From: Terfezia claveryi
Lineage: Eukaryota; Ascomycota; Pezizomycetes; Pezizales; Pezizaceae
NCBI GenBank assembly: GCA_015179025.1
Contig: WHUX01000148.1
Coordinates: 1 to 64,000 of the forward strand
DNA: 64,000 nt
Reading direction: 5' to 3'
Under the pieces are notes generated by a model, which worked only from the letters and a program-made list of their open reading frames with translations, was not told the DNA's origin and did no database searches. Numbering within the stretch: the first letter of the stretch is position 1; each line of letters starts with the position of its first letter. The position numbers and the translations under genes were made by a program. This document shows positions 1-64,000 of this stretch, piece after piece.

Positions 1-595
1 AGAGGTCGCTGCCATACAGAGGTCGCTGGCATATGGAGGTCCGCTGGGCCATATGGAGAGGTCGCTGCCATATAGAGGTCGCTGCCACATAGAGGTCGCT
101 GCCATATAGAGGTCGCTGCCATACGGAGGTCGCTGCCATATGGAGGTCGCTGTCCTATAGGGGTCGGTGATATATGGGGGTTACTGCCATACGGAGGTCG
201 CTGCCATATAGAGGTCGCTGCCATATAGAGGTTGCTGGCATATGGAGGTCGCTGCCATTACGGAGGTTGCTGCCATATGGAGGTCGCTGCCATATAGAGG
301 TCGCTGCCATATAGAGGTCGCTGCCATATAGAGGTTGCTGGCATATGGAGGTCGCTGCCATTACGGAGGTTGCTGCCATATGGAGGTCGCTGCCATATAG
401 AGGTCGCTGCCATATAGAGGTCGCTGCCATACGGAGGTTGCTGGCATATGGAGGTCGCTGCCATATAGAGGTCGCTGCCATAAAGAGGTCGCTGCCATAC
501 GGAGGTTGCTGGCATATGGAGGTCGCGTCCTATGGAGGTTGCTGGCATATGGAGGTCGTGGTCGGTGGATGGGGGTTGCTGCCATACGGAAAGCC
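1..595. repeat. 17-bp minisatellite (GAGGTCGCTGCCATATA)
   Basis: The first 595 bases are a tandem array of a 17-bp unit close to GAGGTCGCTGCCATATA, with variants (GGAGGTTGCTGGCATATG, GCCATTACG) arranged in a partly repeated higher-order pattern; one block of about 100 bp appears twice. Because 17 is not a multiple of 3 and the unit lacks stops in several frames, long low-complexity reading frames arise on both strands; these are not genes. The array is cut by the window edge, so its full length is unknown. Confidence 0.95.
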
Positions 596-1674
596 AGTGG
601 CATTAGAATATTGACTGGAATATTGTTATTAGCAAGAGCTAGAGATTCGGATATGCGTGAGACTTAGTTGTGCTCCAGACCGGGAGTGGTGTTGCGTGGG
701 CTGAGCTACATATTTTGCATAGAGTCACGCCTAGCAGAGAGTTGGTATAGTGTTGTACTCTAGTAGAGAGAGTGGTATAGCGCTGTATCTCAAACATGTT
801 CCATAAAGTCAGTGGCAATTCATATAAGTCTCACAATTTCCAGTGGCAATACAAACGTTTTCTCATACTATAATAGGAACCCCTGTCGTCGAGCTTGAAG
901 CGCTTCCCAATATGGCCTCTGGTTGGCTGCGCAGCGGCAGGAACGGGCGCAGGGGAAATTAGGGGTGCGTTAGTCCGCCCGACTGGGTATGATCAACCTC
1001 GCTTGGCAGCCCGATGCCGCTGCCAGGTCGGGTGTACAAGCTTAGAATAGCAATACCTGCTAGTGTTGCTAGGCAGCTAAGGGTGCGCTATACGGATACT
1101 TGTGCAGGCAATAGTAATATTGGGCTCGTAACTCACAAGACCTGCGGCTTTGCGTGGAAGGTACGGAACTCCTCCATTCGCAGGCTCTGTGTATTACTAT
1201 GTTAGGGCAGGTATAGTCATGTTTGGTTAAGGAAATTTGTTACATATTGATTGGGTGGGGCTGGACTGCGACTGGTTCCTGATAGAATGGTGATTTCTGT
1301 TTCTCGTATATAATAAGCTTTTATGTACATAAACGTTTCGAAATACTATAGACTTTTATAATGCTTGATTTCAGGTGCAGGCGAACCCTTGATTGCACGT
1401 AGCAGGCCTCCGTTGTAGAGAAGGCTTCAGAACCCTATAACTCAGGCATAATACTATTTGACTGCCAGGCCTATTATTGACCTTGCTGCTTGCAGAACCT
1501 CACGAGCATATTTTGCCAAGTTTCGGGTTACTTGGCAATAACCCGTGGCCTTGGCGAGTATTCTGAAAAAAGCGGGTAATCGGATTTTAATGGGTTACCC
1601 GGGAAACGGGGTCGAAGCGGGTTGCCTCTAGGATGGGCAGGTCGAGTCGATTTCCGAAGCGGGTTGTCGACTAG
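596..1674. other. Intergenic, no gene seen
   Basis: No coding signal is recognised. Between about 1505 and 1710 there is a cluster of inverted and direct copies of CGGGTTAC/AACCCG-like words (for example gggttacttggcaataaccc), which could be the subterminal part of a DNA transposon, but no termini or target duplication could be placed. Confidence 0.5.
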
Positions 1675-2070
1675 GGAAACTCGCCCCGACCCGACCCGTG
1701 GTGCACGCTAGACAAGATAGAGGACTCGGAAGAAGAGGTCACAAGGAGGACAGGGGGTAGGGGGGTTCCACGAAGGGACTATAAATTTGAGGAAAGTTTG
1801 GAGGATTGTTGGCATCGGATACGCCGACAACAGTGGGTGCTAGCTGATCTAGAGACGAAGTATGAAGCCACATTTCCTAATACAATCTATGAGAGTGATG
1901 CCGGGGGAGAGCTAAGGGTAATCTGCTACGGGGAAGAGGACAAACTATCTAGCAAGCAGGTAGTTCAGTTCAGAGCGGTGGTTACGGACTATGTTATGGA
2001 CTTGGCGGCAAGAGCAATAAATGGGGGTGTAATATACACTGCCTTAGGACTACCACAAACGGAGGCGTGA
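1675..2070 (+). CDS. Unrecognised ORF, possibly transposon-derived
   Basis: An open frame runs from just after a TAG at 1672 to a TGA at 2068, about 131 codons, with no in-frame ATG early enough to be a convincing start. The translated part contains an acidic stretch (EDSEEE) followed by a helical-looking segment (CWHRIRRQQWVLADLETKYE) and a mixed C-terminal half. I do not recognise the family. It lies just downstream of a cluster of inverted CGGGTT words, so a decayed DNA transposon exon is one possibility. It is followed by G-rich repeats, with no neighbour to suggest a function. A chance open frame cannot be excluded. Confidence 0.3.
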   Translation, partial: GNSPRPDPWCTLDKIEDSEEEVTRRTGGRGVPRRDYKFEESLEDCWHRIRRQQWVLADLETKYEATFPNTIYESDAGGELRVICYGEEDKLSSKQVVQFRAVVTDYVMDLAARAINGGVIYTALGLPQTEA

Positions 2071-2089
2071 AGAAAAGGGGATACACAGC

Positions 2090-2290
2090 ATTTTGGGGGG
2101 GGGGGGGGGGGGGTAATTGGGACATATGGTGAGACTGAGGGGGGGAAGTGTTATCAAGATACATGATGGGGTGGGGGAAGGGTTATTGGAATGTATGGTA
2201 GGATGGGAGGAGGGCTTACTGGGGGAAGGGTTATTGGGATATGTTATTGAGATATATGGTGGGATAGGAGAGGGCTGATTTGGAAAGTCT
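2090..2290. repeat. G-rich degenerate tandem repeat
   Basis: A run of more than 14 G is followed by four to five degenerate copies of a unit near GGGTTATTGGGATATATGGT. No coding capacity is seen. The G-run may be collapsed or miscounted in assembly. Confidence 0.7.
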
Positions 2291-2629
2291 TTTTTTTCTT
2301 TTATCTTGGTATAGTTTTTGTTTTTTAGAGTTTATAAGTGTTTATGAATAGTAGAAATAAGAATGCAGAGCGTTGGAATTTATTGACGTACATTGGTAGT
2401 GCAAAATAATAAATGGATAGGGATGAGATGTGAAGCATCTGAAGCAGTACTAGCAACATGAAGTACCTGATATACCTGAAGTAAGGGTGTATTCTAACAC
2501 AAAATCTTTTTTGCTGATGTATGCAATAGCTATAGTATTTATCATTCAAGGCTATTCTCTGAACCAGTGGATTGCTATTGTTTTCCTTGTACTGGTTTTG
2601 CCCTTTTTGTCTAGCAGTAATATATTCAT

Positions 2630-3142
2630 TTATTTTCCGTGTGATATCGTCGTAGGTTTCTTCTTTTGACCTAATATTCTCTTACTGTACTTGCGTAGAA
2701 GGTAGAGAGTGATATGAGTAGGAATTCGGTTTTTAACCTGCTCATATCTGGAAAACACCAGTAATCCCTTGCCAAATCCAGTATCCTTAGTGAGATCTGC
2801 TCGAGCAATAATACCTGAGAAGGTGTTCCAGGGTTTCTTGTATGCTGTGATATGTTCTGAGATTGAGGTTTTTCTGTCGTCATAATGGAGATATACCAAG
2901 CTTCTTAATAAAGAATGGAACTCGGTTGCTGTTCTTCCCTTATAAGCTTGCTTGAAAGTGTTCCATGCATCTTTGGCCTTTTCTACTGTAGCAATTTGGC
3001 TGCAGACTTGAGCCTCACTATTTTTTAGGATCGTAAGGAGAATGTAGTAGTTCCCGTCAATCCATGCTTGCGGCTTGTCTTGGGGTTTTCTGTATGTTCC
3101 CTCAATAATATCCCACGCTCGGTGATCTCCTAGTTGGGTCAT
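2630..3142 (-). pseudogene. Ty1/copia retrotransposon gag fragment (UBN2-type)
   Basis: The 170-aa frame has the copia Gag core pattern: an N-terminal WDIIEGTYRKP block, Q-x-W-x-x-x-N-x-x-I/L repeats, EKAKDAWNTFKQAYKG (the conserved A-K-x-A-W-x-x-L/F-x-x-x-Y-x-G block, about residues 54-69), then a conserved leucine-rich helix and ISEHITAYKKPWNTF. The zinc knuckle and all of pol are missing downstream; the frame ends at 2630 and low-complexity sequence follows, so only the 5-prime end of an element is left. It lies about 190 bp downstream of a primer-binding-site-like sequence and an LTR-like region in the same orientation, as expected for the 5-prime part of a copia element on the minus strand. 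The start ATG at 3142 is plausible but not decisive. Confidence 0.75.
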
Positions 3143-3332
3143 TTAGAAGGAGCTTCATGGTTGTGACCAATTCAGGGTAATTGTCTGATCCGTTCAGTTT
3201 GGTCGTAAGTGTGGTAATTTTTCGGTCGGGTGTTGTATTGTTCATGTTTTTGGGGACTTCTGGGTCATTCCTGACCTTGAGGCTTCTGCTGAACCTGATA
3301 TTGTATATTGATGTGTCGGTGTTTTTGTGTGC

Positions 3333-3560
3333 TTTGGAGCGCCGGGCTCATAACCCGTAAGGATTATGAGATTTTAGGATATATGAACGTAGATATTGGA
3401 GGTTTATTTATGGGAGATATGTATTGCTTGATTGACCTATATATATCTGCCTTTTAAGGGGTTCTAGCAGTCTATATATACATATCTCCTCCGTATTCAC
3501 ACATGCTTGTCATATGCCTTCTTATCCACATGCCTCTATATCCACATGTTGTTGACGTAC
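3333..3560 (-). mobile_element. Copia-like 5-prime LTR end and half-tRNA primer site
   Basis: On the plus strand 3339-3357 reads GCGCCGGGCTCATAACCCG, which matches the anticodon arm of an initiator tRNA-Met (loop CTCATAA, anticodon CAT). On the minus strand this is the kind of primer-binding site used by copia elements, which prime from a half tRNA-iMet cut in the anticodon loop. Upstream on the minus strand (about 3360-3560) lies an AT-rich segment with a TATATATAGACTG core, resembling an LTR promoter. The outer LTR boundary and a target duplication could not be fixed. Confidence 0.55.
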
Positions 3561-3698
3561 TCACATGTTTGCACATGCATTGGAAGAGTATATCTTACAG
3601 TATGATGAGGTATAAACATGCCACGCAACTTTCTTGGTGCAACATATAGTACCCTCTGAAATCAAGGGAAAAACACTAATATGGGAGTTTAGACTAAC

Positions 3699-4061
3699 CT
3701 GGACCTCCTTGTCGCCCATTTCCACCAGCGCCGCAATTTCTCTCCATCTCGACTTGTCCGGTCTATCGCGCTTTCTATACTCCTCCTCTAGGATCGCCTG
3801 GTCGTGCTGACTCGTCCTCCGGCGCCGCCGGCGGGCCAATACCGCATTGTCAATCATAGGAGGCCTATTCTCCCGGAGCCCCTCCTGTGAATGGGTGATA
3901 AAGGCGTAGGATGACAAGGAAGAGCCCACGGCAGCACTGTGTAATGGGACTGATGGCTCGGAGTCGACCGGGCCCTGGGAGGAATGATGCTGGGTATGGT
4001 GGATGCGGGAATTAGCGCCCGTGTCTAGTGACCCTCTGGCTCCTCCTCCTGGTGCCTCCAT
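3699..4061 (-). pseudogene. Homeobox gene, first exon only; helix 3 missing
   Basis: The exon encodes 121 residues starting at the ATG at 4061. After a low-complexity Ser/Gly/His-rich N-terminus comes a basic RRRRRRTSQ arm and the first two homeodomain helices (QAILEEEYRKRDRPDKSRWR, then EIAALVEMGDKEVQ), closest in style to fungal YOX1-like homeodomains. The frame then meets a good donor (GTTAGT, 3698 downward) exactly where homeobox genes often carry an intron, before the WFQNRR recognition helix. The only nearby acceptor (TTTCAG ending at 3656) leads to a sequence with no WFQNRR in any frame, and none was found on this strand down to the copia fragment. The DNA-contacting helix 3 is therefore absent: either the gene was cut by the copia insertion, or exon 2 is far away. 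Confidence 0.6.
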
Positions 4062-4237
4062 TATGGTTGCCTTCTCCCACGGATAGTTGTCTCTTACTCT
4101 GCCGTAGCTTAACGTTGCTAACTCCTCACCTGAATCCGAACGGTAAGGTTGGTATCCGAATTTACTGGAGATAGTGACGCCTAGTCAAACGAACAAATGA
4201 ATGGACGATATCGTAAATGTAGAAAAGCCTATGACGC

Positions 4238-5193
4238 CTATAAAAAAAATATACCATCATCAATGTCCCATTGCCCAGTTGCGCTCCTGGTTGGCCTGGG
4301 AAGAATTCTGACATTATCAAATATCTGCTCTGTTGTCGAGCCTATTATGAGAAGTTTGCGCCTGGCGTTAGTGTCCATTGCCATCGCCGCCTTCTCCGCT
4401 TCCGCAATGGTTTGTGTTTTTATGGGTTTGCAGGATGACGCTGTATCATTGGAGGAGATGGCATGAACTGAGCGGTCCAATCCCTGCATCCTTAGTGCCT
4501 TTGTTATTAATGGGATCTCAGCCTTCCATGCCTCATCCTCCCTGACCCCTTTTAATTCGACCAGAGTTTTGACGGTGAACGTTCCGTCCGGGGCCATGTA
4601 ATGGAGTTTCATCGGATTTACCTCCATCCAGGCTTTCTTTTCCCCGGGGCTGAGCGCAGTGTATTGCTCATATGTGGTGATTGAGTGGGACTGGGTGTAA
4701 GCTCTACCTCGCTTAAGCTGTTAAAGAGATACAGCGACGTCGAAAATCCTTCGACGTCCGGGAACCCCTCGATTGCGCTGTTAACGGGGTGAGGGACGGT
4801 GCCTTGGTTGCAGGATTTCATGTTATTTTTCATGAAAGTGTTTATTTCATCCGTTGTGGGTACAGCTGGCGGGGTGTCTTTGGTGAGGTCGGCAGGGGGT
4901 TTCGATAGATAGGCCGATAGGCGCTTGGTGTCCTGGGATAGGGACTTGTTTTTTGGGGTGACCTTCTGGATTCAGGATGATGGTGGTTTCGGATGAGGTT
5001 TAGCTGGGGGTGTCTGGCAGAGAGGGGGGGAGGAGGGGAGGCTGCCGGTGAGGAGGTGATAGACATATGCCGGGGAGGGGGAAGAGTGTGTGAGGTCGAT
5101 GGTGTCTGTGATGGCCCGAGCCGCAGTGGAAAGTCCTTGATTAATGTTGCCTATTTTGTACTCGAGACGTGAACTGTGTGTTGACGACTCCAT
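4238..5193 (-). pseudogene. Unrecognised lineage-specific gene, broken
   Basis: A reading frame starts at the ATG at 5193 (MESSTHSSRLEYKIG) and continues in the same frame through one TGA at 4972-4974 into a long downstream stretch (including DLTKDTPPAVPTTDEINTF and NSAIEGFPDVEGFSTSLYLF). Between about 4680 and 4730 the plausible protein jumps frame, continuing as TTYEQYTALSPGEKKAWMEV and ending at a TAA at 4238. So one in-frame stop and one frameshift interrupt an otherwise coherent protein of roughly 300 residues. I do not recognise the family. The TGA could come from a CGA codon by a C-to-T change. It lies 157 bp downstream of the proline/coiled-coil ORF on the same strand and upstream of the homeobox exon. 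Confidence 0.45.
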
Positions 5194-5349
5194 GATTTTC
5201 CAAGACAACTGAAATTGGTGGGTGGAAGCTAATGAAAACTGAGACAGAGAAAGTCTTTTCAGCATTAGAATACTGTAGCACAAACGATAGTAGAATACGA
5301 GACCGAATGGTACATACTTATTATTCATGCACCCATATTCTTACATCCT

Positions 5350-6384
5350 CTAGTACCGCCATTGCACGCGCTCCCTCGGTCCCGCTCCCCCCCTCTGACC
5401 ACCCCTCCCGCTCCCAACTCTTCCCGCCCCACTGCCCTGGCCCCGACTCGGCCCACCCCTTTTCCTCCCACCACCCTCACTTGACTCCCTACTTGGGCTG
5501 TGACTACCCCTCCCCCTCCCACCGCTTTCCGCCCCACTGCCCTGGCCCCCACTCGGCCCACCGCTTCCCCCCCCATCACCCTCACCTGAGCCCCTACTTG
5601 GGCTCTCACCACCCCTGGCCCTCCCACCGCTTCCCGCCCCACTGCCCTGGCCCCCACTCTGCCCACCGCTTTCCCCCCCATCACCCTCACCTGAACCCCT
5701 ACTTGGGCTCTGACCGCCCCGACGCTCGGCCAACACCATTGACATCACCTCCTGCATCATTCCCATGAGAGTCCTCCGCTCTTCCCTGTCCGAAAGCCGC
5801 TCCGTCTCCCTGGCAACTCTCTCAGCCTCCCTCGCTTCCCTCTCAGCTTTCCTCTCAGCCTCCCTCGCTTCCCTCTCGGCCTCCCTCGCTTCCTTCTCAG
5901 CTTTCCTCTCAGCCTCCCTCGCTTCCCTCTTAGCCTCCCTCGCTTCCCTCTTAGCCTCCCTCGCTTCCCTCTCAGCCTCCCTCGCTGCCTCTCTCGCACT
6001 TCGCTCCGTGGCAGAAGCTTGAATGAAGGATGCGAGGAGCTCACGTAGAACGTCGGCCTCAGGATTTGGATGGGGTGGAGGAGGAAGAGGTGGTTCAGAT
6101 GGTGGGGGTGGTGGGGGTGGGTTTTGAGAGGGTGGGTTTTGGGGGCGTGGGTTTTGAGGGGGTGGGTTGTGAGGGGGTGGTGGAGGTGGGTTTTGAGGGG
6201 GTGGTAGAGGTGCTTGAGCAGGTGTTCCAGTCGGGGGGGATGGTGGGTTCCAGAGGTTCCACACCTTTTCAAACAAATATTCAAGAAACTTGAATATATA
6301 GTTTGAGACCCAGATTACCCCTGGTTGGACCATCATGGCCCAGACACCGCACCAGGGGTCAACAGAGGTGAGAGGTGAATCCAT
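5350..6384 (-). CDS. Low-complexity proline-rich/coiled-coil protein, function unknown
   Basis: From the ATG at 6384 the frame encodes 344 aa; it stays open upstream to 6759, so a longer form is possible. Order of parts: a tryptophan/aromatic N-terminus (VDPWCGVWAMM, then IFKFLEYLFEKVWNLW, about residues 9-46); a proline-rich linker (about 47-115) of PPPQN-type repeats; a charged EAREAERE heptad-like segment (about 125-185) expected to form one long helix or coiled coil; a short MGMMQEVMSMVLAERR helix; and a Gly/Ser/Arg-rich tail (about 215-340) built from three or four imperfect repeats of about 114 bp. No known catalytic domain is seen. The single-exon structure with a non-repetitive start favours a real gene over chance, but the DNA repeats make length and frame unreliable. 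Confidence 0.45.
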   Translation of the reverse strand: MDSPLTSVDPWCGVWAMMVQPGVIWVSNYIFKFLEYLFEKVWNLWNPPSPPTGTPAQAPLPPPQNPPPPPPHNPPPQNPRPQNPPSQNPPPPPPPSEPPLPPPPHPNPEADVLRELLASFIQASATERSAREAAREAEREAREAKREAREAKREAREAERKAEKEAREAEREAREAERKAEREAREAERVARETERLSDREERRTLMGMMQEVMSMVLAERRGGQSPSRGSGEGDGGESGGQSGGQGSGAGSGGRARGGESPSRGSGEGDGGGSGGPSGGQGSGAESGGRGRGSHSPSRESSEGGGRKRGGPSRGQGSGAGRVGSGRGGQRGGAGPRERVQWRY

Positions 6385-8314
6385 GTCAGGGTTGTGGGGC
6401 TGCAGGATATCGTAAGGAGTTGGTTTGGTGTTGTTTGCGGTCGCGTGGGGTGTTGATAGCGTCGAGGTTGATGGGAGGGGGAAGGACTCTCTCTGCGTTC
6501 GATCAACCGCCTTCCGCCTGCCCTTCTGCCTGCCCTTCTGCCTGTTAGTAGTCACCGCATGTGGCCTGGTTACCACCACGATATGTCCATGTTCGGCTGC
6601 TGAATTGGGAAAGCAGGAACCACGTGACGGGTTCCCGATCGATCCAAGCTCATATCCAACAACAGGTATCCGGATCTGCATTTTGCCAGTTACGTTCCTG
6701 CCTTGATCATTTGCTCTGTACGTGTGGTTTGTATATACGGTATATATATTGGCGCGCATGGAGGCAGTTGGGAAAGGTGGTGAGCCTGTTATCCCACATG
6801 TCGGAATTGCGGGGAGGACAGATTCTCAAAGTTTGTAGTATGAGCAAAAAGATAGTTTTATCGCGTGCGGATGTCTAATATAGAAATTACTTATACTTCT
6901 TCATCATCATCTTATACAGCTGGGTGGCAAAAAATTTCATATCCTGCATAATAAAAGGCCTGAGCATGCAGTACGTTTGATTCAGATTCTATGCATGAAA
7001 TGGCGGCTATCACAGCGCCGTGTCCGAGACCCTCTCAAACAACAAGTGGATTGCTAGGTCCAAGCCGACCATGGAAAAACATGATCACAGTGGGCACGGA
7101 TGCCGGAATTCTATCCTTGAATGCTGGAAAAGCGTTTGATCGAGTGATACTGCTTGGTCAACTGAACAGTAAAGGGTCCAGCACCCTCCTCCTGATATCC
7201 CTTCCGCTCCTTTATCTATTTCTTCAAATTAATACTATGAGTACTCAGATTTGTTATTTGGTTGGCTGGTGTTTATTACCCCATTTTATAATGTTTCCTT
7301 GCTCGCTCTACCTTTATTTGCGTTTCTCTAGGTATAACAATATATTGGTGACAAGCATATTTCACATTATCCTTACCGTGGAATGATGGTATCGGAGGTA
7401 TCTCAACACCGTTCCGCTTTCTCATTGTGCCCTTCTAGTAAGCTTTCTTGGGGATGGAGACATCTTCGGTTGTCAGGAGTGCTTAGAGCTGCTGATAATG
7501 GGCTGCACTCCTGCCAGGGTGAGCTTGAGTGAAGGTATCGAGGAGGTTAGTTAAGTAGTCATGCCGCCTAAGGCGGCTGTGGGAAGGGTCTAGGTTGGTG
7601 TTGGCACTGTAGACATGAGTGAATTTCTGTTCAGCAAGGAGGAAAACAACTGTACATATATACATTTGACGACCCAGCACAGCTGGCCTTTGGGATCCAA
7701 CCCAAACTTCAAATATGTAGCTACTCCGAAATTTTTGTCTGCCGCACTGTATGTCAAGAGCTTCACCTCAGCTTAGTCTGGCTTGCACCTCAGCCGCCTG
7801 TTGGGCATCGTGGGACTGGCGAAACTCATCTAAAACTGATAACCAGACTAAAGATGGTGTGGTAGGGAGAATACCAAGATAGGACTAGCTTCGTTCCAAA
7901 AAAGGTAGACGTACCGGAAAAGGTATGGGCCAAAAAAGGACTACCTGTGTGATTTCTCAAAAAGGCAACAATCCAATGATACCGAAAGAAGAAGTCAAAA
8001 AATCTGAATACCCATTGCGTGCTGCGGTGGGAGACTTTCCCACGTGGTCACCCACTGCAGTACTAGCAAGCTTAGATATGGCAGAGCGGACGGGATGCCT
8101 CGTTTTCTTCAGTCTATGGTCGTAGATATCTGAGAAGTACTACTAGAGCTAGTATCGTGGTTATTTCTACAAAGTTAGAACAAACCGGATGTCGCCCTTC
8201 ACATTTAACAAACTACTATACATCTACAATACAATCCCAAACTTTGAGCTTACTTGGTTGTATATTAGACTCGAAACTGTCGAATCTGTATAAATAACTG
8301 TGAGAGGATGATTA
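6385..8314. other. Intergenic, no supported gene
   Basis: No gene can be supported. A frame at 6991-7386 contains a hydrophobic stretch and a chance NAGKAFDRV word but no family signature. Near 7774 and 7847 the words TTAGTCTGGCTTGCACC and CCAGACTAAA face each other about 75 bp apart, an example of a short terminal-repeat motif that recurs in this window. Confidence 0.5.
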
Positions 8315-10092
8315 ACGTGACCGACGGTTTGCGATCACGACAGGGTTTCCGATCACTTGAGACATACTAACCGTTTTTAGCTATCCCATCGTCTCATGCG
8401 AGCACAGCATCAGTAGTCATTCCGCCTGAATCGACATCTGTGGAAACAACTACGCTCTACGACATGGCGACCCTAACGTCCCGCCAAAACCAACCTAATA
8501 TCATTACCTCCTTCTGCTAATATGACCACTCCGATGCTTCCGACCCCTCCCCCTCCCCCTAACCCCCCACATAAGCTCAATATCGAGCGGGTGAGGCTAC
8601 AAGTACTAGGAGGCCTTTATCAAGCACCTATATTCATCTGAAAACAGCTTTGGCAGCACAAGCCAAAGATAGAATGCCTTAAACTACCGGCACTAAGTTG
8701 CAGAAAATTAGGAATTCTGAAAGCGGTCATTATATGAATTGAACCCTCTTAGTTTATGCTATTCTGAACACCCCCCTCATGTCCTTGCAAAGGCCGCCTC
8801 TAGCACATCATTATTCACTATGGTTTGGTCTCCACTATCGATAAGGCCTCAATGTCCCCTATATCTCTGTCTTTAAATGATTCTGAGCTCTCCTGAGACA
8901 CTGCAACTCTCTCACAAGCACCATTTACCTAGAGTAAACGTTAGGTTCAACCATACACCCAACCTAGCTGACTTTGATGGTATAAATTCCAATCCAGTGT
9001 CTAATTCAATACTTTCCATACTATCTGACCTAGGGTTTGGTTTTAGATCAATTATAGTATTTAATGATCCAGCATTCGCCTTAGCCTCTAATGCAGTGTC
9101 CATCTAACAATAATCCAATGCTCACCTTATGTTCCAATTCAAGTTTCTCGTTTATCTAAAGTAGTATCCAAGCTTGCATTAACCTAGTGTCTAAAATATT
9201 ATCGAATTCAAATTCCCGGGCCCCGGTCCTGGCCTCAACTATACTTCTAGTCATCAAAACACATTGGGAAGCACCAGTATACAAGGAGCGTCTAGAGCTA
9301 TTTTATTATTTCATTAGTGTTGTGAAAGTAGTAGAGCAAAGAGTATAGTGGGGCAGGTTGAGGAGCGTTTTACTGAGAGCTGGAAGCAGATTTGGCCAAA
9401 TTTTTGGAATTGTTGATTTTGTGAGGGTAGTGATCTAAATTGAGACATTTCAATCATAGCATATGTATATTTGTTCCTCTCTCCCGATTATAGATATGGT
9501 TTGAAGCCCTCGTAGTAGCTGTTGGCTGAAAATAAGCGCGAGTTGGGGGGGAATAGGGGTTACTGCTTATAGGTGCAATTTAAGATGACCAGGACTATTA
9601 AAAATCTCTATGTAGGAGGCTTTGGTACAGACTGTTGCAAGGACATGAGGGTTTTTTTTCAGAATAGCATAAATCAAGAGGGTTCAATTCATATAATGAC
9701 CGCTTTCAGAATTCCTAATTTTCTGCAACTTAGTGCCGGTAGTTTAAGGCATTCTAGCTTTGGCTTGTGCTGCCAAAGCTGTTTTCAGATGAATATAGGT
9801 GCTTGATAAAGGCCTCCTAGTACTTGTAGCCTCACCCGCTCAATATTGAGCTTATGTGGGGGGTTAGGGGGAGGGGGTCGGAAGCATCGGAAGAAGGTAG
9901 TGGTATTAGGTTGGTTTTGGCGAGACGTTAGGGTCGCCATGTTGTAGAGCGTAGTTGTTTCCACAGATGTCGATTCAGGCGGAATGACTACTGAACGCTG
10001 TGCTCGCATGAGACGATGGGATAGCTAAAAACGGTTAGTATGTATCAAGTGATCGGAAAGCCTGTCGTGATCGGAAACCCCGTCGGTCACGT
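8315..10092. mobile_element. TA-flanked foldback DNA element with ~460-480 bp inverted arms
   Basis: Positions 8315 to about 8793 and about 9632 to 10092 are inverted copies of each other. The ends read ACGTGACCGACGG (left) and its complement (right), each immediately flanked by TA (8313-8314 and 10093-10094), as expected for Tc1/mariner-type insertion. The arms differ by scattered substitutions and small indels. The roughly 840-bp centre carries no transposase; one 76-codon frame at 8877-9107 is unrecognised. The element is therefore non-autonomous. Its arms could pair into a very long hairpin. Confidence 0.85.
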
Positions 10093-10351
10093 TATAACAG
10101 CTTCCTTGAGATTATTTATCCTACAAGTGTTTTGTCTTGACTTGATCCATTCAAACTGCTCTACCTGATGCCAAACCCATGCACTATGCTACATAGCTAC
10201 CTAACAAGGTTATGGATAGTAATACTAGCAATGATGTATAGATGAATAGCCAACAAAAGACCACTTCACCTGATTATGTACGTAAAATGTGTATATGTGT
10301 GTCTTTATGTGAGTCACATATGTACAAGTAATGTATACAAATGTGTGTGTA

Positions 10352-10775
10352 CAGTGGTGTCTCGATATAAGCAACCCCATCGGGATTGGCAGCGAGTTTC
10401 TTATTATAACGCGAGGTTTCTTATATCAAGATACATACAAAAAAAATAGGAAGTGTCTGAGTGGGGTATAAAAGGCGAATGGGAACCTTCAGTGGCATTA
10501 TAACGCTTCAGACAGAAGAGAGGCTAATAATCTATTTTGCTAGAGCTGATGTAAGGAGAATAACACCTTGGATGCTTTATTGTGGTGTAAACTCGTTAAG
10601 TGCAGGTTTCTTATATGCGGGCTAATCATAAGAAACCTGCACTTTTGTATGTATTAGGAAGCGAATACTTAAGAAACCTGCTAGTAACGAGGGTTTCTTA
10701 TTTTCCCATACAAATTCTGGCGGAACCGGAGTATAGTTTCTTATATCAGGGGTTGCTTATATCGAGACACCACTG
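10352..10775. mobile_element. 424-bp MITE, pogo/Fot1-like ends
   Basis: The ends are inverted copies of CAGTGGTGTCTCGATATAAG (left end at 10352, complementary right end at 10775), each flanked by TA (10350-10351 and 10776-10777). The words GTTTCTTATATC and AAGAAACCTGC recur in both orientations inside. A TATAAAA box near 10467 may be the old transposase promoter. No coding sequence remains. Confidence 0.85.
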
Positions 10776-11149
10776 TATGCGCGAACGTATTGGTATGTAT
10801 ATATCACGGCAGTAACGAACATAGTTACCCTCAACAGTTGGCGTAGCAGGCAATGACCGGTAGAACATTCTATAGCAAGCGTACTATGACTGGCAAGCGA
10901 TAGAGTTACAGGGAGATCAAATGACATGGAAGTACAACAAACATTATATTTTTGTATTTGTGATATGGCCAAACCTGACAATAAATTAGTCTGGCTTGAT
11001 AACAAAGGGCTATGTACAAAGCTATTACAAAATCACAGCCTGAATCCTATCAATTGTGTTAAGTATAGCGTATCTAATAACTTTTTACCTAACTAAAGAC
11101 CTCTAACCAGCTACTGACCTTATGAGCTTAGAAAATGATATTTCAGATA

Positions 11150-11715
11150 CCGTATTAATTCGTAATTAAGAAAGTACCACTCGGCAGGACAGTATTAGTG
11201 TACATATAAGACAGGGGTAAAACAGCCTAATTTTGGCCGAGATATCCGAATCGTGTTTAAGACAGCATATTTTTCTTATAGGACAGTCAACGTTGACTGG
11301 CGCTGCCAGTTTCTTTCACTCATCACCATCACTTGTTACAATGTCAATTCCGCAGGCACCTCGTCCTGGACCCAGTGCGCAAACCACCAGTCAAAAACCT
11401 CGCGCAACCTCAGTATTGAAACTGCAGAACTCTAGCAGGCGGACAGCGATTTGATGAGGAGGAAGCGGATGGAAGTGACAATGAGCAGGGAGATTACATT
11501 ACTGAAGAAGAGGACATGCAATATGCTACAATTACGCTTGGAGAGGAGATCGTGTAAAAAGATATCAATTATGCCACTGTCGTCTTTTTTGGAGTTTCTT
11601 TTATAAGAAAGTCTCTCGTGTTTAAGCTAGTATCGCATATAAGACAGTAAATTTAAGGCCTCTCCGACCGCCCGTTTGTGAATATGACAGCATTCTTAGT
11701 TGCGAATTAATACGG
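11150..11715 (+). mobile_element. 566-bp deletion derivative of a pogo/Fot1-like transposon
   Basis: Inverted ends start CCGTATTAATTCGTAATTAA (left) and mirror it at the right with a few changes; TA flanks both sides (11148-11149, 11716-11717). Inside, a start-like segment (MSIPQAPRPGPSAQTTSQ, ATG at 11341) is followed, after a frame change near 11450, by a short acidic tail (DEEEADGSDNEQGDYITEEE) ending in TAA at 11556. An acidic C-terminus is typical of fungal pogo/Fot1 transposases, so this looks like a copy whose DDE core has been deleted. The word ATAAGACAG recurs near both ends. Confidence 0.75.
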
Positions 11716-12664
11716 TACTCTAACTGCTCCCCAGGCATCTATTACTACTGGTGATTTCGTTTCAGGTGTTTGCAAAAAGTTCTACTCTAACTGTTGTTGC
11801 CGATACTTTAAGAATAATCTGAAATTCTCAATTTATTGACATACGAAAGTATTAACAGATCATGACTGTATTAACCTCTCAGATCTAGCTGAACCAAATT
11901 GGATTGTTAGATGAAGGTGGGAAATACATGAATCGATTGCAGTCGCTGGGATAGCTCCAGCTAGGTATACCATTATCAATTCTTTTTTGGGGGGGATAAA
12001 TCAGTACTCGTAAACCTTTATCAATACAAGTGCATTATACTCCAAATTGAGTAGTTATTTAAATTGCCCTTGAGCGGCACAATGGGTATGCCGCCCGCAG
12101 GCGGCCGATGCCCGCGAGCAGCCCAGAACATATATATACAGTATATAGTTTGCTATATATAACTTGTCTAAGCCAAACTCTATTTCTTTGACCGCTGGAG
12201 AGAGGAAGTACTTACCCGCGAACTAGCGATTGGAGTTCTTTTTTCTTTTTCCCCCCAAATCTAACGCTTGTGTACAGTTAAGTTTTGATGGAAATCAGTG
12301 ATTCCTATCCTAACGGGGAAACAACCCCAAGTCTTTAGCCAGCAGCCAATATAACTTTTTTTTTTTTTTTTTCTTTTGTGGAGGGAAGAGGGGGGACTTA
12401 AATGTCTGTCCAATGCATGTAGAACTTGAAACCCCCAAAAAGGCTATTTACGTTTAATTATGCTAGGCTGTGGTTTTTACGTGAGACAAAATATGCTCTC
12501 GCAATCTGATACATGAGTGAAGATGTCTAAATAAACGCTAGGAAAATAAGGTAGGGAGGGGGAAAAAAAAATTACTACCATGGCCAAAACTAATCTACTT
12601 TAATGAAGGCTTACTAGTTACCCAGTCATACTCACTTCAGTCTCATTCGTTTCCGCCTCTACTT
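11716..12664. other. Intergenic, 3-prime side of the nuclease-ATPase gene
   Basis: No gene seen. Contains a T-rich run (12356-12372) and AT-rich stretches suitable as 3-prime sequence of the minus-strand gene ending at 12665. Confidence 0.5.
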
Positions 12665-15600
12665 CTAACTCCACAATTTTGACTTTTTTGTGCGTGCCCT
12701 TCTCTTCTTCACTGGAGGTGGCAGGATCTCAGGAATACCCTCTTTCCCAGTAGTTATCCCCTGTATATGCTCGATTACGCCTTCTGGGTCTTGCATCTCT
12801 GTCCCTCTTTCTCCCATTCGCACCCTAATCACTCTTGCGCCGGCCCCACCATCGCCAACCCTGACTATATCTTCAAGTGACTCGCTATGGGTGACCACAA
12901 GAACGTGTTTCACCTCCCCTCCCGCAGGTCTATCAGTGCCTTGTGTGGTGGATACTGCTGAGATGAGCTCGGCAGCTTGCATTTGCCCTTCCTTATCTAG
13001 TGCGTCAAAGACCTCGTCGAGCATAATGAAATCCGCCCTGAATCGCGATTTCTGGCGGATGAGTTGGAAAAGCGCGAATAGGACGGCGAGGTTATTTCGT
13101 TTGCGCTGACCTGATGAACGTTTACCAAATGATGATGGTGGATAGATGGAGAGGTCAGGCGTGAAGGAGATGGGAAGGCTGTAGGCGGCCTTGTAGCTGC
13201 CGTTGCCTGGCCCAATGGTCGTAGGGTTGGTGAGGATTTCCATGTTCAATTGTATTAGCGTGTTGAGCTCATTGATTGAGTTCGAGATGAGGTAGTGTCT
13301 TATGTTGGGAGCGGATGTAGTTGCCTGCTTTTTGTTGAAAGCAACCTCCCAGAATACGAGGATCCTCAGGGCCTTCTCTAGCTCAGTAATCCTGTTGGCA
13401 CTGGAATTAAGATCGTTACAGTATATGGCGAGTTGGCTCTTCATGTTCTTGAGTTGAGACGTGGCATGCTTGACCTCCGTTGTGAGTCTAGTGAGTGAAG
13501 AGGTCAATGCGGTTTTGCGTGACGACAATTCCTGTATCCGTTTTAACAGCCCTGCGTGAGTGGACATCACCCTTTGGAGGGTTGACACGTCTTGATCGGC
13601 TGATCGATGGGCTAGTCGTGCAACTTCATCCATCGTCTTCCCGGCGAGCAAGACCTCTATTTCCTGTTCAGCCGTGGCCCGTTGCATTTCCAACCTCTTC
13701 ATAGGCGTTTGGGTGGTCAGCAACATATTCCGTGTCTCTCTCTCGCGTTCAGCAAGGGTGTTGAGGTATCCAGCCGTGAGTTGCAACTCCTTCATGTCTA
13801 GTATGACAGCTGCGTGCCTTTCTTCATGTCCTTGCACCTCAGACTCCAAGGTAGCCAACTCGGCCGCTAGCTCGGCCGCTTTCTTCTCAAGAGCTTCCTT
13901 CTTTCGCTTCATCTGTTCAAGATGCTCCTCCACACGAGTGGGGCTGTCCAGTGACTGACGACATGTCGGGCAGACACCTTTTCTAATTGCAAGCTGATTT
14001 TTGTGTGTTTCCAGATGTTTCTCCTTGACCCGATCGGCAACGTTTCTGTACTCGAGGGACTTCATTTGCAGGGCTTTCTGCCCTCGGTCTAGATCCTTCT
14101 GTGTTGCTACCCACCTGACATGCAATGGCCTCAACTCCTCAATTTTCAATAGCATCTTCTGGCCCTCCTGCAGCTTATCTTCCCGCAAGCACAGCTGGTC
14201 TGTGATGATTCGTTTACTCTCTTGTACGCGCTGCAAGGTATCATACAGTTTATTCCATCTCAGAAGCTCACCTTGTTCCTCCTCGATTCTAACTCGATCT
14301 TCTTCAAACTTTGCGACCTCCTTTTCTAGTTCCCCAAGCCTCAGCTCGGCATCATCTCTCATCCTCTCCCTCGGCCCAACTGAGTCCTGTACCCAACGAT
14401 GCTCGGTCTCCAGTCTGTTGAGCTCTATGGCGATGGTCTCTGATTGCGACTTGAGCGTCAGATACTCTTTCTCCACCACTCTCTTCTCTTCCCTGACGGC
14501 CTTGAGATACCCCTCAAAGTTGCTAATTCCTAGCAGTTCCTCTAAAACCTCCCGTCTCTGCTTGGTATCCAGTGTTAGGAAGTTCCCTGCTCCTCCACCC
14601 TGATCGCCAAATATCACACTCTTTGTAAAGGTTGCAAAGTCACAACCGAGGATATCCCTTTCCAAAGCAGCCTGAGTTTTCCTCGTCTCGCCACGTTCGA
14701 AGTCGGGTACTTCCTGTCCATTCTTGTACAATCTCAGCCCAGGGCCAGATCCAGCGCCTTTGCTTGTAAATTTACGAAATCTCTCAATGCTGTACCCATT
14801 CTCAAAGTCAATCCTCACACAACAGTTCTTACCGACAACATCATTCACGAGATCAGCAACACCCATGTCACTTCGAAGAACTTCGCCAAACAGACACCAA
14901 ACGATTGCCTCGAGAATCGTGGACTTGCCGGAGCCATTTGGGCCCGTGAGAAACCAAGTACCAGGATTTAGCTTGAAAAATGGGAGAGAAAGGGTGCCTT
15001 GAATCGAGAAAAAGTTTTGTATGGTCAAGTTACGAAGAGTGCCTTGGAAGACAGAAAGAGAGGAACTTGTAGAGGTGGCTGATGTGACCCCATCTGTATA
15101 ATTCGCGTCTGCAATCTTCATGAGCCGTTCGGCAGTCGCAATGTAGTCTGCTTGCTGATCCTCGGGGATTATGTTACTATCTGTGGGAATTGTATCGAGA
15201 AACAAAGGAAGGGCCTCGATGAATGTAGCTGTGGTTGGTGCCCGGAATATTTCCTCTGGTAGTTGCTCTGGTTGCTGGTTCGCAGTTTCCTCTTTGTTGA
15301 CCTTCCCTTCTAGTTCTGTATCATTCTGATGACTTTTCGCATCAGAGAAAATTCCCCTTCCGATCTCGACTTTTCGCCGCACATCGCCAGCCCCTGTTTC
15401 GATAAGTTTTGCTCTCCACGTCTCGAACTCTGGTGCATCGACGGTTTTACACCTCAAGTTAATTCTTTTCCCAACAACATCAAAGGGCAGTTGCAACTTG
15501 TCATCTCCAGCGCTAGCCCGTAAATCCTGCAGTGATACCTCCCGAAATAAATCCCAATTAGGATTTTGGATGAACTCCATTGCTGGGGCCTCGTTTTGTG

Positions 15601-16402
15601 AAGTGATAGTTGGTTGTAAAAACAAAATACCTCTCTGATCATCTGCCTTGTCTCCAAAATGATGTTGCATGGGCGATCCAACGTACCAAACTTTCCCATC
15701 GACCACTGCTTGGTGATGGTGAAAGTGTCCAAGAAATGTACCACGGAAGTCAACCAAATGCCGTCCTTTGAGAACTCCAGTATGTGTTCGATATCGACTT
15801 TCCACCGGTACGGACGGTTGCTGAATTGCCCCTGACACTGCTAAATGCCCAAACAGTATACGTTGGTTCTTCTCTTCACCGGGTATCTCTCCAAGCCTAT
15901 CCACCATCAGGGTATGATTCTCGACCCATGGGACCATTAAACACTTCACCCCCTCGATCTCCACATCAGTAAAATCCTTGTATAACTTACAAGATCCCTT
16001 AAATCCCTCAGTATCAAACACGTCCAGGCTGGACACTCTCGAGCTATGTTTCAAATTCATATCATGATTCCCCAAGACGATATGCACCGGTGCAATCCTG
16101 CGTAACTCATCGAAGAACTTTGCCGTTGCAGAAAGCGCCTGCACATTGACATGCTCACGGGTATTGATGACATCTCCCAGGCAAAAGATTTGGGTAACCT
16201 GTGCATCACGAAAAACATCGGTGATCCATTGAGAGGTTTCAACTATGCGAGGAAGATCCTCTTGCTGGAAGTGGATGTCGCCGAAGACGCCCCACTTGGG
16301 ATGAGCCCGGGGTGCTATCGAGGAGGTATGCCTGCGTGAGGCTAGGAATGGCAGAAAAGAAGGCCGTGCTTGGGATAGGCACCGAAGCCTTGCTTGTAGC
16401 AT
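12665..16402 (-). CDS. Single-polypeptide SbcD/Mre11-SbcC/Rad50 fusion, predicted mitochondrial
   Basis: One uninterrupted frame of 1245 aa joins a DNA-repair nuclease to its partner ATPase. Residues 1-35 are rich in Arg, Ser, Ala and Leu with no acidic residue, like a mitochondrial presequence. Residues 36-265 form a calcineurin-like phosphoesterase with all metal motifs: GDIH (41-44), GDV (76-78), GNHD (111-114), GH (185-186), GHFHH (225-229). A capping/linker region follows to about 455. The SMC/Rad50-type ATPase then has Walker A GPNGSGKST (487-495), a Q-loop (about 601), a coiled coil of about 170-200 residues per arm around a CPTC zinc hook (811-814), signature SSGQRKR (1096-1102), Walker B FIMLDE (1125-1130), D-loop (1134-1139) and H-loop TH (1171-1172). 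The C-terminus is basic (VKKRRARTKKSK, 1231-1242). In bacteria and phage T4 these activities are two separate proteins (SbcD/SbcC, gp47/gp46) that process DNA ends. The intact motifs argue for a working enzyme; the mitochondrial role is inference. Confidence 0.9.
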   Translation of the reverse strand: MLQARLRCLSQARPSFLPFLASRRHTSSIAPRAHPKWGVFGDIHFQQEDLPRIVETSQWITDVFRDAQVTQIFCLGDVINTREHVNVQALSATAKFFDELRRIAPVHIVLGNHDMNLKHSSRVSSLDVFDTEGFKGSCKLYKDFTDVEIEGVKCLMVPWVENHTLMVDRLGEIPGEEKNQRILFGHLAVSGAIQQPSVPVESRYRTHTGVLKGRHLVDFRGTFLGHFHHHQAVVDGKVWYVGSPMQHHFGDKADDQRGILFLQPTITSQNEAPAMEFIQNPNWDLFREVSLQDLRASAGDDKLQLPFDVVGKRINLRCKTVDAPEFETWRAKLIETGAGDVRRKVEIGRGIFSDAKSHQNDTELEGKVNKEETANQQPEQLPEEIFRAPTTATFIEALPLFLDTIPTDSNIIPEDQQADYIATAERLMKIADANYTDGVTSATSTSSSLSVFQGTLRNLTIQNFFSIQGTLSLPFFKLNPGTWFLTGPNGSGKSTILEAIVWCLFGEVLRSDMGVADLVNDVVGKNCCVRIDFENGYSIERFRKFTSKGAGSGPGLRLYKNGQEVPDFERGETRKTQAALERDILGCDFATFTKSVIFGDQGGGAGNFLTLDTKQRREVLEELLGISNFEGYLKAVREEKRVVEKEYLTLKSQSETIAIELNRLETEHRWVQDSVGPRERMRDDAELRLGELEKEVAKFEEDRVRIEEEQGELLRWNKLYDTLQRVQESKRIITDQLCLREDKLQEGQKMLLKIEELRPLHVRWVATQKDLDRGQKALQMKSLEYRNVADRVKEKHLETHKNQLAIRKGVCPTCRQSLDSPTRVEEHLEQMKRKKEALEKKAAELAAELATLESEVQGHEERHAAVILDMKELQLTAGYLNTLAERERETRNMLLTTQTPMKRLEMQRATAEQEIEVLLAGKTMDEVARLAHRSADQDVSTLQRVMSTHAGLLKRIQELSSRKTALTSSLTRLTTEVKHATSQLKNMKSQLAIYCNDLNSSANRITELEKALRILVFWEVAFNKKQATTSAPNIRHYLISNSINELNTLIQLNMEILTNPTTIGPGNGSYKAAYSLPISFTPDLSIYPPSSFGKRSSGQRKRNNLAVLFALFQLIRQKSRFRADFIMLDEVFDALDKEGQMQAAELISAVSTTQGTDRPAGGEVKHVLVVTHSESLEDIVRVGDGGAGARVIRVRMGERGTEMQDPEGVIEHIQGITTGKEGIPEILPPPVKKRRARTKKSKLWS

Positions 16403-16557
16403 CGCACTGAGATGAGTCGCCCTAGGTGGGCAGGGTTGTTTGTCAGTCGCGCAATTGAACTTTTGGGTAGCAATGCGCAGGGTCGTCGAAGATTTCTTTT
16501 GCCGAGCAATTACACGTGACCAGGCCGCACTGTACTACGGTACATAACCTTTGTACC

Positions 16558-16604
16558 TAGTCTGGTTGGCACAGCACCCTCCTTATTTGGTGCCAACCAG
16601 ACTA
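16558..16604. repeat. 47-bp palindromic element with TAGTCTGGTTGGCAC ends
   Basis: TAGTCTGGTTGGCAC at 16558 faces its exact complement ending at 16604, with 17 bp between. This is a transposon reduced to its two terminal repeats, or a very small MITE. The same 15-bp word occurs singly elsewhere (near 19765, 21901, 37096, 47787). Confidence 0.7.
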
Positions 16605-17084
16605 CCTTATTTGTACCTCACCCTCTACCGTGTGAATTTTCGCCTTAATGAACATGAGTATAGATATTTAAATATCGTCGCCATTGTCTAGAATTTCACA
16701 ACTTGATATGCAAGCATAGTCTTGTTGAACTATCTGTTTCAAGATAAAAATCTGCAGCTGGTGTGCCATTCAGAAAATATCCGGGATACATAAAATGCAG
16801 GCTCGGTGCGGCTCTAGCTCTTCCGCATAACGGCTACATATGGGCAATATAGCCGACAAGTAAGATACGGCAGGTGCAAACGTGGGGTAAGTAAGTTAAA
16901 AGCGGCATTAGAAGTCTATGTTCAAACCGGTCTTAAGCAGGACGTTTACAACACAATGTCAGATAATATCGCTCTAGCGAAATGTCGGATTTGGGAAAAG
17001 GAATAATTCTCGCAAATCACGATTGCCAAATGACAGTGCACGAAGTTTGAAACTTGAGGGACCCATGAAAATATTCCTATTTGT

Positions 17085-17880
17085 ATCTGGACGTCCTAAA
17101 TCTGTGTCTCCGGAACAGGAGGATGCAGTACCGTAGTTAAATTTGTGAAGGCGGTGCTTCTGGACCTTAAGTTATCAACGACAACATTATATACATTCCT
17201 TAGAGGCAAAGGAATCCGGAAGTGGAGAGCTAGAAAGCGACCACCTTTGACTTTTGATATAGTAGCAAAACGACTACCATGGGCAATAGCAAGAAAGGGT
17301 TGGACAGGGAAAGACTTTGAGGGTGTCATTTGGAGTGATGAATGCAGTGCAGAAAAAGGCAAAACGGCAAGTACGGTATGGGTATTTGACTCTGCTGGTG
17401 AGGAATATGAGCCTCAATGTGTCAAACCGCGAAAGTGGTATATTGCTTCTTCTAGAATGAACTGAAGCTAATATGTATGGATTAGAGCATCTCGTGATAT
17501 TACAGTTATGGTATGGGGTTGCTTTAGAGGTTGTAAAAAAGGTGGTTTTACAGCTACACTGGAAGGGCGGAATAATGCAATTACATATCAGAAGATTTAG
17601 AGGATCATCTCTTCTGAGTTAGGGAAGGAATGTATGCGGAAGGAATTTTGGATCAAGTATTTCAGCATGACAATTCTCCCATTCATACAGCCAAGCAAAT
17701 TGCTGCATTCCTCGATCCTCCATATTCACCAGACCTCGATCCCATTGAGCATATATGGGCGCCGTCTTTATCAGAAGTATCCAGATATTCTACAAACTCC
17801 TGGTGGACCAAAAACACAACACTATTATAGTAGCCAATATTTACTGTCTCGGATTAGCAGCCTGTTTGGAGGATATTTAG
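17085..17880 (+). pseudogene. Tc1/mariner transposase, degraded
   Basis: Translated pieces in two frames spell a Tc1/mariner transposase. GRPKSVSPEQEDAV (about 17088-17130) resembles the linker between the HTH motifs. The frame from about 17145 holds the first catalytic Asp (VIWSDECSAEKG) and ends in a TGA after SRMN; the same frame resumes with MVWGCFRGCKKGG and hits a TAG. A shifted frame (17630-17830) carries the second Asp (QHDNSPIHTA) and PPYSPDLDPIEHIW with the third acidic residue. Only about 25 residues separate the last two acids instead of about 34, so roughly nine codons are deleted. With stops, a frameshift and this deletion it cannot be active. Terminal repeats were not located with confidence. 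Confidence 0.8.
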
Positions 17881-18548
17881 AATGAGATCTCTATATCAAT
17901 CTATGCCGCGTAGAGTCGCAACTGTTATTAAGACAAATAGATAGTATACTAAATATTAGTAGTAGAAGAGTCAAGTTCGGATTGTCTTTTGTATATTGCT
18001 GAACGCGGGCATTGTATATACTGCAATCATTTCCATACGCAGGATAGCCACGGCCAGCTTGCATCAGCCAAGATGGCACCCTCTGCTCCGTATAATCTAT
18101 CTACATAGCTTTGCCCAAGCATGACTTGACGTACTGTATGCACGATGTACTTAGAAACGGCCTGCAATGAACCTTAAATTAAGACTTAACTCTAGAATTA
18201 ATTGAAGCCGAAAATTTATTCGGGACTTGGAAACTGCTTCTTTATTTCTCGAATATTTTAAACCTTGCATACCGTTCCTGATACTAGGACAATGTATGCT
18301 GACTCGATCAACTAGAAAAATCACTCTTTGTATAATCATTTTTGAACCATAATTCATTACAGGAATATTAAATGACCATATCCAAATACACTTAACTAAC
18401 ATATCTGACATGTACAGGATCGCTGACCAAAAACAACTTCGGCACCATCTTCCTGATTTGGACTACCCCGCAATAATTCAGTCAGTGTTGCCCTATGATT
18501 CCGACTTGATAAGTTGAAGAACCACATGTGCATCATAGGCTTAAAGCA
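17881..18548. other. AT-rich intergenic stretch
   Basis: No gene is supported. It separates the dead Tc1/mariner copy from the 3-prime end of the SMP-domain gene. Confidence 0.5.
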
Positions 18549-18981
18549 CTAATCGTCATCCCTCGTATCGACTATATGTTGTGCCTCGGAGGACAACGAT
18601 CCACGTGGAGGTTGATGACCACCTAAGGCTCGGGACTTTAGGTTACAGTGTCAGTTATTAGAAATATTAGGGTCTCTTAGGGTCTCACACTCAACTACTT
18701 ACCTCCGCAGAGTGTAACTCCCTCGCATCATGCCTTCTAATTTCTGACTCAGGCTTCCCAACCATTTCCTCTGCCTTATCGGCAAAATGCTGTTGGGCAT
18801 CGTATAAGGATTGAATTGTAGCTGCAGGTCCCTTACGTATGGGCCCTGGAGCACCAGTAGCCATCATTTCTGCCTCCACGAGGTTACGCACCTCTTCACG
18901 AGTAAATTGGTGTCCGGCAGCAGCTTTGTCCTTAAGCTCCTGCACCGTAGGGAGTGATTTCATATCAACGCTTTCTTGCAT
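18549..18981 (-). CDS. SMP-domain (seed-maturation-like) small stress protein
   Basis: Two exons: 18703-18981 (ATG at 18981; a second ATG in frame at 18963) and 18549-18635, joined across a 67-nt intron (donor GTAAGT, acceptor AAAG with an upstream CTGAC branch-like site), giving 121 aa. The protein follows the fungal SMP pattern: SLPTVQELKDKAAAGHQFT, REEVRNLVEAE, GPAATIQSLYDAQQHFADKA, then exon 2 with ALGGHQPPRGSLSSEAQ. The splice is supported because exon 2 restores the conserved GG-x-x-PP-x-GS-x-x-x-x-AQ tail. SMP proteins are small, hydrophilic, LEA-like and usually stress or spore associated; the exact role in fungi is not established. No signal peptide. Neighbour genes give no functional hint. 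Confidence 0.8.
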
Positions 18982-20266
18982 CTTGAAGGATTTGTAATTA
19001 CTATACTCCGGGTAGCTGGTACTGTAAGGGGGATGTATTGAGGAATGTTTAGGAAAGCGAGTGAAGCCTGTATATAATGGCGGACAACCGTTAGTATGAA
19101 CGGTGATGCAACTATGGTATAATCGATCGACGCCTCCCACCGAGCAACTGAGGAGCTAGTCTCGCTCTAGGCCAGGAGCCCATTGAAATTGTTATAGTAG
19201 CATCTCAGTAGTAAAATCTTCTATATTCCTAGCATCAACAAAATAATGACGTCTAAGTAGTATAATGATCTGCCGATAGTGAGCTCGGAACATTTGTCAT
19301 CAAATACGTCTAAATGCTGAACAAGGCATAGGCACACACACAAGCCAAAGAGGTCATGCTGCATTCAATGCGAGATATAGCAAATAAATCACAACTGCTT
19401 TAAATATTAGATCGGTGCCTGCCAGACAAATAAATTGTATGATTATGAGCTATGAAATCAAAGCCATGGGATGTATTAAATATAATACTCAAGAAAGGAA
19501 AATCGCTATATATTTAGTATGTATTTACTTCACCAGCTCTAAATTGTGAATGAACAATGTTGGATCTGAATGTGACATGCGGGGATTTCCGTTCTAACCC
19601 ATTAGTGTTAGTACTGAGCAAGAAACATCGTGGAAAAACCTGCAGGACACGGTTACTTAGGTTGCATACTGAGGACGATGATAGTAGCTATGTGCAAAAG
19701 TGCACACATTGTGCTAGCGCTTATATCTTGAAGGCAGCAGTACAAGGTATCTATCTGGGCGGTAGTCTGGTTGGCACTCTGAGCGACTCTGCCACAATAT
19801 CTAATCACACATTTTCTAATAAGTCACCACCTTTGGCTTCAAAGTGAAGAATTCAAAATATAAGTCTTATTTAGGCATTGTGCTGATATGCAAAAGGTGA
19901 GATCAATGTTCTCCTGCTAGTATATAGAGAATGTAAGATGATGGCAGTAGCTTAGTAGTAGTGATAGCAGTGGTAATAGTGCCGATCCCACAGCATGTCC
20001 TCCTTAGTCTGGTTAAGCAGTGCTCAGACCAGGCATATCGTGTGCTGCGAGAGACAAGATGTAAACTATGGGCTGATCCCAAACCTAGTAGTTATCGCAC
20101 GCTCAAGCTGGAAATTCACTCATTGCTGAGCTGATATTGCACAGTAATTATCAGGAGGGTTCAGAACCGCTCCTGCACCTCGAACCTTACTTTATTTGCA
20201 CCATACGTTTGATACTATTGACCATCAAGGTTCTATCCATTTCAACTAATTGAATTACCACATCCA
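18982..20266. other. Intergenic
   Basis: No gene supported. Near 19765 is a single TAGTCTGGTTGGCAC word, and near 20005 a related TTAGTCTGGTTAAGC word, probably transposon ends. Shared flanking region: promoter of the minus-strand SMP gene at its left, 3-prime end of the lysine-rich gene at its right. Confidence 0.5.
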
Positions 20267-21625
20267 CTATTCCAAGACTCCACAGCTCGTCAGTTCCCAT
20301 CCACCAACCCTGCCCTCAGCATACTTTGCAAAATACTGCATCCAGAAACTTGGAAGATCCCGCTCTGGCTGTGCCTCACTTTCTACATTCATCCATTCAT
20401 CCACCCCAGCTCGGAAAAATCCTCTGTAGCTTTCCCATATGACCTTATCACCCCTTTCCACAATGTGTGCATCGGCCTCTCGTTGATCCCCCGCACCACC
20501 TAAAACGGCACCTCGAACCTCATCTCCTGCCTCGGCAACCTCTTGAGCTTGAGTAGCAGGGCAGTAGTGTCTGTCAACGACAATAATAGTTGGTGGGATT
20601 GCATCAGGTGAGGAGTTTGCGAACGCTAGGATGCTCGTTATACTGGAGCTATCCGCGACGAGACAGAAATTCGCAGTGAAATCTTGGTAGGGGCCCTCAC
20701 TGAAAGGATCAGTTGCTGGATTCGGTGCATGAGGATTCCGCTCTAGACACCACACATTGAATGCCCTATATAAGTTAGATTCGAATCCAACGCTATTATA
20801 GATAACAGTTTAATGCACTTACTTCCGCACTTCCGGAATATTATTACCCCCGAATCTCGCCTCGTCCTCTACCCATACAATCTCTAAACTGGACTCCTCT
20901 TTCCCTAATTTCATCTCTTGCGCCTTGAATTTCTCCATGATGATCTTCTTGTAAATCTCCCAGTCTTCTGGCGTGTGTGAATAGCCTGTTCTGTAGCATA
21001 CATACCTGGAAATGGTCTCTGCTCGTTCAGCTGGGGTTAGATCGGCATAAGGATCGACCCATGTTTTGCTAATGACGTTGGGGGCCAACTCGATGCCCCC
21101 TTCTTCCTCATCCTCTGAACAAGTTACATCGGGATCAATTTCCGTAACCTGTGTTTCTGGTGTCTCGTGTGTGTTTGTTGTCTTAGTTTTGGGTTCGGTC
21201 GTGAGTTTTGTCTCTTCTTTGAGTGGCCTAGGTGCTTTTGGCGGGTTCTTCGATTTTCCTATCGTTGGTTGATCCTCGGTTTTGCTGTCCATAAGCTTGA
21301 CAACAACTGAATCTAGCTCTTCCACCTCTCTTGGGGGCAAAGTTGCACCAAAATCATCCGCAAGTGTGTCAAATGGTGACTTTTTCTTCCTGGCAGCTGT
21401 TTTCTTTGGTCCCTTCCCCGCCGTGGACTTTTTCTTTGCTGCGACGGTCGATGCCTTTTTCGCAGCAACAGCTTTCTTCGCCGCAGGAGAGGGTGGTACT
21501 TCTACACCGCTGGTGCTGGAGAGTGTTTTGGCACGGGAGCTAGCAGCTCTTGCCCCAGCACGACCCGCAGGCCCTTTTGCAGCCTCTTCTCGGGCCCTGA
21601 TTTGTGCACGAGTTTCGACAGGCAT
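20267..21625 (-). CDS. Lysine-rich nuclear-looking protein, unknown function
   Basis: Two exons, 20823-21625 and 20267-20765, are joined across a 57-nt intron with donor GTAAGT, acceptor TATAG and a CTAAC branch site; the product is 433 aa. The junction reads EVRK-AFNVW and keeps frame. N-terminal residues 1-40 are Ala/Arg/Ser-rich. Residues 50-82 are an H1-like Lys/Ala tract (AAKKASTVAAKKKSTAGKGP). A middle acidic patch (CSEDEEEGG, about 175) is followed by ISKTWVDPYADLTPAERAET and a C-terminal mixed alpha/beta-looking domain (exon 2, NVWCLERNPHAPNPATDPFS onward). The basic tract suggests nuclear or nucleic-acid-bound location. I do not recognise the C-terminal domain; a chromatin protein is only a guess. 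Start at 21625 is the first ATG of the frame. Confidence 0.7.
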
Positions 21626-22635
21626 GTTGGATTTAGAGAGGAATTGGATGTGGGGTTAAGGTTAATACATTCGCGTCTGGTATATTGTTCAGAGCGACGG
21701 ATGGTTCAGTCTACTTAGTTGGAATAGCCTACCTAGTTCTTTGAAATTTGACTGCTATTTTTTTCTTGGAGAAGCGTAGGTACTGTAATTGGCCGGTGAC
21801 TTGTGATCCGCAGAAATTTGATTGTTTGCTTTTGTTTCTCTACCCACGTTGCCAGCCAGTACCTGCGTAGCTTGGCACTTGATCTAGGTATCGATAAACC
21901 TAGTCTGGTTGGCACAACCGGGCAATGTGCTGTTCTCGTGCCATGTGCCGGGTGCCTCCAGATGTCGAGCTGCATTCGGCATGTAAGCACTGCTAGCCCC
22001 GGCAATCAAGCCTGGTTCAGGGTGTGCACAAAATTAATGTTAGTTTGGGGCAGAACTTCCTCACTCAGCCAATGCACCCCGTATGCGGATCGCCAGCCGC
22101 CTACCGGGATGCCCACCAAAGGAACATTATGGATCGGTTTTAATATAATCCGCATCTCCCTGACAGGTACTCGGGGCGTAGCCTAATTTGACGGTTCCAA
22201 GGGCTGGGTATGGAGTCCTGCGCAGAGAAATTCCATACAATTTCTGTCTGTGCAGGGCCGCGGTTTCTTAGACAATGATATGTAGGAAGAGTTCGCAGTT
22301 CTATTTTCACGCTCAAGCAGAGACCAGGGCAACAGTCTCATCTCAGTTACCCCATTAATACGTTACCATGGAACATACGCAAGCCCGGTCTTACCGAGCA
22401 TGGCCTGTAGGTACATCATGATCATTGGCATACATACATACCGGTTACCTATGCCTAGGTGATGTCGGGAAGCTGAGCGAATATGTGGCTTGCGGGGTAC
22501 TACTTAGTAGATCTGCAGAGCCACCAATTACAAGTATGGTAACTCAAGCTACATAATCAAATATTGGGCCGTGAAACCTTTTTATAATCAACATGCGGAA
22601 GTAAGGATTTGAACGTTTAACCAACAACATCAATC
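21626..22635. other. Divergent intergenic region between two genes
   Basis: Lies between the start of the minus-strand lysine-rich gene and the start of the plus-strand membrane protein gene, so it should hold both promoters. It contains a TAGTCTGGTTGGCAC word near 21901. No gene supported. Confidence 0.5.
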
Positions 22636-24164
22636 ATGGTGGGCCCATCCCCTGAGGGCTACCTGGCAATGCTAACTCTCGCCCTTACCCTCCCGATTGT
22701 TCTCGCCGTTGCTCGGTACCTCATCAAGCAGAACAGCAGGCAGATTTACAGATCCAGAACTACCCTCATTACCAACTGCTTCTATTATGCTGCACTCGCA
22801 GCACAAACCACACTTTGCAGCATGCTCATGTACCGCACTTCCACCGAGATCAAACTCCGAAACTCCTTGCAGCACAACCATCCCCCCGGAGAATCCTCAG
22901 AGAATATCGTCTTCAGAAAAATGACCGAGCCAAAAATGCTGCTGATCCTGTGGTTGGCTGGGTGCTGCTACTATTCTGTGGTCTGCTTGGTGAAGGGTGC
23001 ATTTCTGGCATTTTATTGGGGCCTATATGACCATGCGGGGATTTCATTAAAATGGATCAAAGTCACAATTGTATTGACATTCACATCGGCTATACTCGCT
23101 ATAGCATTTGGCATAGGGTGGTGTAGGCCCATATACAGGAATTGGTCAAGTGATTACGACGATTATGTAAAGTGTACATCCGTCAACTCGCTGACAGTTA
23201 GATGTTTGGGGGCTATTACAAATATTATTACAGATATTGCCAGTGAGTCAAAGTTCTATATAGTAGTTTTGTTTATTAAAAAACTGTTGGTTTATATATT
23301 AATTTACTGGTTCACGAAAAAGTCATCCTCTTACCAATCTCCCTCCTAAGCCGGTTGACCTTGGGGTTGCGGGAAAAAGTCGCTCTCGGCTTCGTATACT
23401 CCATTGGATTCGTGTCAGTTATCGCCTGCTTGAGTTCGCTCATCAACCTGGTCAAATACTTTTTCAAAAATCCCCGTTCCCTACAGAATGTGCGTCTGAT
23501 GGAGATGTGGACCGTTATTGAGGCGACAACTGCATTATTTGCATTTTCACTTCCAGCCTTCAAGAAGTTTTTCCTCCGCACGCTCGGAACACGTCCAGGG
23601 GATAATGTCCGACCGATGCGGCGGGTGGAAGACCAGCAAGCGAGTGGAGAGGTTGAAGATCTGGAATCCACTAGGGCCACAGATCAAACTTCAGATCCAA
23701 AGTCGAACCAGCAGCAGGGGAACATGAGTGGGGATGTGAATACGGATTCGGTGAAAGCTGGAGGTGTAAGGGGTATGGTTAGTGGATGGTTTGGTGGCAA
23801 GAAAAGAAGATCGAAGTCAAGGGGTAACAGGGAGAATAGTTTGCCCAGTTTTGTAAGAGGAAGTTTAGGTGGAAGTGCTGGACGGGCTGTTCACAAGGTT
23901 GAGAGTGAAGGTGCAGGGGAGAGTTCAAGGAATAGGGGGAAGAGGACTTTGGATGACATTGAATTGAGCAGTTTTTATGATTATGAGGATCAGGCTGTTG
24001 ATAGGCAGAAAGACACGGGGAGTATAACCATGAGAGGTGCGATAGACGGTGCCAGTATCGATGCCTTGGTTGTGGAGGGACCAAACGGCGCAGATGGTGA
24101 AGGCGCTATACAGGATGAGAGCCTGAGCTCGAGAGGAACAGATGTGGTAAGAGGGCTATCATAA
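22636..24164 (+). CDS. Fungal rhodopsin-domain (Pth11/SAT4-like) 7-TM membrane protein
   Basis: Exons 22636-23242 and 23323-24164 (80-nt intron, donor GTGAGT, acceptor AAAAAG) give 482 aa. The splice rebuilds the family hallmark TDIA-IILLPISLL at the junction. About seven hydrophobic segments are seen: near residues 8-28, 45-68, 95-125 (WLAGCCYYSVVCLVKGAFLAFYWG, shown here only in part as LAGCCYYSVVCLVKGAFL), 134-156, 195-215, 225-248 and 262-285. A long hydrophilic Ser/Gly/Arg/Asp-rich tail (about 290-482) follows and should be cytosolic. The family is large in Pezizomycotina; a few members act in surface sensing, most are uncharacterised. Upstream ATG at 22636 is preceded by an A-rich leader. 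No linked enzyme cluster is seen. Confidence 0.8.
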
Positions 24165-27100
24165 GCCAGAAGTCGGACCAGCCACCTTTAATCCCTATAT
24201 TGAATAGAAAAAGAACAGAACTCTCAAGCTATCTATTCGTGGACCACGACAGATTACGAAGACCGGAAAGGCCTATACAGGATTTTTACCGCTACCTAAT
24301 ATGCTTCGTGAAACCACCCTGGATGATTGATACGATACATCCAATTTTGGTTTCAGCCAATATTTCCGAAATGTTAGATTCTATTTATTTTCAGCTTAAT
24401 CACATGTACAATTGGGAATTCACTTTAAACCCTTCACATAATCACCGAAGCTCACACCACCGATTACTGTCTACACATTTCTGGTCTCGCCTCAACCACA
24501 ATTAACTCACTTATAGGATACAGCGGGACCAGTGCCGCTATTGACTCCAGAAACTCTCTTCAACCTAATACATTCACCACCGCAATCTCTCCCACTCTTT
24601 CTATCACTCGAGTCTCACCAAATACCATTTCTTACTGATACTGTCTATCCAGCTACTCCACACTTAACTACTTCACCATAAATCTTGTCCGTCACTGATG
24701 ACAACGGGAGCGCAGTAACAAACACTTGACGTAAAGAAGGTTTTGAACTTTATTGGTGTCGTAGCTGTGGTGGTCATTGCGGTTTGGATACCCATCGCTC
24801 AAATGGAACGAAATCGTTAAATCCCGTGTATTTTAAGGACTCGCGCTAGCGTCTTCTCGCAATACCGTGAAGGGGAGAAATTCATCACGTTTGCCGAGAG
24901 AGCAGCTGCATAGATACTTCGGATGCTATTATGTGGTAATAGCCTGTGTTGCCTAAGCATGTGGTCACGTTGTGCGCAGGTTTTATGTGTGTGTGTTATG
25001 TAGAGATCGTATTGCTTGCTTGCTTGCTTGCTTGCTTATCTATCTACGAGGGAAAGTAGACTGTATATATACATGATATCCTATGCTTCACATGCATACA
25101 CATGAATGTGTTGACTAGCACATGTATGAGCACATGATACACCGAGTATATCCAACAGGTCAGGCAGATTGTGCGTTTATGACCAGAAGTTATGTAACCA
25201 TCATCGGTGCTTCGTGGTTAAACATGATAGTGTGATCGGTTCCGAATCCGGAGAGACCGTGTAACAATAAGGAGATTTCTGTAGAGTTGAGTGGGAGACT
25301 GGGCGTGGGGGGTAAAGCTGAGAGATGGTGGTTTTTTACTGAGTAACAATGTGGTAGATACCCTGTCCTATTCTAAACTTTGATCAAACTCATATCAATC
25401 CAATGCACAATGTTCTTTTTTGTTTTTTTTCGCTGTTCTTAGTTTCCTTAGTGGAACGTATATTGGTTGAGCGAACCGGAGGTTTGTTTTAAATTATGCT
25501 CGAAATTTCTCTCGGGTGGGTTCTTGAATATCAAACAGGCAAACTTCGACTGCTCTGTGGGAAAGATCTCGCGGCTGTGATAGACATGGTTATTTGTAGC
25601 TTTATTGTGAATGAGAATATTCCCCAGGACTTAATTGCATGGTGGCTATTTAGGCTCGTAGGATGCTGACTTACGAGCTTAGGTACAGTCGGATCAGGGT
25701 TGAGGGTAATAACAGCAACCAAGTATTTTCCGCGCTCGGGACTAAGATAAATATCCTACAGCTAGATGAGATAGTGTAGGTTGATGTGGTGAATGTCGCA
25801 TATACATTATATACTCCTCATTTTACCATTATATGGGGGGTTACCTACGCCTGTCCCCTCGCTGCATCATGGCGTACCGTATAAGTACCGGGGCCCTCTA
25901 TGATCGACACCAGGCTCTAGAACGTTGCATGGCAATTATACAAATAGCTACTGACAATTATATAATATAGAACCCCAACTCAAGTTACCAGATTATCAAG
26001 TAAAAGATGGTTCCAGAATTTAGAAAGTATAACCTTTCGCTAAAGCACACCTACGCATCCTTCCGAATCCAGAGGCTCGATCGGAGAGGCGATATATGAA
26101 CTAGTCTTCCTAGGAGCTTTCGATACTTGTTTTTCAAAGAAAAAACCCATTGCTCATGTCGGGGAGTATGACCAGCCACCTAGAAACCCAGATGGATTGA
26201 AGGATGTCAAGCACCCGTAAAACCTTGTGCGATGAGAAAAATACGCACTCATGCTTCACACCAGGATCATAGGTGTGAAAAACGGGCATTACGTTTCCAA
26301 TGGCTCATAGAGGTCGAGGTGGTGGCATTCTATTTTCATATGATTTTAATTCCGTATTGTCAATTTTCTGTTTGGAGGCTTGAGCAGTAGCTTTGCCTCC
26401 TGTGCCCTATCCATTTAGAATTTACTACAACTTGCTTACAATAATTCAGATATATATATAGGTCCGTCTGCCTGCAGCCGTGGTAAATTAAGCAAGCTAC
26501 ATACAGAAAAATGCAAACCAATATACATAGAAAATTATACTTATTTACTTATAAGTTAGCTAGTCATATAGGTGGCATTCCACGAAGTAGTCCCTTTCTT
26601 TTGTCTGGAGGGTTCCACTAATATGAGTCTGCCCTTGCCTATGGCCCTTCAACCTAGTGGAGTGTACATTATATAATAGGAGGTCGAAGCAACTAATTCT
26701 CATGTACGGAAACCCCTTGTGGACCTAGCCAGGAACTTCAGATTCGTAAGTCTTCGGGCAATGCCTTGCTGTTGAGATATTAGAGACCGGAGTACTAGTG
26801 CTGTCGTACTAATGCTTGTGGCGTGCTATTAAATATGTGGAAATATTGCTAGTTAGAACTTACGTTGATCATAGTATCCCTTACCTTAGCCGGCGCTTCG
26901 GGCAATAGGCATTCATTCTAGCAGCCTTTAAGCCTCAAGGCATGCAGAAAATACCGATCGTACCTTCTTAACTGAGCCCGTTGATAACAACGGAAATTTC
27001 GCTAGTTGGGTTCATATATTCCAGAACAATCCGAGCCTACATTTATGACGAGCTACAGCAACTACCCCGGCTAGGGAAACCTACAAATAAACCTGAGAAT

Positions 27101-28035
27101 GCTGCCCTTCATACCTATATATGTAGCTGTCCTGCTGTTGTAGTGTTCTTGTAGGATAATCTTTCATATTGAAAGACTCAAGCCCCTAATAGACCACGGC
27201 TCCGGCTTATCCTGAAGCCTGTAATAATCGTTGGTCACCTCTGTGAGTGTAGGGGAACTAGACCTAGATTAAGTTGATCACTACTAGTAAAATATACATA
27301 AACCTAGGCCTTTGTGGAGGTTGTTTCCGCCTTATCTGTGTCCTGAACTGTGCTCCTAGTCCTAAATTTGCATGTTTATATGAAATGAGCGCATGGGTAA
27401 TCCCTCTTGAATTCACTGTACATGTCCAGCTAAATAGCAACGTATCGTTATCCCTCCAGCCAAAGGATACGTATGCATACACCCGTTTACCACCGGTGAG
27501 CAGCCGCCGGATTGGCTATGATGTAATTTCCCTTGATCGATTATTAATACCGCATTCTTTCTTTTGTTATCTCGAACTTTTTCTTTTGTGTAGACGTCGG
27601 ATAAATTTTAACGGAAAATCGGATACTTACATGTTGGATGTTGCGGGGCTATGCATAAATTCTCCGTCCGGACCCTCCGGTTCCAGAAGCACCTGTTCCG
27701 TGGCAGCGGGTACGGGAAAATTACTTTACATCCAATGCACCTACCCTGGTAACAGAATGAGATGAATACATACTAACAAGCGTAATTCCTTGCAAGTTCC
27801 AATATTGCAGTATAATATAAACATATTGTTTTCTCCATGATATTATTAGCCACCAAGATTCTTGTCTGGGAATAATTACACGTTAATGGCTGGAAGCTCA
27901 ACCTCCTACTCTATGAACAAGCGAGCGGGAGTAATTGCGGGGCGTGACAAGCAATCACAGGGGCTTCTGAACCGTGGTCCCCTATATATCTATCTACAGG
28001 TCCCTTCTACACAATCAGCAACAAGCATCTAGCCA
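24165..28035. other. 3.9-kb stretch without a supported gene
   Basis: Only short unrecognised frames. A (CTTG)n microsatellite lies near 25015-25040. At about 24738-24825 a frame reads a single hydrophobic segment (NFIGVVAVVVIAVWIPIAQ) ending in a stop, but no start or splice could be attached. The rest is AT-rich with scattered palindromes. Confidence 0.5.
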
Positions 28036-28332
28036 ATGCACTCCTTCAGAATACATCAAATGCCACTCTTTAACATTATTCCATCTACTTTATTGACACT
28101 CCTTACGATAGACATGGTTGGTCATCAAGGCGCAGCGCCGCCGAATCCCAAATACGGAGTACTCTTCTATAATTTTCCTTATCAATATAAGCATCCGCTC
28201 TGGGATTTTCATGTAAATATTCATAGGGCATTGGCCGACAAGCTCGCACCAACGCCTCCAGCCCCGGCCGCAACACCAGTCCGGTCCCTTTATCCGGTCC
28301 CTTTGTACTGGGTGGGACCGCAGCGCCGATGA
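28036..28332 (+). CDS. Doubtful small ORF, 98 aa
   Basis: The frame starts at 28036 (a second ATG at 28063) and ends at 28330-28332. It is preceded by TATATATC and a CA/CT-rich leader (about 27985-28030), a layout seen before fungal small-protein genes. The N-terminus after the second ATG is hydrophobic (PLFNIIPSTLLTLLTI) but lacks a clean signal-peptide cleavage site. The rest is aromatic and proline-rich with no cysteine pattern. No family recognised. It could be chance. Confidence 0.3.
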   Translation: MHSFRIHQMPLFNIIPSTLLTLLTIDMVGHQGAAPPNPKYGVLFYNFPYQYKHPLWDFHVNIHRALADKLAPTPPAPAATPVRSLYPVPLYWVGPQRR

Positions 28333-29027
28333 TTGTGGCAATTGCGAAGAGTGTGTTGTAGACAATGGTAGGTCATGATCAGCATCATGAGAAATAGCAG
28401 CTGATGTTCTCGTTTTACTTAGAATAAGTCGGTTATTGTCGCTCGATTGGCTACAAACTGAAACTACAATTTTCAAAGAGATTGAAAAAAGCAATGTTCA
28501 TTCCGCATCGGCGTTATGCTGGGTATTTTGCCATATGAGATCGCTTAATTGGCGTTTATGGTTGAATTAAACTGAATAATATTAATATTCAAACTATACA
28601 AGCGGCACATGTCGTGAGTGATCTGCAAAAAAACTCTACTGGTCTATACATCCGAGAGAAATTATTACTATCATATCAATTTCAAGGGAAGAAACTACAA
28701 CTGACAGTATCATTCAAGTTTGAAACAGTGCACTGCCTATATGGCCATGAACATCTAGTGCAGAATTGCTACAGTATTTTAGAGTATGTGTATGATGTCT
28801 AATTACATACATTGGCACCGTTGTGGCGATAATGAATTCACTGGTTAATATTTTCCTTAATCGAGAGTATAGCAAAGTAAATTGTAACTGCAGATCTACA
28901 AATCTTATCATATCTTGGACCGAGGAATTTGAAACTCTTTTGGCAGGATGCATGTGCAACCATCGAGGACTCGATATCAGGGGGTAGCGATTGGGCATGC
29001 AAGGTCCAGGCTTGAGTAGTAATTGCT

Positions 29028-29166
29028 AAAGTGTATCACATTACAAATCAATTTCCCCCTCCCCAATCATAATCACTGCATGCGGGGAGCTTGAGTGGTA
29101 ATGTAAAGTGTATCACATACATACCAATTTCCCCCTCACCAATCATAATCACTGCACGTGGGGAAT
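29028..29166. repeat. Two-copy tandem duplication, about 70 bp
   Basis: The segment with AAAGTGTATCACAT, AATTTCCCCCTC, CCAATCATAATCACTGCA occurs twice in a row with few differences, immediately left of the pogo-like remnant. Confidence 0.8.
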
Positions 29167-29181
29167 TTAGGCAAATTTCTA

Positions 29182-29860
29182 CCGCATCCACTGGTGAGCA
29201 AGACTCCATGTAGGTTTAGAGACAGAGGTCGAGCTTATGCAGTAAGTGACGCTACAACGGTCCATTTTTTGGGGAAAAGTGCACAAGGTATCCAAGCGCA
29301 AAAATAGCGTGGATGATACCGTGCGAACTGATCTCCAAGACTCCATTTTTTTGGAAAATGTATAGGTACCACACAAACTGATCTCCAAGACTCCATTGTT
29401 TTTGGAAAAACTATAACGCTAAGGATTTACATCGGTTTCAACCACCACATCCTCAGCCAAAACAACATATTCGACCTCTTCATCAGAATCCAACTCTTTT
29501 TCCCATAGCCCCACCACAAGATCAGGTAGCCCTCGTACATGCAGTTGATGGTCCTCATTACCAGTTGAACAAAGGGAAATACCAGTCTGCTTAAAAGCCT
29601 TGATAATTGTATCCTGCTTGTGTTCATGAAGCCATAACCAGGCGGCTGCCACTGCATGTGTAATTGCAATTCGGCGATGTCCAATGCTAGTATCTTCACC
29701 CTCATTTTCCAATGTTTTCTCCAGAATAAAACACCTATTTTTGCGCTCGGATACCTTGTGCACTTTTCCCCCAAAAATGGACCGTTGTAGCGTCACTTAC
29801 TGCATAAGCTCGACCTCTGTCTCTAAACCTACATGGAGTCTTGCTCACCAGTGGATGCGG
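29182..29860 (-). mobile_element. 679-bp pogo-like remnant with transposase C-terminus
   Basis: Ends are inverted repeats of over 100 bp, beginning CCGCATCCACTGGTGAGCAA at 29182 and mirrored to 29860, each flanked by TA (29180-29181, 29861-29862). Inside, the minus-strand frame 29419-29796 encodes the C-terminal part of a pogo/Fot1-type DDE transposase: IAITHAVAAAWLWLHEHKQD, TIIKAFKQTGISLC, then an acidic tail (ELDSDEEVEYVVLAEDVVVE). The catalytic core is gone. A 45-bp tandem repeat (ACTGATCTCCAAGACTCCAT) lies between the stop and the left end. Confidence 0.85.
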
Positions 29861-32458
29861 TACTCGTTGTTTCAATCTGACTAGATATCTTTTGCATAGT
29901 TATTATAGTCTCTGGAAGATAACCTGGTGGTACTTTATGTCATTCATTCTGTCGGTGACTTCAGGGTAATCTCCAGTGCTCAGTATGTAAGCAATCACCT
30001 AGATCAATGATTTAAGCCAAAAATTTACCTTTGTATCAATATAACTTAATAAAGATATAGGAAGGAGTAAGTAAATAACTGATATCTTTGAAAGGTAAAA
30101 TTAGTACTCGTGACTAGGCTATCTAGTCTGTCGAGGCAGCTCCCAATAGATTATTCAGCTCCCTGACCCCGTATCTACGTACAACAGTAGATATTCCCCA
30201 AGAAAGGCGGGGCAAGAATAACAAGATCCGCAGAAGGTCCTTACAAGTGAGAAAACCTAAAACAGCGCGTAGCTGAAAAAAAACAAAATACCATCCTCGC
30301 GACCTCCATGCCTAAAGGAAAGTTAATAACCACGCGCAAGTGGAAACGTTAGCCAAAACAGAAAACCCGTGCTGGTGGACTCTGAGGCGGACAGGGCGGT
30401 CCTATTAGTAACAAGTTGTGCGGAACCGCCTCCTATGTACTGGATCCGAGTCGCAGCCTAGTCATTGACAGCCTGGAAACTCCTTCACTTAGTCTCCACT
30501 TAGCCCTGAGATAAGGGGTAACCTGGTTGGTAGGTAGTGTTTCTGGGACAGGATGCCCTGTGACACAACAAAACCAGACTCTGTGACAGATTCCCGAGTC
30601 TTCCCGACTGTGGTATTTCTCTTAACACATGGCAGTAGAGACTAGAGTTTCTCTTTCCCTTTGCTCTGCATGTTGCGGTTGGGTGAAAATTATCTCGTGT
30701 GTGATTGATGGACCGGAGATTGTCCATGGCTTCGCCCGGAGTCTAGGTATGTTTCTTGCTATTTATTAAGAAGTATGCTTAAATTGATACCAACCTAGGA
30801 CACAACAGCATCAACTGAGAGTTGAACGGGCATCTTCTGCTCTTCCAACTATTATTTGTAGACCGCAGACAGTCCAAACTCAAGAACTTATGTATGTCTA
30901 TTTTTTGTGCTTTATACCTCTACTTATATCTTGAAGAATAGCCTTTACTTTTTTATCCTCCAGGTGGCTTATATAATGTTTTTTTATTCAGAAATTATCA
31001 TTGTTTACGGAAATATATAGCTTGAAGGTTTTTTCATGGAGAAATATTATCTCTCAGATAGCAACAAATTTGAATATTTCATGGGAATGATTTGTTTTGC
31101 TTCCATATTTTTAGCTATACCCACCGGACTTGGAGATGTCTCTACCAATTGCAAATGCTACTTTTAGGACAATTTCCCTAAGAAACGGATTTATTAGACT
31201 AGTTGATACCTTCGCTTTCACCACTTCAAGGATGAATATTAATGGAAATGCCATTGGTATATAATGGATTTCAGAATAGATCCTTTATAAAGGACGTTTC
31301 TTGTCACAGTTACAGAGTCCATTTCCATCTCTCTGCCCTATCGTGCAAGTCTAACCTATATATACTTTGAATCCACTCGGATCCTGAATGGCTTACCCAC
31401 CATACATCTGAATTAGATTTGTATGCGAATAATGTGGTTTTCTTTTTCCTTTTTTTTGATATAGAAAAAAAAAAGGGATACCGGTCTCCCCTGGGGAATC
31501 TTTTTTGGGGGGTTCGTGGCTGGATCTAAGCAAGTCACCACAAGAGCTTGTGCGGTATCTTCTCTCATTGCAGCAGCACCATTGAGCCTAGTGCGAGCAT
31601 CGACATACCTAGATCAGGACTCATACAACCTTTTTTTTTTTTTTGAATATAACCAGTTCCCATTCGTGTTTAAGCTATTCTAGCTAGGCCTGGACAAAGA
31701 AGAGAAGAGGAGGAAAATTCTCCTGAAGAGGAGGGGAATGCGCTCTTTATCCTGTCTTAGTCTCTGGCTCCGGCTAAAATCCCAATCTCCCAAAGAATAA
31801 CCTATCACTTTGCAAACCCTTTTATATGGTACGTAAGCAAGAGAAACCAAATGGAAGCCTGGTGAGTATGCAATAATACGAGCGGTATCCGTAAATCACC
31901 CTATATCACGTGACTACGGAGTAGATATAACGATAAGGTAATAGATACTTGGGGAAGTCAATTCGCTTTTCATTTGACGCATGGCGGGTTTACTCCTCTC
32001 TTATTGACCATGTTCCAACCTCAGTACGTAGAGGAGAGTTATTCTTTTGATCATTGGATTTGGACAGTATAATATAGCCAGCAATGACTTGGGTGGTATC
32101 TTCAATGACTTTATCAAGGCACCAAACTTCTTGCTATGCGAGTCATCGTTAGTGCTCTTGCCTATTTTAGCTAGTGAGCTCATGTATTAGGTAGCGCCAT
32201 GCAACGAACTGGCCAGACTACGAATTAAATTACGAATGCTCCGTATTGATAATACCAAAAATAACATGGCTTATTGCTTCTCCAAAGCAACTACAATGGT
32301 ATGCCAATTTCCTAAAAAATAACGGTGAATTACTTCCTGAAAGAACTCACATTGGAATATCTAGTATTATATTCTCAACGCCTGAGCCAAATCAATGGTG
32401 TATTCATTCGCACAGATGATATCCCACCACCCACCACTAATTCACTAATTTTATACAT
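29861..32458. other. Intergenic, AT-rich, no supported gene
   Basis: Contains A/T homopolymer runs (31449-31475, 31630-31643). A minus-strand stretch at about 31958-32130 reads EVWCLDKVIEDTTQVIAGY, loosely like a GNAT acetyltransferase strand pair, but it is short and closed by stops. Nothing else seen. Confidence 0.45.
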
Positions 32459-35443
32459 TCATGCTTCCAATAACTCAATTTCCATGCCCTCCGACAAGGT
32501 CCATCCACCCTCCTTGCACAGCGTGACTTTCTGTACTTCCGCATCAACTTCCACCTCCAATGTACTCCACTCCTTGCTCTTGACCTCCCCAATCCCGAGC
32601 ACCACCACCCTGCGAACGTTGACTTCACGGCCGGGATTCTTAGAAACGATTCCCCTAACCCTGAGCCTGCCATATTGATAGCTGAACTCAACCTCAGTAA
32701 TATCACCCTTCTTCTGCACCACACTCTCTCCATCATCAATATATAACTTTCCTTCAGCTTTGCCATGCTTGCCTAGGGCAAGGATTAACTCGAAGTTCCT
32801 CTTCCTAAGTTCGGTAGTGGTCATGGCAACCTCTCCGTCCTCGTCAACAGCTAGACGGAGTGGGAGGATAGCCCCTCCGCGGATATAGACTGGTATTTCC
32901 ATAATATCGACGTCGGCGATGGTCACGCTTGCTCCACGGCCAACTAGTTTTTCATGGGTGAAGAAATCATAGAAAATATCGTCAGGGAAATACGCAGTGA
33001 CTGATGTAGCACCCTTATGAGTGACAGGAGTGACAAGTATGTCCTGTCCATAGAAGAATTGGAGGTCGATTGGGTAAGTGTTGGCATCCTTGGGGTAGAG
33101 GAAGAACATCGGATTCAGAACTGGAGTGCCGTCGGTGTGTTGCTGGTGGAAGGCAGTGTACAAATAATCTAGCAGTCTGTATCTCGCTCCAATGGCAGAC
33201 TTGGCAGCCTTGGTAACAGACTGCCACAGGAAGAACTCCTGGCTCTTACCGCCGTCGTAGTTGTGATTTCGGTAGAAAGGGTTGAAAGCACCCAACATGG
33301 CCCACCGCGCGCAGAGCTCCTCAGTAGCGCTGTCGCCAAACCCACAGACATCAGAACCAACCATTGGCATCTGATAGATGGCAGCAAAGTTAAGCATGCC
33401 AGCAATCTGGAACCTGTACTGCTCCCAAGTGGAGAGGTTGTCTCCGAGCCACTTTCCAACATGGGCACCTGCACCAGCAAAGGTAGAGCGAGTTATGATG
33501 AATGGGCGCTTGCCAGGGCGTCGCGCCGACATGGCGTTGGCAGTGATGATAGACATCATATGGCCGTAGAGGTTGTGGGTGTCATACTCACTGAGGCCAT
33601 TGGCATGGACGATGTCAGTGTGGACAGTGCGGTCCGAGAGGCCATTCTCCACGGCGTTGGCGATCGAATATGGTGGGGAAATCAAATCCTCATCCTTCTC
33701 GTGGTAGAGAGGAGTCTTCACCTGGGAAGAGGAAGCATGGGCGGAAACACTGCTAGGCGGGACTATAGGGGCAGGAGTAACAGCACGCTTGACCATATAG
33801 GCATCATTGCTGGGATAAGTATCAGGGAATCCTGGAATGGGCCGCGGTGGGTCACGAGGTGTCAACCGAACGGGCGGCATTCCCTGCTCAATAGCAGCGG
33901 CTTCAGGGTCGATGCATGGGTAAGGGCAAAAAGACGCAGGCTCATTCATATCAATCCAGACACCGTCAATATCAACTCCGGTCTTAGGATTGAAGAACCG
34001 CTGGAACTCGTCGGTCCAGAATGATTGAATATTCTTATGGAACCAATCAGGGAAAACAGTGACACCGGGCCAGACCACACCTTTGTGAAGGGAGCCGTCA
34101 GCTTCCTTCAACCAGATATCATGATGGACACCGCGGTTGAAGGTTGGGTAGTCTTGATGAGCAACTGCTGGATCAACCATGAGAATGTAGTGCTGGTCTC
34201 GAGAATGGAGAAGGTCAACAATTTGTCGAACACGGTCGATAGGAAAATGCTCGGGGTCAAGGGTAAAGACCCATCGATTATACATGTAATCGATATCAGT
34301 CCACATTGTTCTACAGATTTGAACAGTCGTTAGATCATTGAAACCGAGTCAATTATTTATAGGGGTCTTAACATACTCGAGGGGAATCTTTGCAATGCTG
34401 TAGTTGGCAACGACTTCTGCCACGTCAATCCAATCCCTATACCCATACCTGCACTGATGGAATCCAAATCCCCAATATGGCATCATCGCCGGCAATCCCA
34501 CAACCCTAGCATATTGCTGGGCAACCGCGGTCGGATCTGGGCCGGAAAAGAAGTAAAAGTCTAACACACCACCCAAGATGTTATACTCAATGGTGCTAAT
34601 CTCCTTCTTGGTCTTGGGGTGAGTAGTAGTGTTTAGCTTAACATCCATCCCATTACTGTTCAATAAGAAAACACCATGTGTCCCGCTCTTCCGGTGATCA
34701 AAGTAAACTGGGTGGTTGCCGTACAAATTGGTACCACGGGGAATTCCGAAAGAATCCCTTGACCAGAGAGTTCGCACTGTGCCATTTCCTTCAACAGGGA
34801 GCCGGAGGGGTTCCGTGTGCTCACCAAGACCGTAAATGTTGGCATGAGCAGGCAGTGAGGACTTGACACGGATATATTGGTTTTGAAAGACAAGAGAATA
34901 AGAGTCAGTCGAGAAGAGCACTTCACCGCAGGACTTTCGCACAACAGAGAATGAAAATGGGGATTCAGTCAAGCGAAATTCGAGATCAGAGCTATATGGG
35001 GAGACTCCATGGGCTTTGGGACGAGGGAAGACTGATTCGGGGATTTCGTAACGAGCGGAGGTGGCGTCGGTTATTTTAACATGCAAGCGGGACTCTGTTG
35101 AAGCACTCAGTATTGCATAGAGTTCAATTACGATTGCTCAGTACTAGGCACCGGAAGTGGCAACTGGATACTCACTCTCTTGATACTGGACCTCCAATTT
35201 CAAAGTCTTGATATCCCTCCCATAAACCCCACATCCATCTCCAATCAACTCCAAGTCCACCGTGAGACCATCTTCACATCTACGCACATTCTTCGCAACG
35301 TAACCCTTGCACAATTTATCCACATCGATGGCTGGAGCCTTCCGATAAATTATTGAGCCAATGAAGGGAGTAGCCTGGGTTGCTACCAAAAATACCGCTG
35401 CACAAACCGCCGTTACCACGAATACTCTCCACGTAGGTCGCAT
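32459..35443 (-). CDS. GH31 alpha-glucosidase, secreted
   Basis: Three exons: 35176-35443, 34377-35094, 32459-34310, with introns of 81 and 66 nt (donors GTGAGT and GTATGT, acceptors CAACAG and CTGTAG); product 945 aa, the usual length for fungal GH31 enzymes. Joining restores IPLE-TMWTDIDYM. Residues 1-30 are a signal peptide or anchor (RVFVVTAVCAAVFLVATQAT). The catalytic nucleophile is the Asp of GVWIDMNEPASF (about residue 449), and the acid/base Asp lies in HVGKWLGDN (about 619). The N-terminal galactose-mutarotase-like sandwich (LPAHANIYGLGEHTEPLRL) and C-terminal beta domains are present. The enzyme removes glucose from the non-reducing end of maltose and starch oligosaccharides outside the cell or in the wall. 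The ATG at 35443 was chosen because it starts the signal sequence; the frame is open further upstream. No linked amylase regulator is visible. Confidence 0.93.
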
Positions 35444-36845
35444 TATGGTACTGAAGGCCCGCGGTGAGTGGTGGGGGAAGAAAAAAAAACGAGGAGAGAG
35501 ACGTTCGCTGCAGTCTGGTAGACCCTCTGCTTGTAGTTGATCAAGCGAGCGGTACTGGTACTGATTTCGCGAGGAACCGGTCCTACGGAGGGTGGAGGGT
35601 AAGAACCAGAATGAAGAGAGCCTGAAGGTAATTATATCATTGTCAGTACGATATTCCACATTAATATTAGCGAGTCTCCCGACTGAAGAATTTGATATAA
35701 GTGGAGAGTAGCTATAATCCGAGCAGAGCGTGTAGGCAGAAACGGGGTCATAATCTGAGTAGAGGTGAAGCAGGGGAATAAAATTGGGTAGACATTAACA
35801 CACTCAGGTTGGGGGGGGAACCTGATATTATACAATTGCATGCGAGTGTCAAATACCAACCCCCTCCTGTTTCACCACATCCCATCCCAATTTCACTCCA
35901 CTGGTGGGGTAAAATGTAGCCTAGCAGGTAGAATATAAAAATTTCCCGTACCAATCCCCGAAGCCACCGATCGCTGGCAGAGTCTCGAAATTTGCCTCCT
36001 GATCTGGGCCCCGCCTCGCAGCTGAGGACATATGCAGTGCCTCCACTTTTTCGCTAATGTAGTGCTCCATTAAGTATCCCCTTTTATGATAAGGCACGTT
36101 GGATGCAAGACGCTCAGGGTACCACTTGCAGCCGCTGACCTTTTATTTGAGAGATTATTTTGGCTTTCAATTCTGGTCTCCAATCGCACATAGACCCCTC
36201 CCCTGCTTCTCATTTCATGCGGGTTAGTTCGAACCCCGGTTTGATAATCGCCAAAACGTTACGATCGGCAATGGTCAATCTTGGATCTGTAGCCTGCAAA
36301 TGAATGATGTTCGGCTGGGGAATCTAAGATTCTGTGGCAGAGATTGCACTTTTTATATCTATAGTCGGCCTGTTGAAGGTGTCAGTCATCGTTAGCCACT
36401 CACGATATCAGCGTGGGTCCATGTGGATAGCAACCTTAAGAGGATCGATGTCGATGGTAGTAATAAACGGTAGATAGACTAAACCCCAAGGGCACTATCA
36501 CCATGGTAGACCTTAAATTTCTTTTTTGAACACACTATGAATTTGCAGGAAGGGCCATTCCAGTGACGTATCGAGTGTAGATGGCCATCTCAAAATTATC
36601 CCAGATCAGACCTCGAATTGAACGTTTGACGGGTCTGCTTGGCAAGGCTACCTACTCGTCTGGCGAAGCACTAAAGTGACCAGGGTGTTTTCAAGGCACG
36701 TTACGTGGCTACGGGTATTTTAAGTAGGTTAGTTTATTCCCCACTGCTCTTTCATTCTCTCACAACTCTACGGAGTACACTATAATATTCTCGCTGTCGG
36801 ATAATCTCTCGCTGTCGGATAAAATGAAAGCAAAAGGCACACGTT
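35444..36845. other. Upstream region of the alpha-glucosidase gene
   Basis: Should contain the promoter of the minus-strand glucosidase; a pyrimidine-rich leader (as read on the minus strand) precedes the start. No other gene supported. Confidence 0.5.
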
Positions 36846-37045
36846 CAGCATTATGGGGGGATATTGAGCAAGAATTGTATGGCAGGTTTCGGATACGGAA
36901 ATATTGGCAGACTGCTGCTCAGGCAATATGGACGGAATATAACTAGAGATTGCTTGCGGGGACTGATTCGCAATATGCCTGGCCGGCTACGTGCTGTTAT
37001 TGCAGCTGGTGGTTCAGCGATATATACCATATTATGTAAGTAGAT
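36846..37045 (+). pseudogene. Tc1/mariner transposase C-terminal fragment
   Basis: GDIEQELYGRFRIRKYWQTA and AAQAIWTEYN are followed by a stop; the next frame gives LRGLIRNMPGRLRAVIAAGG, the typical Tc1 C-terminal pattern (L-I-x-x-M-P-x-R-x-x-A-V-I-x-A-x-G-G). The catalytic part is absent. A TAGTCTGGTTGGCAC word lies 50 bp downstream (37096). Confidence 0.7.
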
Positions 37046-37146
37046 ACAAGGTAACTGAGGTTGACGACGATGTAGTTACCCTGATTTGGCAACGGTCTAG
37101 TCTGGTTGGCACTGGGCAAAGACCATAGTGCTATTAAAACTAAAAC

Positions 37147-37432
37147 TACAGATTTCTCGCGGTATCTAGGGTGTCCAGTTGCCGTTCCTCCTGTAGCCTA
37201 TCAGCAGTATTCTTCAGTGTTGCTATGGACGTCAAGCGGTTTAAACGTTTGACCCGAGACACAGACTTGCCATTAATCACCTCGCCATAACCTTTCTCCC
37301 GTTGCTTATATTTCTTAGCCGCTAATATTGTTATTCCTTTCCAATTTTTTTTAGTAGCTCGCCTAAGGTCTCTATCCTTATCCGCTACAATACCCCAAGC
37401 ACTCTAAGCTTTCAATGATGTCCCAAGCTTCT
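37147..37432 (-). pseudogene. Unrecognised coding remnant, likely transposon-derived
   Basis: A minus-strand frame without a start, between stops, reads AWGIVADKDRDLRRATKKNW, then ITILAAKKYKQREKGYGEVI and a helical Leu/Arg tail. The composition is protein-like, but I do not know the family. It lies between transposon fragments. Confidence 0.35.
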
Positions 37433-38315
37433 TTTACCTACAGGAGCATTACCCTCCAACATTACATTGGGCTGTCTAGTTTCTTTCAGCGTTACGGGAG
37501 AGGAGGTAATAATTTTTGAGAGTCATGGGCCTGTGCAGTAGCTTGACTTGTATACTTTGGAGTTGGATGGGAGCAGAGTTGGTTCTCATAAAGATCAACA
37601 ACTAGGGATGAATTGTTTTGATAAATCAATTGGTTGGAACAGCCAGATCCACACTGTTGATTGAATCTGTATCATAAGCAGTTTTGATACCGTGGGATAA
37701 TTGGAGTGAAAATTGGTAAATTGTAAGAGGGTAACATGGATTGGTATCAGCAATGGAGAATACAGAATCACCGAACTAACAAATTCTGAAACGAATTTTG
37801 CAAAGGGATTAAGTCGTGCAGGTTTAATATCATTCGATCCCCGAATCTCGTGAATGTCACCTCTTCTTCCTACAATCATAGCAACACCAAACCACCAGTG
37901 ATCCTGCGCTGCAGTACTTGACATACCGAAGAATACCTAGTGCTCCTGTAGGGAGAAATTTTGGGTCATAGAACGCTCGAAGCGCTTTGGGATAAGCATG
38001 GAACCTTGAGCAAGCTACCTTCAGTAAATTGACCGGACACAATAAAGATGGAGGATAAGAATGTCAAAGAAATTAGGAAAGGTTAATGGAAATACGACTG
38101 GTGGCAAGGTATGGCTAGGCTATACATATCTAGTGCGAACCTGCAGTTTCTCGCTCTAGTTACAGCAAATCTAAAGCTGGAGAGAAATGGCATGCTAAAC
38201 ATGCAGGGTTCAACTTGCTTTACTCTCTCCACCAGAGCTCCAAAGGTTATAATTCTATCAATATGGAGATATTGAATAACCAATTGGAACACTATTTTCC
38301 TTTTTCCAGAGGGGC

Positions 38316-38720
38316 ATGACCCCCCTTTATCTCTTGCAGGGCCCTCTCAGAGATCTTTCATTTATATCCCTTCGATTAATCCACCCCGCGCTCTCGTGGG
38401 GACCGTGGATAGGTGTGCCTATCCCACTGGATTCTTCTCGAGCCGAACCCTGCCTAGGAGCGTACTTGTCTGCGGATGGCCCTACTCATTACTCTGATAC
38501 CCTCATAAGTGGCCGTTGGCTGGTCGCCGGGCTGGACCCGATGTGGGCCGACCTTGCCGCTACCTTGGCTGTCAACTGTCTCATTGCCCGATACGATAGG
38601 CTGCGATCCAGAATACAGCTGAGTCAAGGGGTGAACGATCCTGAAGCCCCAAAGCGATTAGCGATCTGGACCTCGATGTGCTCGCATCAGCTTGACCAAG
38701 GTGTTTTTGCCTACCATTGA
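38316..38720 (+). CDS. Unrecognised ORF, 134 aa
   Basis: The frame is GC-richer than its surroundings and has a balanced amino-acid composition (WGPWIGVPIPLDSSRAEPC; GLDPMWADLAATLAVNCLIA), which gives some support to coding origin. No known domain, no signal peptide, and no typical intron sites that extend it. The pieces around it are transposon remnants, so it may be a gene fragment. Confidence 0.3.
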   Translation: MTPLYLLQGPLRDLSFISLRLIHPALSWGPWIGVPIPLDSSRAEPCLGAYLSADGPTHYSDTLISGRWLVAGLDPMWADLAATLAVNCLIARYDRLRSRIQLSQGVNDPEAPKRLAIWTSMCSHQLDQGVFAYH

Positions 38721-38990
38721 GTCTGTCAGGATTAACTTACAACATGCCGTGATCGCGGTGGCTTTCAATGTTCCAATAGGCCTAGGCCTTGTCTCTCTTC
38801 GTCGGCTAATGAGGCAAGCTCTCTAGGCATGTGCCACCTTCGGCGTTATCGGCATAGAAATCCCCTTCTGACGTGCCGCTGATGCCTAGGTACCGTATAC
38901 CATCGGTGAAGGTGAGTCTCCACCCGGTGCCTCAGTTTGGTCTCCCGTATCCCCCATGGTAGCTGGGTTGCTTGGTCAGATCTTTAAATA

Positions 38991-39679
38991 CAGTCGAACC
39001 CCTCTTTATTGGAACCCCTCTTGCTGGATATCCCCTATTATTGGATAGAGTCCGCCGGCCCGATATTGGGCTGTGCATACCTATTGGATACTTCGACTAT
39101 TAAATGGATAGCATATTCTCAAGCCTGTAACCTCTTGTATACATAGTAAATATAACCTTTATTGGATAGCGTATTTCAGGGATTAACACTGCGTTTTTTT
39201 AAAAGTATATCGTTTCTACACCCCATAACTCCCGCACAATACCTCCTGAGCAGCAGTTCGACTGCCCACCATGTCCAAGAAGCATCGGCAAGGAAATTGC
39301 AACAGTCTACTGAGTAATTATAATATTCAGTAGCAAGAAGATGGTCCAATGTATGAATTAGATGTGTTCTCGTGCCTAGACTGATTTATTTGATGGTAGC
39401 TTGAATCAATTAGATAGCGTGCTCAAAACGTTTTAGGATATAGAGCTTGCACCAGGTGAGCTATCCCGTCCCCAATCATATTTGCTTCCATTGTACTCTG
39501 TACCTCCGTAGGTCTTGATTTTAATTTTTATCCGCATGTACAGAGTACTTCAATCCATTCCTGTGTGCTCAATATCATCACATGATTCATTGTCCCCTAT
39601 GCACTGCCGTTGCGAAAACCCGACATATTGGAATACGACCTTCTAGCCCCAATCGTATCCAATAAGAGGGGTTCGACTG
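38991..39679. mobile_element. 689-bp pogo-like deletion derivative
   Basis: The left end CAGTCGAACCCCTCTTTATT (after TA at 38989-38990) and its complement ending at 39679 are terminal inverted repeats; the right flank reads GT rather than TA. A further TATTGGATA word is repeated inside the left end. A start-like MSKKHRQGNCNSLL (ATG at 39270) and a remote ELAPGELSRPQSYLLPLYS segment near 39449 may be the two ends of a lost transposase. Confidence 0.7.
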
Positions 39680-40094
39680 GTGGCTTGTGGTGGGGTGGTG
39701 ATGAGGTGTGACAATTTTTTTAAGAAAAAAACCTCAGAATGATCTGTGACAGGACGAGTCCATGGTAGGAAAACAACTCCAAGTCACCTCTATCCATAGG
39801 CCACCTGCCAGTCCGATATGCTGGACGAGGTGAAGGTAGTGGGCACAAATTACACCAGCCAGTGCTAGATAAAATACACGTGACCAAGGGACGTTATTCC
39901 GATCATGATTTGGAGTTTTCCACCTTCGACATTCAATGAAAGTTAGGATGACAGTCGAAGGGTTTATCTAGTGTTATTCCGATAGATAGGCCCCAAAGAC
40001 ACAATTGCGGGCATGAACACCTCCGCATCAAAAGTCCAATTCGAATTCATAACAAGGTGGCCTCTCGCAATCCCACATACATACATATATGTTC

Positions 40095-40220
40095 TGGTCC
40101 GTTCCGGGATTCCAGGCCATACCGGTATGGACCGGGCCGTTCCAGGATTGCCCGGGCCATACCGGTATGGCCCCCCATACCGGTATGGACCGGGCCGTTG
40201 CGAGATTGCGAGATTACCCA
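40095..40220. repeat. Palindromic CCATACCGGTATGG cluster
   Basis: Three copies of CCATACCGGTATGG, a perfect palindrome, are separated by GGACCGGGCCGTTCC-type spacers. The same cluster is at 50515-50655 and, inverted, at 59745-59870 near the right end of the big element. Confidence 0.85.
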
Positions 40221-40599
40221 GGCCGTTCCGGGATGGCATAAATATTCATATCTTCTTATATTTCCTTACGCATTTGGCCTAACCAACGTAAATCATTTGA
40301 TGCTATATTCCTAGATTCATGTCTACCTTAACCTATACCCTCTACGCAGTCACCATCCCATTCCAAACTCCAACACAAATAGTCTCCCAGCATAGCCGCG
40401 CTTGTTCTTGTAGTTCACCTGCATTATATGCATTTTGAAATAATCCATTTTATTCTCACGATTATCTAATAAGGCTATCTAACACGCTGCACCCCAAAAC
40501 CCCCATCTGTACCAGCCTTCACATCCGCATCCCTAGAATCCTAGATTCGCCGTCCATATGAGCCTGCAATTCACTGTCCATATTAGCCTGGATATCCGC

Positions 40600-40935
40600 T
40601 AGAATTGAGGAAGCAAATCAGCCTAGCAAATCAGCCTAGAATCGAGCGAGCAAATCAGCCTAGAATCGAGCAAGCAAATCAGCCTAGAATCGAGCGAGGA
40701 AATCAGCCTAGAATTGAGCGAGGAAATCAGCAGAGAATTGAGCAAGGATATCACCGAATCGAGCAAGGAAATCAGCCTACAATCGAGCGAGTAAATCAGT
40801 GAGAAAATGAGCGAGCAAACCAGCGTAGAATTGAGCAAGCAAATCAGCCTAGAATTGAGAGAGGAAATCAGCAGAGAATTGAGCAAGGAAATCACCACTG
40901 GCATACAATCGAGCAAGGAAATCAGTCTAGAATCT
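40600..40935. repeat. 24-bp tandem repeat (GAGCGAGCAAATCAGCCTAG core)
   Basis: About 13 degenerate units with the core GAGCGAGCAAATCAGCCTAG. Since 24 is a multiple of three, long IERANQPR-type repeats open in one frame, but nothing else supports translation. The reverse complement shares TTTGCTCGCTC with the neighbouring 29-bp minisatellite, so the two arrays look like inverted relatives. Second copy of the array at 51018-51345; shorter ones at 43083-43275 and 54045-54225. Confidence 0.85.
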
Positions 40936-40971
40936 TATGTCAAAAGGCAAAACGAGTTACCCCAGTTCACT

Positions 40972-41205
40972 ATACTCCGAGCGCCATCACACTACTTCTT
41001 AGGTCGCCCTCGTTGTAGACTTGTGGTTTGGTGGAGATATAGTGAACTGAAGCATTAAGGAATGGATACCCGACAACCCTGCTCCCGGTCCGCCGACAGT
41101 GATATTAAGGCAATTAACTTCTTGCCTCCACTGGGAATCGAACTCGGGCCCTCAATAAATAAACATAAACCGTAAAGTAAAGAACTTACCACTGCGCTAT
41201 GCCTA
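40972..41205 (-). repeat. tRNA-like SINE, copy 1
   Basis: On the minus strand an A box TAGCGCAGTGG (41188-41198) is followed 44 bp later by a B-box-like AGTTCGATTCCC (41133-41144), a layout of an internal RNA polymerase III promoter. The tRNA-like part has degenerate stems, so it is not a working tRNA. It continues into a tRNA-unrelated tail ending in an inverted pair AGTTCACTATA / TATAGTGAACT (40974 and 41035). Confidence 0.6.
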
Positions 41206-41334
41206 CTGTCAGTTTCAAACACTATAGTGCTATATTCTGCTAAAACTCGTTACTTTTTCTACTTGCCAATTCAATTGTAGAGACAGGCGCATAGAGATAG
41301 GAAACATACAGTGACAGGAAACATACAGTAGCAT

Positions 41335-43015
41335 GGATATTTGCTCGCTCTATATGCCAGCCTAGATATTTGCTCGCCCTATATGCCAGCTTGGATATTT
41401 GCTCGTTCTACATGCCAGCCTGGATATTCGTTCGCTCTATATATCGGCCTGGATATTCACTCGCTCTATATGTTAGCCTGGATATTCGCTCGCTTAATAT
41501 GCCTGCCTGGATATTCGCTCGCCCCATATATCAGCCTGGATATTTGCTTGCCCCATATATCAGCCTGAATATTTGCTCGCCCCAGATATCAGCCTGGATA
41601 TTTGCTGGCCCTAGATATTAGCCTGGATAACCCCCTCCGGTGAGCCTGGATATTCCCCCTATATCTCGCTGGATATTCGCTCGCTCCATATGCCAACCTG
41701 AATATTCGCTCGCGCTGGATATCAGCCTGGATATTCCCCCTATATCTCGCTGGATATTCACTCGCTCCATATGCCAACCTGAATATTCGCTCGCGCTAGA
41801 TATCAGCCTGGATATTCGCTTGCCCTGGATATCAGCCTGCATATTCGCTCGCCCTAGATATTAGCCTGGATATTCGCTCGCTCCATATGCCAGCCTGAAT
41901 ATTCGCTCGCTCTATATGTTAGCCTGGATATTCGCTCGCTCTACATGTTAGCCTGGATATTCGCTCGCTCTATATGTTAGCCTGGATATTCGCTCGCTCT
42001 ATATGTTAGCCTGGATATTCGCTCGCTCTATATGTTAGCCTGGATATTCGCTCGCTCTATATGTCAGCCTGGATATTCGCTCGCCCTGGATATCAGCCTA
42101 TATATTTGCTCGACCTAGATATCAGCCTGGATATTTGCTCGCTCTATATGTCAGCCTGAATATTCGCTCGCCTAATATGTCAGCCTGGATATTCGCTCGC
42201 CCTATATGTCAGCCTGGATATTCGCTTGCCCTATATATCAGCCTGGATATTTGCTTGCCCCATATATCAGCCTGGATATTTGCTCGCCCCCTATATCAGC
42301 CTGGATATTTGCTCGCTCTATATGCCAGCCTGGATATTTGCTCGCTCTATATGCCAGCCTAGATATTCGCTCGCCCTGGATATCAGCCTGGATATTAGCT
42401 CGCCCTGGATATCAGCCTGCATATTCGCTCGCCCTAGATATTAGCCTGGATATTCGCTCGCTCCATATGCCAGCCTGAATATTCGCTCGCTCTATATGTT
42501 AGCCTGGATATTCGCTCGCTCTACATGTTAGCCTGGATATTCGCTCGCTCTATATGTTAGCCTGGATATTCGCTCGCTCTACATGTCAGCCTGGATATTC
42601 GCTCGCCCTGGATATCAGCCTATATATTTGCTCGACCTAGATATCAGCCTGGATATTTGCTCACTCTATATGTCAGCCTGAATATTCGCTCGCCTAATAT
42701 GTCAGCCTGGATATTCGCTCGCCCTATATGTCAGCCTGGATATTCGCTTGCCCTATATGTCAGCTTGGATATTTGCTCGCTCTAGATATCAGCCTGGATA
42801 ACCGCCTCCGGTGAGCCTGGATATTCCCCTATATCTCGCTGGATATTCGCTCGCTCCATATGCCAACCTGAATATTCGCTCGCGCTGGATATCAGCCTGG
42901 ATATTCCCCCTATATCTCGCTGGATATTCACTCGCTCCATATGCCAACCTGAATATTCACTCGCGCTGGATATCAGCCTGGATATTCGCTTGCCCTATAT
43001 GTCAGCTGGGATATT
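41335..43015. repeat. 29-bp minisatellite, copy 1
   Basis: Roughly 57 units of a 29-bp repeat with core GCCTGGATATTCGCTCGCTC followed by TATATGTTA. Variants (CCCTGGATATCA, CCCCATATATCA, TTCCCCCTATATCTCGCTGG) are arranged in higher-order blocks, for example the segment near 42085-42250 recurs near 42595-42760. Many frames open through it because the period is not a multiple of three; none is a credible gene. There are no unique spacers, so this is not a CRISPR-like array. Confidence 0.95.
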
Positions 43016-43517
43016 CGATTGCCGGTACAATACGGGAGAAAATAAATAACAACTTCGTACCAATTGAAATTGGCAACTTCGTTGCCAATAATCGAGCAAG
43101 CAAATCAGCATATAATCGAGCGAGCAAATCAGCCTAGAATCGAGCACCAAATCAGCATACCATTGAGTGAGCAAATCAGCCTAGAATCGAGCAAGCAAAT
43201 CAGTGAGAAAATGAGCGAGCAAATGAGCGAGAAAATGAGCGAGCAAACCAGGGTAGAATTGAGCGAGCAAAATTATTTGGAAGGAATGAACAGGAGAAAA
43301 GCTCTAAGTCCCAGCCGGGCACACCTTGGAAATAGGGACTTGCCGTGTCTTGCCGCCAGCCATTACAGTCGGATCGACTGGCGCTGCCTTAAAACCAGAT
43401 TACATGTCTTACCTACAATCATCCCGCCACGTCGGTTGGGGCTCCTCCTGCAATTGGCAAAACCTAGCACAAAGGAGGAAATACCCATATATGGGAAACG
43501 AATGAGAAGACAAATAT

Positions 43518-43769
43518 ATAGAAATGATGGTTTTTCGGCCTCTATATATGCATGCAATTCATGCTTCCGCTAGCTCTAGATATTGGTGTTTTGTATGCTT
43601 CATATAGCACCAGCGGAAGCATGCAAAACACCAATACCTAGAGCTAGCGAAAGCATGAAAACCACCAATATATAGCGCCAGCGGAAGCATATAAAACACC
43701 AATATCTAGAGCCAGCGGAAGCATGAATTGCATGCATATATAGAGGCCGAAAAGCCATCATTTCTATAT
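43518..43769. repeat. About 250-bp foldback hairpin, copy 1
   Basis: The outer arms AGAAATGATGG...CGGCCTCTATATATGC (left) and the complement (right) form a long stem; the centre holds four inverted or direct copies of a unit with CATGCTTCCGCTGGC and ATATTGGTGTTTT. Related units recur near 46325-46400. Equivalent at 54474-54725. Confidence 0.85.
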
Positions 43770-43786
43770 CCCATGGACCACTAATA

Positions 43787-44622
43787 CACTCAAACCTTGC
43801 TATACCGGACTGCATAAATCCGCTGTAATCTGTCCGGTATAGCTAATATCTGTTATAGGAAATAGCGTGGGGTCTGTTCTAGGGTGCTTCAGATATTGTT
43901 TACCTTACCTATACAACCGTTCCCTTATCACTACCGGAACCAACTCTCAATAAGTAAATACTCGAGTTGAAAATTAGTTGAAGAGTATCTTGACTATAAT
44001 GATGATGGAGTAAATACTACTATGTTTAGATATTGAGGACAGCGAGGAGGAAGATCTTGAGGACCTTTTTGCGCCACCTCCTATACCTCCAATTACAACT
44101 GCTCAAGTACGCTCTCACCTTACTGAGCTTATTCGGCATTTGGAGGCTCTTACAGTTTCAGAACTTCCTGGAGGAAAGCCCCATCTTAATATCTTTGATG
44201 TTAGCTATCATCTTGAACAAGCTCTTACTGGCAATATGCATAAGACACGTGTTCAGCGTCTTTATTACTGATTGGTTTTCACCGGTAGTATCCTCATTTC
44301 AACGTCTATAAGTGTAGATTATGTTCTACTGTTTTGTTCTATAGCTGTTCCATTTCGTGGTTGCACTATTTTGTATTCTTTTCTATGCTATTGTGTTGTT
44401 TTGAGGCTTTACTACTGTTACCATTCCGTTATAGCAATTACATTTACCTGTAATAATCCCTGTAACAATCCTTGTAACCCCTTACCAGCCCATCCAGTAC
44501 AGTATCCGGTATAGCAAGTAGATGCCTCACCTAAATGGTTGAAAATGGAAAATTTTGACCTGAGCTATCCGGTATACCAAGGGATCCACTATAGCGAGGT
44601 CCGGTATAGCAAGGTTTGAGTG
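43787..44622 (+). mobile_element. 836-bp pogo-like element, copy 1
   Basis: Ends CACTCAAACCTTGCTATACC and complement, flanked by TA (43785-43786, 44623-44624). Inside, a plus-strand frame (about 44025-44271) reads DIEDSEEEDLEDLFAPPPIP, then TTAQVRSHLTELIRHLEALT and GNMHKTRVQRLYY with a TGA. The short CCGGTATAGC-type words recur near both ends. Only a C-terminal transposase-like part is left. Assignment to pogo/Fot1 rests on TA target, end style and acidic C-terminal segment. Confidence 0.75.
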
Positions 44623-44835
44623 TACAAGCTCCACGTGTATTGCAGCAGCAACTAAGCCAGAAGCAGTAACAACACCAACAGTTGGCGGGTACTGGCCTCT
44701 CGATAGATACCCCTGTAGCACAACATCCTCTCTTGTATAACATCTTCTATAGTACAACATTCTATAGCTAGAATAGCATACATCCACAGAATAACATCCA
44801 TAACATCTACCCATAAACACAACACCTCTATCAAT

Positions 44836-45243
44836 ATGCTTTACTTTATTATCATCTTCCTTACCATGTTGGCGGCAACTTTGGCCACTACCATAACTAC
44901 GGCCAGACAGACGACCATTAATAGTCGAATAGATCTTAATGCAAAGCTGCAAAGATCTATAGATCTTGATGCAAAGCTGCAAAGATCTATAGATCTACAA
45001 GTTCTGGCGGAGTTTAAGGAGGAACACGTTTTACGGTATTGCACTGACCAATTGAAGCGTCTGCGTGTCGAGGAATACTGCCATGAGCAATTGACACATC
45101 TTCAAGAAGAAAATGTGCAAATACTACCCTTACTAGCCTATCGTCCTCGTCACCTATTTTCTTTGTTAAAAAAGAAAAAAGTTAGGTGGGCTGACGGGTG
45201 GGTTGACCCTGATTGTGGGTCAACAACGGATGCTGATAAATAG
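44836..45243 (+). CDS. 135-aa ORF of the duplicated element, probably not under selection
   Basis: The frame starts with MLYFIIIFLTMLAATLATTI and contains a twice-repeated KLQRSIDL segment, a helical ADQ/ERL-rich middle and a KKKKVRWADGWV tail. The second copy (55792-56199) keeps the frame, but of the differences I can see most change the amino acid (A/V, A/V, H/R, H/R, L/P, P/L, K/E), which argues against selection on the protein. Family unknown. Confidence 0.35.
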   Translation: MLYFIIIFLTMLAATLATTITTARQTTINSRIDLNAKLQRSIDLDAKLQRSIDLQVLAEFKEEHVLRYCTDQLKRLRVEEYCHEQLTHLQEENVQILPLLAYRPRHLFSLLKKKKVRWADGWVDPDCGSTTDADK

Positions 45244-45326
45244 GATGATTGGAAGGGATCATGGAAAAAAAAAAAATATTACAAAAAAAAAAAAAAAAAA
45301 AAAAAGTGGAGTTGGTTCTTTTTCTG

Positions 45327-46022
45327 GGGGGGAGTTATTATGGGAGAGCTGGTAGAGGGAGGGCTTGGAGGGGAGTTATTGTAAGGAGAGCTAGTGGCGG
45401 GAGAGCTTGGGGGGGTTATTGTATAAGAGCTGGTAGTGGGAGGGACTGGTAACGGGGGCAAGGGCTGGCGGCGGGAGGGACTGGGGGCGGGGGCAAGGGC
45501 TGGCGACGGGAGGGACTGGCAGTGGGGGCTGGCGGCAGGGGCAAGGGCTGGCGGCGGGAGGGACTGGCGGCGGGAGGGACTGACGGTGGGGGCGCTGGTG
45601 GCGGGAGGGACTGACGGTGGGGGCGCTGGCAGCGGGAGGGACTGGGGGGTGGGGTTGGCGGCGGGGGCAAGGGCTGGCAGCGGGAGAGACTGGCGGCGGG
45701 AGGGACTGGGGGTGGGAGGGGAGGGGAGGGCTGGCGGCGGGGAGAGCTGGCAGCGGGGGCTGGTGGCGGGAGGGGAGGGCTGGCGGCGGGAGGGACTGGG
45801 GGCGGGAGGGGGAGGTGGGGCAGGGGGTAGGGGGGTAGGGGGGTAGGGGGAGAGGTGGGGTAGGGGGGTAGAGGAGGAGGTGGGGGAGGTAGAGAGGTGG
45901 AGTAGGGGGGGTAGGGGGGGAGGTGGGGAGGTGGGGTAGGGAGGGAGGTGGGGAGGTGGGGTAGGGGGGGTAGGGGGGGAGGTAGGGAGGTGGGGCAGGG
46001 GGTAGGAAGGGAGGGGGAGGGT
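45327..46022. repeat. G-rich satellite after an A-tract, copy 1
   Basis: An A run of over 20 (about 45283-45304) is followed by about 700 bp in which the plus strand is almost only G with some A and T (units such as GGCGGGAGGGACTGG, then GGGAGGTGGGGTAGG). Many G-quadruplex-capable runs. Copy 2 at about 56272-56816 is shorter. Confidence 0.9.
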
Positions 46023-46189
46023 TTTTTTCTTTGTATTCTTATTTTCCTATCTTCTTATATATCGTGACTGGCTAGGGCTAGGCTCTTTGGGTGATAAAAG
46101 TAAGTACCTTACTCCTTATACCTTTGCTATAGATGTTAACCAACCTACATACCATATAGGCAACGGCAGTAGTAAACTTTAGGTTTGTA

Positions 46190-46270
46190 TCTATTTCTAT
46201 TATCTATTTCTATTATCCATTTCTATTTTCTATTTCTATTATTTATTTCTATTATCATTTCTATAATCTA
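46190..46270. repeat. TCTATTTCTATTA tandem repeat, copy 1
   Basis: About six units of TCTATTTCTATTA with small changes; equivalent at about 56985-57065. Confidence 0.8.
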
Positions 46271-46489
46271 TATACATAATAAACAATAGGGAAATTTACA
46301 ATGAGTGCATGTATACTGGTATTTTGCATGCTTCCGCTGGCACTATATATTGGTGTTTTTCATGCTTTTGCCAGCTCTAGATATTGGTGTGTTTCATGCT
46401 AGGAAGTATGATGGAAGTGGACGCTGACTGAGGCAGATGATTTCTCATATGGATGCAGATATACAGGCTAAGAAGGACCCCCGCATCTC

Positions 46490-46625
46490 CCGCTTGTCTC
46501 CCGCTTGCTCAATCCCCATACCCACTTGCTCAATCCCCCACTTGCTCAATTCTCATACCCACTTGCTCAATCCCCCGCTTGCTCAATCCTCATACCCACT
46601 TGCTCAATCCCCCGCTTGCTTAACA
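46490..46625. repeat. CTTGCTCAATCCCC tandem repeat, copy 1
   Basis: Seven to eight units alternating CTTGCTCAATCCCC and CTTGCTCAATCCTCATACCCA. Equivalent at about 57290-57418. Confidence 0.85.
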
Positions 46626-46637
46626 TCCTGCTAGCTC

Positions 46638-47126
46638 TTATATTGAATTCGTACATAGGTGTGGCCCTGATCCAGTATGACAATGGGCAGTACATGAACG
46701 TCCTTCTTTTTTGCATTGGCAGCGACGGTCAGAACATAGGCCTTTGCATTTGCAGCGAACTATAGATCCAGCAGAGGCAAGACGTGCAACTTCATACAGC
46801 AACTTTGGTTTTTGACTTTGCCATTCTAATGGAATAGACTCAAGGTAGGCTGGTCTAATACTGGAAGGAAGCCGCTCCAATTCGCTAGTGGGATAGTATC
46901 AATCTAACAGGCCATATTCACTATATAGCTGATGTCGGTCAGGATGAGGCTTGTAGATAACTCTACAAAAAATTCGGCGATAGTCGGTAGAAGCTCGATC
47001 AATACCAGGAATTCGTAAGCTGACGAGATCACCTATTATGAAGGTATCTATTTTGTGCTGTTGAATATATCGATTTGCTATTTTCTTCCGAGCTGTTTCT
47101 GTACGTTTACGGACTTTTGCTAGCAT
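46638..47126 (-). pseudogene. 3-prime end of the integrase gene, truncated copy 1
   Basis: Homologous to the last part of the gene in copy 2: KVRKRTETARKKIANRYIQQ, the IPGIDRASTDYRRI segment and the Cys-rich tail IVRCKCKGLCSDRRCQCKKE. A stop interrupts the frame near 46898-46900 (TAG where the other copy reads through). Homology stops at 47127, so the integrase core is missing. Confidence 0.8.
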
Positions 47127-47127
47127 A

Positions 47128-48484
47128 ATGTGAGGATGGTGAATGAGAAGTTATTCCAAAGTAGTTGTGGTTGTACATCAATTGTGAAGCAGTTAAGCTA
47201 TCACATACAGATACCCCTCATGATCAGGATTCCTTCGCTATGGCACGGGCCGTTCCAGCTCAACGTACATCATTATTAAACAAAGCAGATCTGTGTTAAT
47301 CTGAAACCATATAAATTATTTAATGCCTCACCACAACGTGAAAATTGGTTGGAAATTCACAAGTTAATAGTAAATTGACAACACATCTTGAAATGAAAGA
47401 AGATGCAATTCATGAGTACCCCTTTGGCCTCTAAACTGGAGAATATTTGTTTAAATTTACGGCCTGTTCGATTTGAGGTGGTCTCGGTAAATTGATATAC
47501 CACTAGGCTTGCGGAATTGTCCGCTCTCAGTAGTGCCACTCGTATTTTGGATGATATCTGTATGGTCAATCTCGCTACGAAAAGGGCAAAATTGACTACC
47601 ACTTTGTACGGACAAATGGCATTTAGTCTATCGAACCAGACTAGTCTGTCCATCAATATCGATGTAGCTACACCTGCTTTGGCTTACCAGACCACTTTGG
47701 TTGAGGCTAGTCTGTCTGGGCAGGTAAAAATACATCTTTGCATGTGATATTGCAGTGGTACATCTAGTCCAGTTGCATACAGAGTGCCAACCAGACTGCT
47801 TCACCATGAAAGTTCACCCCAGCAAGCACTTTGTCCTTCCCATCGCACTAATACTCGCGACAGAACAGCCGTAGTTAGATCTAAATAATAAGTTACAAAG
47901 CTGGCCTTGGTTTCGGAGCCAGTTGCCTATAGCAGACCCTTCCACTTTCGTTATATTTCTGGTTTTCATATAGTCAGGGTTTCTTACATATGCACAAACA
48001 GTAGTACATATATCGGCACCAGGTCTGGCAAATATAGATATACCAGGTACTGAGTGTTCGGGGCTAATCCCGAGGTGTGCTTGCTTGATCATCTGAACTA
48101 TGTACAAGAGGTGAATAAAGACGGAATGTATTAAAATGTAGCTTCACTATTTCCTATCCATGGACAAACGAACCAGATAAACATGATTGAGAGGTATTCC
48201 TGTGAGTATAAATGTATGTACCGCCGTCCTTCCCTTCACGTGTGGTGTGAATCTGAGTAGAGGTTAGAAAACAGATTGCAGTGTACATGGAAATTGACAA
48301 TATTGAGAACAAGTAGAGGCTGTGAAGGCATATGTGTGTATACTTTCGAACAACGCAAGTATGAACTCCGTGGAAGAGTGGCCGCCAGCAGGAAACCCTG
48401 AGCGATATCAAGAAGGAGCACAAGCGTCTCTTCCCAAATGCAGGCATCATCGATTCTGGTGATGAGGATTACTGCTACATTCCA
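47128..48484. other. Region between the two copies
   Basis: No gene supported. Contains AACCAGACTAGTCTG near 47636 and GTGCCAACCAGACT near 47787, members of the AGTCTGGTTGGCAC family. Confidence 0.5.
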
Positions 48485-48979
48485 AGCACGAGACAGTTAA
48501 CGAAGGACGATTCTTATATCATACTCCTATGGCAACTCCAAACAACATGCCTGTCAGGAATAGAGAACATACAAGAGCCTTTCCTAGTAACAATTTTGTA
48601 AAGTGGGGTTGGAGAAAAAGTTAGCCCTCTATTGCATCTATAGAGTTCGTGAATTTGCCAGCGAGCTTACGTACCTAGCTATGTCTACTCATATAGATGG
48701 GGATATCTCAACAGTGCATTTGCGGAGTCCTAAGAAGAATCTCTGCTCAGCTGTAGGTAATCTCAAAACCTGCTGACTAGGTGTAGTATTTGCAGAGCTG
48801 TTGCAAGGACAGATAGGGGTTCTGGTGGTGCATTCCGCACCTGCTGTTGGCTAGTTAAATTCGGATGGTCTTTATTCTTGACTGCACCTTCAGTATCCTT
48901 TCTCATCAACACAACTAGAGCTTTGATGTCATAGTCAAACTTTACCTCCTTATCCCACGCACATAAATTTAACTGCCAA

Positions 48980-49135
48980 AATGCGAGTTTCTTGCATATA
49001 TATATATATGCCTGTGAATGCATGGACTTCTTACATATATATATATAAGTAGTTTGTAGATGAGTTTCTCACATATATATATACATATAAGCTTGCAAAT
49101 CTTAGAGTTTCTTACATATATATATATAAGCAGCG
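48980..49135. repeat. Repeated GAGTTTCTTACATATATATA units outside the left end
   Basis: Four spaced units with GTTTCTYRCATATATATATA, the same word found inverted within the terminal repeats of the adjacent element. Confidence 0.75.
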
Positions 49136-49228
49136 AGTGCATCAGTTTCTCCAGGGTCCTCCTTAACCAACTCTGATTCACACTTGGGCTCCCTCTCGCT
49201 TCCAAAACTTACCAGCACGCTCACTGAC

Positions 49229-49500
49229 CAGCCCCCTTTCGCCCGCGGGTGCCGTACTATTCAATACCTGGCCTGGAAATAGTCATATTGGGAAATCGTA
49301 GTCGTTGTATAGACTTATATATATATGTGTGACAAACTCGTGCTTTTGGAGACATATATATATATATGCGAGAAATCCATGCATTTGCGGGCTTATATAT
49401 ATATATATATGCGAGAAATCTAGGTATTCGCGGGCATATATATATATATATGTGCGAGAAACTCATGCTTTTGGAGACATATATATATATATGCGAGAAA
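49229..49500 (+). repeat. Left terminal inverted repeat
   Basis: Outer unique part 49229-49312 followed by four TATATATATATGCGAGAAATCC-type subrepeats to about 49505. Matches the right end over the first three units. Confidence 0.85.
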
Positions 49501-49778
49501 TCCATGCCAAGTTGGGTAAACTAGTAGCCTCCTAATTTTCTAGTAGGCCCTATACCTACTATTATATAAGTTTTAATGTTTTTTAGGTATTGTTCAAATG
49601 AGACTCTTGTTAATACAATGGAGCCTAAGGGTTATACTTCCTACAAATTTACCTATATTATACATATGCTAGTAGACTTCTTGTAGCTACCACTAACATA
49701 ACAAGGGTAAGCAAAGGGGTATGGTTAGGTTACTGCTGCAAACAACCAGTTCTCAGAATCCTTGAAAACCTCTCCCTT

Positions 49779-49919
49779 TCTGGCCAATTACGGTTGGCAC
49801 CCTCGATTCGTAGACCCTGGGACCCCTACAGAAAGCCCACCCCCAGCTAAGGAGTTCGCAGCTGGAATCGCCGAACTCTACTCCACCCTAAAGGCCGAAT
49901 TGGGATACTCAGTATCCTA
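49779..49919 (+). pseudogene. Gypsy (Ty3) integrase C-terminal fragment
   Basis: ANYGWHPRFVDPGTPTESPP and KEFAAGIAELYSTLKAELGY match the conserved block that follows the integrase core in fungal Ty3/gypsy polyproteins (N-Y-G-x-x-P-R and F-A-x-x-I-x-x-L-x-x-x-L). A stop follows at 49918-49920. Nothing else of the element is nearby. Confidence 0.65.
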
Positions 49920-49957
49920 GTCATACGGATAAGACAGTTTCTTATTTACAAGAATAT

Positions 49958-50329
49958 TTGCGTGTGTTTCATGAAACTAAAGCTGTGTTCTTGAGGTTCC
50001 GTGCTGATAAGAAAACAAGAAAGGCTGCTGCAGAAGCACATAAGGATTTGTTGAAGGAACAAGCGGGATCGTTGGTTGAAGACCTTAGGGCGTCGGAAAA
50101 GGTTAGGATGCGTCAAGAAAATACCTTCCTCATAGCCCCCCTAACGGGGCTGCATAGGAGTACCAAATATAAAAAAAAAAAAAAAAAAAAAAAAGGCGGT
50201 CCAGGCCAAGATCTCGCCCGCCAGATTATTCAGGCCGGGCATACCACGGGAGTAGCCATGAGAAGCTTGGATGGATTACGAAGGTCGAGTTTCTGCACGA
50301 TAAGCTTGTTTTTGGTGCTCATGCAATAG
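49958..50329 (+). pseudogene. Helical ORF next to the gypsy fragment, unrecognised
   Basis: The frame reads KTRKAAAEAHKDLLKEQAGS and EDLRASEKVRMRQENTF, an alpha-helical charged segment, then a poly-A tract of about 24 bp that encodes a lysine run. It may be a transposon protein fragment ending in an inserted poly-A; no family assigned. Confidence 0.3.
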
Positions 50330-51433
50330 AGGGCTAAATTTTTCTCCAACCCCACTTTACAAAATTGTTACTAGGAAAGGCTCTTGTGTGTTCTCTATTC
50401 CTGACAGGCATGTTGTTTGGAGTTGCCATCGGAGTATGATATAAGAATCGTCCTTCGTTGACTGTCTCGTACCCTAAGCACGAGTTTCTCGCATATATAT
50501 ATATATATGTTCTGGTCCGTTCCGGGATTCCAGGCCATACCGGTATGGACCGGGCTGTTCCAGGATTGCCCAGGCCATACCGGTATGGCCCCCCATACCA
50601 GTATGGACCGGGCCATTGCAAGATTGCGAGATTACCCAAGCCGTTCCGGGATGGCATAAATATTCATATCTTCTTATATTTCCTTACGCATTTGGCCTAA
50701 CCAACGTAAATCATTTGATGCTATATTCCTAGATTCATGTCTACCTTAACCTCTACCCTCTACGCAGTCACCATCCCATTCCAAACTCCAACACAAATAG
50801 TCTCCCAGTATAGCCGCGCTTGTTCTTGTAGTTCACCTGCATTATATGCATTTTGAAATAATCCATTTTATTCTCACGATTATCTAATAAGGCTATCTAA
50901 CACGCTGCACCCCAAAACCCCCATCTGTACCAGCCTTCACATCCGCGTCCCTAGAATCCTAGATTCGCCGTCCATATGAGCCTGCAATTCACTGTCCATA
51001 TTAGCCTGGATATCCGCTAGAATTGAGGAAGCAAATCAGCCTAGCAAATCAGCCTAGAATCGAGCGAGCAAATCAGCCTAGAATTGAGCAAGCAAATCAG
51101 CCTAGAATCGAGCGAGGAAATCAGCCTAGAATTGAGCGAGGAAATCAGCAGAGAATTGAGCAAGGATATCACCGAATCGAGCAAGGAAATCAGCCTACAA
51201 TCGAGCGAGCAAATCAGTGAGAAAATGAGCGAGCAAACCAGCGTAGAATTGAGCAAGCAAATCAGCCTAGAATTGAGCAAGAAAATCACCACTGGTATAC
51301 AATCGAGCAAGGAAATCAGTCTAGAATCTTATGTCAAAAGGCAAAACGAGTTACCCCAGTTCACTATACTCCGAGCGCCATCACACTACTTCTTAGGTCG
51401 CCCTCATTGTAGACTTGTGGTTTGGTGGAGATA

Positions 51434-51600
51434 TAGTGAACTGGAGCATTAAGGAATGGATACCCGACAACCCTGCTCCCGGTCCGCCGACAGTGATATT
51501 AAGGCAATTAACTTCTTGCCTCCACTGGGAATCGAACTCGGGCCCTCAATAAATAAACATAAACCGTAAAGTAAAGAACTTACCACTGCGCTATGCCTAC
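51434..51600 (-). repeat. tRNA-like SINE, copy 2
   Basis: A box at 51583-51593 and B-box-like sequence at 51527-51538, minus strand, same as copy 1. Confidence 0.6.
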
Positions 51601-51728
51601 TGTCAGTTTCAAACACTATAGTGCTATATTCTGCTAAAACTTGTTACTTTTTCTACTTGCCAATTCAATTGTAGAGACAGGCGCATAGAGATAGGAAACA
51701 CACAGTGACAGGAAACATACAGTAGTAT

Positions 51729-53975
51729 GGATATTTGCTCGCTCTATATGCCAGCCTAGATATTTGCTCGCCCTATATGCCAGCTTGGATATTTGCTCAT
51801 TATACATGCCAGCCTGGATATTCGTTTGCTCTATATATCGGCCTGGATATTCACTCGCTCTATATGTTAGCCTGGATATTCGCTTGCTTAATATGCCTGC
51901 CTGGATATTCGCTCGCCCCATATATCAGCCTGGATATTTGCTTGCCCCATATATCAGTCTGGATATTTGCTCGCCCCAGATATCAGCCTGGATATTTGCT
52001 GGCCCTAGATATTAGCCTGGATAACCCCCTCCGGTGAGCCTGGATATTCCCCATATATCTCGCTAGATATTCGCTCGCTCCATATGCCAACCTGAATATT
52101 CGCTCGCGCTGGATATCAGCCTGGATATTCCCCCTATATCTCGCTGGATATTCACTTGCTCCATATGCCAACCTGAATATTTGCTCGCGCTGGATATCAG
52201 CCTGGATATTCGCTTGCCCTGTATATCAGCCTGCATATTCGCTCGCCCTAGATATTAGCCTGGATATTCGCTCGCTCCATATGCCAGCCTGAATATTCGC
52301 TCGCTCTATATGTTAGCCTGGATATTCGCTCACTATACATGTTAGCCTGGATATTCGCTCACTCTATATGTTAGCCTGGATATTCGCTCGCTCTACATGT
52401 TAGCCTGGATATTCGCTCGCTCTATATGTTAGCCTGGATATTCGCTCGCTCTACATGTCAGCCTGGATATTCGCTCGCCCTGGATATCAGCCTATATATT
52501 TGCTCAACCTAGATATCAGCCTGGATATTTGCTCGCTCTATATGTCAGCCTGAATATTCGCTCGCCTAATATGTCAGCCTAGATATTTGCTCGCCCTATA
52601 TGTCAGCCTGGATATTCGCTTGCCCTATATATCAGCTTGGATATTTGCTCGCTCTAGATATCAGCCTGGATAACCACTTCTGGTGAGCCTGGATATTCCC
52701 CTATATCTCGCTGGATATTCGCTCGCTCCATATGCCAACCTGAATATTCGCTCGCGCTGGATATCAGCCTGAATATTCCCCCTATATCTCACTGGATATT
52801 CACTCACTCCATATGCCAACCTGAATATTCACTCGCGCTGGATATCAGCCTGGATATTCGCTTGCCCTATATATTAGCCTGGATATTCGCGCGCTCTACA
52901 TGTTAGCCTGGATATTCGCTCGCTCTATACGTTAGCCTGGATATTCGCTCGCTCTACATGTCAGCCTGGATATTCGCTCGCCCTAGATATCAGCCTATAT
53001 ATTTGCTCGACCTAGATATCAGCCTGGATATTTGCTCGCTCTATATGTCAGCCTGAATATTCGCTCACCTAATATGTCAGCCTGGATATTCGCTCGCCCT
53101 ATATGTCAGCCTGGATATTCGCTTGCCCTATATATCAGCCTGGATATTTGCTTGCCCCATATATCAGCCTGGATATTTGCTCGCCCCCTATATCAGCCTG
53201 GATATTTGCTCGCTCTATATGCCAGCCTGGATATTTGCTCGCTCTATATGCCAGCCTAGATATTCGCTCGCCCTGGATATCAGCCTGGATATTTGCTCGC
53301 TCTGGATATCAGCCTGCATATTCGCTCGCCCTAGATATTAGCCTGGATATTCGCTCGCTCCATATGCCAGCCTGAATATTTGCTCGCTCTATATGTTAGC
53401 CTGGATATTCGCTCGCTCTACATGTTAGCCTGGATATTCGCTCGCTCTATATGTTAGCCTGGATATTCACTCGCTCTACATATTAGCCTGGATATTCGCT
53501 CGCTCTATATGTTAGCCTGGATATTCGCTCGCTCTACATGTTAGCCTGGATATTCGCTCGCACTGGATATCAGCCTATATATTTGCTCGACCTAGATATC
53601 AGCCTGGATATTTGCTCGCTCTATATGTCAGCCTAAATATTCGCTCGCCTAATATGTCAGCCTGGATATTCGCTCGCCCTATATGTCAGCCTGGATATTC
53701 GCTTGCCCTATATGTCAGCTTGGATATTTGCTCGCTCTAGATATCAGCCTGGATAACCACCTCCGGTGAGCCTGGATATTCCCCCTATATCTCACTGGAT
53801 ATTTGCTCGCTCCATATGCCAACCTGAATATTCGCTCGCGCTGGATATCAGCCTGGATATTCCCCCTATATCTCGCTGGATATTCACTCGCTCCATATGC
53901 CAACCTGAATATTCACTCGCACTGGATATCAGCCTGGATATTCGCTTGCCCTATATGTCAGCTGGGATATTCGAT
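51729..53975. repeat. 29-bp minisatellite, copy 2 (expanded)
   Basis: Roughly 77 units of the GCCTGGATATTCGCTCGCTC repeat. A block near 52480-52860 recurs near 52985-53960, which explains the greater length. Confidence 0.95.
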
Positions 53976-54473
53976 TGCCAGTACAATACGAGAGAAAATA
54001 AATAACAACTTCGTACCAATTGAAATTGGCAACTTCGTTGCCAATAATCGAGCAAGCAAATCAGCATATAATCGAGCGAGCAAATCAGCCTAGAATCGAG
54101 CAGCAAATCAGCATACCATTGAGTGAGCAAATCAGCCTAGAATCGAGCAAGCAAATCAGTGAGAAAATGAGCGAGTAAATGAGCGAGAAAATGAGCGAGC
54201 AAACCAGGGTAGAATTGAGCGAGCAAAATTATTTGGAAGGAATGAACAGGAGAAAAGCTCTAAGTCCCAGCCGGGCACACCTTGGAAATAGGGACTTGCC
54301 GTGTATTGCCGCCAGCCATTACAGTCGGATTGACTGGCGCTGCCTTAAAACCAGATTACATGTCTTACCTACAATCATCCCGCCGCGTCGGTTGGGGCTC
54401 CTCCTGCAATTGGCAAAACCTAGCATAAAGGAGGAAATACCTATATATGGGAAACGAATGAGAAGACAAATAT

Positions 54474-54725
54474 ATAGAAATGATGGTTTTTCGGCCTTTA
54501 TATATGCATGCAATTCATGCTTCCGCTAGCTCTAGATATTGGTGTTTTGCATGCTTCATATAGCACCAGCGGAAGCATGCAAAACACCAATACCTAGAGC
54601 TAGCGAAAGCATGAAAACCACCAATATATAGCGCCAGCGGAAGCATACAAAACACCAATATCTAGAGCCAGCGGAAGCATGAATTGCATGCATATATAGA
54701 GGCCGAAAAGCCATCATTTCTATAT
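54474..54725. repeat. Foldback hairpin, copy 2
   Basis: Same as 43518-43769 with a few substitutions. Confidence 0.85.
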
Positions 54726-54742
54726 CCCATGGACTACTAATA

Positions 54743-55578
54743 CACTCAAACCTTGCTATACCGGACTGCATAAATCCGCTGTAATCTGTCTGGTATAGCT
54801 AATATCCGTTATAGGAAATAGCGTGGGGTCTGTTCTAGGGTGCTTCAGATATTGTTTACCTTACCTATACAACCGTTCCCTTATCACCACCGGAACCAAC
54901 TCTCAACAAGTAAATACTCGAGTTGAAAATTAGTTGAAGAGTATCTTGACTATAATGAAGATGGAGTGAATACTACTATGTTTAGATATTGAGGACAGCG
55001 AGGAGGAAGATCTTAAGGACCTTTTTGCGCTACCTCCTATACCTCCAATTACAACTGCTCAAGCACGCTCTCACCTTACTGAGCTTATTCGGCATTTGGA
55101 GGCTCTTACAGTTTCAGAACTTCCTGGAGGAAAGCCCCATCTTAATATCTTTGATGTTAGCTATCATCTTGAACAAGCTCTTACTGGCAATATGCATGAG
55201 ACACATGTTCAGCGTCTTTATTACTGATTGGTTTTCACCGGTAGTATCCTCATTTCAACGTCTATAAGTATAGATTATGTTCTATTGTTTTGTTCTATAG
55301 CTGTTCCATTTCGTGGTTGCGCTATTTTATATTCTTTTCTATGCTATTGTGCTGTTTTGAGGCCTTACTACTGTTACCATTCCGTTATAGCAATTACATT
55401 TACCTGTAATAATCCCTGTAACAATCCCTGTAACCCCTTACCAGCCCATCCAGTACAGTATCCGGTATAGCAAGTAGATGCCTCACCTAAATGGTTGAAA
55501 ATGGAAAATTTTGACCTGAGCCATCCGGTATACTAAGGGATCCGCTATAGCGAGGTCCGGTATAGCAAGGTTTGAGTG
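54743..55578 (+). mobile_element. 836-bp pogo-like element, copy 2
   Basis: Same length and ends as the element at 43787; TA at 54741-54742 and 55579-55580. It therefore inserted before the large duplication. The C-terminal frame survives with an L to K-type change (DLKDLFALPPIP). Confidence 0.75.
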
Positions 55579-55791
55579 TACAAGCTCCACGTGCATTGCA
55601 GCAGCAACTAAGCCAGAAGCAGTAACAACACCAACAGTTGGCGGGCACTGGCCTCTCGATGAATACCCTTATAGCACAACATCCTCTCTTGTACAACATC
55701 TTTTATAGTACAACATTCTATAGCTAGAATAGCATACATCCACAGAATAACATCCATAATATCTACCCATAAACACAACACCTCTATCAAT

Positions 55792-56199
55792 ATGCTTTAC
55801 TTTATTATCATCTTCCTTACCATGTTGGTGGCAACTTTGGCCACTACCATAACTACGGCCAGACAGACAACCATTAATAGTCGAATAGATCTTAATGCAA
55901 AGCTGCAAAGATCTATAGATCTTGATGCAAAGCTGCAAAGATCTATAGATCTACAAGTTCTGGTGGAGTTTAAGGAGGAACGTGTTTTACGGTATTGCAC
56001 TGACCAATTGAAGCGTCTGCGCGTCGAGGAATACTGCCATGAGCAATTGACACGTCTTCAAGAAGAAAATGTGCAAATACTACCCTTACTAGCCTATCGT
56101 CCTCGTCACCCATTTTCTTTATTAAAAAAGAAAAAAGTTAGGTGGGCTGACGGGTGGGTTGACCTTGATTGTGGGTCAACAACGGATGCTGATGAATAG
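55792..56199 (+). CDS. 135-aa ORF, copy 2
   Basis: Counterpart of 44836-45243; intact frame, several amino-acid changes. Unknown function; probably an element-internal frame without selection. Confidence 0.35.
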   Translation: MLYFIIIFLTMLVATLATTITTARQTTINSRIDLNAKLQRSIDLDAKLQRSIDLQVLVEFKEERVLRYCTDQLKRLRVEEYCHEQLTRLQEENVQILPLLAYRPRHPFSLLKKKKVRWADGWVDLDCGSTTDADE

Positions 56200-56271
56200 G
56201 ATGATTGGAAGGGATCATGGAAAAAAAAAAAAATATTAAAAAAAAAAAAAAAAAAAAAAAAGTGGAGTTGG

Positions 56272-56816
56272 TTCTTTTTCTGGGGGGGAGTTATTATGGG
56301 AGAGCTGGTAGAGGGAGGGCTTGGAGGGGAGTTATTGTAAGGAGAGCTAGTGGCGGGAGAGCTTGAGGGAGTTATTGTATAAGAGCTGGTGGTGGGAGGG
56401 ACTGGTAACGGGGGCAAGGGCTGGCGGCGGGAGGGACTGGGGGCAGGGGCAAGGGCTGGCAGCAGGAGGGACTGGTGGCGGGAGGGACTGGCGGCGGGAG
56501 GGACTGGGGGTGGGAGGGGAGGGGAGGGCTGGCGGCGGGGAGAGCTGGCAGTGGGGGCTGGTGGCGGGAGGGGAGGGCTGGCGGCGGGAGGGACTGGAGG
56601 TGGGAGGGGGAGGTGGGGCAGGAGGTAGGGGGTAGGGGGGTAGGGAGAGAGGTGGGGTAGGGGGGTAGGGGGGAGGTGGGGGAGGTAGGGAGGTGGAGTA
56701 GGGGGGGTAGGGGGGAGGTGAGGAGGTGGGGTAGGGGGGGAGGTGGGGAGGTGGGGTAGGGGGGTAGGGGGGGAGGTAGGGAGGTGGGGCAGGGGGTAGG
56801 AAGGGAGGGGGAGGGT
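56272..56816. repeat. G-rich satellite, copy 2
   Basis: Poly-A tract followed by G-rich units as in copy 1; shorter by about 160 bp. Confidence 0.9.
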
Positions 56817-57431
56817 TTTTTTCTTTGTATTCTTATTTTCCTATCTTCTTATATATCGTGACTGGCTAGGGCTAGGCTCTTTGGGTGATAAAAGTAAGTA
56901 CCTTACTCCTTATACCTTTGCTATAGATGTTAACCAACCTACATACCATATAGGCAATGGCAGCAGTAAACTTTAGGTTTGTATCTATTTCTATTATCTA
57001 TTTCTATTATCCATTTCTATTATCTATTTCTATTATTTATTTCTATTATCATTTCTATAATCTATGTACATAATAAACAATAAGGAAATTTACAATGAGT
57101 GCATGTATACTGGTGTTTTGCATGCTTCCGCTGGCACTATATATTGGTGTTTTTCATGCTTTTACCAGCTCTAGATATTGGTGTGTTTCATGCTAGGAAG
57201 TATGATGGAAGTGGATGCTGACTGAGGCAGATGATTTCTCATATGGATGCGGATATACAGGCTAAGAAGGACCTCCGCATCTCCCGCTTGTCTCCCGCTT
57301 GCTCAATCCCCATACCTACTTGCTCAATCCCCCACTTGCTCAATTCTCATACCCACTTGCTCAATCCCCCGCTTGCTCAATCCTCATACCCACTTGCTCA
57401 ATCCCCCGCTTGCTTAATATCCTGCTAGCTC

Positions 57432-59365
57432 TTATATTGAATTCGTACATGGGTGCAGCCCTAATCCAGTATGACAATGGGCAGTACATGAACGTCCTTC
57501 TTTTTTGCATTGGCAGCGATGGTCAGAACATAGGCCTTTGCATTTGCAGCGAACTATAGATCCAGCAGAGGCAAGACGTGTAACTTCATGCAGCCACTTT
57601 GGTTTTTGACTTTGCCATTCTAATGGAATAGACTCAAGGTAGGCTGGTCTAATACTGGAAGGAAGCCGCTCCAATTCGCTAGTGGGATAGTATCGATCTA
57701 ACAGGCCATATTCACTATATAGCTGATGTTGGTCAGGATGAGGCTTGTAGACAACTCTACAAAAAATTCGGCGATAGTCGGTAGAAGCTCGATCAATACC
57801 AGGAATTCGTAAGCTGACGAAATCACCTATTATGAAGGTATCTATTTTGTGCTGTTGAATATATCGATTTGCCATTTTCTTCCGAGCTGTTGCAGTACGT
57901 TTGCGGACTTTTGCTAGCATAATGTCGGTACTGCCAGTGGGAAGTTCAAGTTGAACAGAAGTAGATTGACTCGAAGGTTCAATCAAACTGTTTTCCTTGT
58001 CATCCTCCTCCTCCTCATTCTCTTCATTATCCTCCTCTTGCTCATCCTCTTCCTCATCATCTTCTTCCTCTTCCTCCTCCTCCTCCCCTCCTCCTCATCC
58101 TCCTCCTCCTCTTCATTATCCTCATCTTCTACTTCCTTATCATTATTCTCTACTTCCTCATCATTTGCATTTAGGATTGGAGATAAACGACCTGGAAGAT
58201 GATGTACTTTTTGTTTAAATACAACTTCATATGGACTATATCCAGTTGTCGAGTGAATCTAATATTATTAGTTTCATTATTATAAGACTAGCCTGAGTAT
58301 TAGAAATAATTACTTACTTGTTGATTCATTGCTAAAATTACAATAGGTAAAATCTGTACCCATCGATTGTCACCTGATTTAGCTTTGGCCATTCAAATCT
58401 TCTACTTTAGAACAGCATTTGCTTGTTCTATCAATCCTTGTGTTTGAGGATGGCGTGGACGTCCTCGTATTAAAGAAATTCCATGATATTCTATAATAAC
58501 AAGTACTTCACCTTTAAACTCATTACCATTGTTGCATTAAAGAATTTTTGGTGGACCAAATTGTCCAATCCACATGAGGAAGATATTAGCAACTTCAGTA
58601 CTTTCCTTAGACTTTAAAGGATAAGCACTAGAAAATTTACTAAAATGATCCCGAATATGTAAAATCCATTGGTATTCCCTATCTGGATCAGCTCGCATAT
58701 CGATTAGATCAATTTGTACTCGTTCCTAAAGATTATTAACAATGAATGGTTGTAGTGGACCATAACTTTGACTTGGTTTATTACGTGCACATAGTTGACA
58801 ATGCTGTAACAGTTCCATAACCTATACCAAAAATTAATATTAATATATACTAAGTAGATTCAGACTTAACTATACCTCCTTACGATTAATTCTATGGTAC
58901 TTCTCACTAATAGTTGCATAGGTTTTGTTCTTGCCTGCATGCATTAATGCATCATGAGTATGTGCAATAACGTCAAATACGTCATGCTCTAAGACTACTC
59001 GTTGATTATTTTTCCCAGCAATAAAATATAAAGCATTATTTCATAGCTCATATTCCTTGAGTGCCTTTGATCGTAGCTTAATTTCTGTTGTATTGCCTTT
59101 AGCAGCCTTTAGATTTGGATCTCGAAGGTATGCCTTAATTTTGCGATACCTAGATAGCATTTATTAGTCACTATTATACTAGATAATTTCAGGGTTATTA
59201 CTTCTCAAAAGTCAAGCGAGATTTGTTACTTGTTGTATACAAATACTCTTCAAAGTTGGTGCAGGCAGTACCAGAAAATGCTTCAATAGTACTTGGAGAT
59301 GGAGCGGACCCTAGAGGATGAAACTGGTTGAGATCAGTCTCAGTATGATCTTGAGCGATAGACAT
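57432..59365 (-). pseudogene. Gypsy-type DDE integrase with Cys-rich tail, multiply broken
   Basis: From MSIAQDHTETDL (ATG 59365) through three plausible introns (59150-59201; about 58817-58876; about 58262-58320) the gene encodes an H2C2 zinc-binding module (H-x-x-x-H ... HCQLCARN), an integrase core with first Asp in VQIDLIDMRADPD, the second site now CNNGNEF (58531-58533 is AAC, Asn for Asp), and the Glu in HPQTQGLIEQAN, then GYSPYEVVF. An acidic (TCC)n-encoded stretch at 57990-58145 shifts frame, and the gene ends with IVRCKCKGLCSDHRCQCKKE and HCHTG, a CXC-like Cys-rich tail. Five stops (EYEL*, VNNL*, PKIL*, VLK*, KI*) lie in the core. The plan matches KRBA2-like integrase proteins. It would have been the transposase; it is dead here. 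Confidence 0.8.
57990..58145. repeat. (TCC)n-rich microsatellite inside the integrase gene
   Basis: CTCCTCCTC / TCATCC runs; on the minus strand this codes an acidic EEEDEEE stretch and its length changes shift the frame. Confidence 0.85.
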
Positions 59366-59877
59366 TGGTAGAGATTGGTAAGAGTGTGATATTGTAGAGA
59401 CCGGTAAGAGTGTGATATTGTAGAGACCGGTAAGAGTGTGATCAAGCAAAGCAATAGTTAAAACTCTGTGGCATCGTGATCTTTAAAGGCTACTATTGTG
59501 AGGGCTACATCCTCTTGTTCTTTGACCTAATGTTTCTCTACATAATAACCTTCATTTCGGGTATACCTCTACTGAGTATTTTCTACGATAGGTCATTTTA
59601 TGTTATCTCCGATGTTCTTTGACCAAATGTTGCTACAAAATTACCTTCATATCGGATATGTCCCTATTTAGTAATTTTAATGTCGCTGTGGCCGCTGTGG
59701 CCGCAATGCTTGTTGCTATCCGTGACATTGAACAATTTAATCCTGTAATGGCCTGGTCCGTTGCGATATCCAGCCATACCGTAACGGCCTGGTCCGTTGC
59801 GATATCCAGTCCATACCGGTATGGACCGGGCCATACCGGTATGGACCGGATCCCGGAACGGACCAGAACATATATAT

Positions 59878-60045
59878 ATGTGCCCGCGGATGCCTGGATT
59901 TCTCGCATATATATATATATGTCTCCAAAAGCACGAGTTTCTCGCACATATATATATAAGTCTATACAACGACTACGATTTCCCAATATGACTATTTCCA
60001 GGCCAGGCATTGAATAGTACGGCACCCGCGGGCGAAAGGGGGCTG
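59878..60045 (-). repeat. Right terminal inverted repeat
   Basis: Inverted match to 49229-49400: three TATATATATAT subrepeats, GACTACGATTTCCCAATATG, GGCACCCGCGGGCGAAAGGG and terminal GGGGGCTG. Confidence 0.85.
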
Positions 60046-61194
60046 AGCGCCTTTATTTCTTATGTGAGCATATGATCAAATTGTCTAATTAAAGATTATA
60101 AGCCTGGTTCTAGACAAAACTAATCAAATATTATTACAATCAGTACCTAGTCCATATCAATCAAGATTTATATGTAATACTTCATCCTTCATATTGTCAT
60201 CTCTTGCACTATTCCCCCAGCAGGTCATCATACGACCCATGTGCAGTTTATCCTCCGTATTCTCTGTGCAATTTATAGCCGGTTCTCCCCCCTGCCAACC
60301 TGGGACTTCCGACGGCCGACATGATAATTCACTCAACAAGTCATCTCTCAGATCATGGCTATATAGCTCACAGCCTTAGGTCTTGTCAAGCAAGTGCTCT
60401 TCGGATCGTTATGTAGGTTTAGGCTAGATTTCCTTGTCTTTTTTTTTTTTTCAGAAAAAAAACTCATCGCAAGCCTCAGGTCTTGTGGTTTCAAGGGTTT
60501 TGTGGTTCAGAGGCCTTGTGGTTTAGAGGGCTTGTGGTTTCGGAAGATTTATCGTTTCCAAGGTCTCGCGTTTGGATCGTCACCAGCACAGTTCTTTGTA
60601 GCGGTACTTCTTCAAACCCCATATCCCGCATGCAGGCACGCAAAGCAGATCTAGACCTCATAGGATTACAGTTTGCAATCTGAACTGGCGGCGAGAAGGT
60701 CCACTGTACAAGAGTCCCGGCCCAGCGCTCGCAGTAAGTTTGGAGTATAGGCACTTATGTATGTAGTATGTATCTACAAGCGACTCTCAGTAATACTACT
60801 GAAATATATTATTTGCTCAATTGTCAGGTTGACGGTTAGCTTCATGAAGAATTTTATTCTGATAGAATGCGCGCGAATCTGGAGTACGGATACTTTGGGG
60901 CCTTTTTTTTTTCTTTTTTTTTTCTTTCTTATACCCACGATCGACCTAACGTCATGACGGGGCGGAATACTTTGGGTACGAGACTAGTGTACTGGTACTT
61001 TAGTATGGTTGGCAACACCCAACCAGACTGCCACACAGGTTGTCTTTGTATTAAGGTGTTAGTTAGAGATTAAATAATTACTTAGATATTTGACGCTGCA
61101 TACGTCGTACCTACATACTTATTCACGGCTGGTACAAACTTCGATCCTTTGTAGAAATTATATAAAACAAGTCACATACACGTATCCGTTCCAG
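60046..61194. other. Intergenic
   Basis: No gene supported. A short tandem repeat of CTTGTGGTTT-type units lies at 60482-60545. Near 61000 AGTATGGTTGGC and CCAACCAGACT face each other, another minimal pair of the AGTCTGGTTGGC family. Confidence 0.5.
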
Positions 61195-61279
61195 GGTTGT
61201 GTGGTGTAATGGTAGCACGTATCGTTGTGGATTGGCATAACGGCCCGATACAATCGCGGTTCGATTCCGTGCACAGCCA
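61195..61279 (+). tRNA. tRNA-His (GTG) with a 14-nt intron
   Basis: The cloverleaf closes fully: acceptor GGTTGTG/CACAGCC (one G-T pair), D stem GTG/CAC, anticodon stem TATCG/CGATA, anticodon loop TTGTGG-C with anticodon GTG, T arm CGCGG-TTCGATT-CCGTG, discriminator A (61279). The intron ATTGGCATAACGGC (61231-61244) sits after position 37, the normal place for nuclear tRNA introns. Internal A box TGGTGTAATGG and B box GGTTCGATTCC are good. The base before position 1 is G, but in eukaryotes the extra 5-prime G of tRNA-His is added after transcription. Confidence 0.95.
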
Positions 61280-61285
61280 AGTGAT

Positions 61286-61295
61286 TTTTTTTTCT
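61286..61295 (+). terminator. RNA polymerase III terminator
   Basis: A run of about nine T directly after the tRNA-His gene. Confidence 0.85.
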
Positions 61296-61299
61296 GCCC

Positions 61300-63160
61300 A
61301 CCTCATTTTGATGTAACATACCTAAGTTGCTTGATATGTACTGTACCTAAGTCGAAGCCTGGTGTAACCAACGGAGGGGCTAGTGCAAGCCAGACTAGTT
61401 GTAACCGGACCACGAAGCCTGTCGTCTCGGTAATGCTAGAGCAGGTGTTGTGCCACGTTTATACGTTAAGCCTTTGTAGGTATTCGCAATCAGCAAGTCT
61501 CGATCAGACCCCAACTAGCTTGAACTCTTTTCAGCCCCACAATGACAAAAGCCGCACGTTGTCTGAGGAATCAATTCCCATAAATTTGAGCGTTTGAGGG
61601 TAGCTTATGACTAGAGAGGCTGCACTCAAGTCCCGTGGTCGATTTGAAAATCTTCAGTGTTGAGGAGCGGTGCTCACGTAGACTATGATTCCCGATTATT
61701 ATTATTATGCAAGAGAAGTGTCTAGGCTGGGGAGCTGAACAGGCCAGCCAGCCCTGTTGTGCACAAAGACGTGCAGGTGGGCTGAAAACGGTCTGTCTCA
61801 GGGTAGTAGATATTACGAAAGAGACTTGGAGGGTTAAGATTATACAAAATACTATTTTTAATTAAGCATTGGCTGTTCATGTGATGCACGCGGTATGCCA
61901 TATTTATTGGTACGTTACACAAGCATCCCTGATTACACATGTATTACCGCGCATCCTCCAATATCGTGACTACAAAGTAACAAGACTGACTGGTGTAGAA
62001 ATATATAAGGCTGACAGGGCTTTTGGAACTAGCTGCTAAGTACCTCTAAATATAGCTTTTGCTTTTTGTTAGAGGTAGCATTTGAGCTGCTACCGTACCT
62101 CCATCAACGTATCAAAACGGATTAGAAAGTGCGGGGAATCCTAGTTAGTACCGTAGACTGGAATCAAAGACCCCGGCCAAACTAAGAGTGCCACTGCCGA
62201 GACAGTCGCGCACTCAACCTGTATAGCTGACCTTGCCCTTCCCTTTCTGAGATTCCTGTGATCGGGCTTTGACTTGGATTTTGTCAGAAAGTTAGATAAT
62301 GCAGTCAATTTTTCTTCCGAAGATTTCATTTGGCTGGAGCTTTGATCGCTAGTATATGCGGCAGTGCTTTAAATATCTATAACTAGAAGTTACCGGTAGC
62401 GGGCGTTCTTGCGCCGTATGCAGACTGATCGGCGTTTCCGGAAAATATTACCGACGCTGGTCAAGCTTTGGTAAAATTTCAAGACTGAAAATTATTAGCT
62501 AATAGAATTGTAACCTTTTCTTGTGGGATCTCTAGATACTTCCACCGGCGGGCATACAGCATGTTGTGGGATACAATATACAATTCGGGAAATCTATCCC
62601 CAGATTGTAAAAAGAAATTCTTAGAGTCAGAAAAGGCGCATGGAATTATCTTCTAGACTCAGTGACATAAACAAGCTTGTCATGTCTTGAATACTGGTTA
62701 ATATCGGTATAATACTGAGTATTTTGTCATTAGGTATGTTCAAGCTGCTCTCAATGTTCATCAATCATCCTAGGTGCAGAACTTATCATAGAATGTTAAG
62801 CTTAAATCCTCAGCCTATCGGTAAACTTGGGAGATCAGCTATAGAATCACGATGTGAATGACATACATACTACGAGATCTCTTGACATAATTACCCTACC
62901 CTCCCAACCCTGTCAGCTTAATGCTTAAACGCACCTGACTATTAAACTTATCAAGACAAGCCTTGACTCATCATGATATGAACCTAATTGCAAAACACAT
63001 TCTGGTTGCAGGTAGATACAGGCTACGGAGAGTGCCCAAAAATAGCTGTCAGTGCGGTGGGCCTAGATCTCAGCCCTCAGGCTCGGCCCACTAGCTCAGA
63101 ATAGTGGTCGGTGACGACTTGTTCGAGCTCTTTGTTGCTACCATAGGTGCTGCTTGTAGG
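61300..63160. other. Intergenic
   Basis: No gene supported. GCAAGCCAGACTAGT near 61388 is another copy of the TAGTCTGGCTTGCAC-type word. Confidence 0.5.
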
Positions 63161-63170
63161 AGCTCGACAT

Positions 63171-63178
63171 CTATAAAA
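63171..63178 (+). promoter_or_regulatory. TATA box of the secreted protein gene
   Basis: CTATAAAA about 150 bp upstream of the start codon, followed by a C/T- and CA-rich leader typical of well-expressed fungal genes. Confidence 0.6.
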
Positions 63179-63323
63179 TCCTCCATTTCTCACGTAGTAG
63201 GTCCTTCTCATCCTCACCCACGTCAACAAGCTTCAGCCCAATCCTCGATCTCTCAGGCTTCCAGCAACCAGCTCTGCACTCGTTCAACCTTTCAGTTTAT
63301 AGCTAAAGAACCTGAGATTCGAA

Positions 63324-63788
63324 ATGGCCCGCTTCACTTCCTTCGTTGTTGCCCTCCTCGTTGCCTCTATTACCTCCACCTCTGCACGCCCACCAAATCC
63401 ACCTTGTACCAACTGTATCTCAAGCCCCAACAACTGTGATATCACCGCGCCATGCTCCTCTTTTGGAGGCTCTCTCTTTTGCGGTTGGTAAGTTGCATTG
63501 ATTCTGACTTGTTCTCCACTTCCCTAAATAATACCGTATTGTACCTCTTGCTGTCCTAATACTGATGTGTCGATATGCAGCCGTCCCGGCTACAAGGCGA
63601 CGACCTACGCAATCTCGGACACTGACATTACCAAGCAATGGAGGATCACCACACTCCCTGGCCATGAACACAGGGTTTGGACTGCTCCTGGGGTGGTTTG
63701 CAACACCTTGTGCCAGTTCCCCTTCGGGTCTGACCCTTGTGGAGAGGTCGCCGTTGCGAACCAGTGTTTTGTGCCCCCGCCATACTAA
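63324..63788 (+). CDS. Small secreted cysteine-rich protein
   Basis: Two exons, 63324-63487 and 63581-63788, with a 93-nt intron (donor GTAAGT, acceptor ATGCAG, CTAAT branch-like site) give 123 aa. Residues 1-21 are a clear signal peptide (MARFTSFVVALLVASITSTS, cleavage after the following Ala). The mature chain has ten cysteines, an even number suited to five disulfides: PPCTNC, NNC, APC, FC-GC across the junction, VVC, TLC, DPC, QC. The second exon has beta-rich sequence (YKATTYAISDTD; QWRITTLPGHEHRVW). No known enzyme motif. Size and cysteine content match fungal secreted effector-like or surface proteins; the role is unknown. A TATA box and leader upstream support expression. Confidence 0.8.
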
Positions 63789-64000
63789 TTCAGTCTACTA
63801 CGAAGCACCCGAAGGCAAGTACCCCCTCTATTCCTCCCTGAGACGTCGGTAGTCATATGAAACCATATTAACGAGACTTGGTATATAGCTGCATCGACGG
63901 CCAAAGTTCAGATACACAATGGAAATGGAAGCAATGATGAGACGTTAGTAGGTTGCCATCGGAAATAGAAGGGGGAAGGAAGCAGGTTATGGCTTGGATC
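63789..64000. other. 3-prime flank of the secreted protein gene
   Basis: No further gene seen before the window edge. Confidence 0.5.

Follow-up and report, generated by a model that had tools for sequence, protein, structure and literature searches.

The window analysed here, a stretch of 64,000 nucleotides at the start of a Terfezia claveryi contig, carries on its minus strand (12665-16402) a gene that combines an Mre11-type nuclease and a Rad50-type ATPase in one chain, which raises the questions of where a fungus obtained such an enzyme and what it might do there. The gene is a single open frame of 1245 codons plus stop with an ATG start and no internal stops; the frame stays open for another 44 codons upstream of this ATG without a further Met, and the gene is single-copy in the 72.6-Mb assembly. 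An SbcD/Mre11-type nuclease comes first, followed by a linker and an SbcC/Rad50-type ATPase, the arrangement that defines Mre11/Rad50 (SbcDC) fusions. Pfam profiles matched Metallophos (residues 39-136), AAA_23 (459-657) and SMC_N, with sub-cut-off matches to Rad50_zn_hook (793-841) and SbcC_Walker_B. Both halves also matched phage gp47/gp46-type PHROGs profiles, the nuclease half SbcD-like phrog_100 (residues 36-293, E 1.1e-37) and the ATPase half SbcC-like phrog_77 (residues 455-1177, E 1e-73).

The calcineurin-like nuclease domain of the SbcD/gp47 type (residues 36-300; 15503-16297) is recognized by Pfam, PHROGs, alignment and fold search. Aligned with the nucleases of five phages (T4, Goe10, S-BM1, Mosig and RaK2), it retains every invariant position, namely the D-x-H of metal motif I (D42-I-H44; 16271-16279), the GD of motif II (G76-D77; 16172-16177), the GNHD of motif III (111-114; 16061-16072), the motif-IV His (His186; 15845-15847) and the GH-x-H of motif V (GHFH, 225-228; 15719-15730). 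A linker or capping region, for which the confidence of the structure model is mostly low (301-452; 15047-15502), leads to the N-terminal ATPase lobe (453-660; 14423-15046), which is supported by Pfam, PHROGs and alignment. Invariant with respect to the ATPases of the same five phages are the GK-S of Walker A (GPNGSGKST, 487-495; 14918-14944), both cysteines of the zinc hook CPTC (811-814; 13961-13972), which alignment and structure model place between two helical (coiled-coil) arms, the S-x-G of the ABC signature (SSGQRK, 1096-1101; 13100-13117), the DE of Walker B and the D-loop Asp (LDEVFDALD, 1128-1136; 12995-13021), and the H-loop His (His1172; 12887-12889). Open reading frame, profiles and alignment thus confirm what an earlier note on this DNA had read from the letters, that all five metal motifs, the Rad50 motifs and a CPTC hook lie in one stop-free frame, and the protein probably has ATP-dependent DNA-end nuclease activity. 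Overall confidence in the structure model is low (mean pLDDT 63, pTM 0.41), and its matches were taken per domain only; the first two matches in the PDB were fungal nuclear Rad50 chains (7zr1), which counts against a phage-type reading, though their TM-scores were 0.2-0.3 and they extended over long coiled coils.

The same note had regarded these activities as known only from separate proteins, which is contradicted by the Mre11/Rad50 fusions published in 2011 by Yoshida, Claverie and Ogata (PMC3175470). Fusions were described there for viruses (Mimivirus R555, Bacillus phage 0305phi8-36), bacteria (Clostridium kluyveri plasmids, Deferribacter and others) and, with a sporadic distribution, eukaryotes (moss, slime moulds, a diatom, and green algae such as Micromonas and prasinophytes); the text names no fungal fusion and mentions yeast only as a canonical example (PMC3175470). 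One-chain Mre11-Rad50 proteins are thus already known from a few other eukaryotes and from viruses, and the fungal case is an added member. As in the fungus, the Mre11-like domain precedes the Rad50-like domain in a single chain, and all but one of the cellular genomes with a fusion also hold a separate canonical pair (PMC3175470). The fungal fusion retains the motif-V His that is reported to be replaced by Asp in R555 (PMC3175470).

Among the sequences scanned, the nearest relative is a fused open reading frame of 1164 amino acids on an uncultivated phage contig of 220 kb, L142 (IMGVR_UViG_3300049855_000348, 8976-12470). Its domain order is that of the fungal protein, and similarity extends throughout, with 30-38% identity by stretch. 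In tblastn (E 4e-88) the identity was 32% for residues 38-714 and 30% for residues 965-1174. An intact frame of 1245 codons together with this co-linear similarity is far beyond chance, and a two-gene or frameshift artefact was rejected on these grounds. Both proteins have the GHFH nuclease motif, the CPTC hook, an S[SG]GQRK signature and LDEVFDALD; the linker between nuclease and ATPase is shorter in the phage protein. In blastp comparisons the fungal protein and its phage relative scored 157 bits (nuclease) and 233 bits (ATPase), whereas none of the remaining 34 rows in the 36-row set described below exceeded 74 and 115 bits, respectively. Among 40 loci collected later, the best nuclease match to the fungus was L305 with 87 bits (tblastn). 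The phage contig also encodes a UvsX-like recombinase, a DNA helicase (phrog_16) that we take to be of the UvsW type, a RuvC-like resolvase and a primase; its UvsX gave no match in this fungal genome in a search run without a positive control, a point against the phage reading.

Separate trees of the two halves both place the fungal protein with the L142 protein and apart from the canonical rows, which comprise E. coli, two archaea and the fungus's own MRN, the last pieced together from exon fragments by visual choice of the splice sites. The 36-row trees, in which 25 rows came from 44 loci with both halves (including E. coli and one L142 duplicate) after near-duplicates had been thinned by hand, support this pairing with 100/99 for the ATPase and 99/97 for the nuclease. 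Forty further loci yielded 10 additional rows, 11 being left out for want of a crop motif or because the frame was truncated and 19 lacking one half at the thresholds used, and in the resulting 46-row trees support was 100/99 in both halves. The Rad50 family cut-off was reached in none of the 21 genomes of the archaeal search, and both archaeal rows of the trees lie below it. The pairing of a fused phage protein on a 220-kb contig with the fungal protein in separate half trees, at supports of 97-100, is new.

Other phage-type proteins are more distant. T4 gp47/gp46 and SPO1-type proteins resemble the fungal fusion in their SbcD/SbcC type, nuclease-then-ATPase order and short coiled coil, whereas they are encoded by two genes and show 21-25% identity to it. 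Ten distinct fused open reading frames were found on the viral contigs examined. Those of IMG/VR contigs L201, L202, L210, L218, L231, L235, L236, L237 and L239, which we call R555-like without having compared them with R555 itself, have the fungal order but form a clade separate from the fungus and L142, with GDIH in the eight read as opposed to the fungal GHxH, and a consensus C-G-G-x-F-P-T-C as opposed to CPTC. Approximately unbiased (AU) tests, picked after the trees had been seen, narrowly rejected a single clade of all fused proteins for the nuclease (p 0.041) and did not reject it for the ATPase (p 0.233), results compatible with one origin of the fusion or with two.

From these comparisons it is most likely that the fusion belongs to a phage-type lineage rather than to nuclear MRN and was gained horizontally from a phage in which the gene was already fused. 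We infer that transfer went from phage to fungus, and the fusion event may well be earlier than the arrival of the gene in the fungus, since its phage sister is fused and resides in a phage with UvsX-, helicase- and RuvC-like genes. L142 is the sole close relative in the scans made, which counts against fixing the direction and age of the transfer. It was found by scanning for LDEVFD, a motif taken from the query itself, and such a scan favours relatives that carry this motif; the same scan of genome_contigs gave no fused frame among the matches listed. Further viral scans revealed no second relative of the L142 kind and no fused frame in any of the 40 new loci, peptide-word scans with the fungal protein alone returned 2 stretches from viral_contigs and 19 from genome_contigs but no relatives, and of 154 matching plasmid records the best 30 were all ATPase-type.

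Alternatively, the gene could belong to an old eukaryotic fusion lineage like that of moss, slime moulds, diatom and prasinophytes, and have reached the fungus by descent or by transfer from another eukaryote; L142 would then have copied it from such a source, or both would derive from an older fused ancestor. The published eukaryotic fusions and their scattered distribution (PMC3175470) would fit this, and because our trees do not contain those fusions the fungal protein may be nearer to them than to L142. However, the ten fused viral frames, together with fused-length viral matches (866-1389 aa) in the first 16 rows of the fold search, indicate that viruses hold many such proteins, and the authors of the 2011 study also favoured viruses as the source of the fusions (PMC3175470). 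We therefore regard a eukaryotic lineage as possible but on the unlikely side.

A duplicate of nuclear MRN was rejected as well. The same assembly encodes an ordinary MRE11 (C794) and an ordinary RAD50 (C445), so that the fusion coexists with a separate canonical pair and is, as the earlier note had proposed, an enzyme extra to nuclear MRN. The nuclear pair has the same two activities; it consists of two genes in several exon-like pieces as opposed to the one frame of the fusion, and in blastp with the fusion the nucleases did not match at all and the ATPases only at E 0.30. The Mre11 DNA-binding domain PF04152 was not found in the fusion (Pfam, E 0.1), and its matches in this genome lie at C794 only. 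The note's reading would have failed had both halves fallen inside nuclear MRN: grouping the fungal nuclease with the own MRE11 is excluded by the AU test (p 0.00014), whereas grouping the ATPase with the own RAD50, on a very long branch, is not rejected (p 0.117), which speaks against dismissing a nuclear duplicate on this half alone. The note's view that the protein is phage gp46-like rather than nuclear Rad50-like is borne out by PHROGs, the ATPase tree and blastp.

As to where the phage-type enzyme acts, its two ends, both missing from the L142 protein, which begins at the nuclease core, give different hints. A presequence-like extension (residues 1-35; 16298-16402) sits exactly upstream of the conserved start and contains 6 Arg and no Asp or Glu, the first acidic residue being 42. 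Stretches of 35 residues without D/E and with at least 5 K/R occurred in 2 of 109 internal Met-started controls from this genome, drawn from frames of at least 240 aa in four own loci, the GH31 frame and the fusion interior, some of which may be non-coding. The composition thus fits a presequence, but amphipathicity is weak (hydrophobic moment 0.26 versus 0.47 for the Mgm101 encoded in the same genome), and the basic C-terminal tail (residues 1228-1245; 12668-12721) may bind DNA or, with KKRRARTKK, contains what we take to be an NLS-like motif. An organelle-type enzyme, as the earlier note suggested, is therefore plausible from its N-terminus, while the low hydrophobic moment and the C-terminus count against it. 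The same one-chain nuclease could instead be directed to the nucleus by its tail and serve as an MRN accessory or against foreign or palindromic DNA; we consider this unlikely, given the position of the acid-free extension and the presence of MRE11 and RAD50 in the genome.

The presequence-like N-terminus would also suit a remnant of the SbcCD of the mitochondrial endosymbiont, fused after its move to the nucleus. Such an origin is very improbable: among the matches listed, with at most two candidates scored per genome, only 2 of 289 alphaproteobacterial genomes matched (E 1e-5), both weakly and with the ATPase only, phage relatives score far higher, and the AU test rejects grouping the fungus with E. 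coli (p 0.014 for the ATPase, 0.010 for the nuclease). An assembly chimera or bacterial or viral contamination can be dismissed, since codon usage correlates better with own genes (SMC3 r 0.80, RAD50 exon 0.73, GH31 0.58) than with the phage gene (0.41), the 135,672-bp contig also carries fungal rhodopsin domains and a GH31 gene, and the phage fusion is co-linear over the whole length; codon usage and rhodopsin neighbours mark the fusion as a resident fungal gene.

We thus favour, with a probability of roughly 0.55, a phage-derived, nucleus-encoded one-chain DNA-end nuclease that is probably mitochondrial and processes mtDNA ends. In this protein an SbcD/gp47-type metallonuclease would be tethered by the linker to an SbcC/gp46-type ABC ATPase with a coiled coil tipped by the CPTC hook; by analogy with SbcCD/MR structures, two chains would dimerise via their heads into one nuclease-ATPase clamp, and the zinc hooks could tether DNA ends. 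Having gained its presequence-like N-terminus, the protein would most likely be imported into mitochondria and process or tether broken or linear mtDNA ends. Replication of yeast mtDNA relies on resected ends together with Mhr1 and Mgm101 (PMC7288456). Proteins of this type might then anneal the ends and start recombination-dependent replication, as gp46/47 do in T4. More tentatively, a filamentous fungus may have taken a fused SbcD-SbcC from a large phage and put it to use in its mitochondria, both resecting and tethering mtDNA ends for recombination-dependent replication. If so, the components of phage descent in mitochondrial DNA replication would include a T4-style recombination nuclease, which would be a candidate for fungal mtDNA end resection besides Din7. 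A mitochondrial location would in itself add a recombination nuclease to the phage-derived enzymes of mtDNA maintenance and provide a concrete candidate for end resection in filamentous fungi. With one chain and complete motifs, the protein would also be a handy single-gene system for studying Mre11-Rad50 mechanics.

Starting at its ATG, the minus-strand frame at positions 12665-16402 has 1245 codons uninterrupted by a stop; upstream of the ATG, 44 more open codons, containing no additional Met, extend to a stop. Pfam recognizes a calcineurin-like phosphoesterase at residues 39-136 and an AAA_23/SMC_N ATPase within residues 456-657, while the zinc hook and the SbcC Walker B match below threshold. 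Decisive for the predicted assignment are the PHROGs profile matches, to an SbcD-like subunit at residues 36-293 (E 1.1e-37) and to an SbcC-like subunit at residues 455-1177 (E 1e-73). Five phage pairs were aligned with the fungal protein, and neither the metal ligands of the nuclease nor the motifs of the ATPase vary among them. The earlier description of nuclease and ATPase motifs sharing one frame was right. Walker A and Walker B are 636 residues apart, compared with 462 in T4, 704 in the fusion of the uncultivated phage contig L142, 807-836 in two archaea and 941 in E. coli. A structure model of residues 34-1185, built from 11 aligned fusions (mean pLDDT 63), was compared by Foldseek; its nuclease part resembles the Mre11 core of a bacterium (3thn; TM-score 0.58 by target over 278 columns), whereas the remainder resembles Rad50, SbcC and SMC heads. 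Ranked by E-value, long coiled-coil proteins come first, namely Smc5/6 and fungal nuclear Rad50 (7zr1), with low TM-scores. The first 16 viral fold matches measure 866-1389 aa and include a Listeria phage protein (1009 aa) and proteins of Tupanvirus, Yasminevirus and Harvfovirus (1343-1389 aa); judged by length alone, they would suit candidate fusions.

The earlier note had regarded these activities as known only from separate proteins, a view superseded by a report of 2011, which describes Mre11/Rad50 fusions in Mimivirus, bacteria, one phage and several eukaryotes, the cellular ones coexisting with the canonical pair with the sole exception of Deferribacter (PMC3175470). The Mimivirus fusion, R555, is cited as such in a later Mimivirus paper (PMC6466248). 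Word beginnings 'fung' and 'ascomycet' are absent from the main text of PMC3175470, and a search of open-access journal papers yielded none that describes an Mre11/Rad50 fusion from fungi or mitochondria. What is new here is the fungal member with its presequence-like start, and its phage sister L142.

Among named phage records, 2622 match the fusion at E 1e-5, but in no record does a single place span 80% of the query; the best among the matches listed consist of two or three pieces on separate genes. A motif scan of IMG/VR returned 56 stretches, including L142 (IMGVR_UViG_3300049855_000348, also present as L266 and L267), a 220-kb contig with a fused ORF of 1164 aa (tblastn E 4e-88). We regard L142 as a phage because six of its ten scanned proteins have PHROG matches: the fusion, a UvsX-like recombinase, a DNA helicase (which we read as UvsW-type), a RuvC-like resolvase, a primase and one of unknown function. 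Profile searches of ORFs in 239 loci gave ten distinct fused viral ORFs, with L237 and L238 taken once and L196 being L142 again. Nine of these form a separate, R555-like group (L201, L202, L210, L218, L231, L235, L236, L237, L239) of 1043-1102 aa from stop to stop. The hook consensus over the fusions is C-G-G-x-F-P-T-C. The eight R555-like ORFs inspected have GDIH, in agreement with the Asp reported for the R555 nuclease motif (PMC3175470), whereas the fungal protein and L142 have GHFH at the same place. Four further viral-contig scans contained no second L142-like protein.

Phylogenetic trees unite the fungal protein and L142 as sisters in both halves, with support of 100/99 (ATPase) and 99/97 (nuclease) in the 36-row trees and 100/99 throughout in the 46-row trees; deeper branches are weakly resolved. 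L142 scores 157 and 233 bits against the fungal nuclease and ATPase halves, the next best of 36 rows 74 and 115. A single clade of all fusions is compatible with the ATPase half (AU p 0.233) and only narrowly rejected for the nuclease half (p 0.041). The earlier note had named placement of both halves within nuclear Mre11 and Rad50 as refuting its reading; grouping with the fungus's own MRN is rejected for the nuclease half (p 0.00014) but not for the ATPase half (p 0.117), and in direct comparison the fungus's own MRE11 has no match to the nuclease half. Grouping with the R555-like ORFs without L142 is rejected in both halves (p 0.024 and 0.017), as is grouping with E. coli (p 0.014 ATPase, 0.010 nuclease). 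Of 289 alphaproteobacterial genomes, 2 have a match, in both cases weak and confined to the ATPase, which disfavours an endosymbiont origin.

The window is C55:1-64000, and in the 72.6-Mb assembly to which it belongs (794 contigs) the fusion locus is the sole match to itself. The genome also encodes MRE11 on contig C794 (best PDB match Mre11, E 6.9e-91) and RAD50 on C445 (best PDB match one of the chains in 7zr1, the MRN of Chaetomium thermophilum, E 5.5e-59), so that the fusion is additional to nuclear MRN, as the earlier note had proposed. Its codon usage is nearer to the fungal genes compared (r 0.80 with SMC3, 0.73 with a RAD50 exon, 0.58 with GH31) than to the L142 gene (0.41). Rhodopsin domains of fungal type occur twice on this contig (22636-24164), as does, once, a GH31 glucosidase (32459-35137); these neighbours indicate a fungal host, probably a filamentous ascomycete. 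The glucosidase is read in abutting frames (32459-34348 and 34349-35137), so the gene is probably interrupted by an intron or broken. A Tc3-type transposase fragment (17100-17465; HTH_Tnp_Tc3_2, E 6.8e-7, slightly below the Pfam cut-off) lies on the opposite strand, some 700 bp upstream of the fusion gene. A segment of about 7 kb is duplicated (40071-47131 and 50489-57925, 91-96% identity by piece), and in each copy a 29-bp repeat forms a long array (41330-43017, 51728-53973); the two arrays also have internal matches to each other. An inverted pair of about 480 bp (8313-8790 and 9635-10094, 91% identity) and 32 copies of a 17-bp tandem repeat (2-558) are also present. An ARAGORN tRNA call at 61195-61279, with an odd four-base anticodon, is probably spurious. 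No 5.8S rRNA match was obtained in the assembly (39 of 1772 candidates scored), which may reflect unassembled or withheld rDNA.

In SbcCD/MR complexes, a head dimer that closes and opens under ATP controls whether DNA ends can reach the nuclease, and molecules are linked via coiled coils with a zinc hook. The fungal chain, a putative nuclease and ATPase, has motifs for every one of these steps. Compared with L142, it is extended at the N-terminus, has a longer linker and carries a basic tail. The extension has six Arg and no acidic residues in 35 positions, a composition rule that 2 of 109 control segments from inside proteins also satisfy, but its hydrophobic moment is low; it is predicted with moderate confidence to be a mitochondrial presequence. 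Mgm101 is encoded in the fungal genome. Ends of yeast mitochondrial DNA are resected by Din7 and passed to Mhr1 and Mgm101, whereupon rolling-circle replication starts (PMC7288456). By parallel with T4, where gp46/47 serves recombination-dependent replication (PMC3175470), a gp46/47-type enzyme would fit the end-resection step of mitochondrial DNA that precedes Mhr1 and Mgm101.
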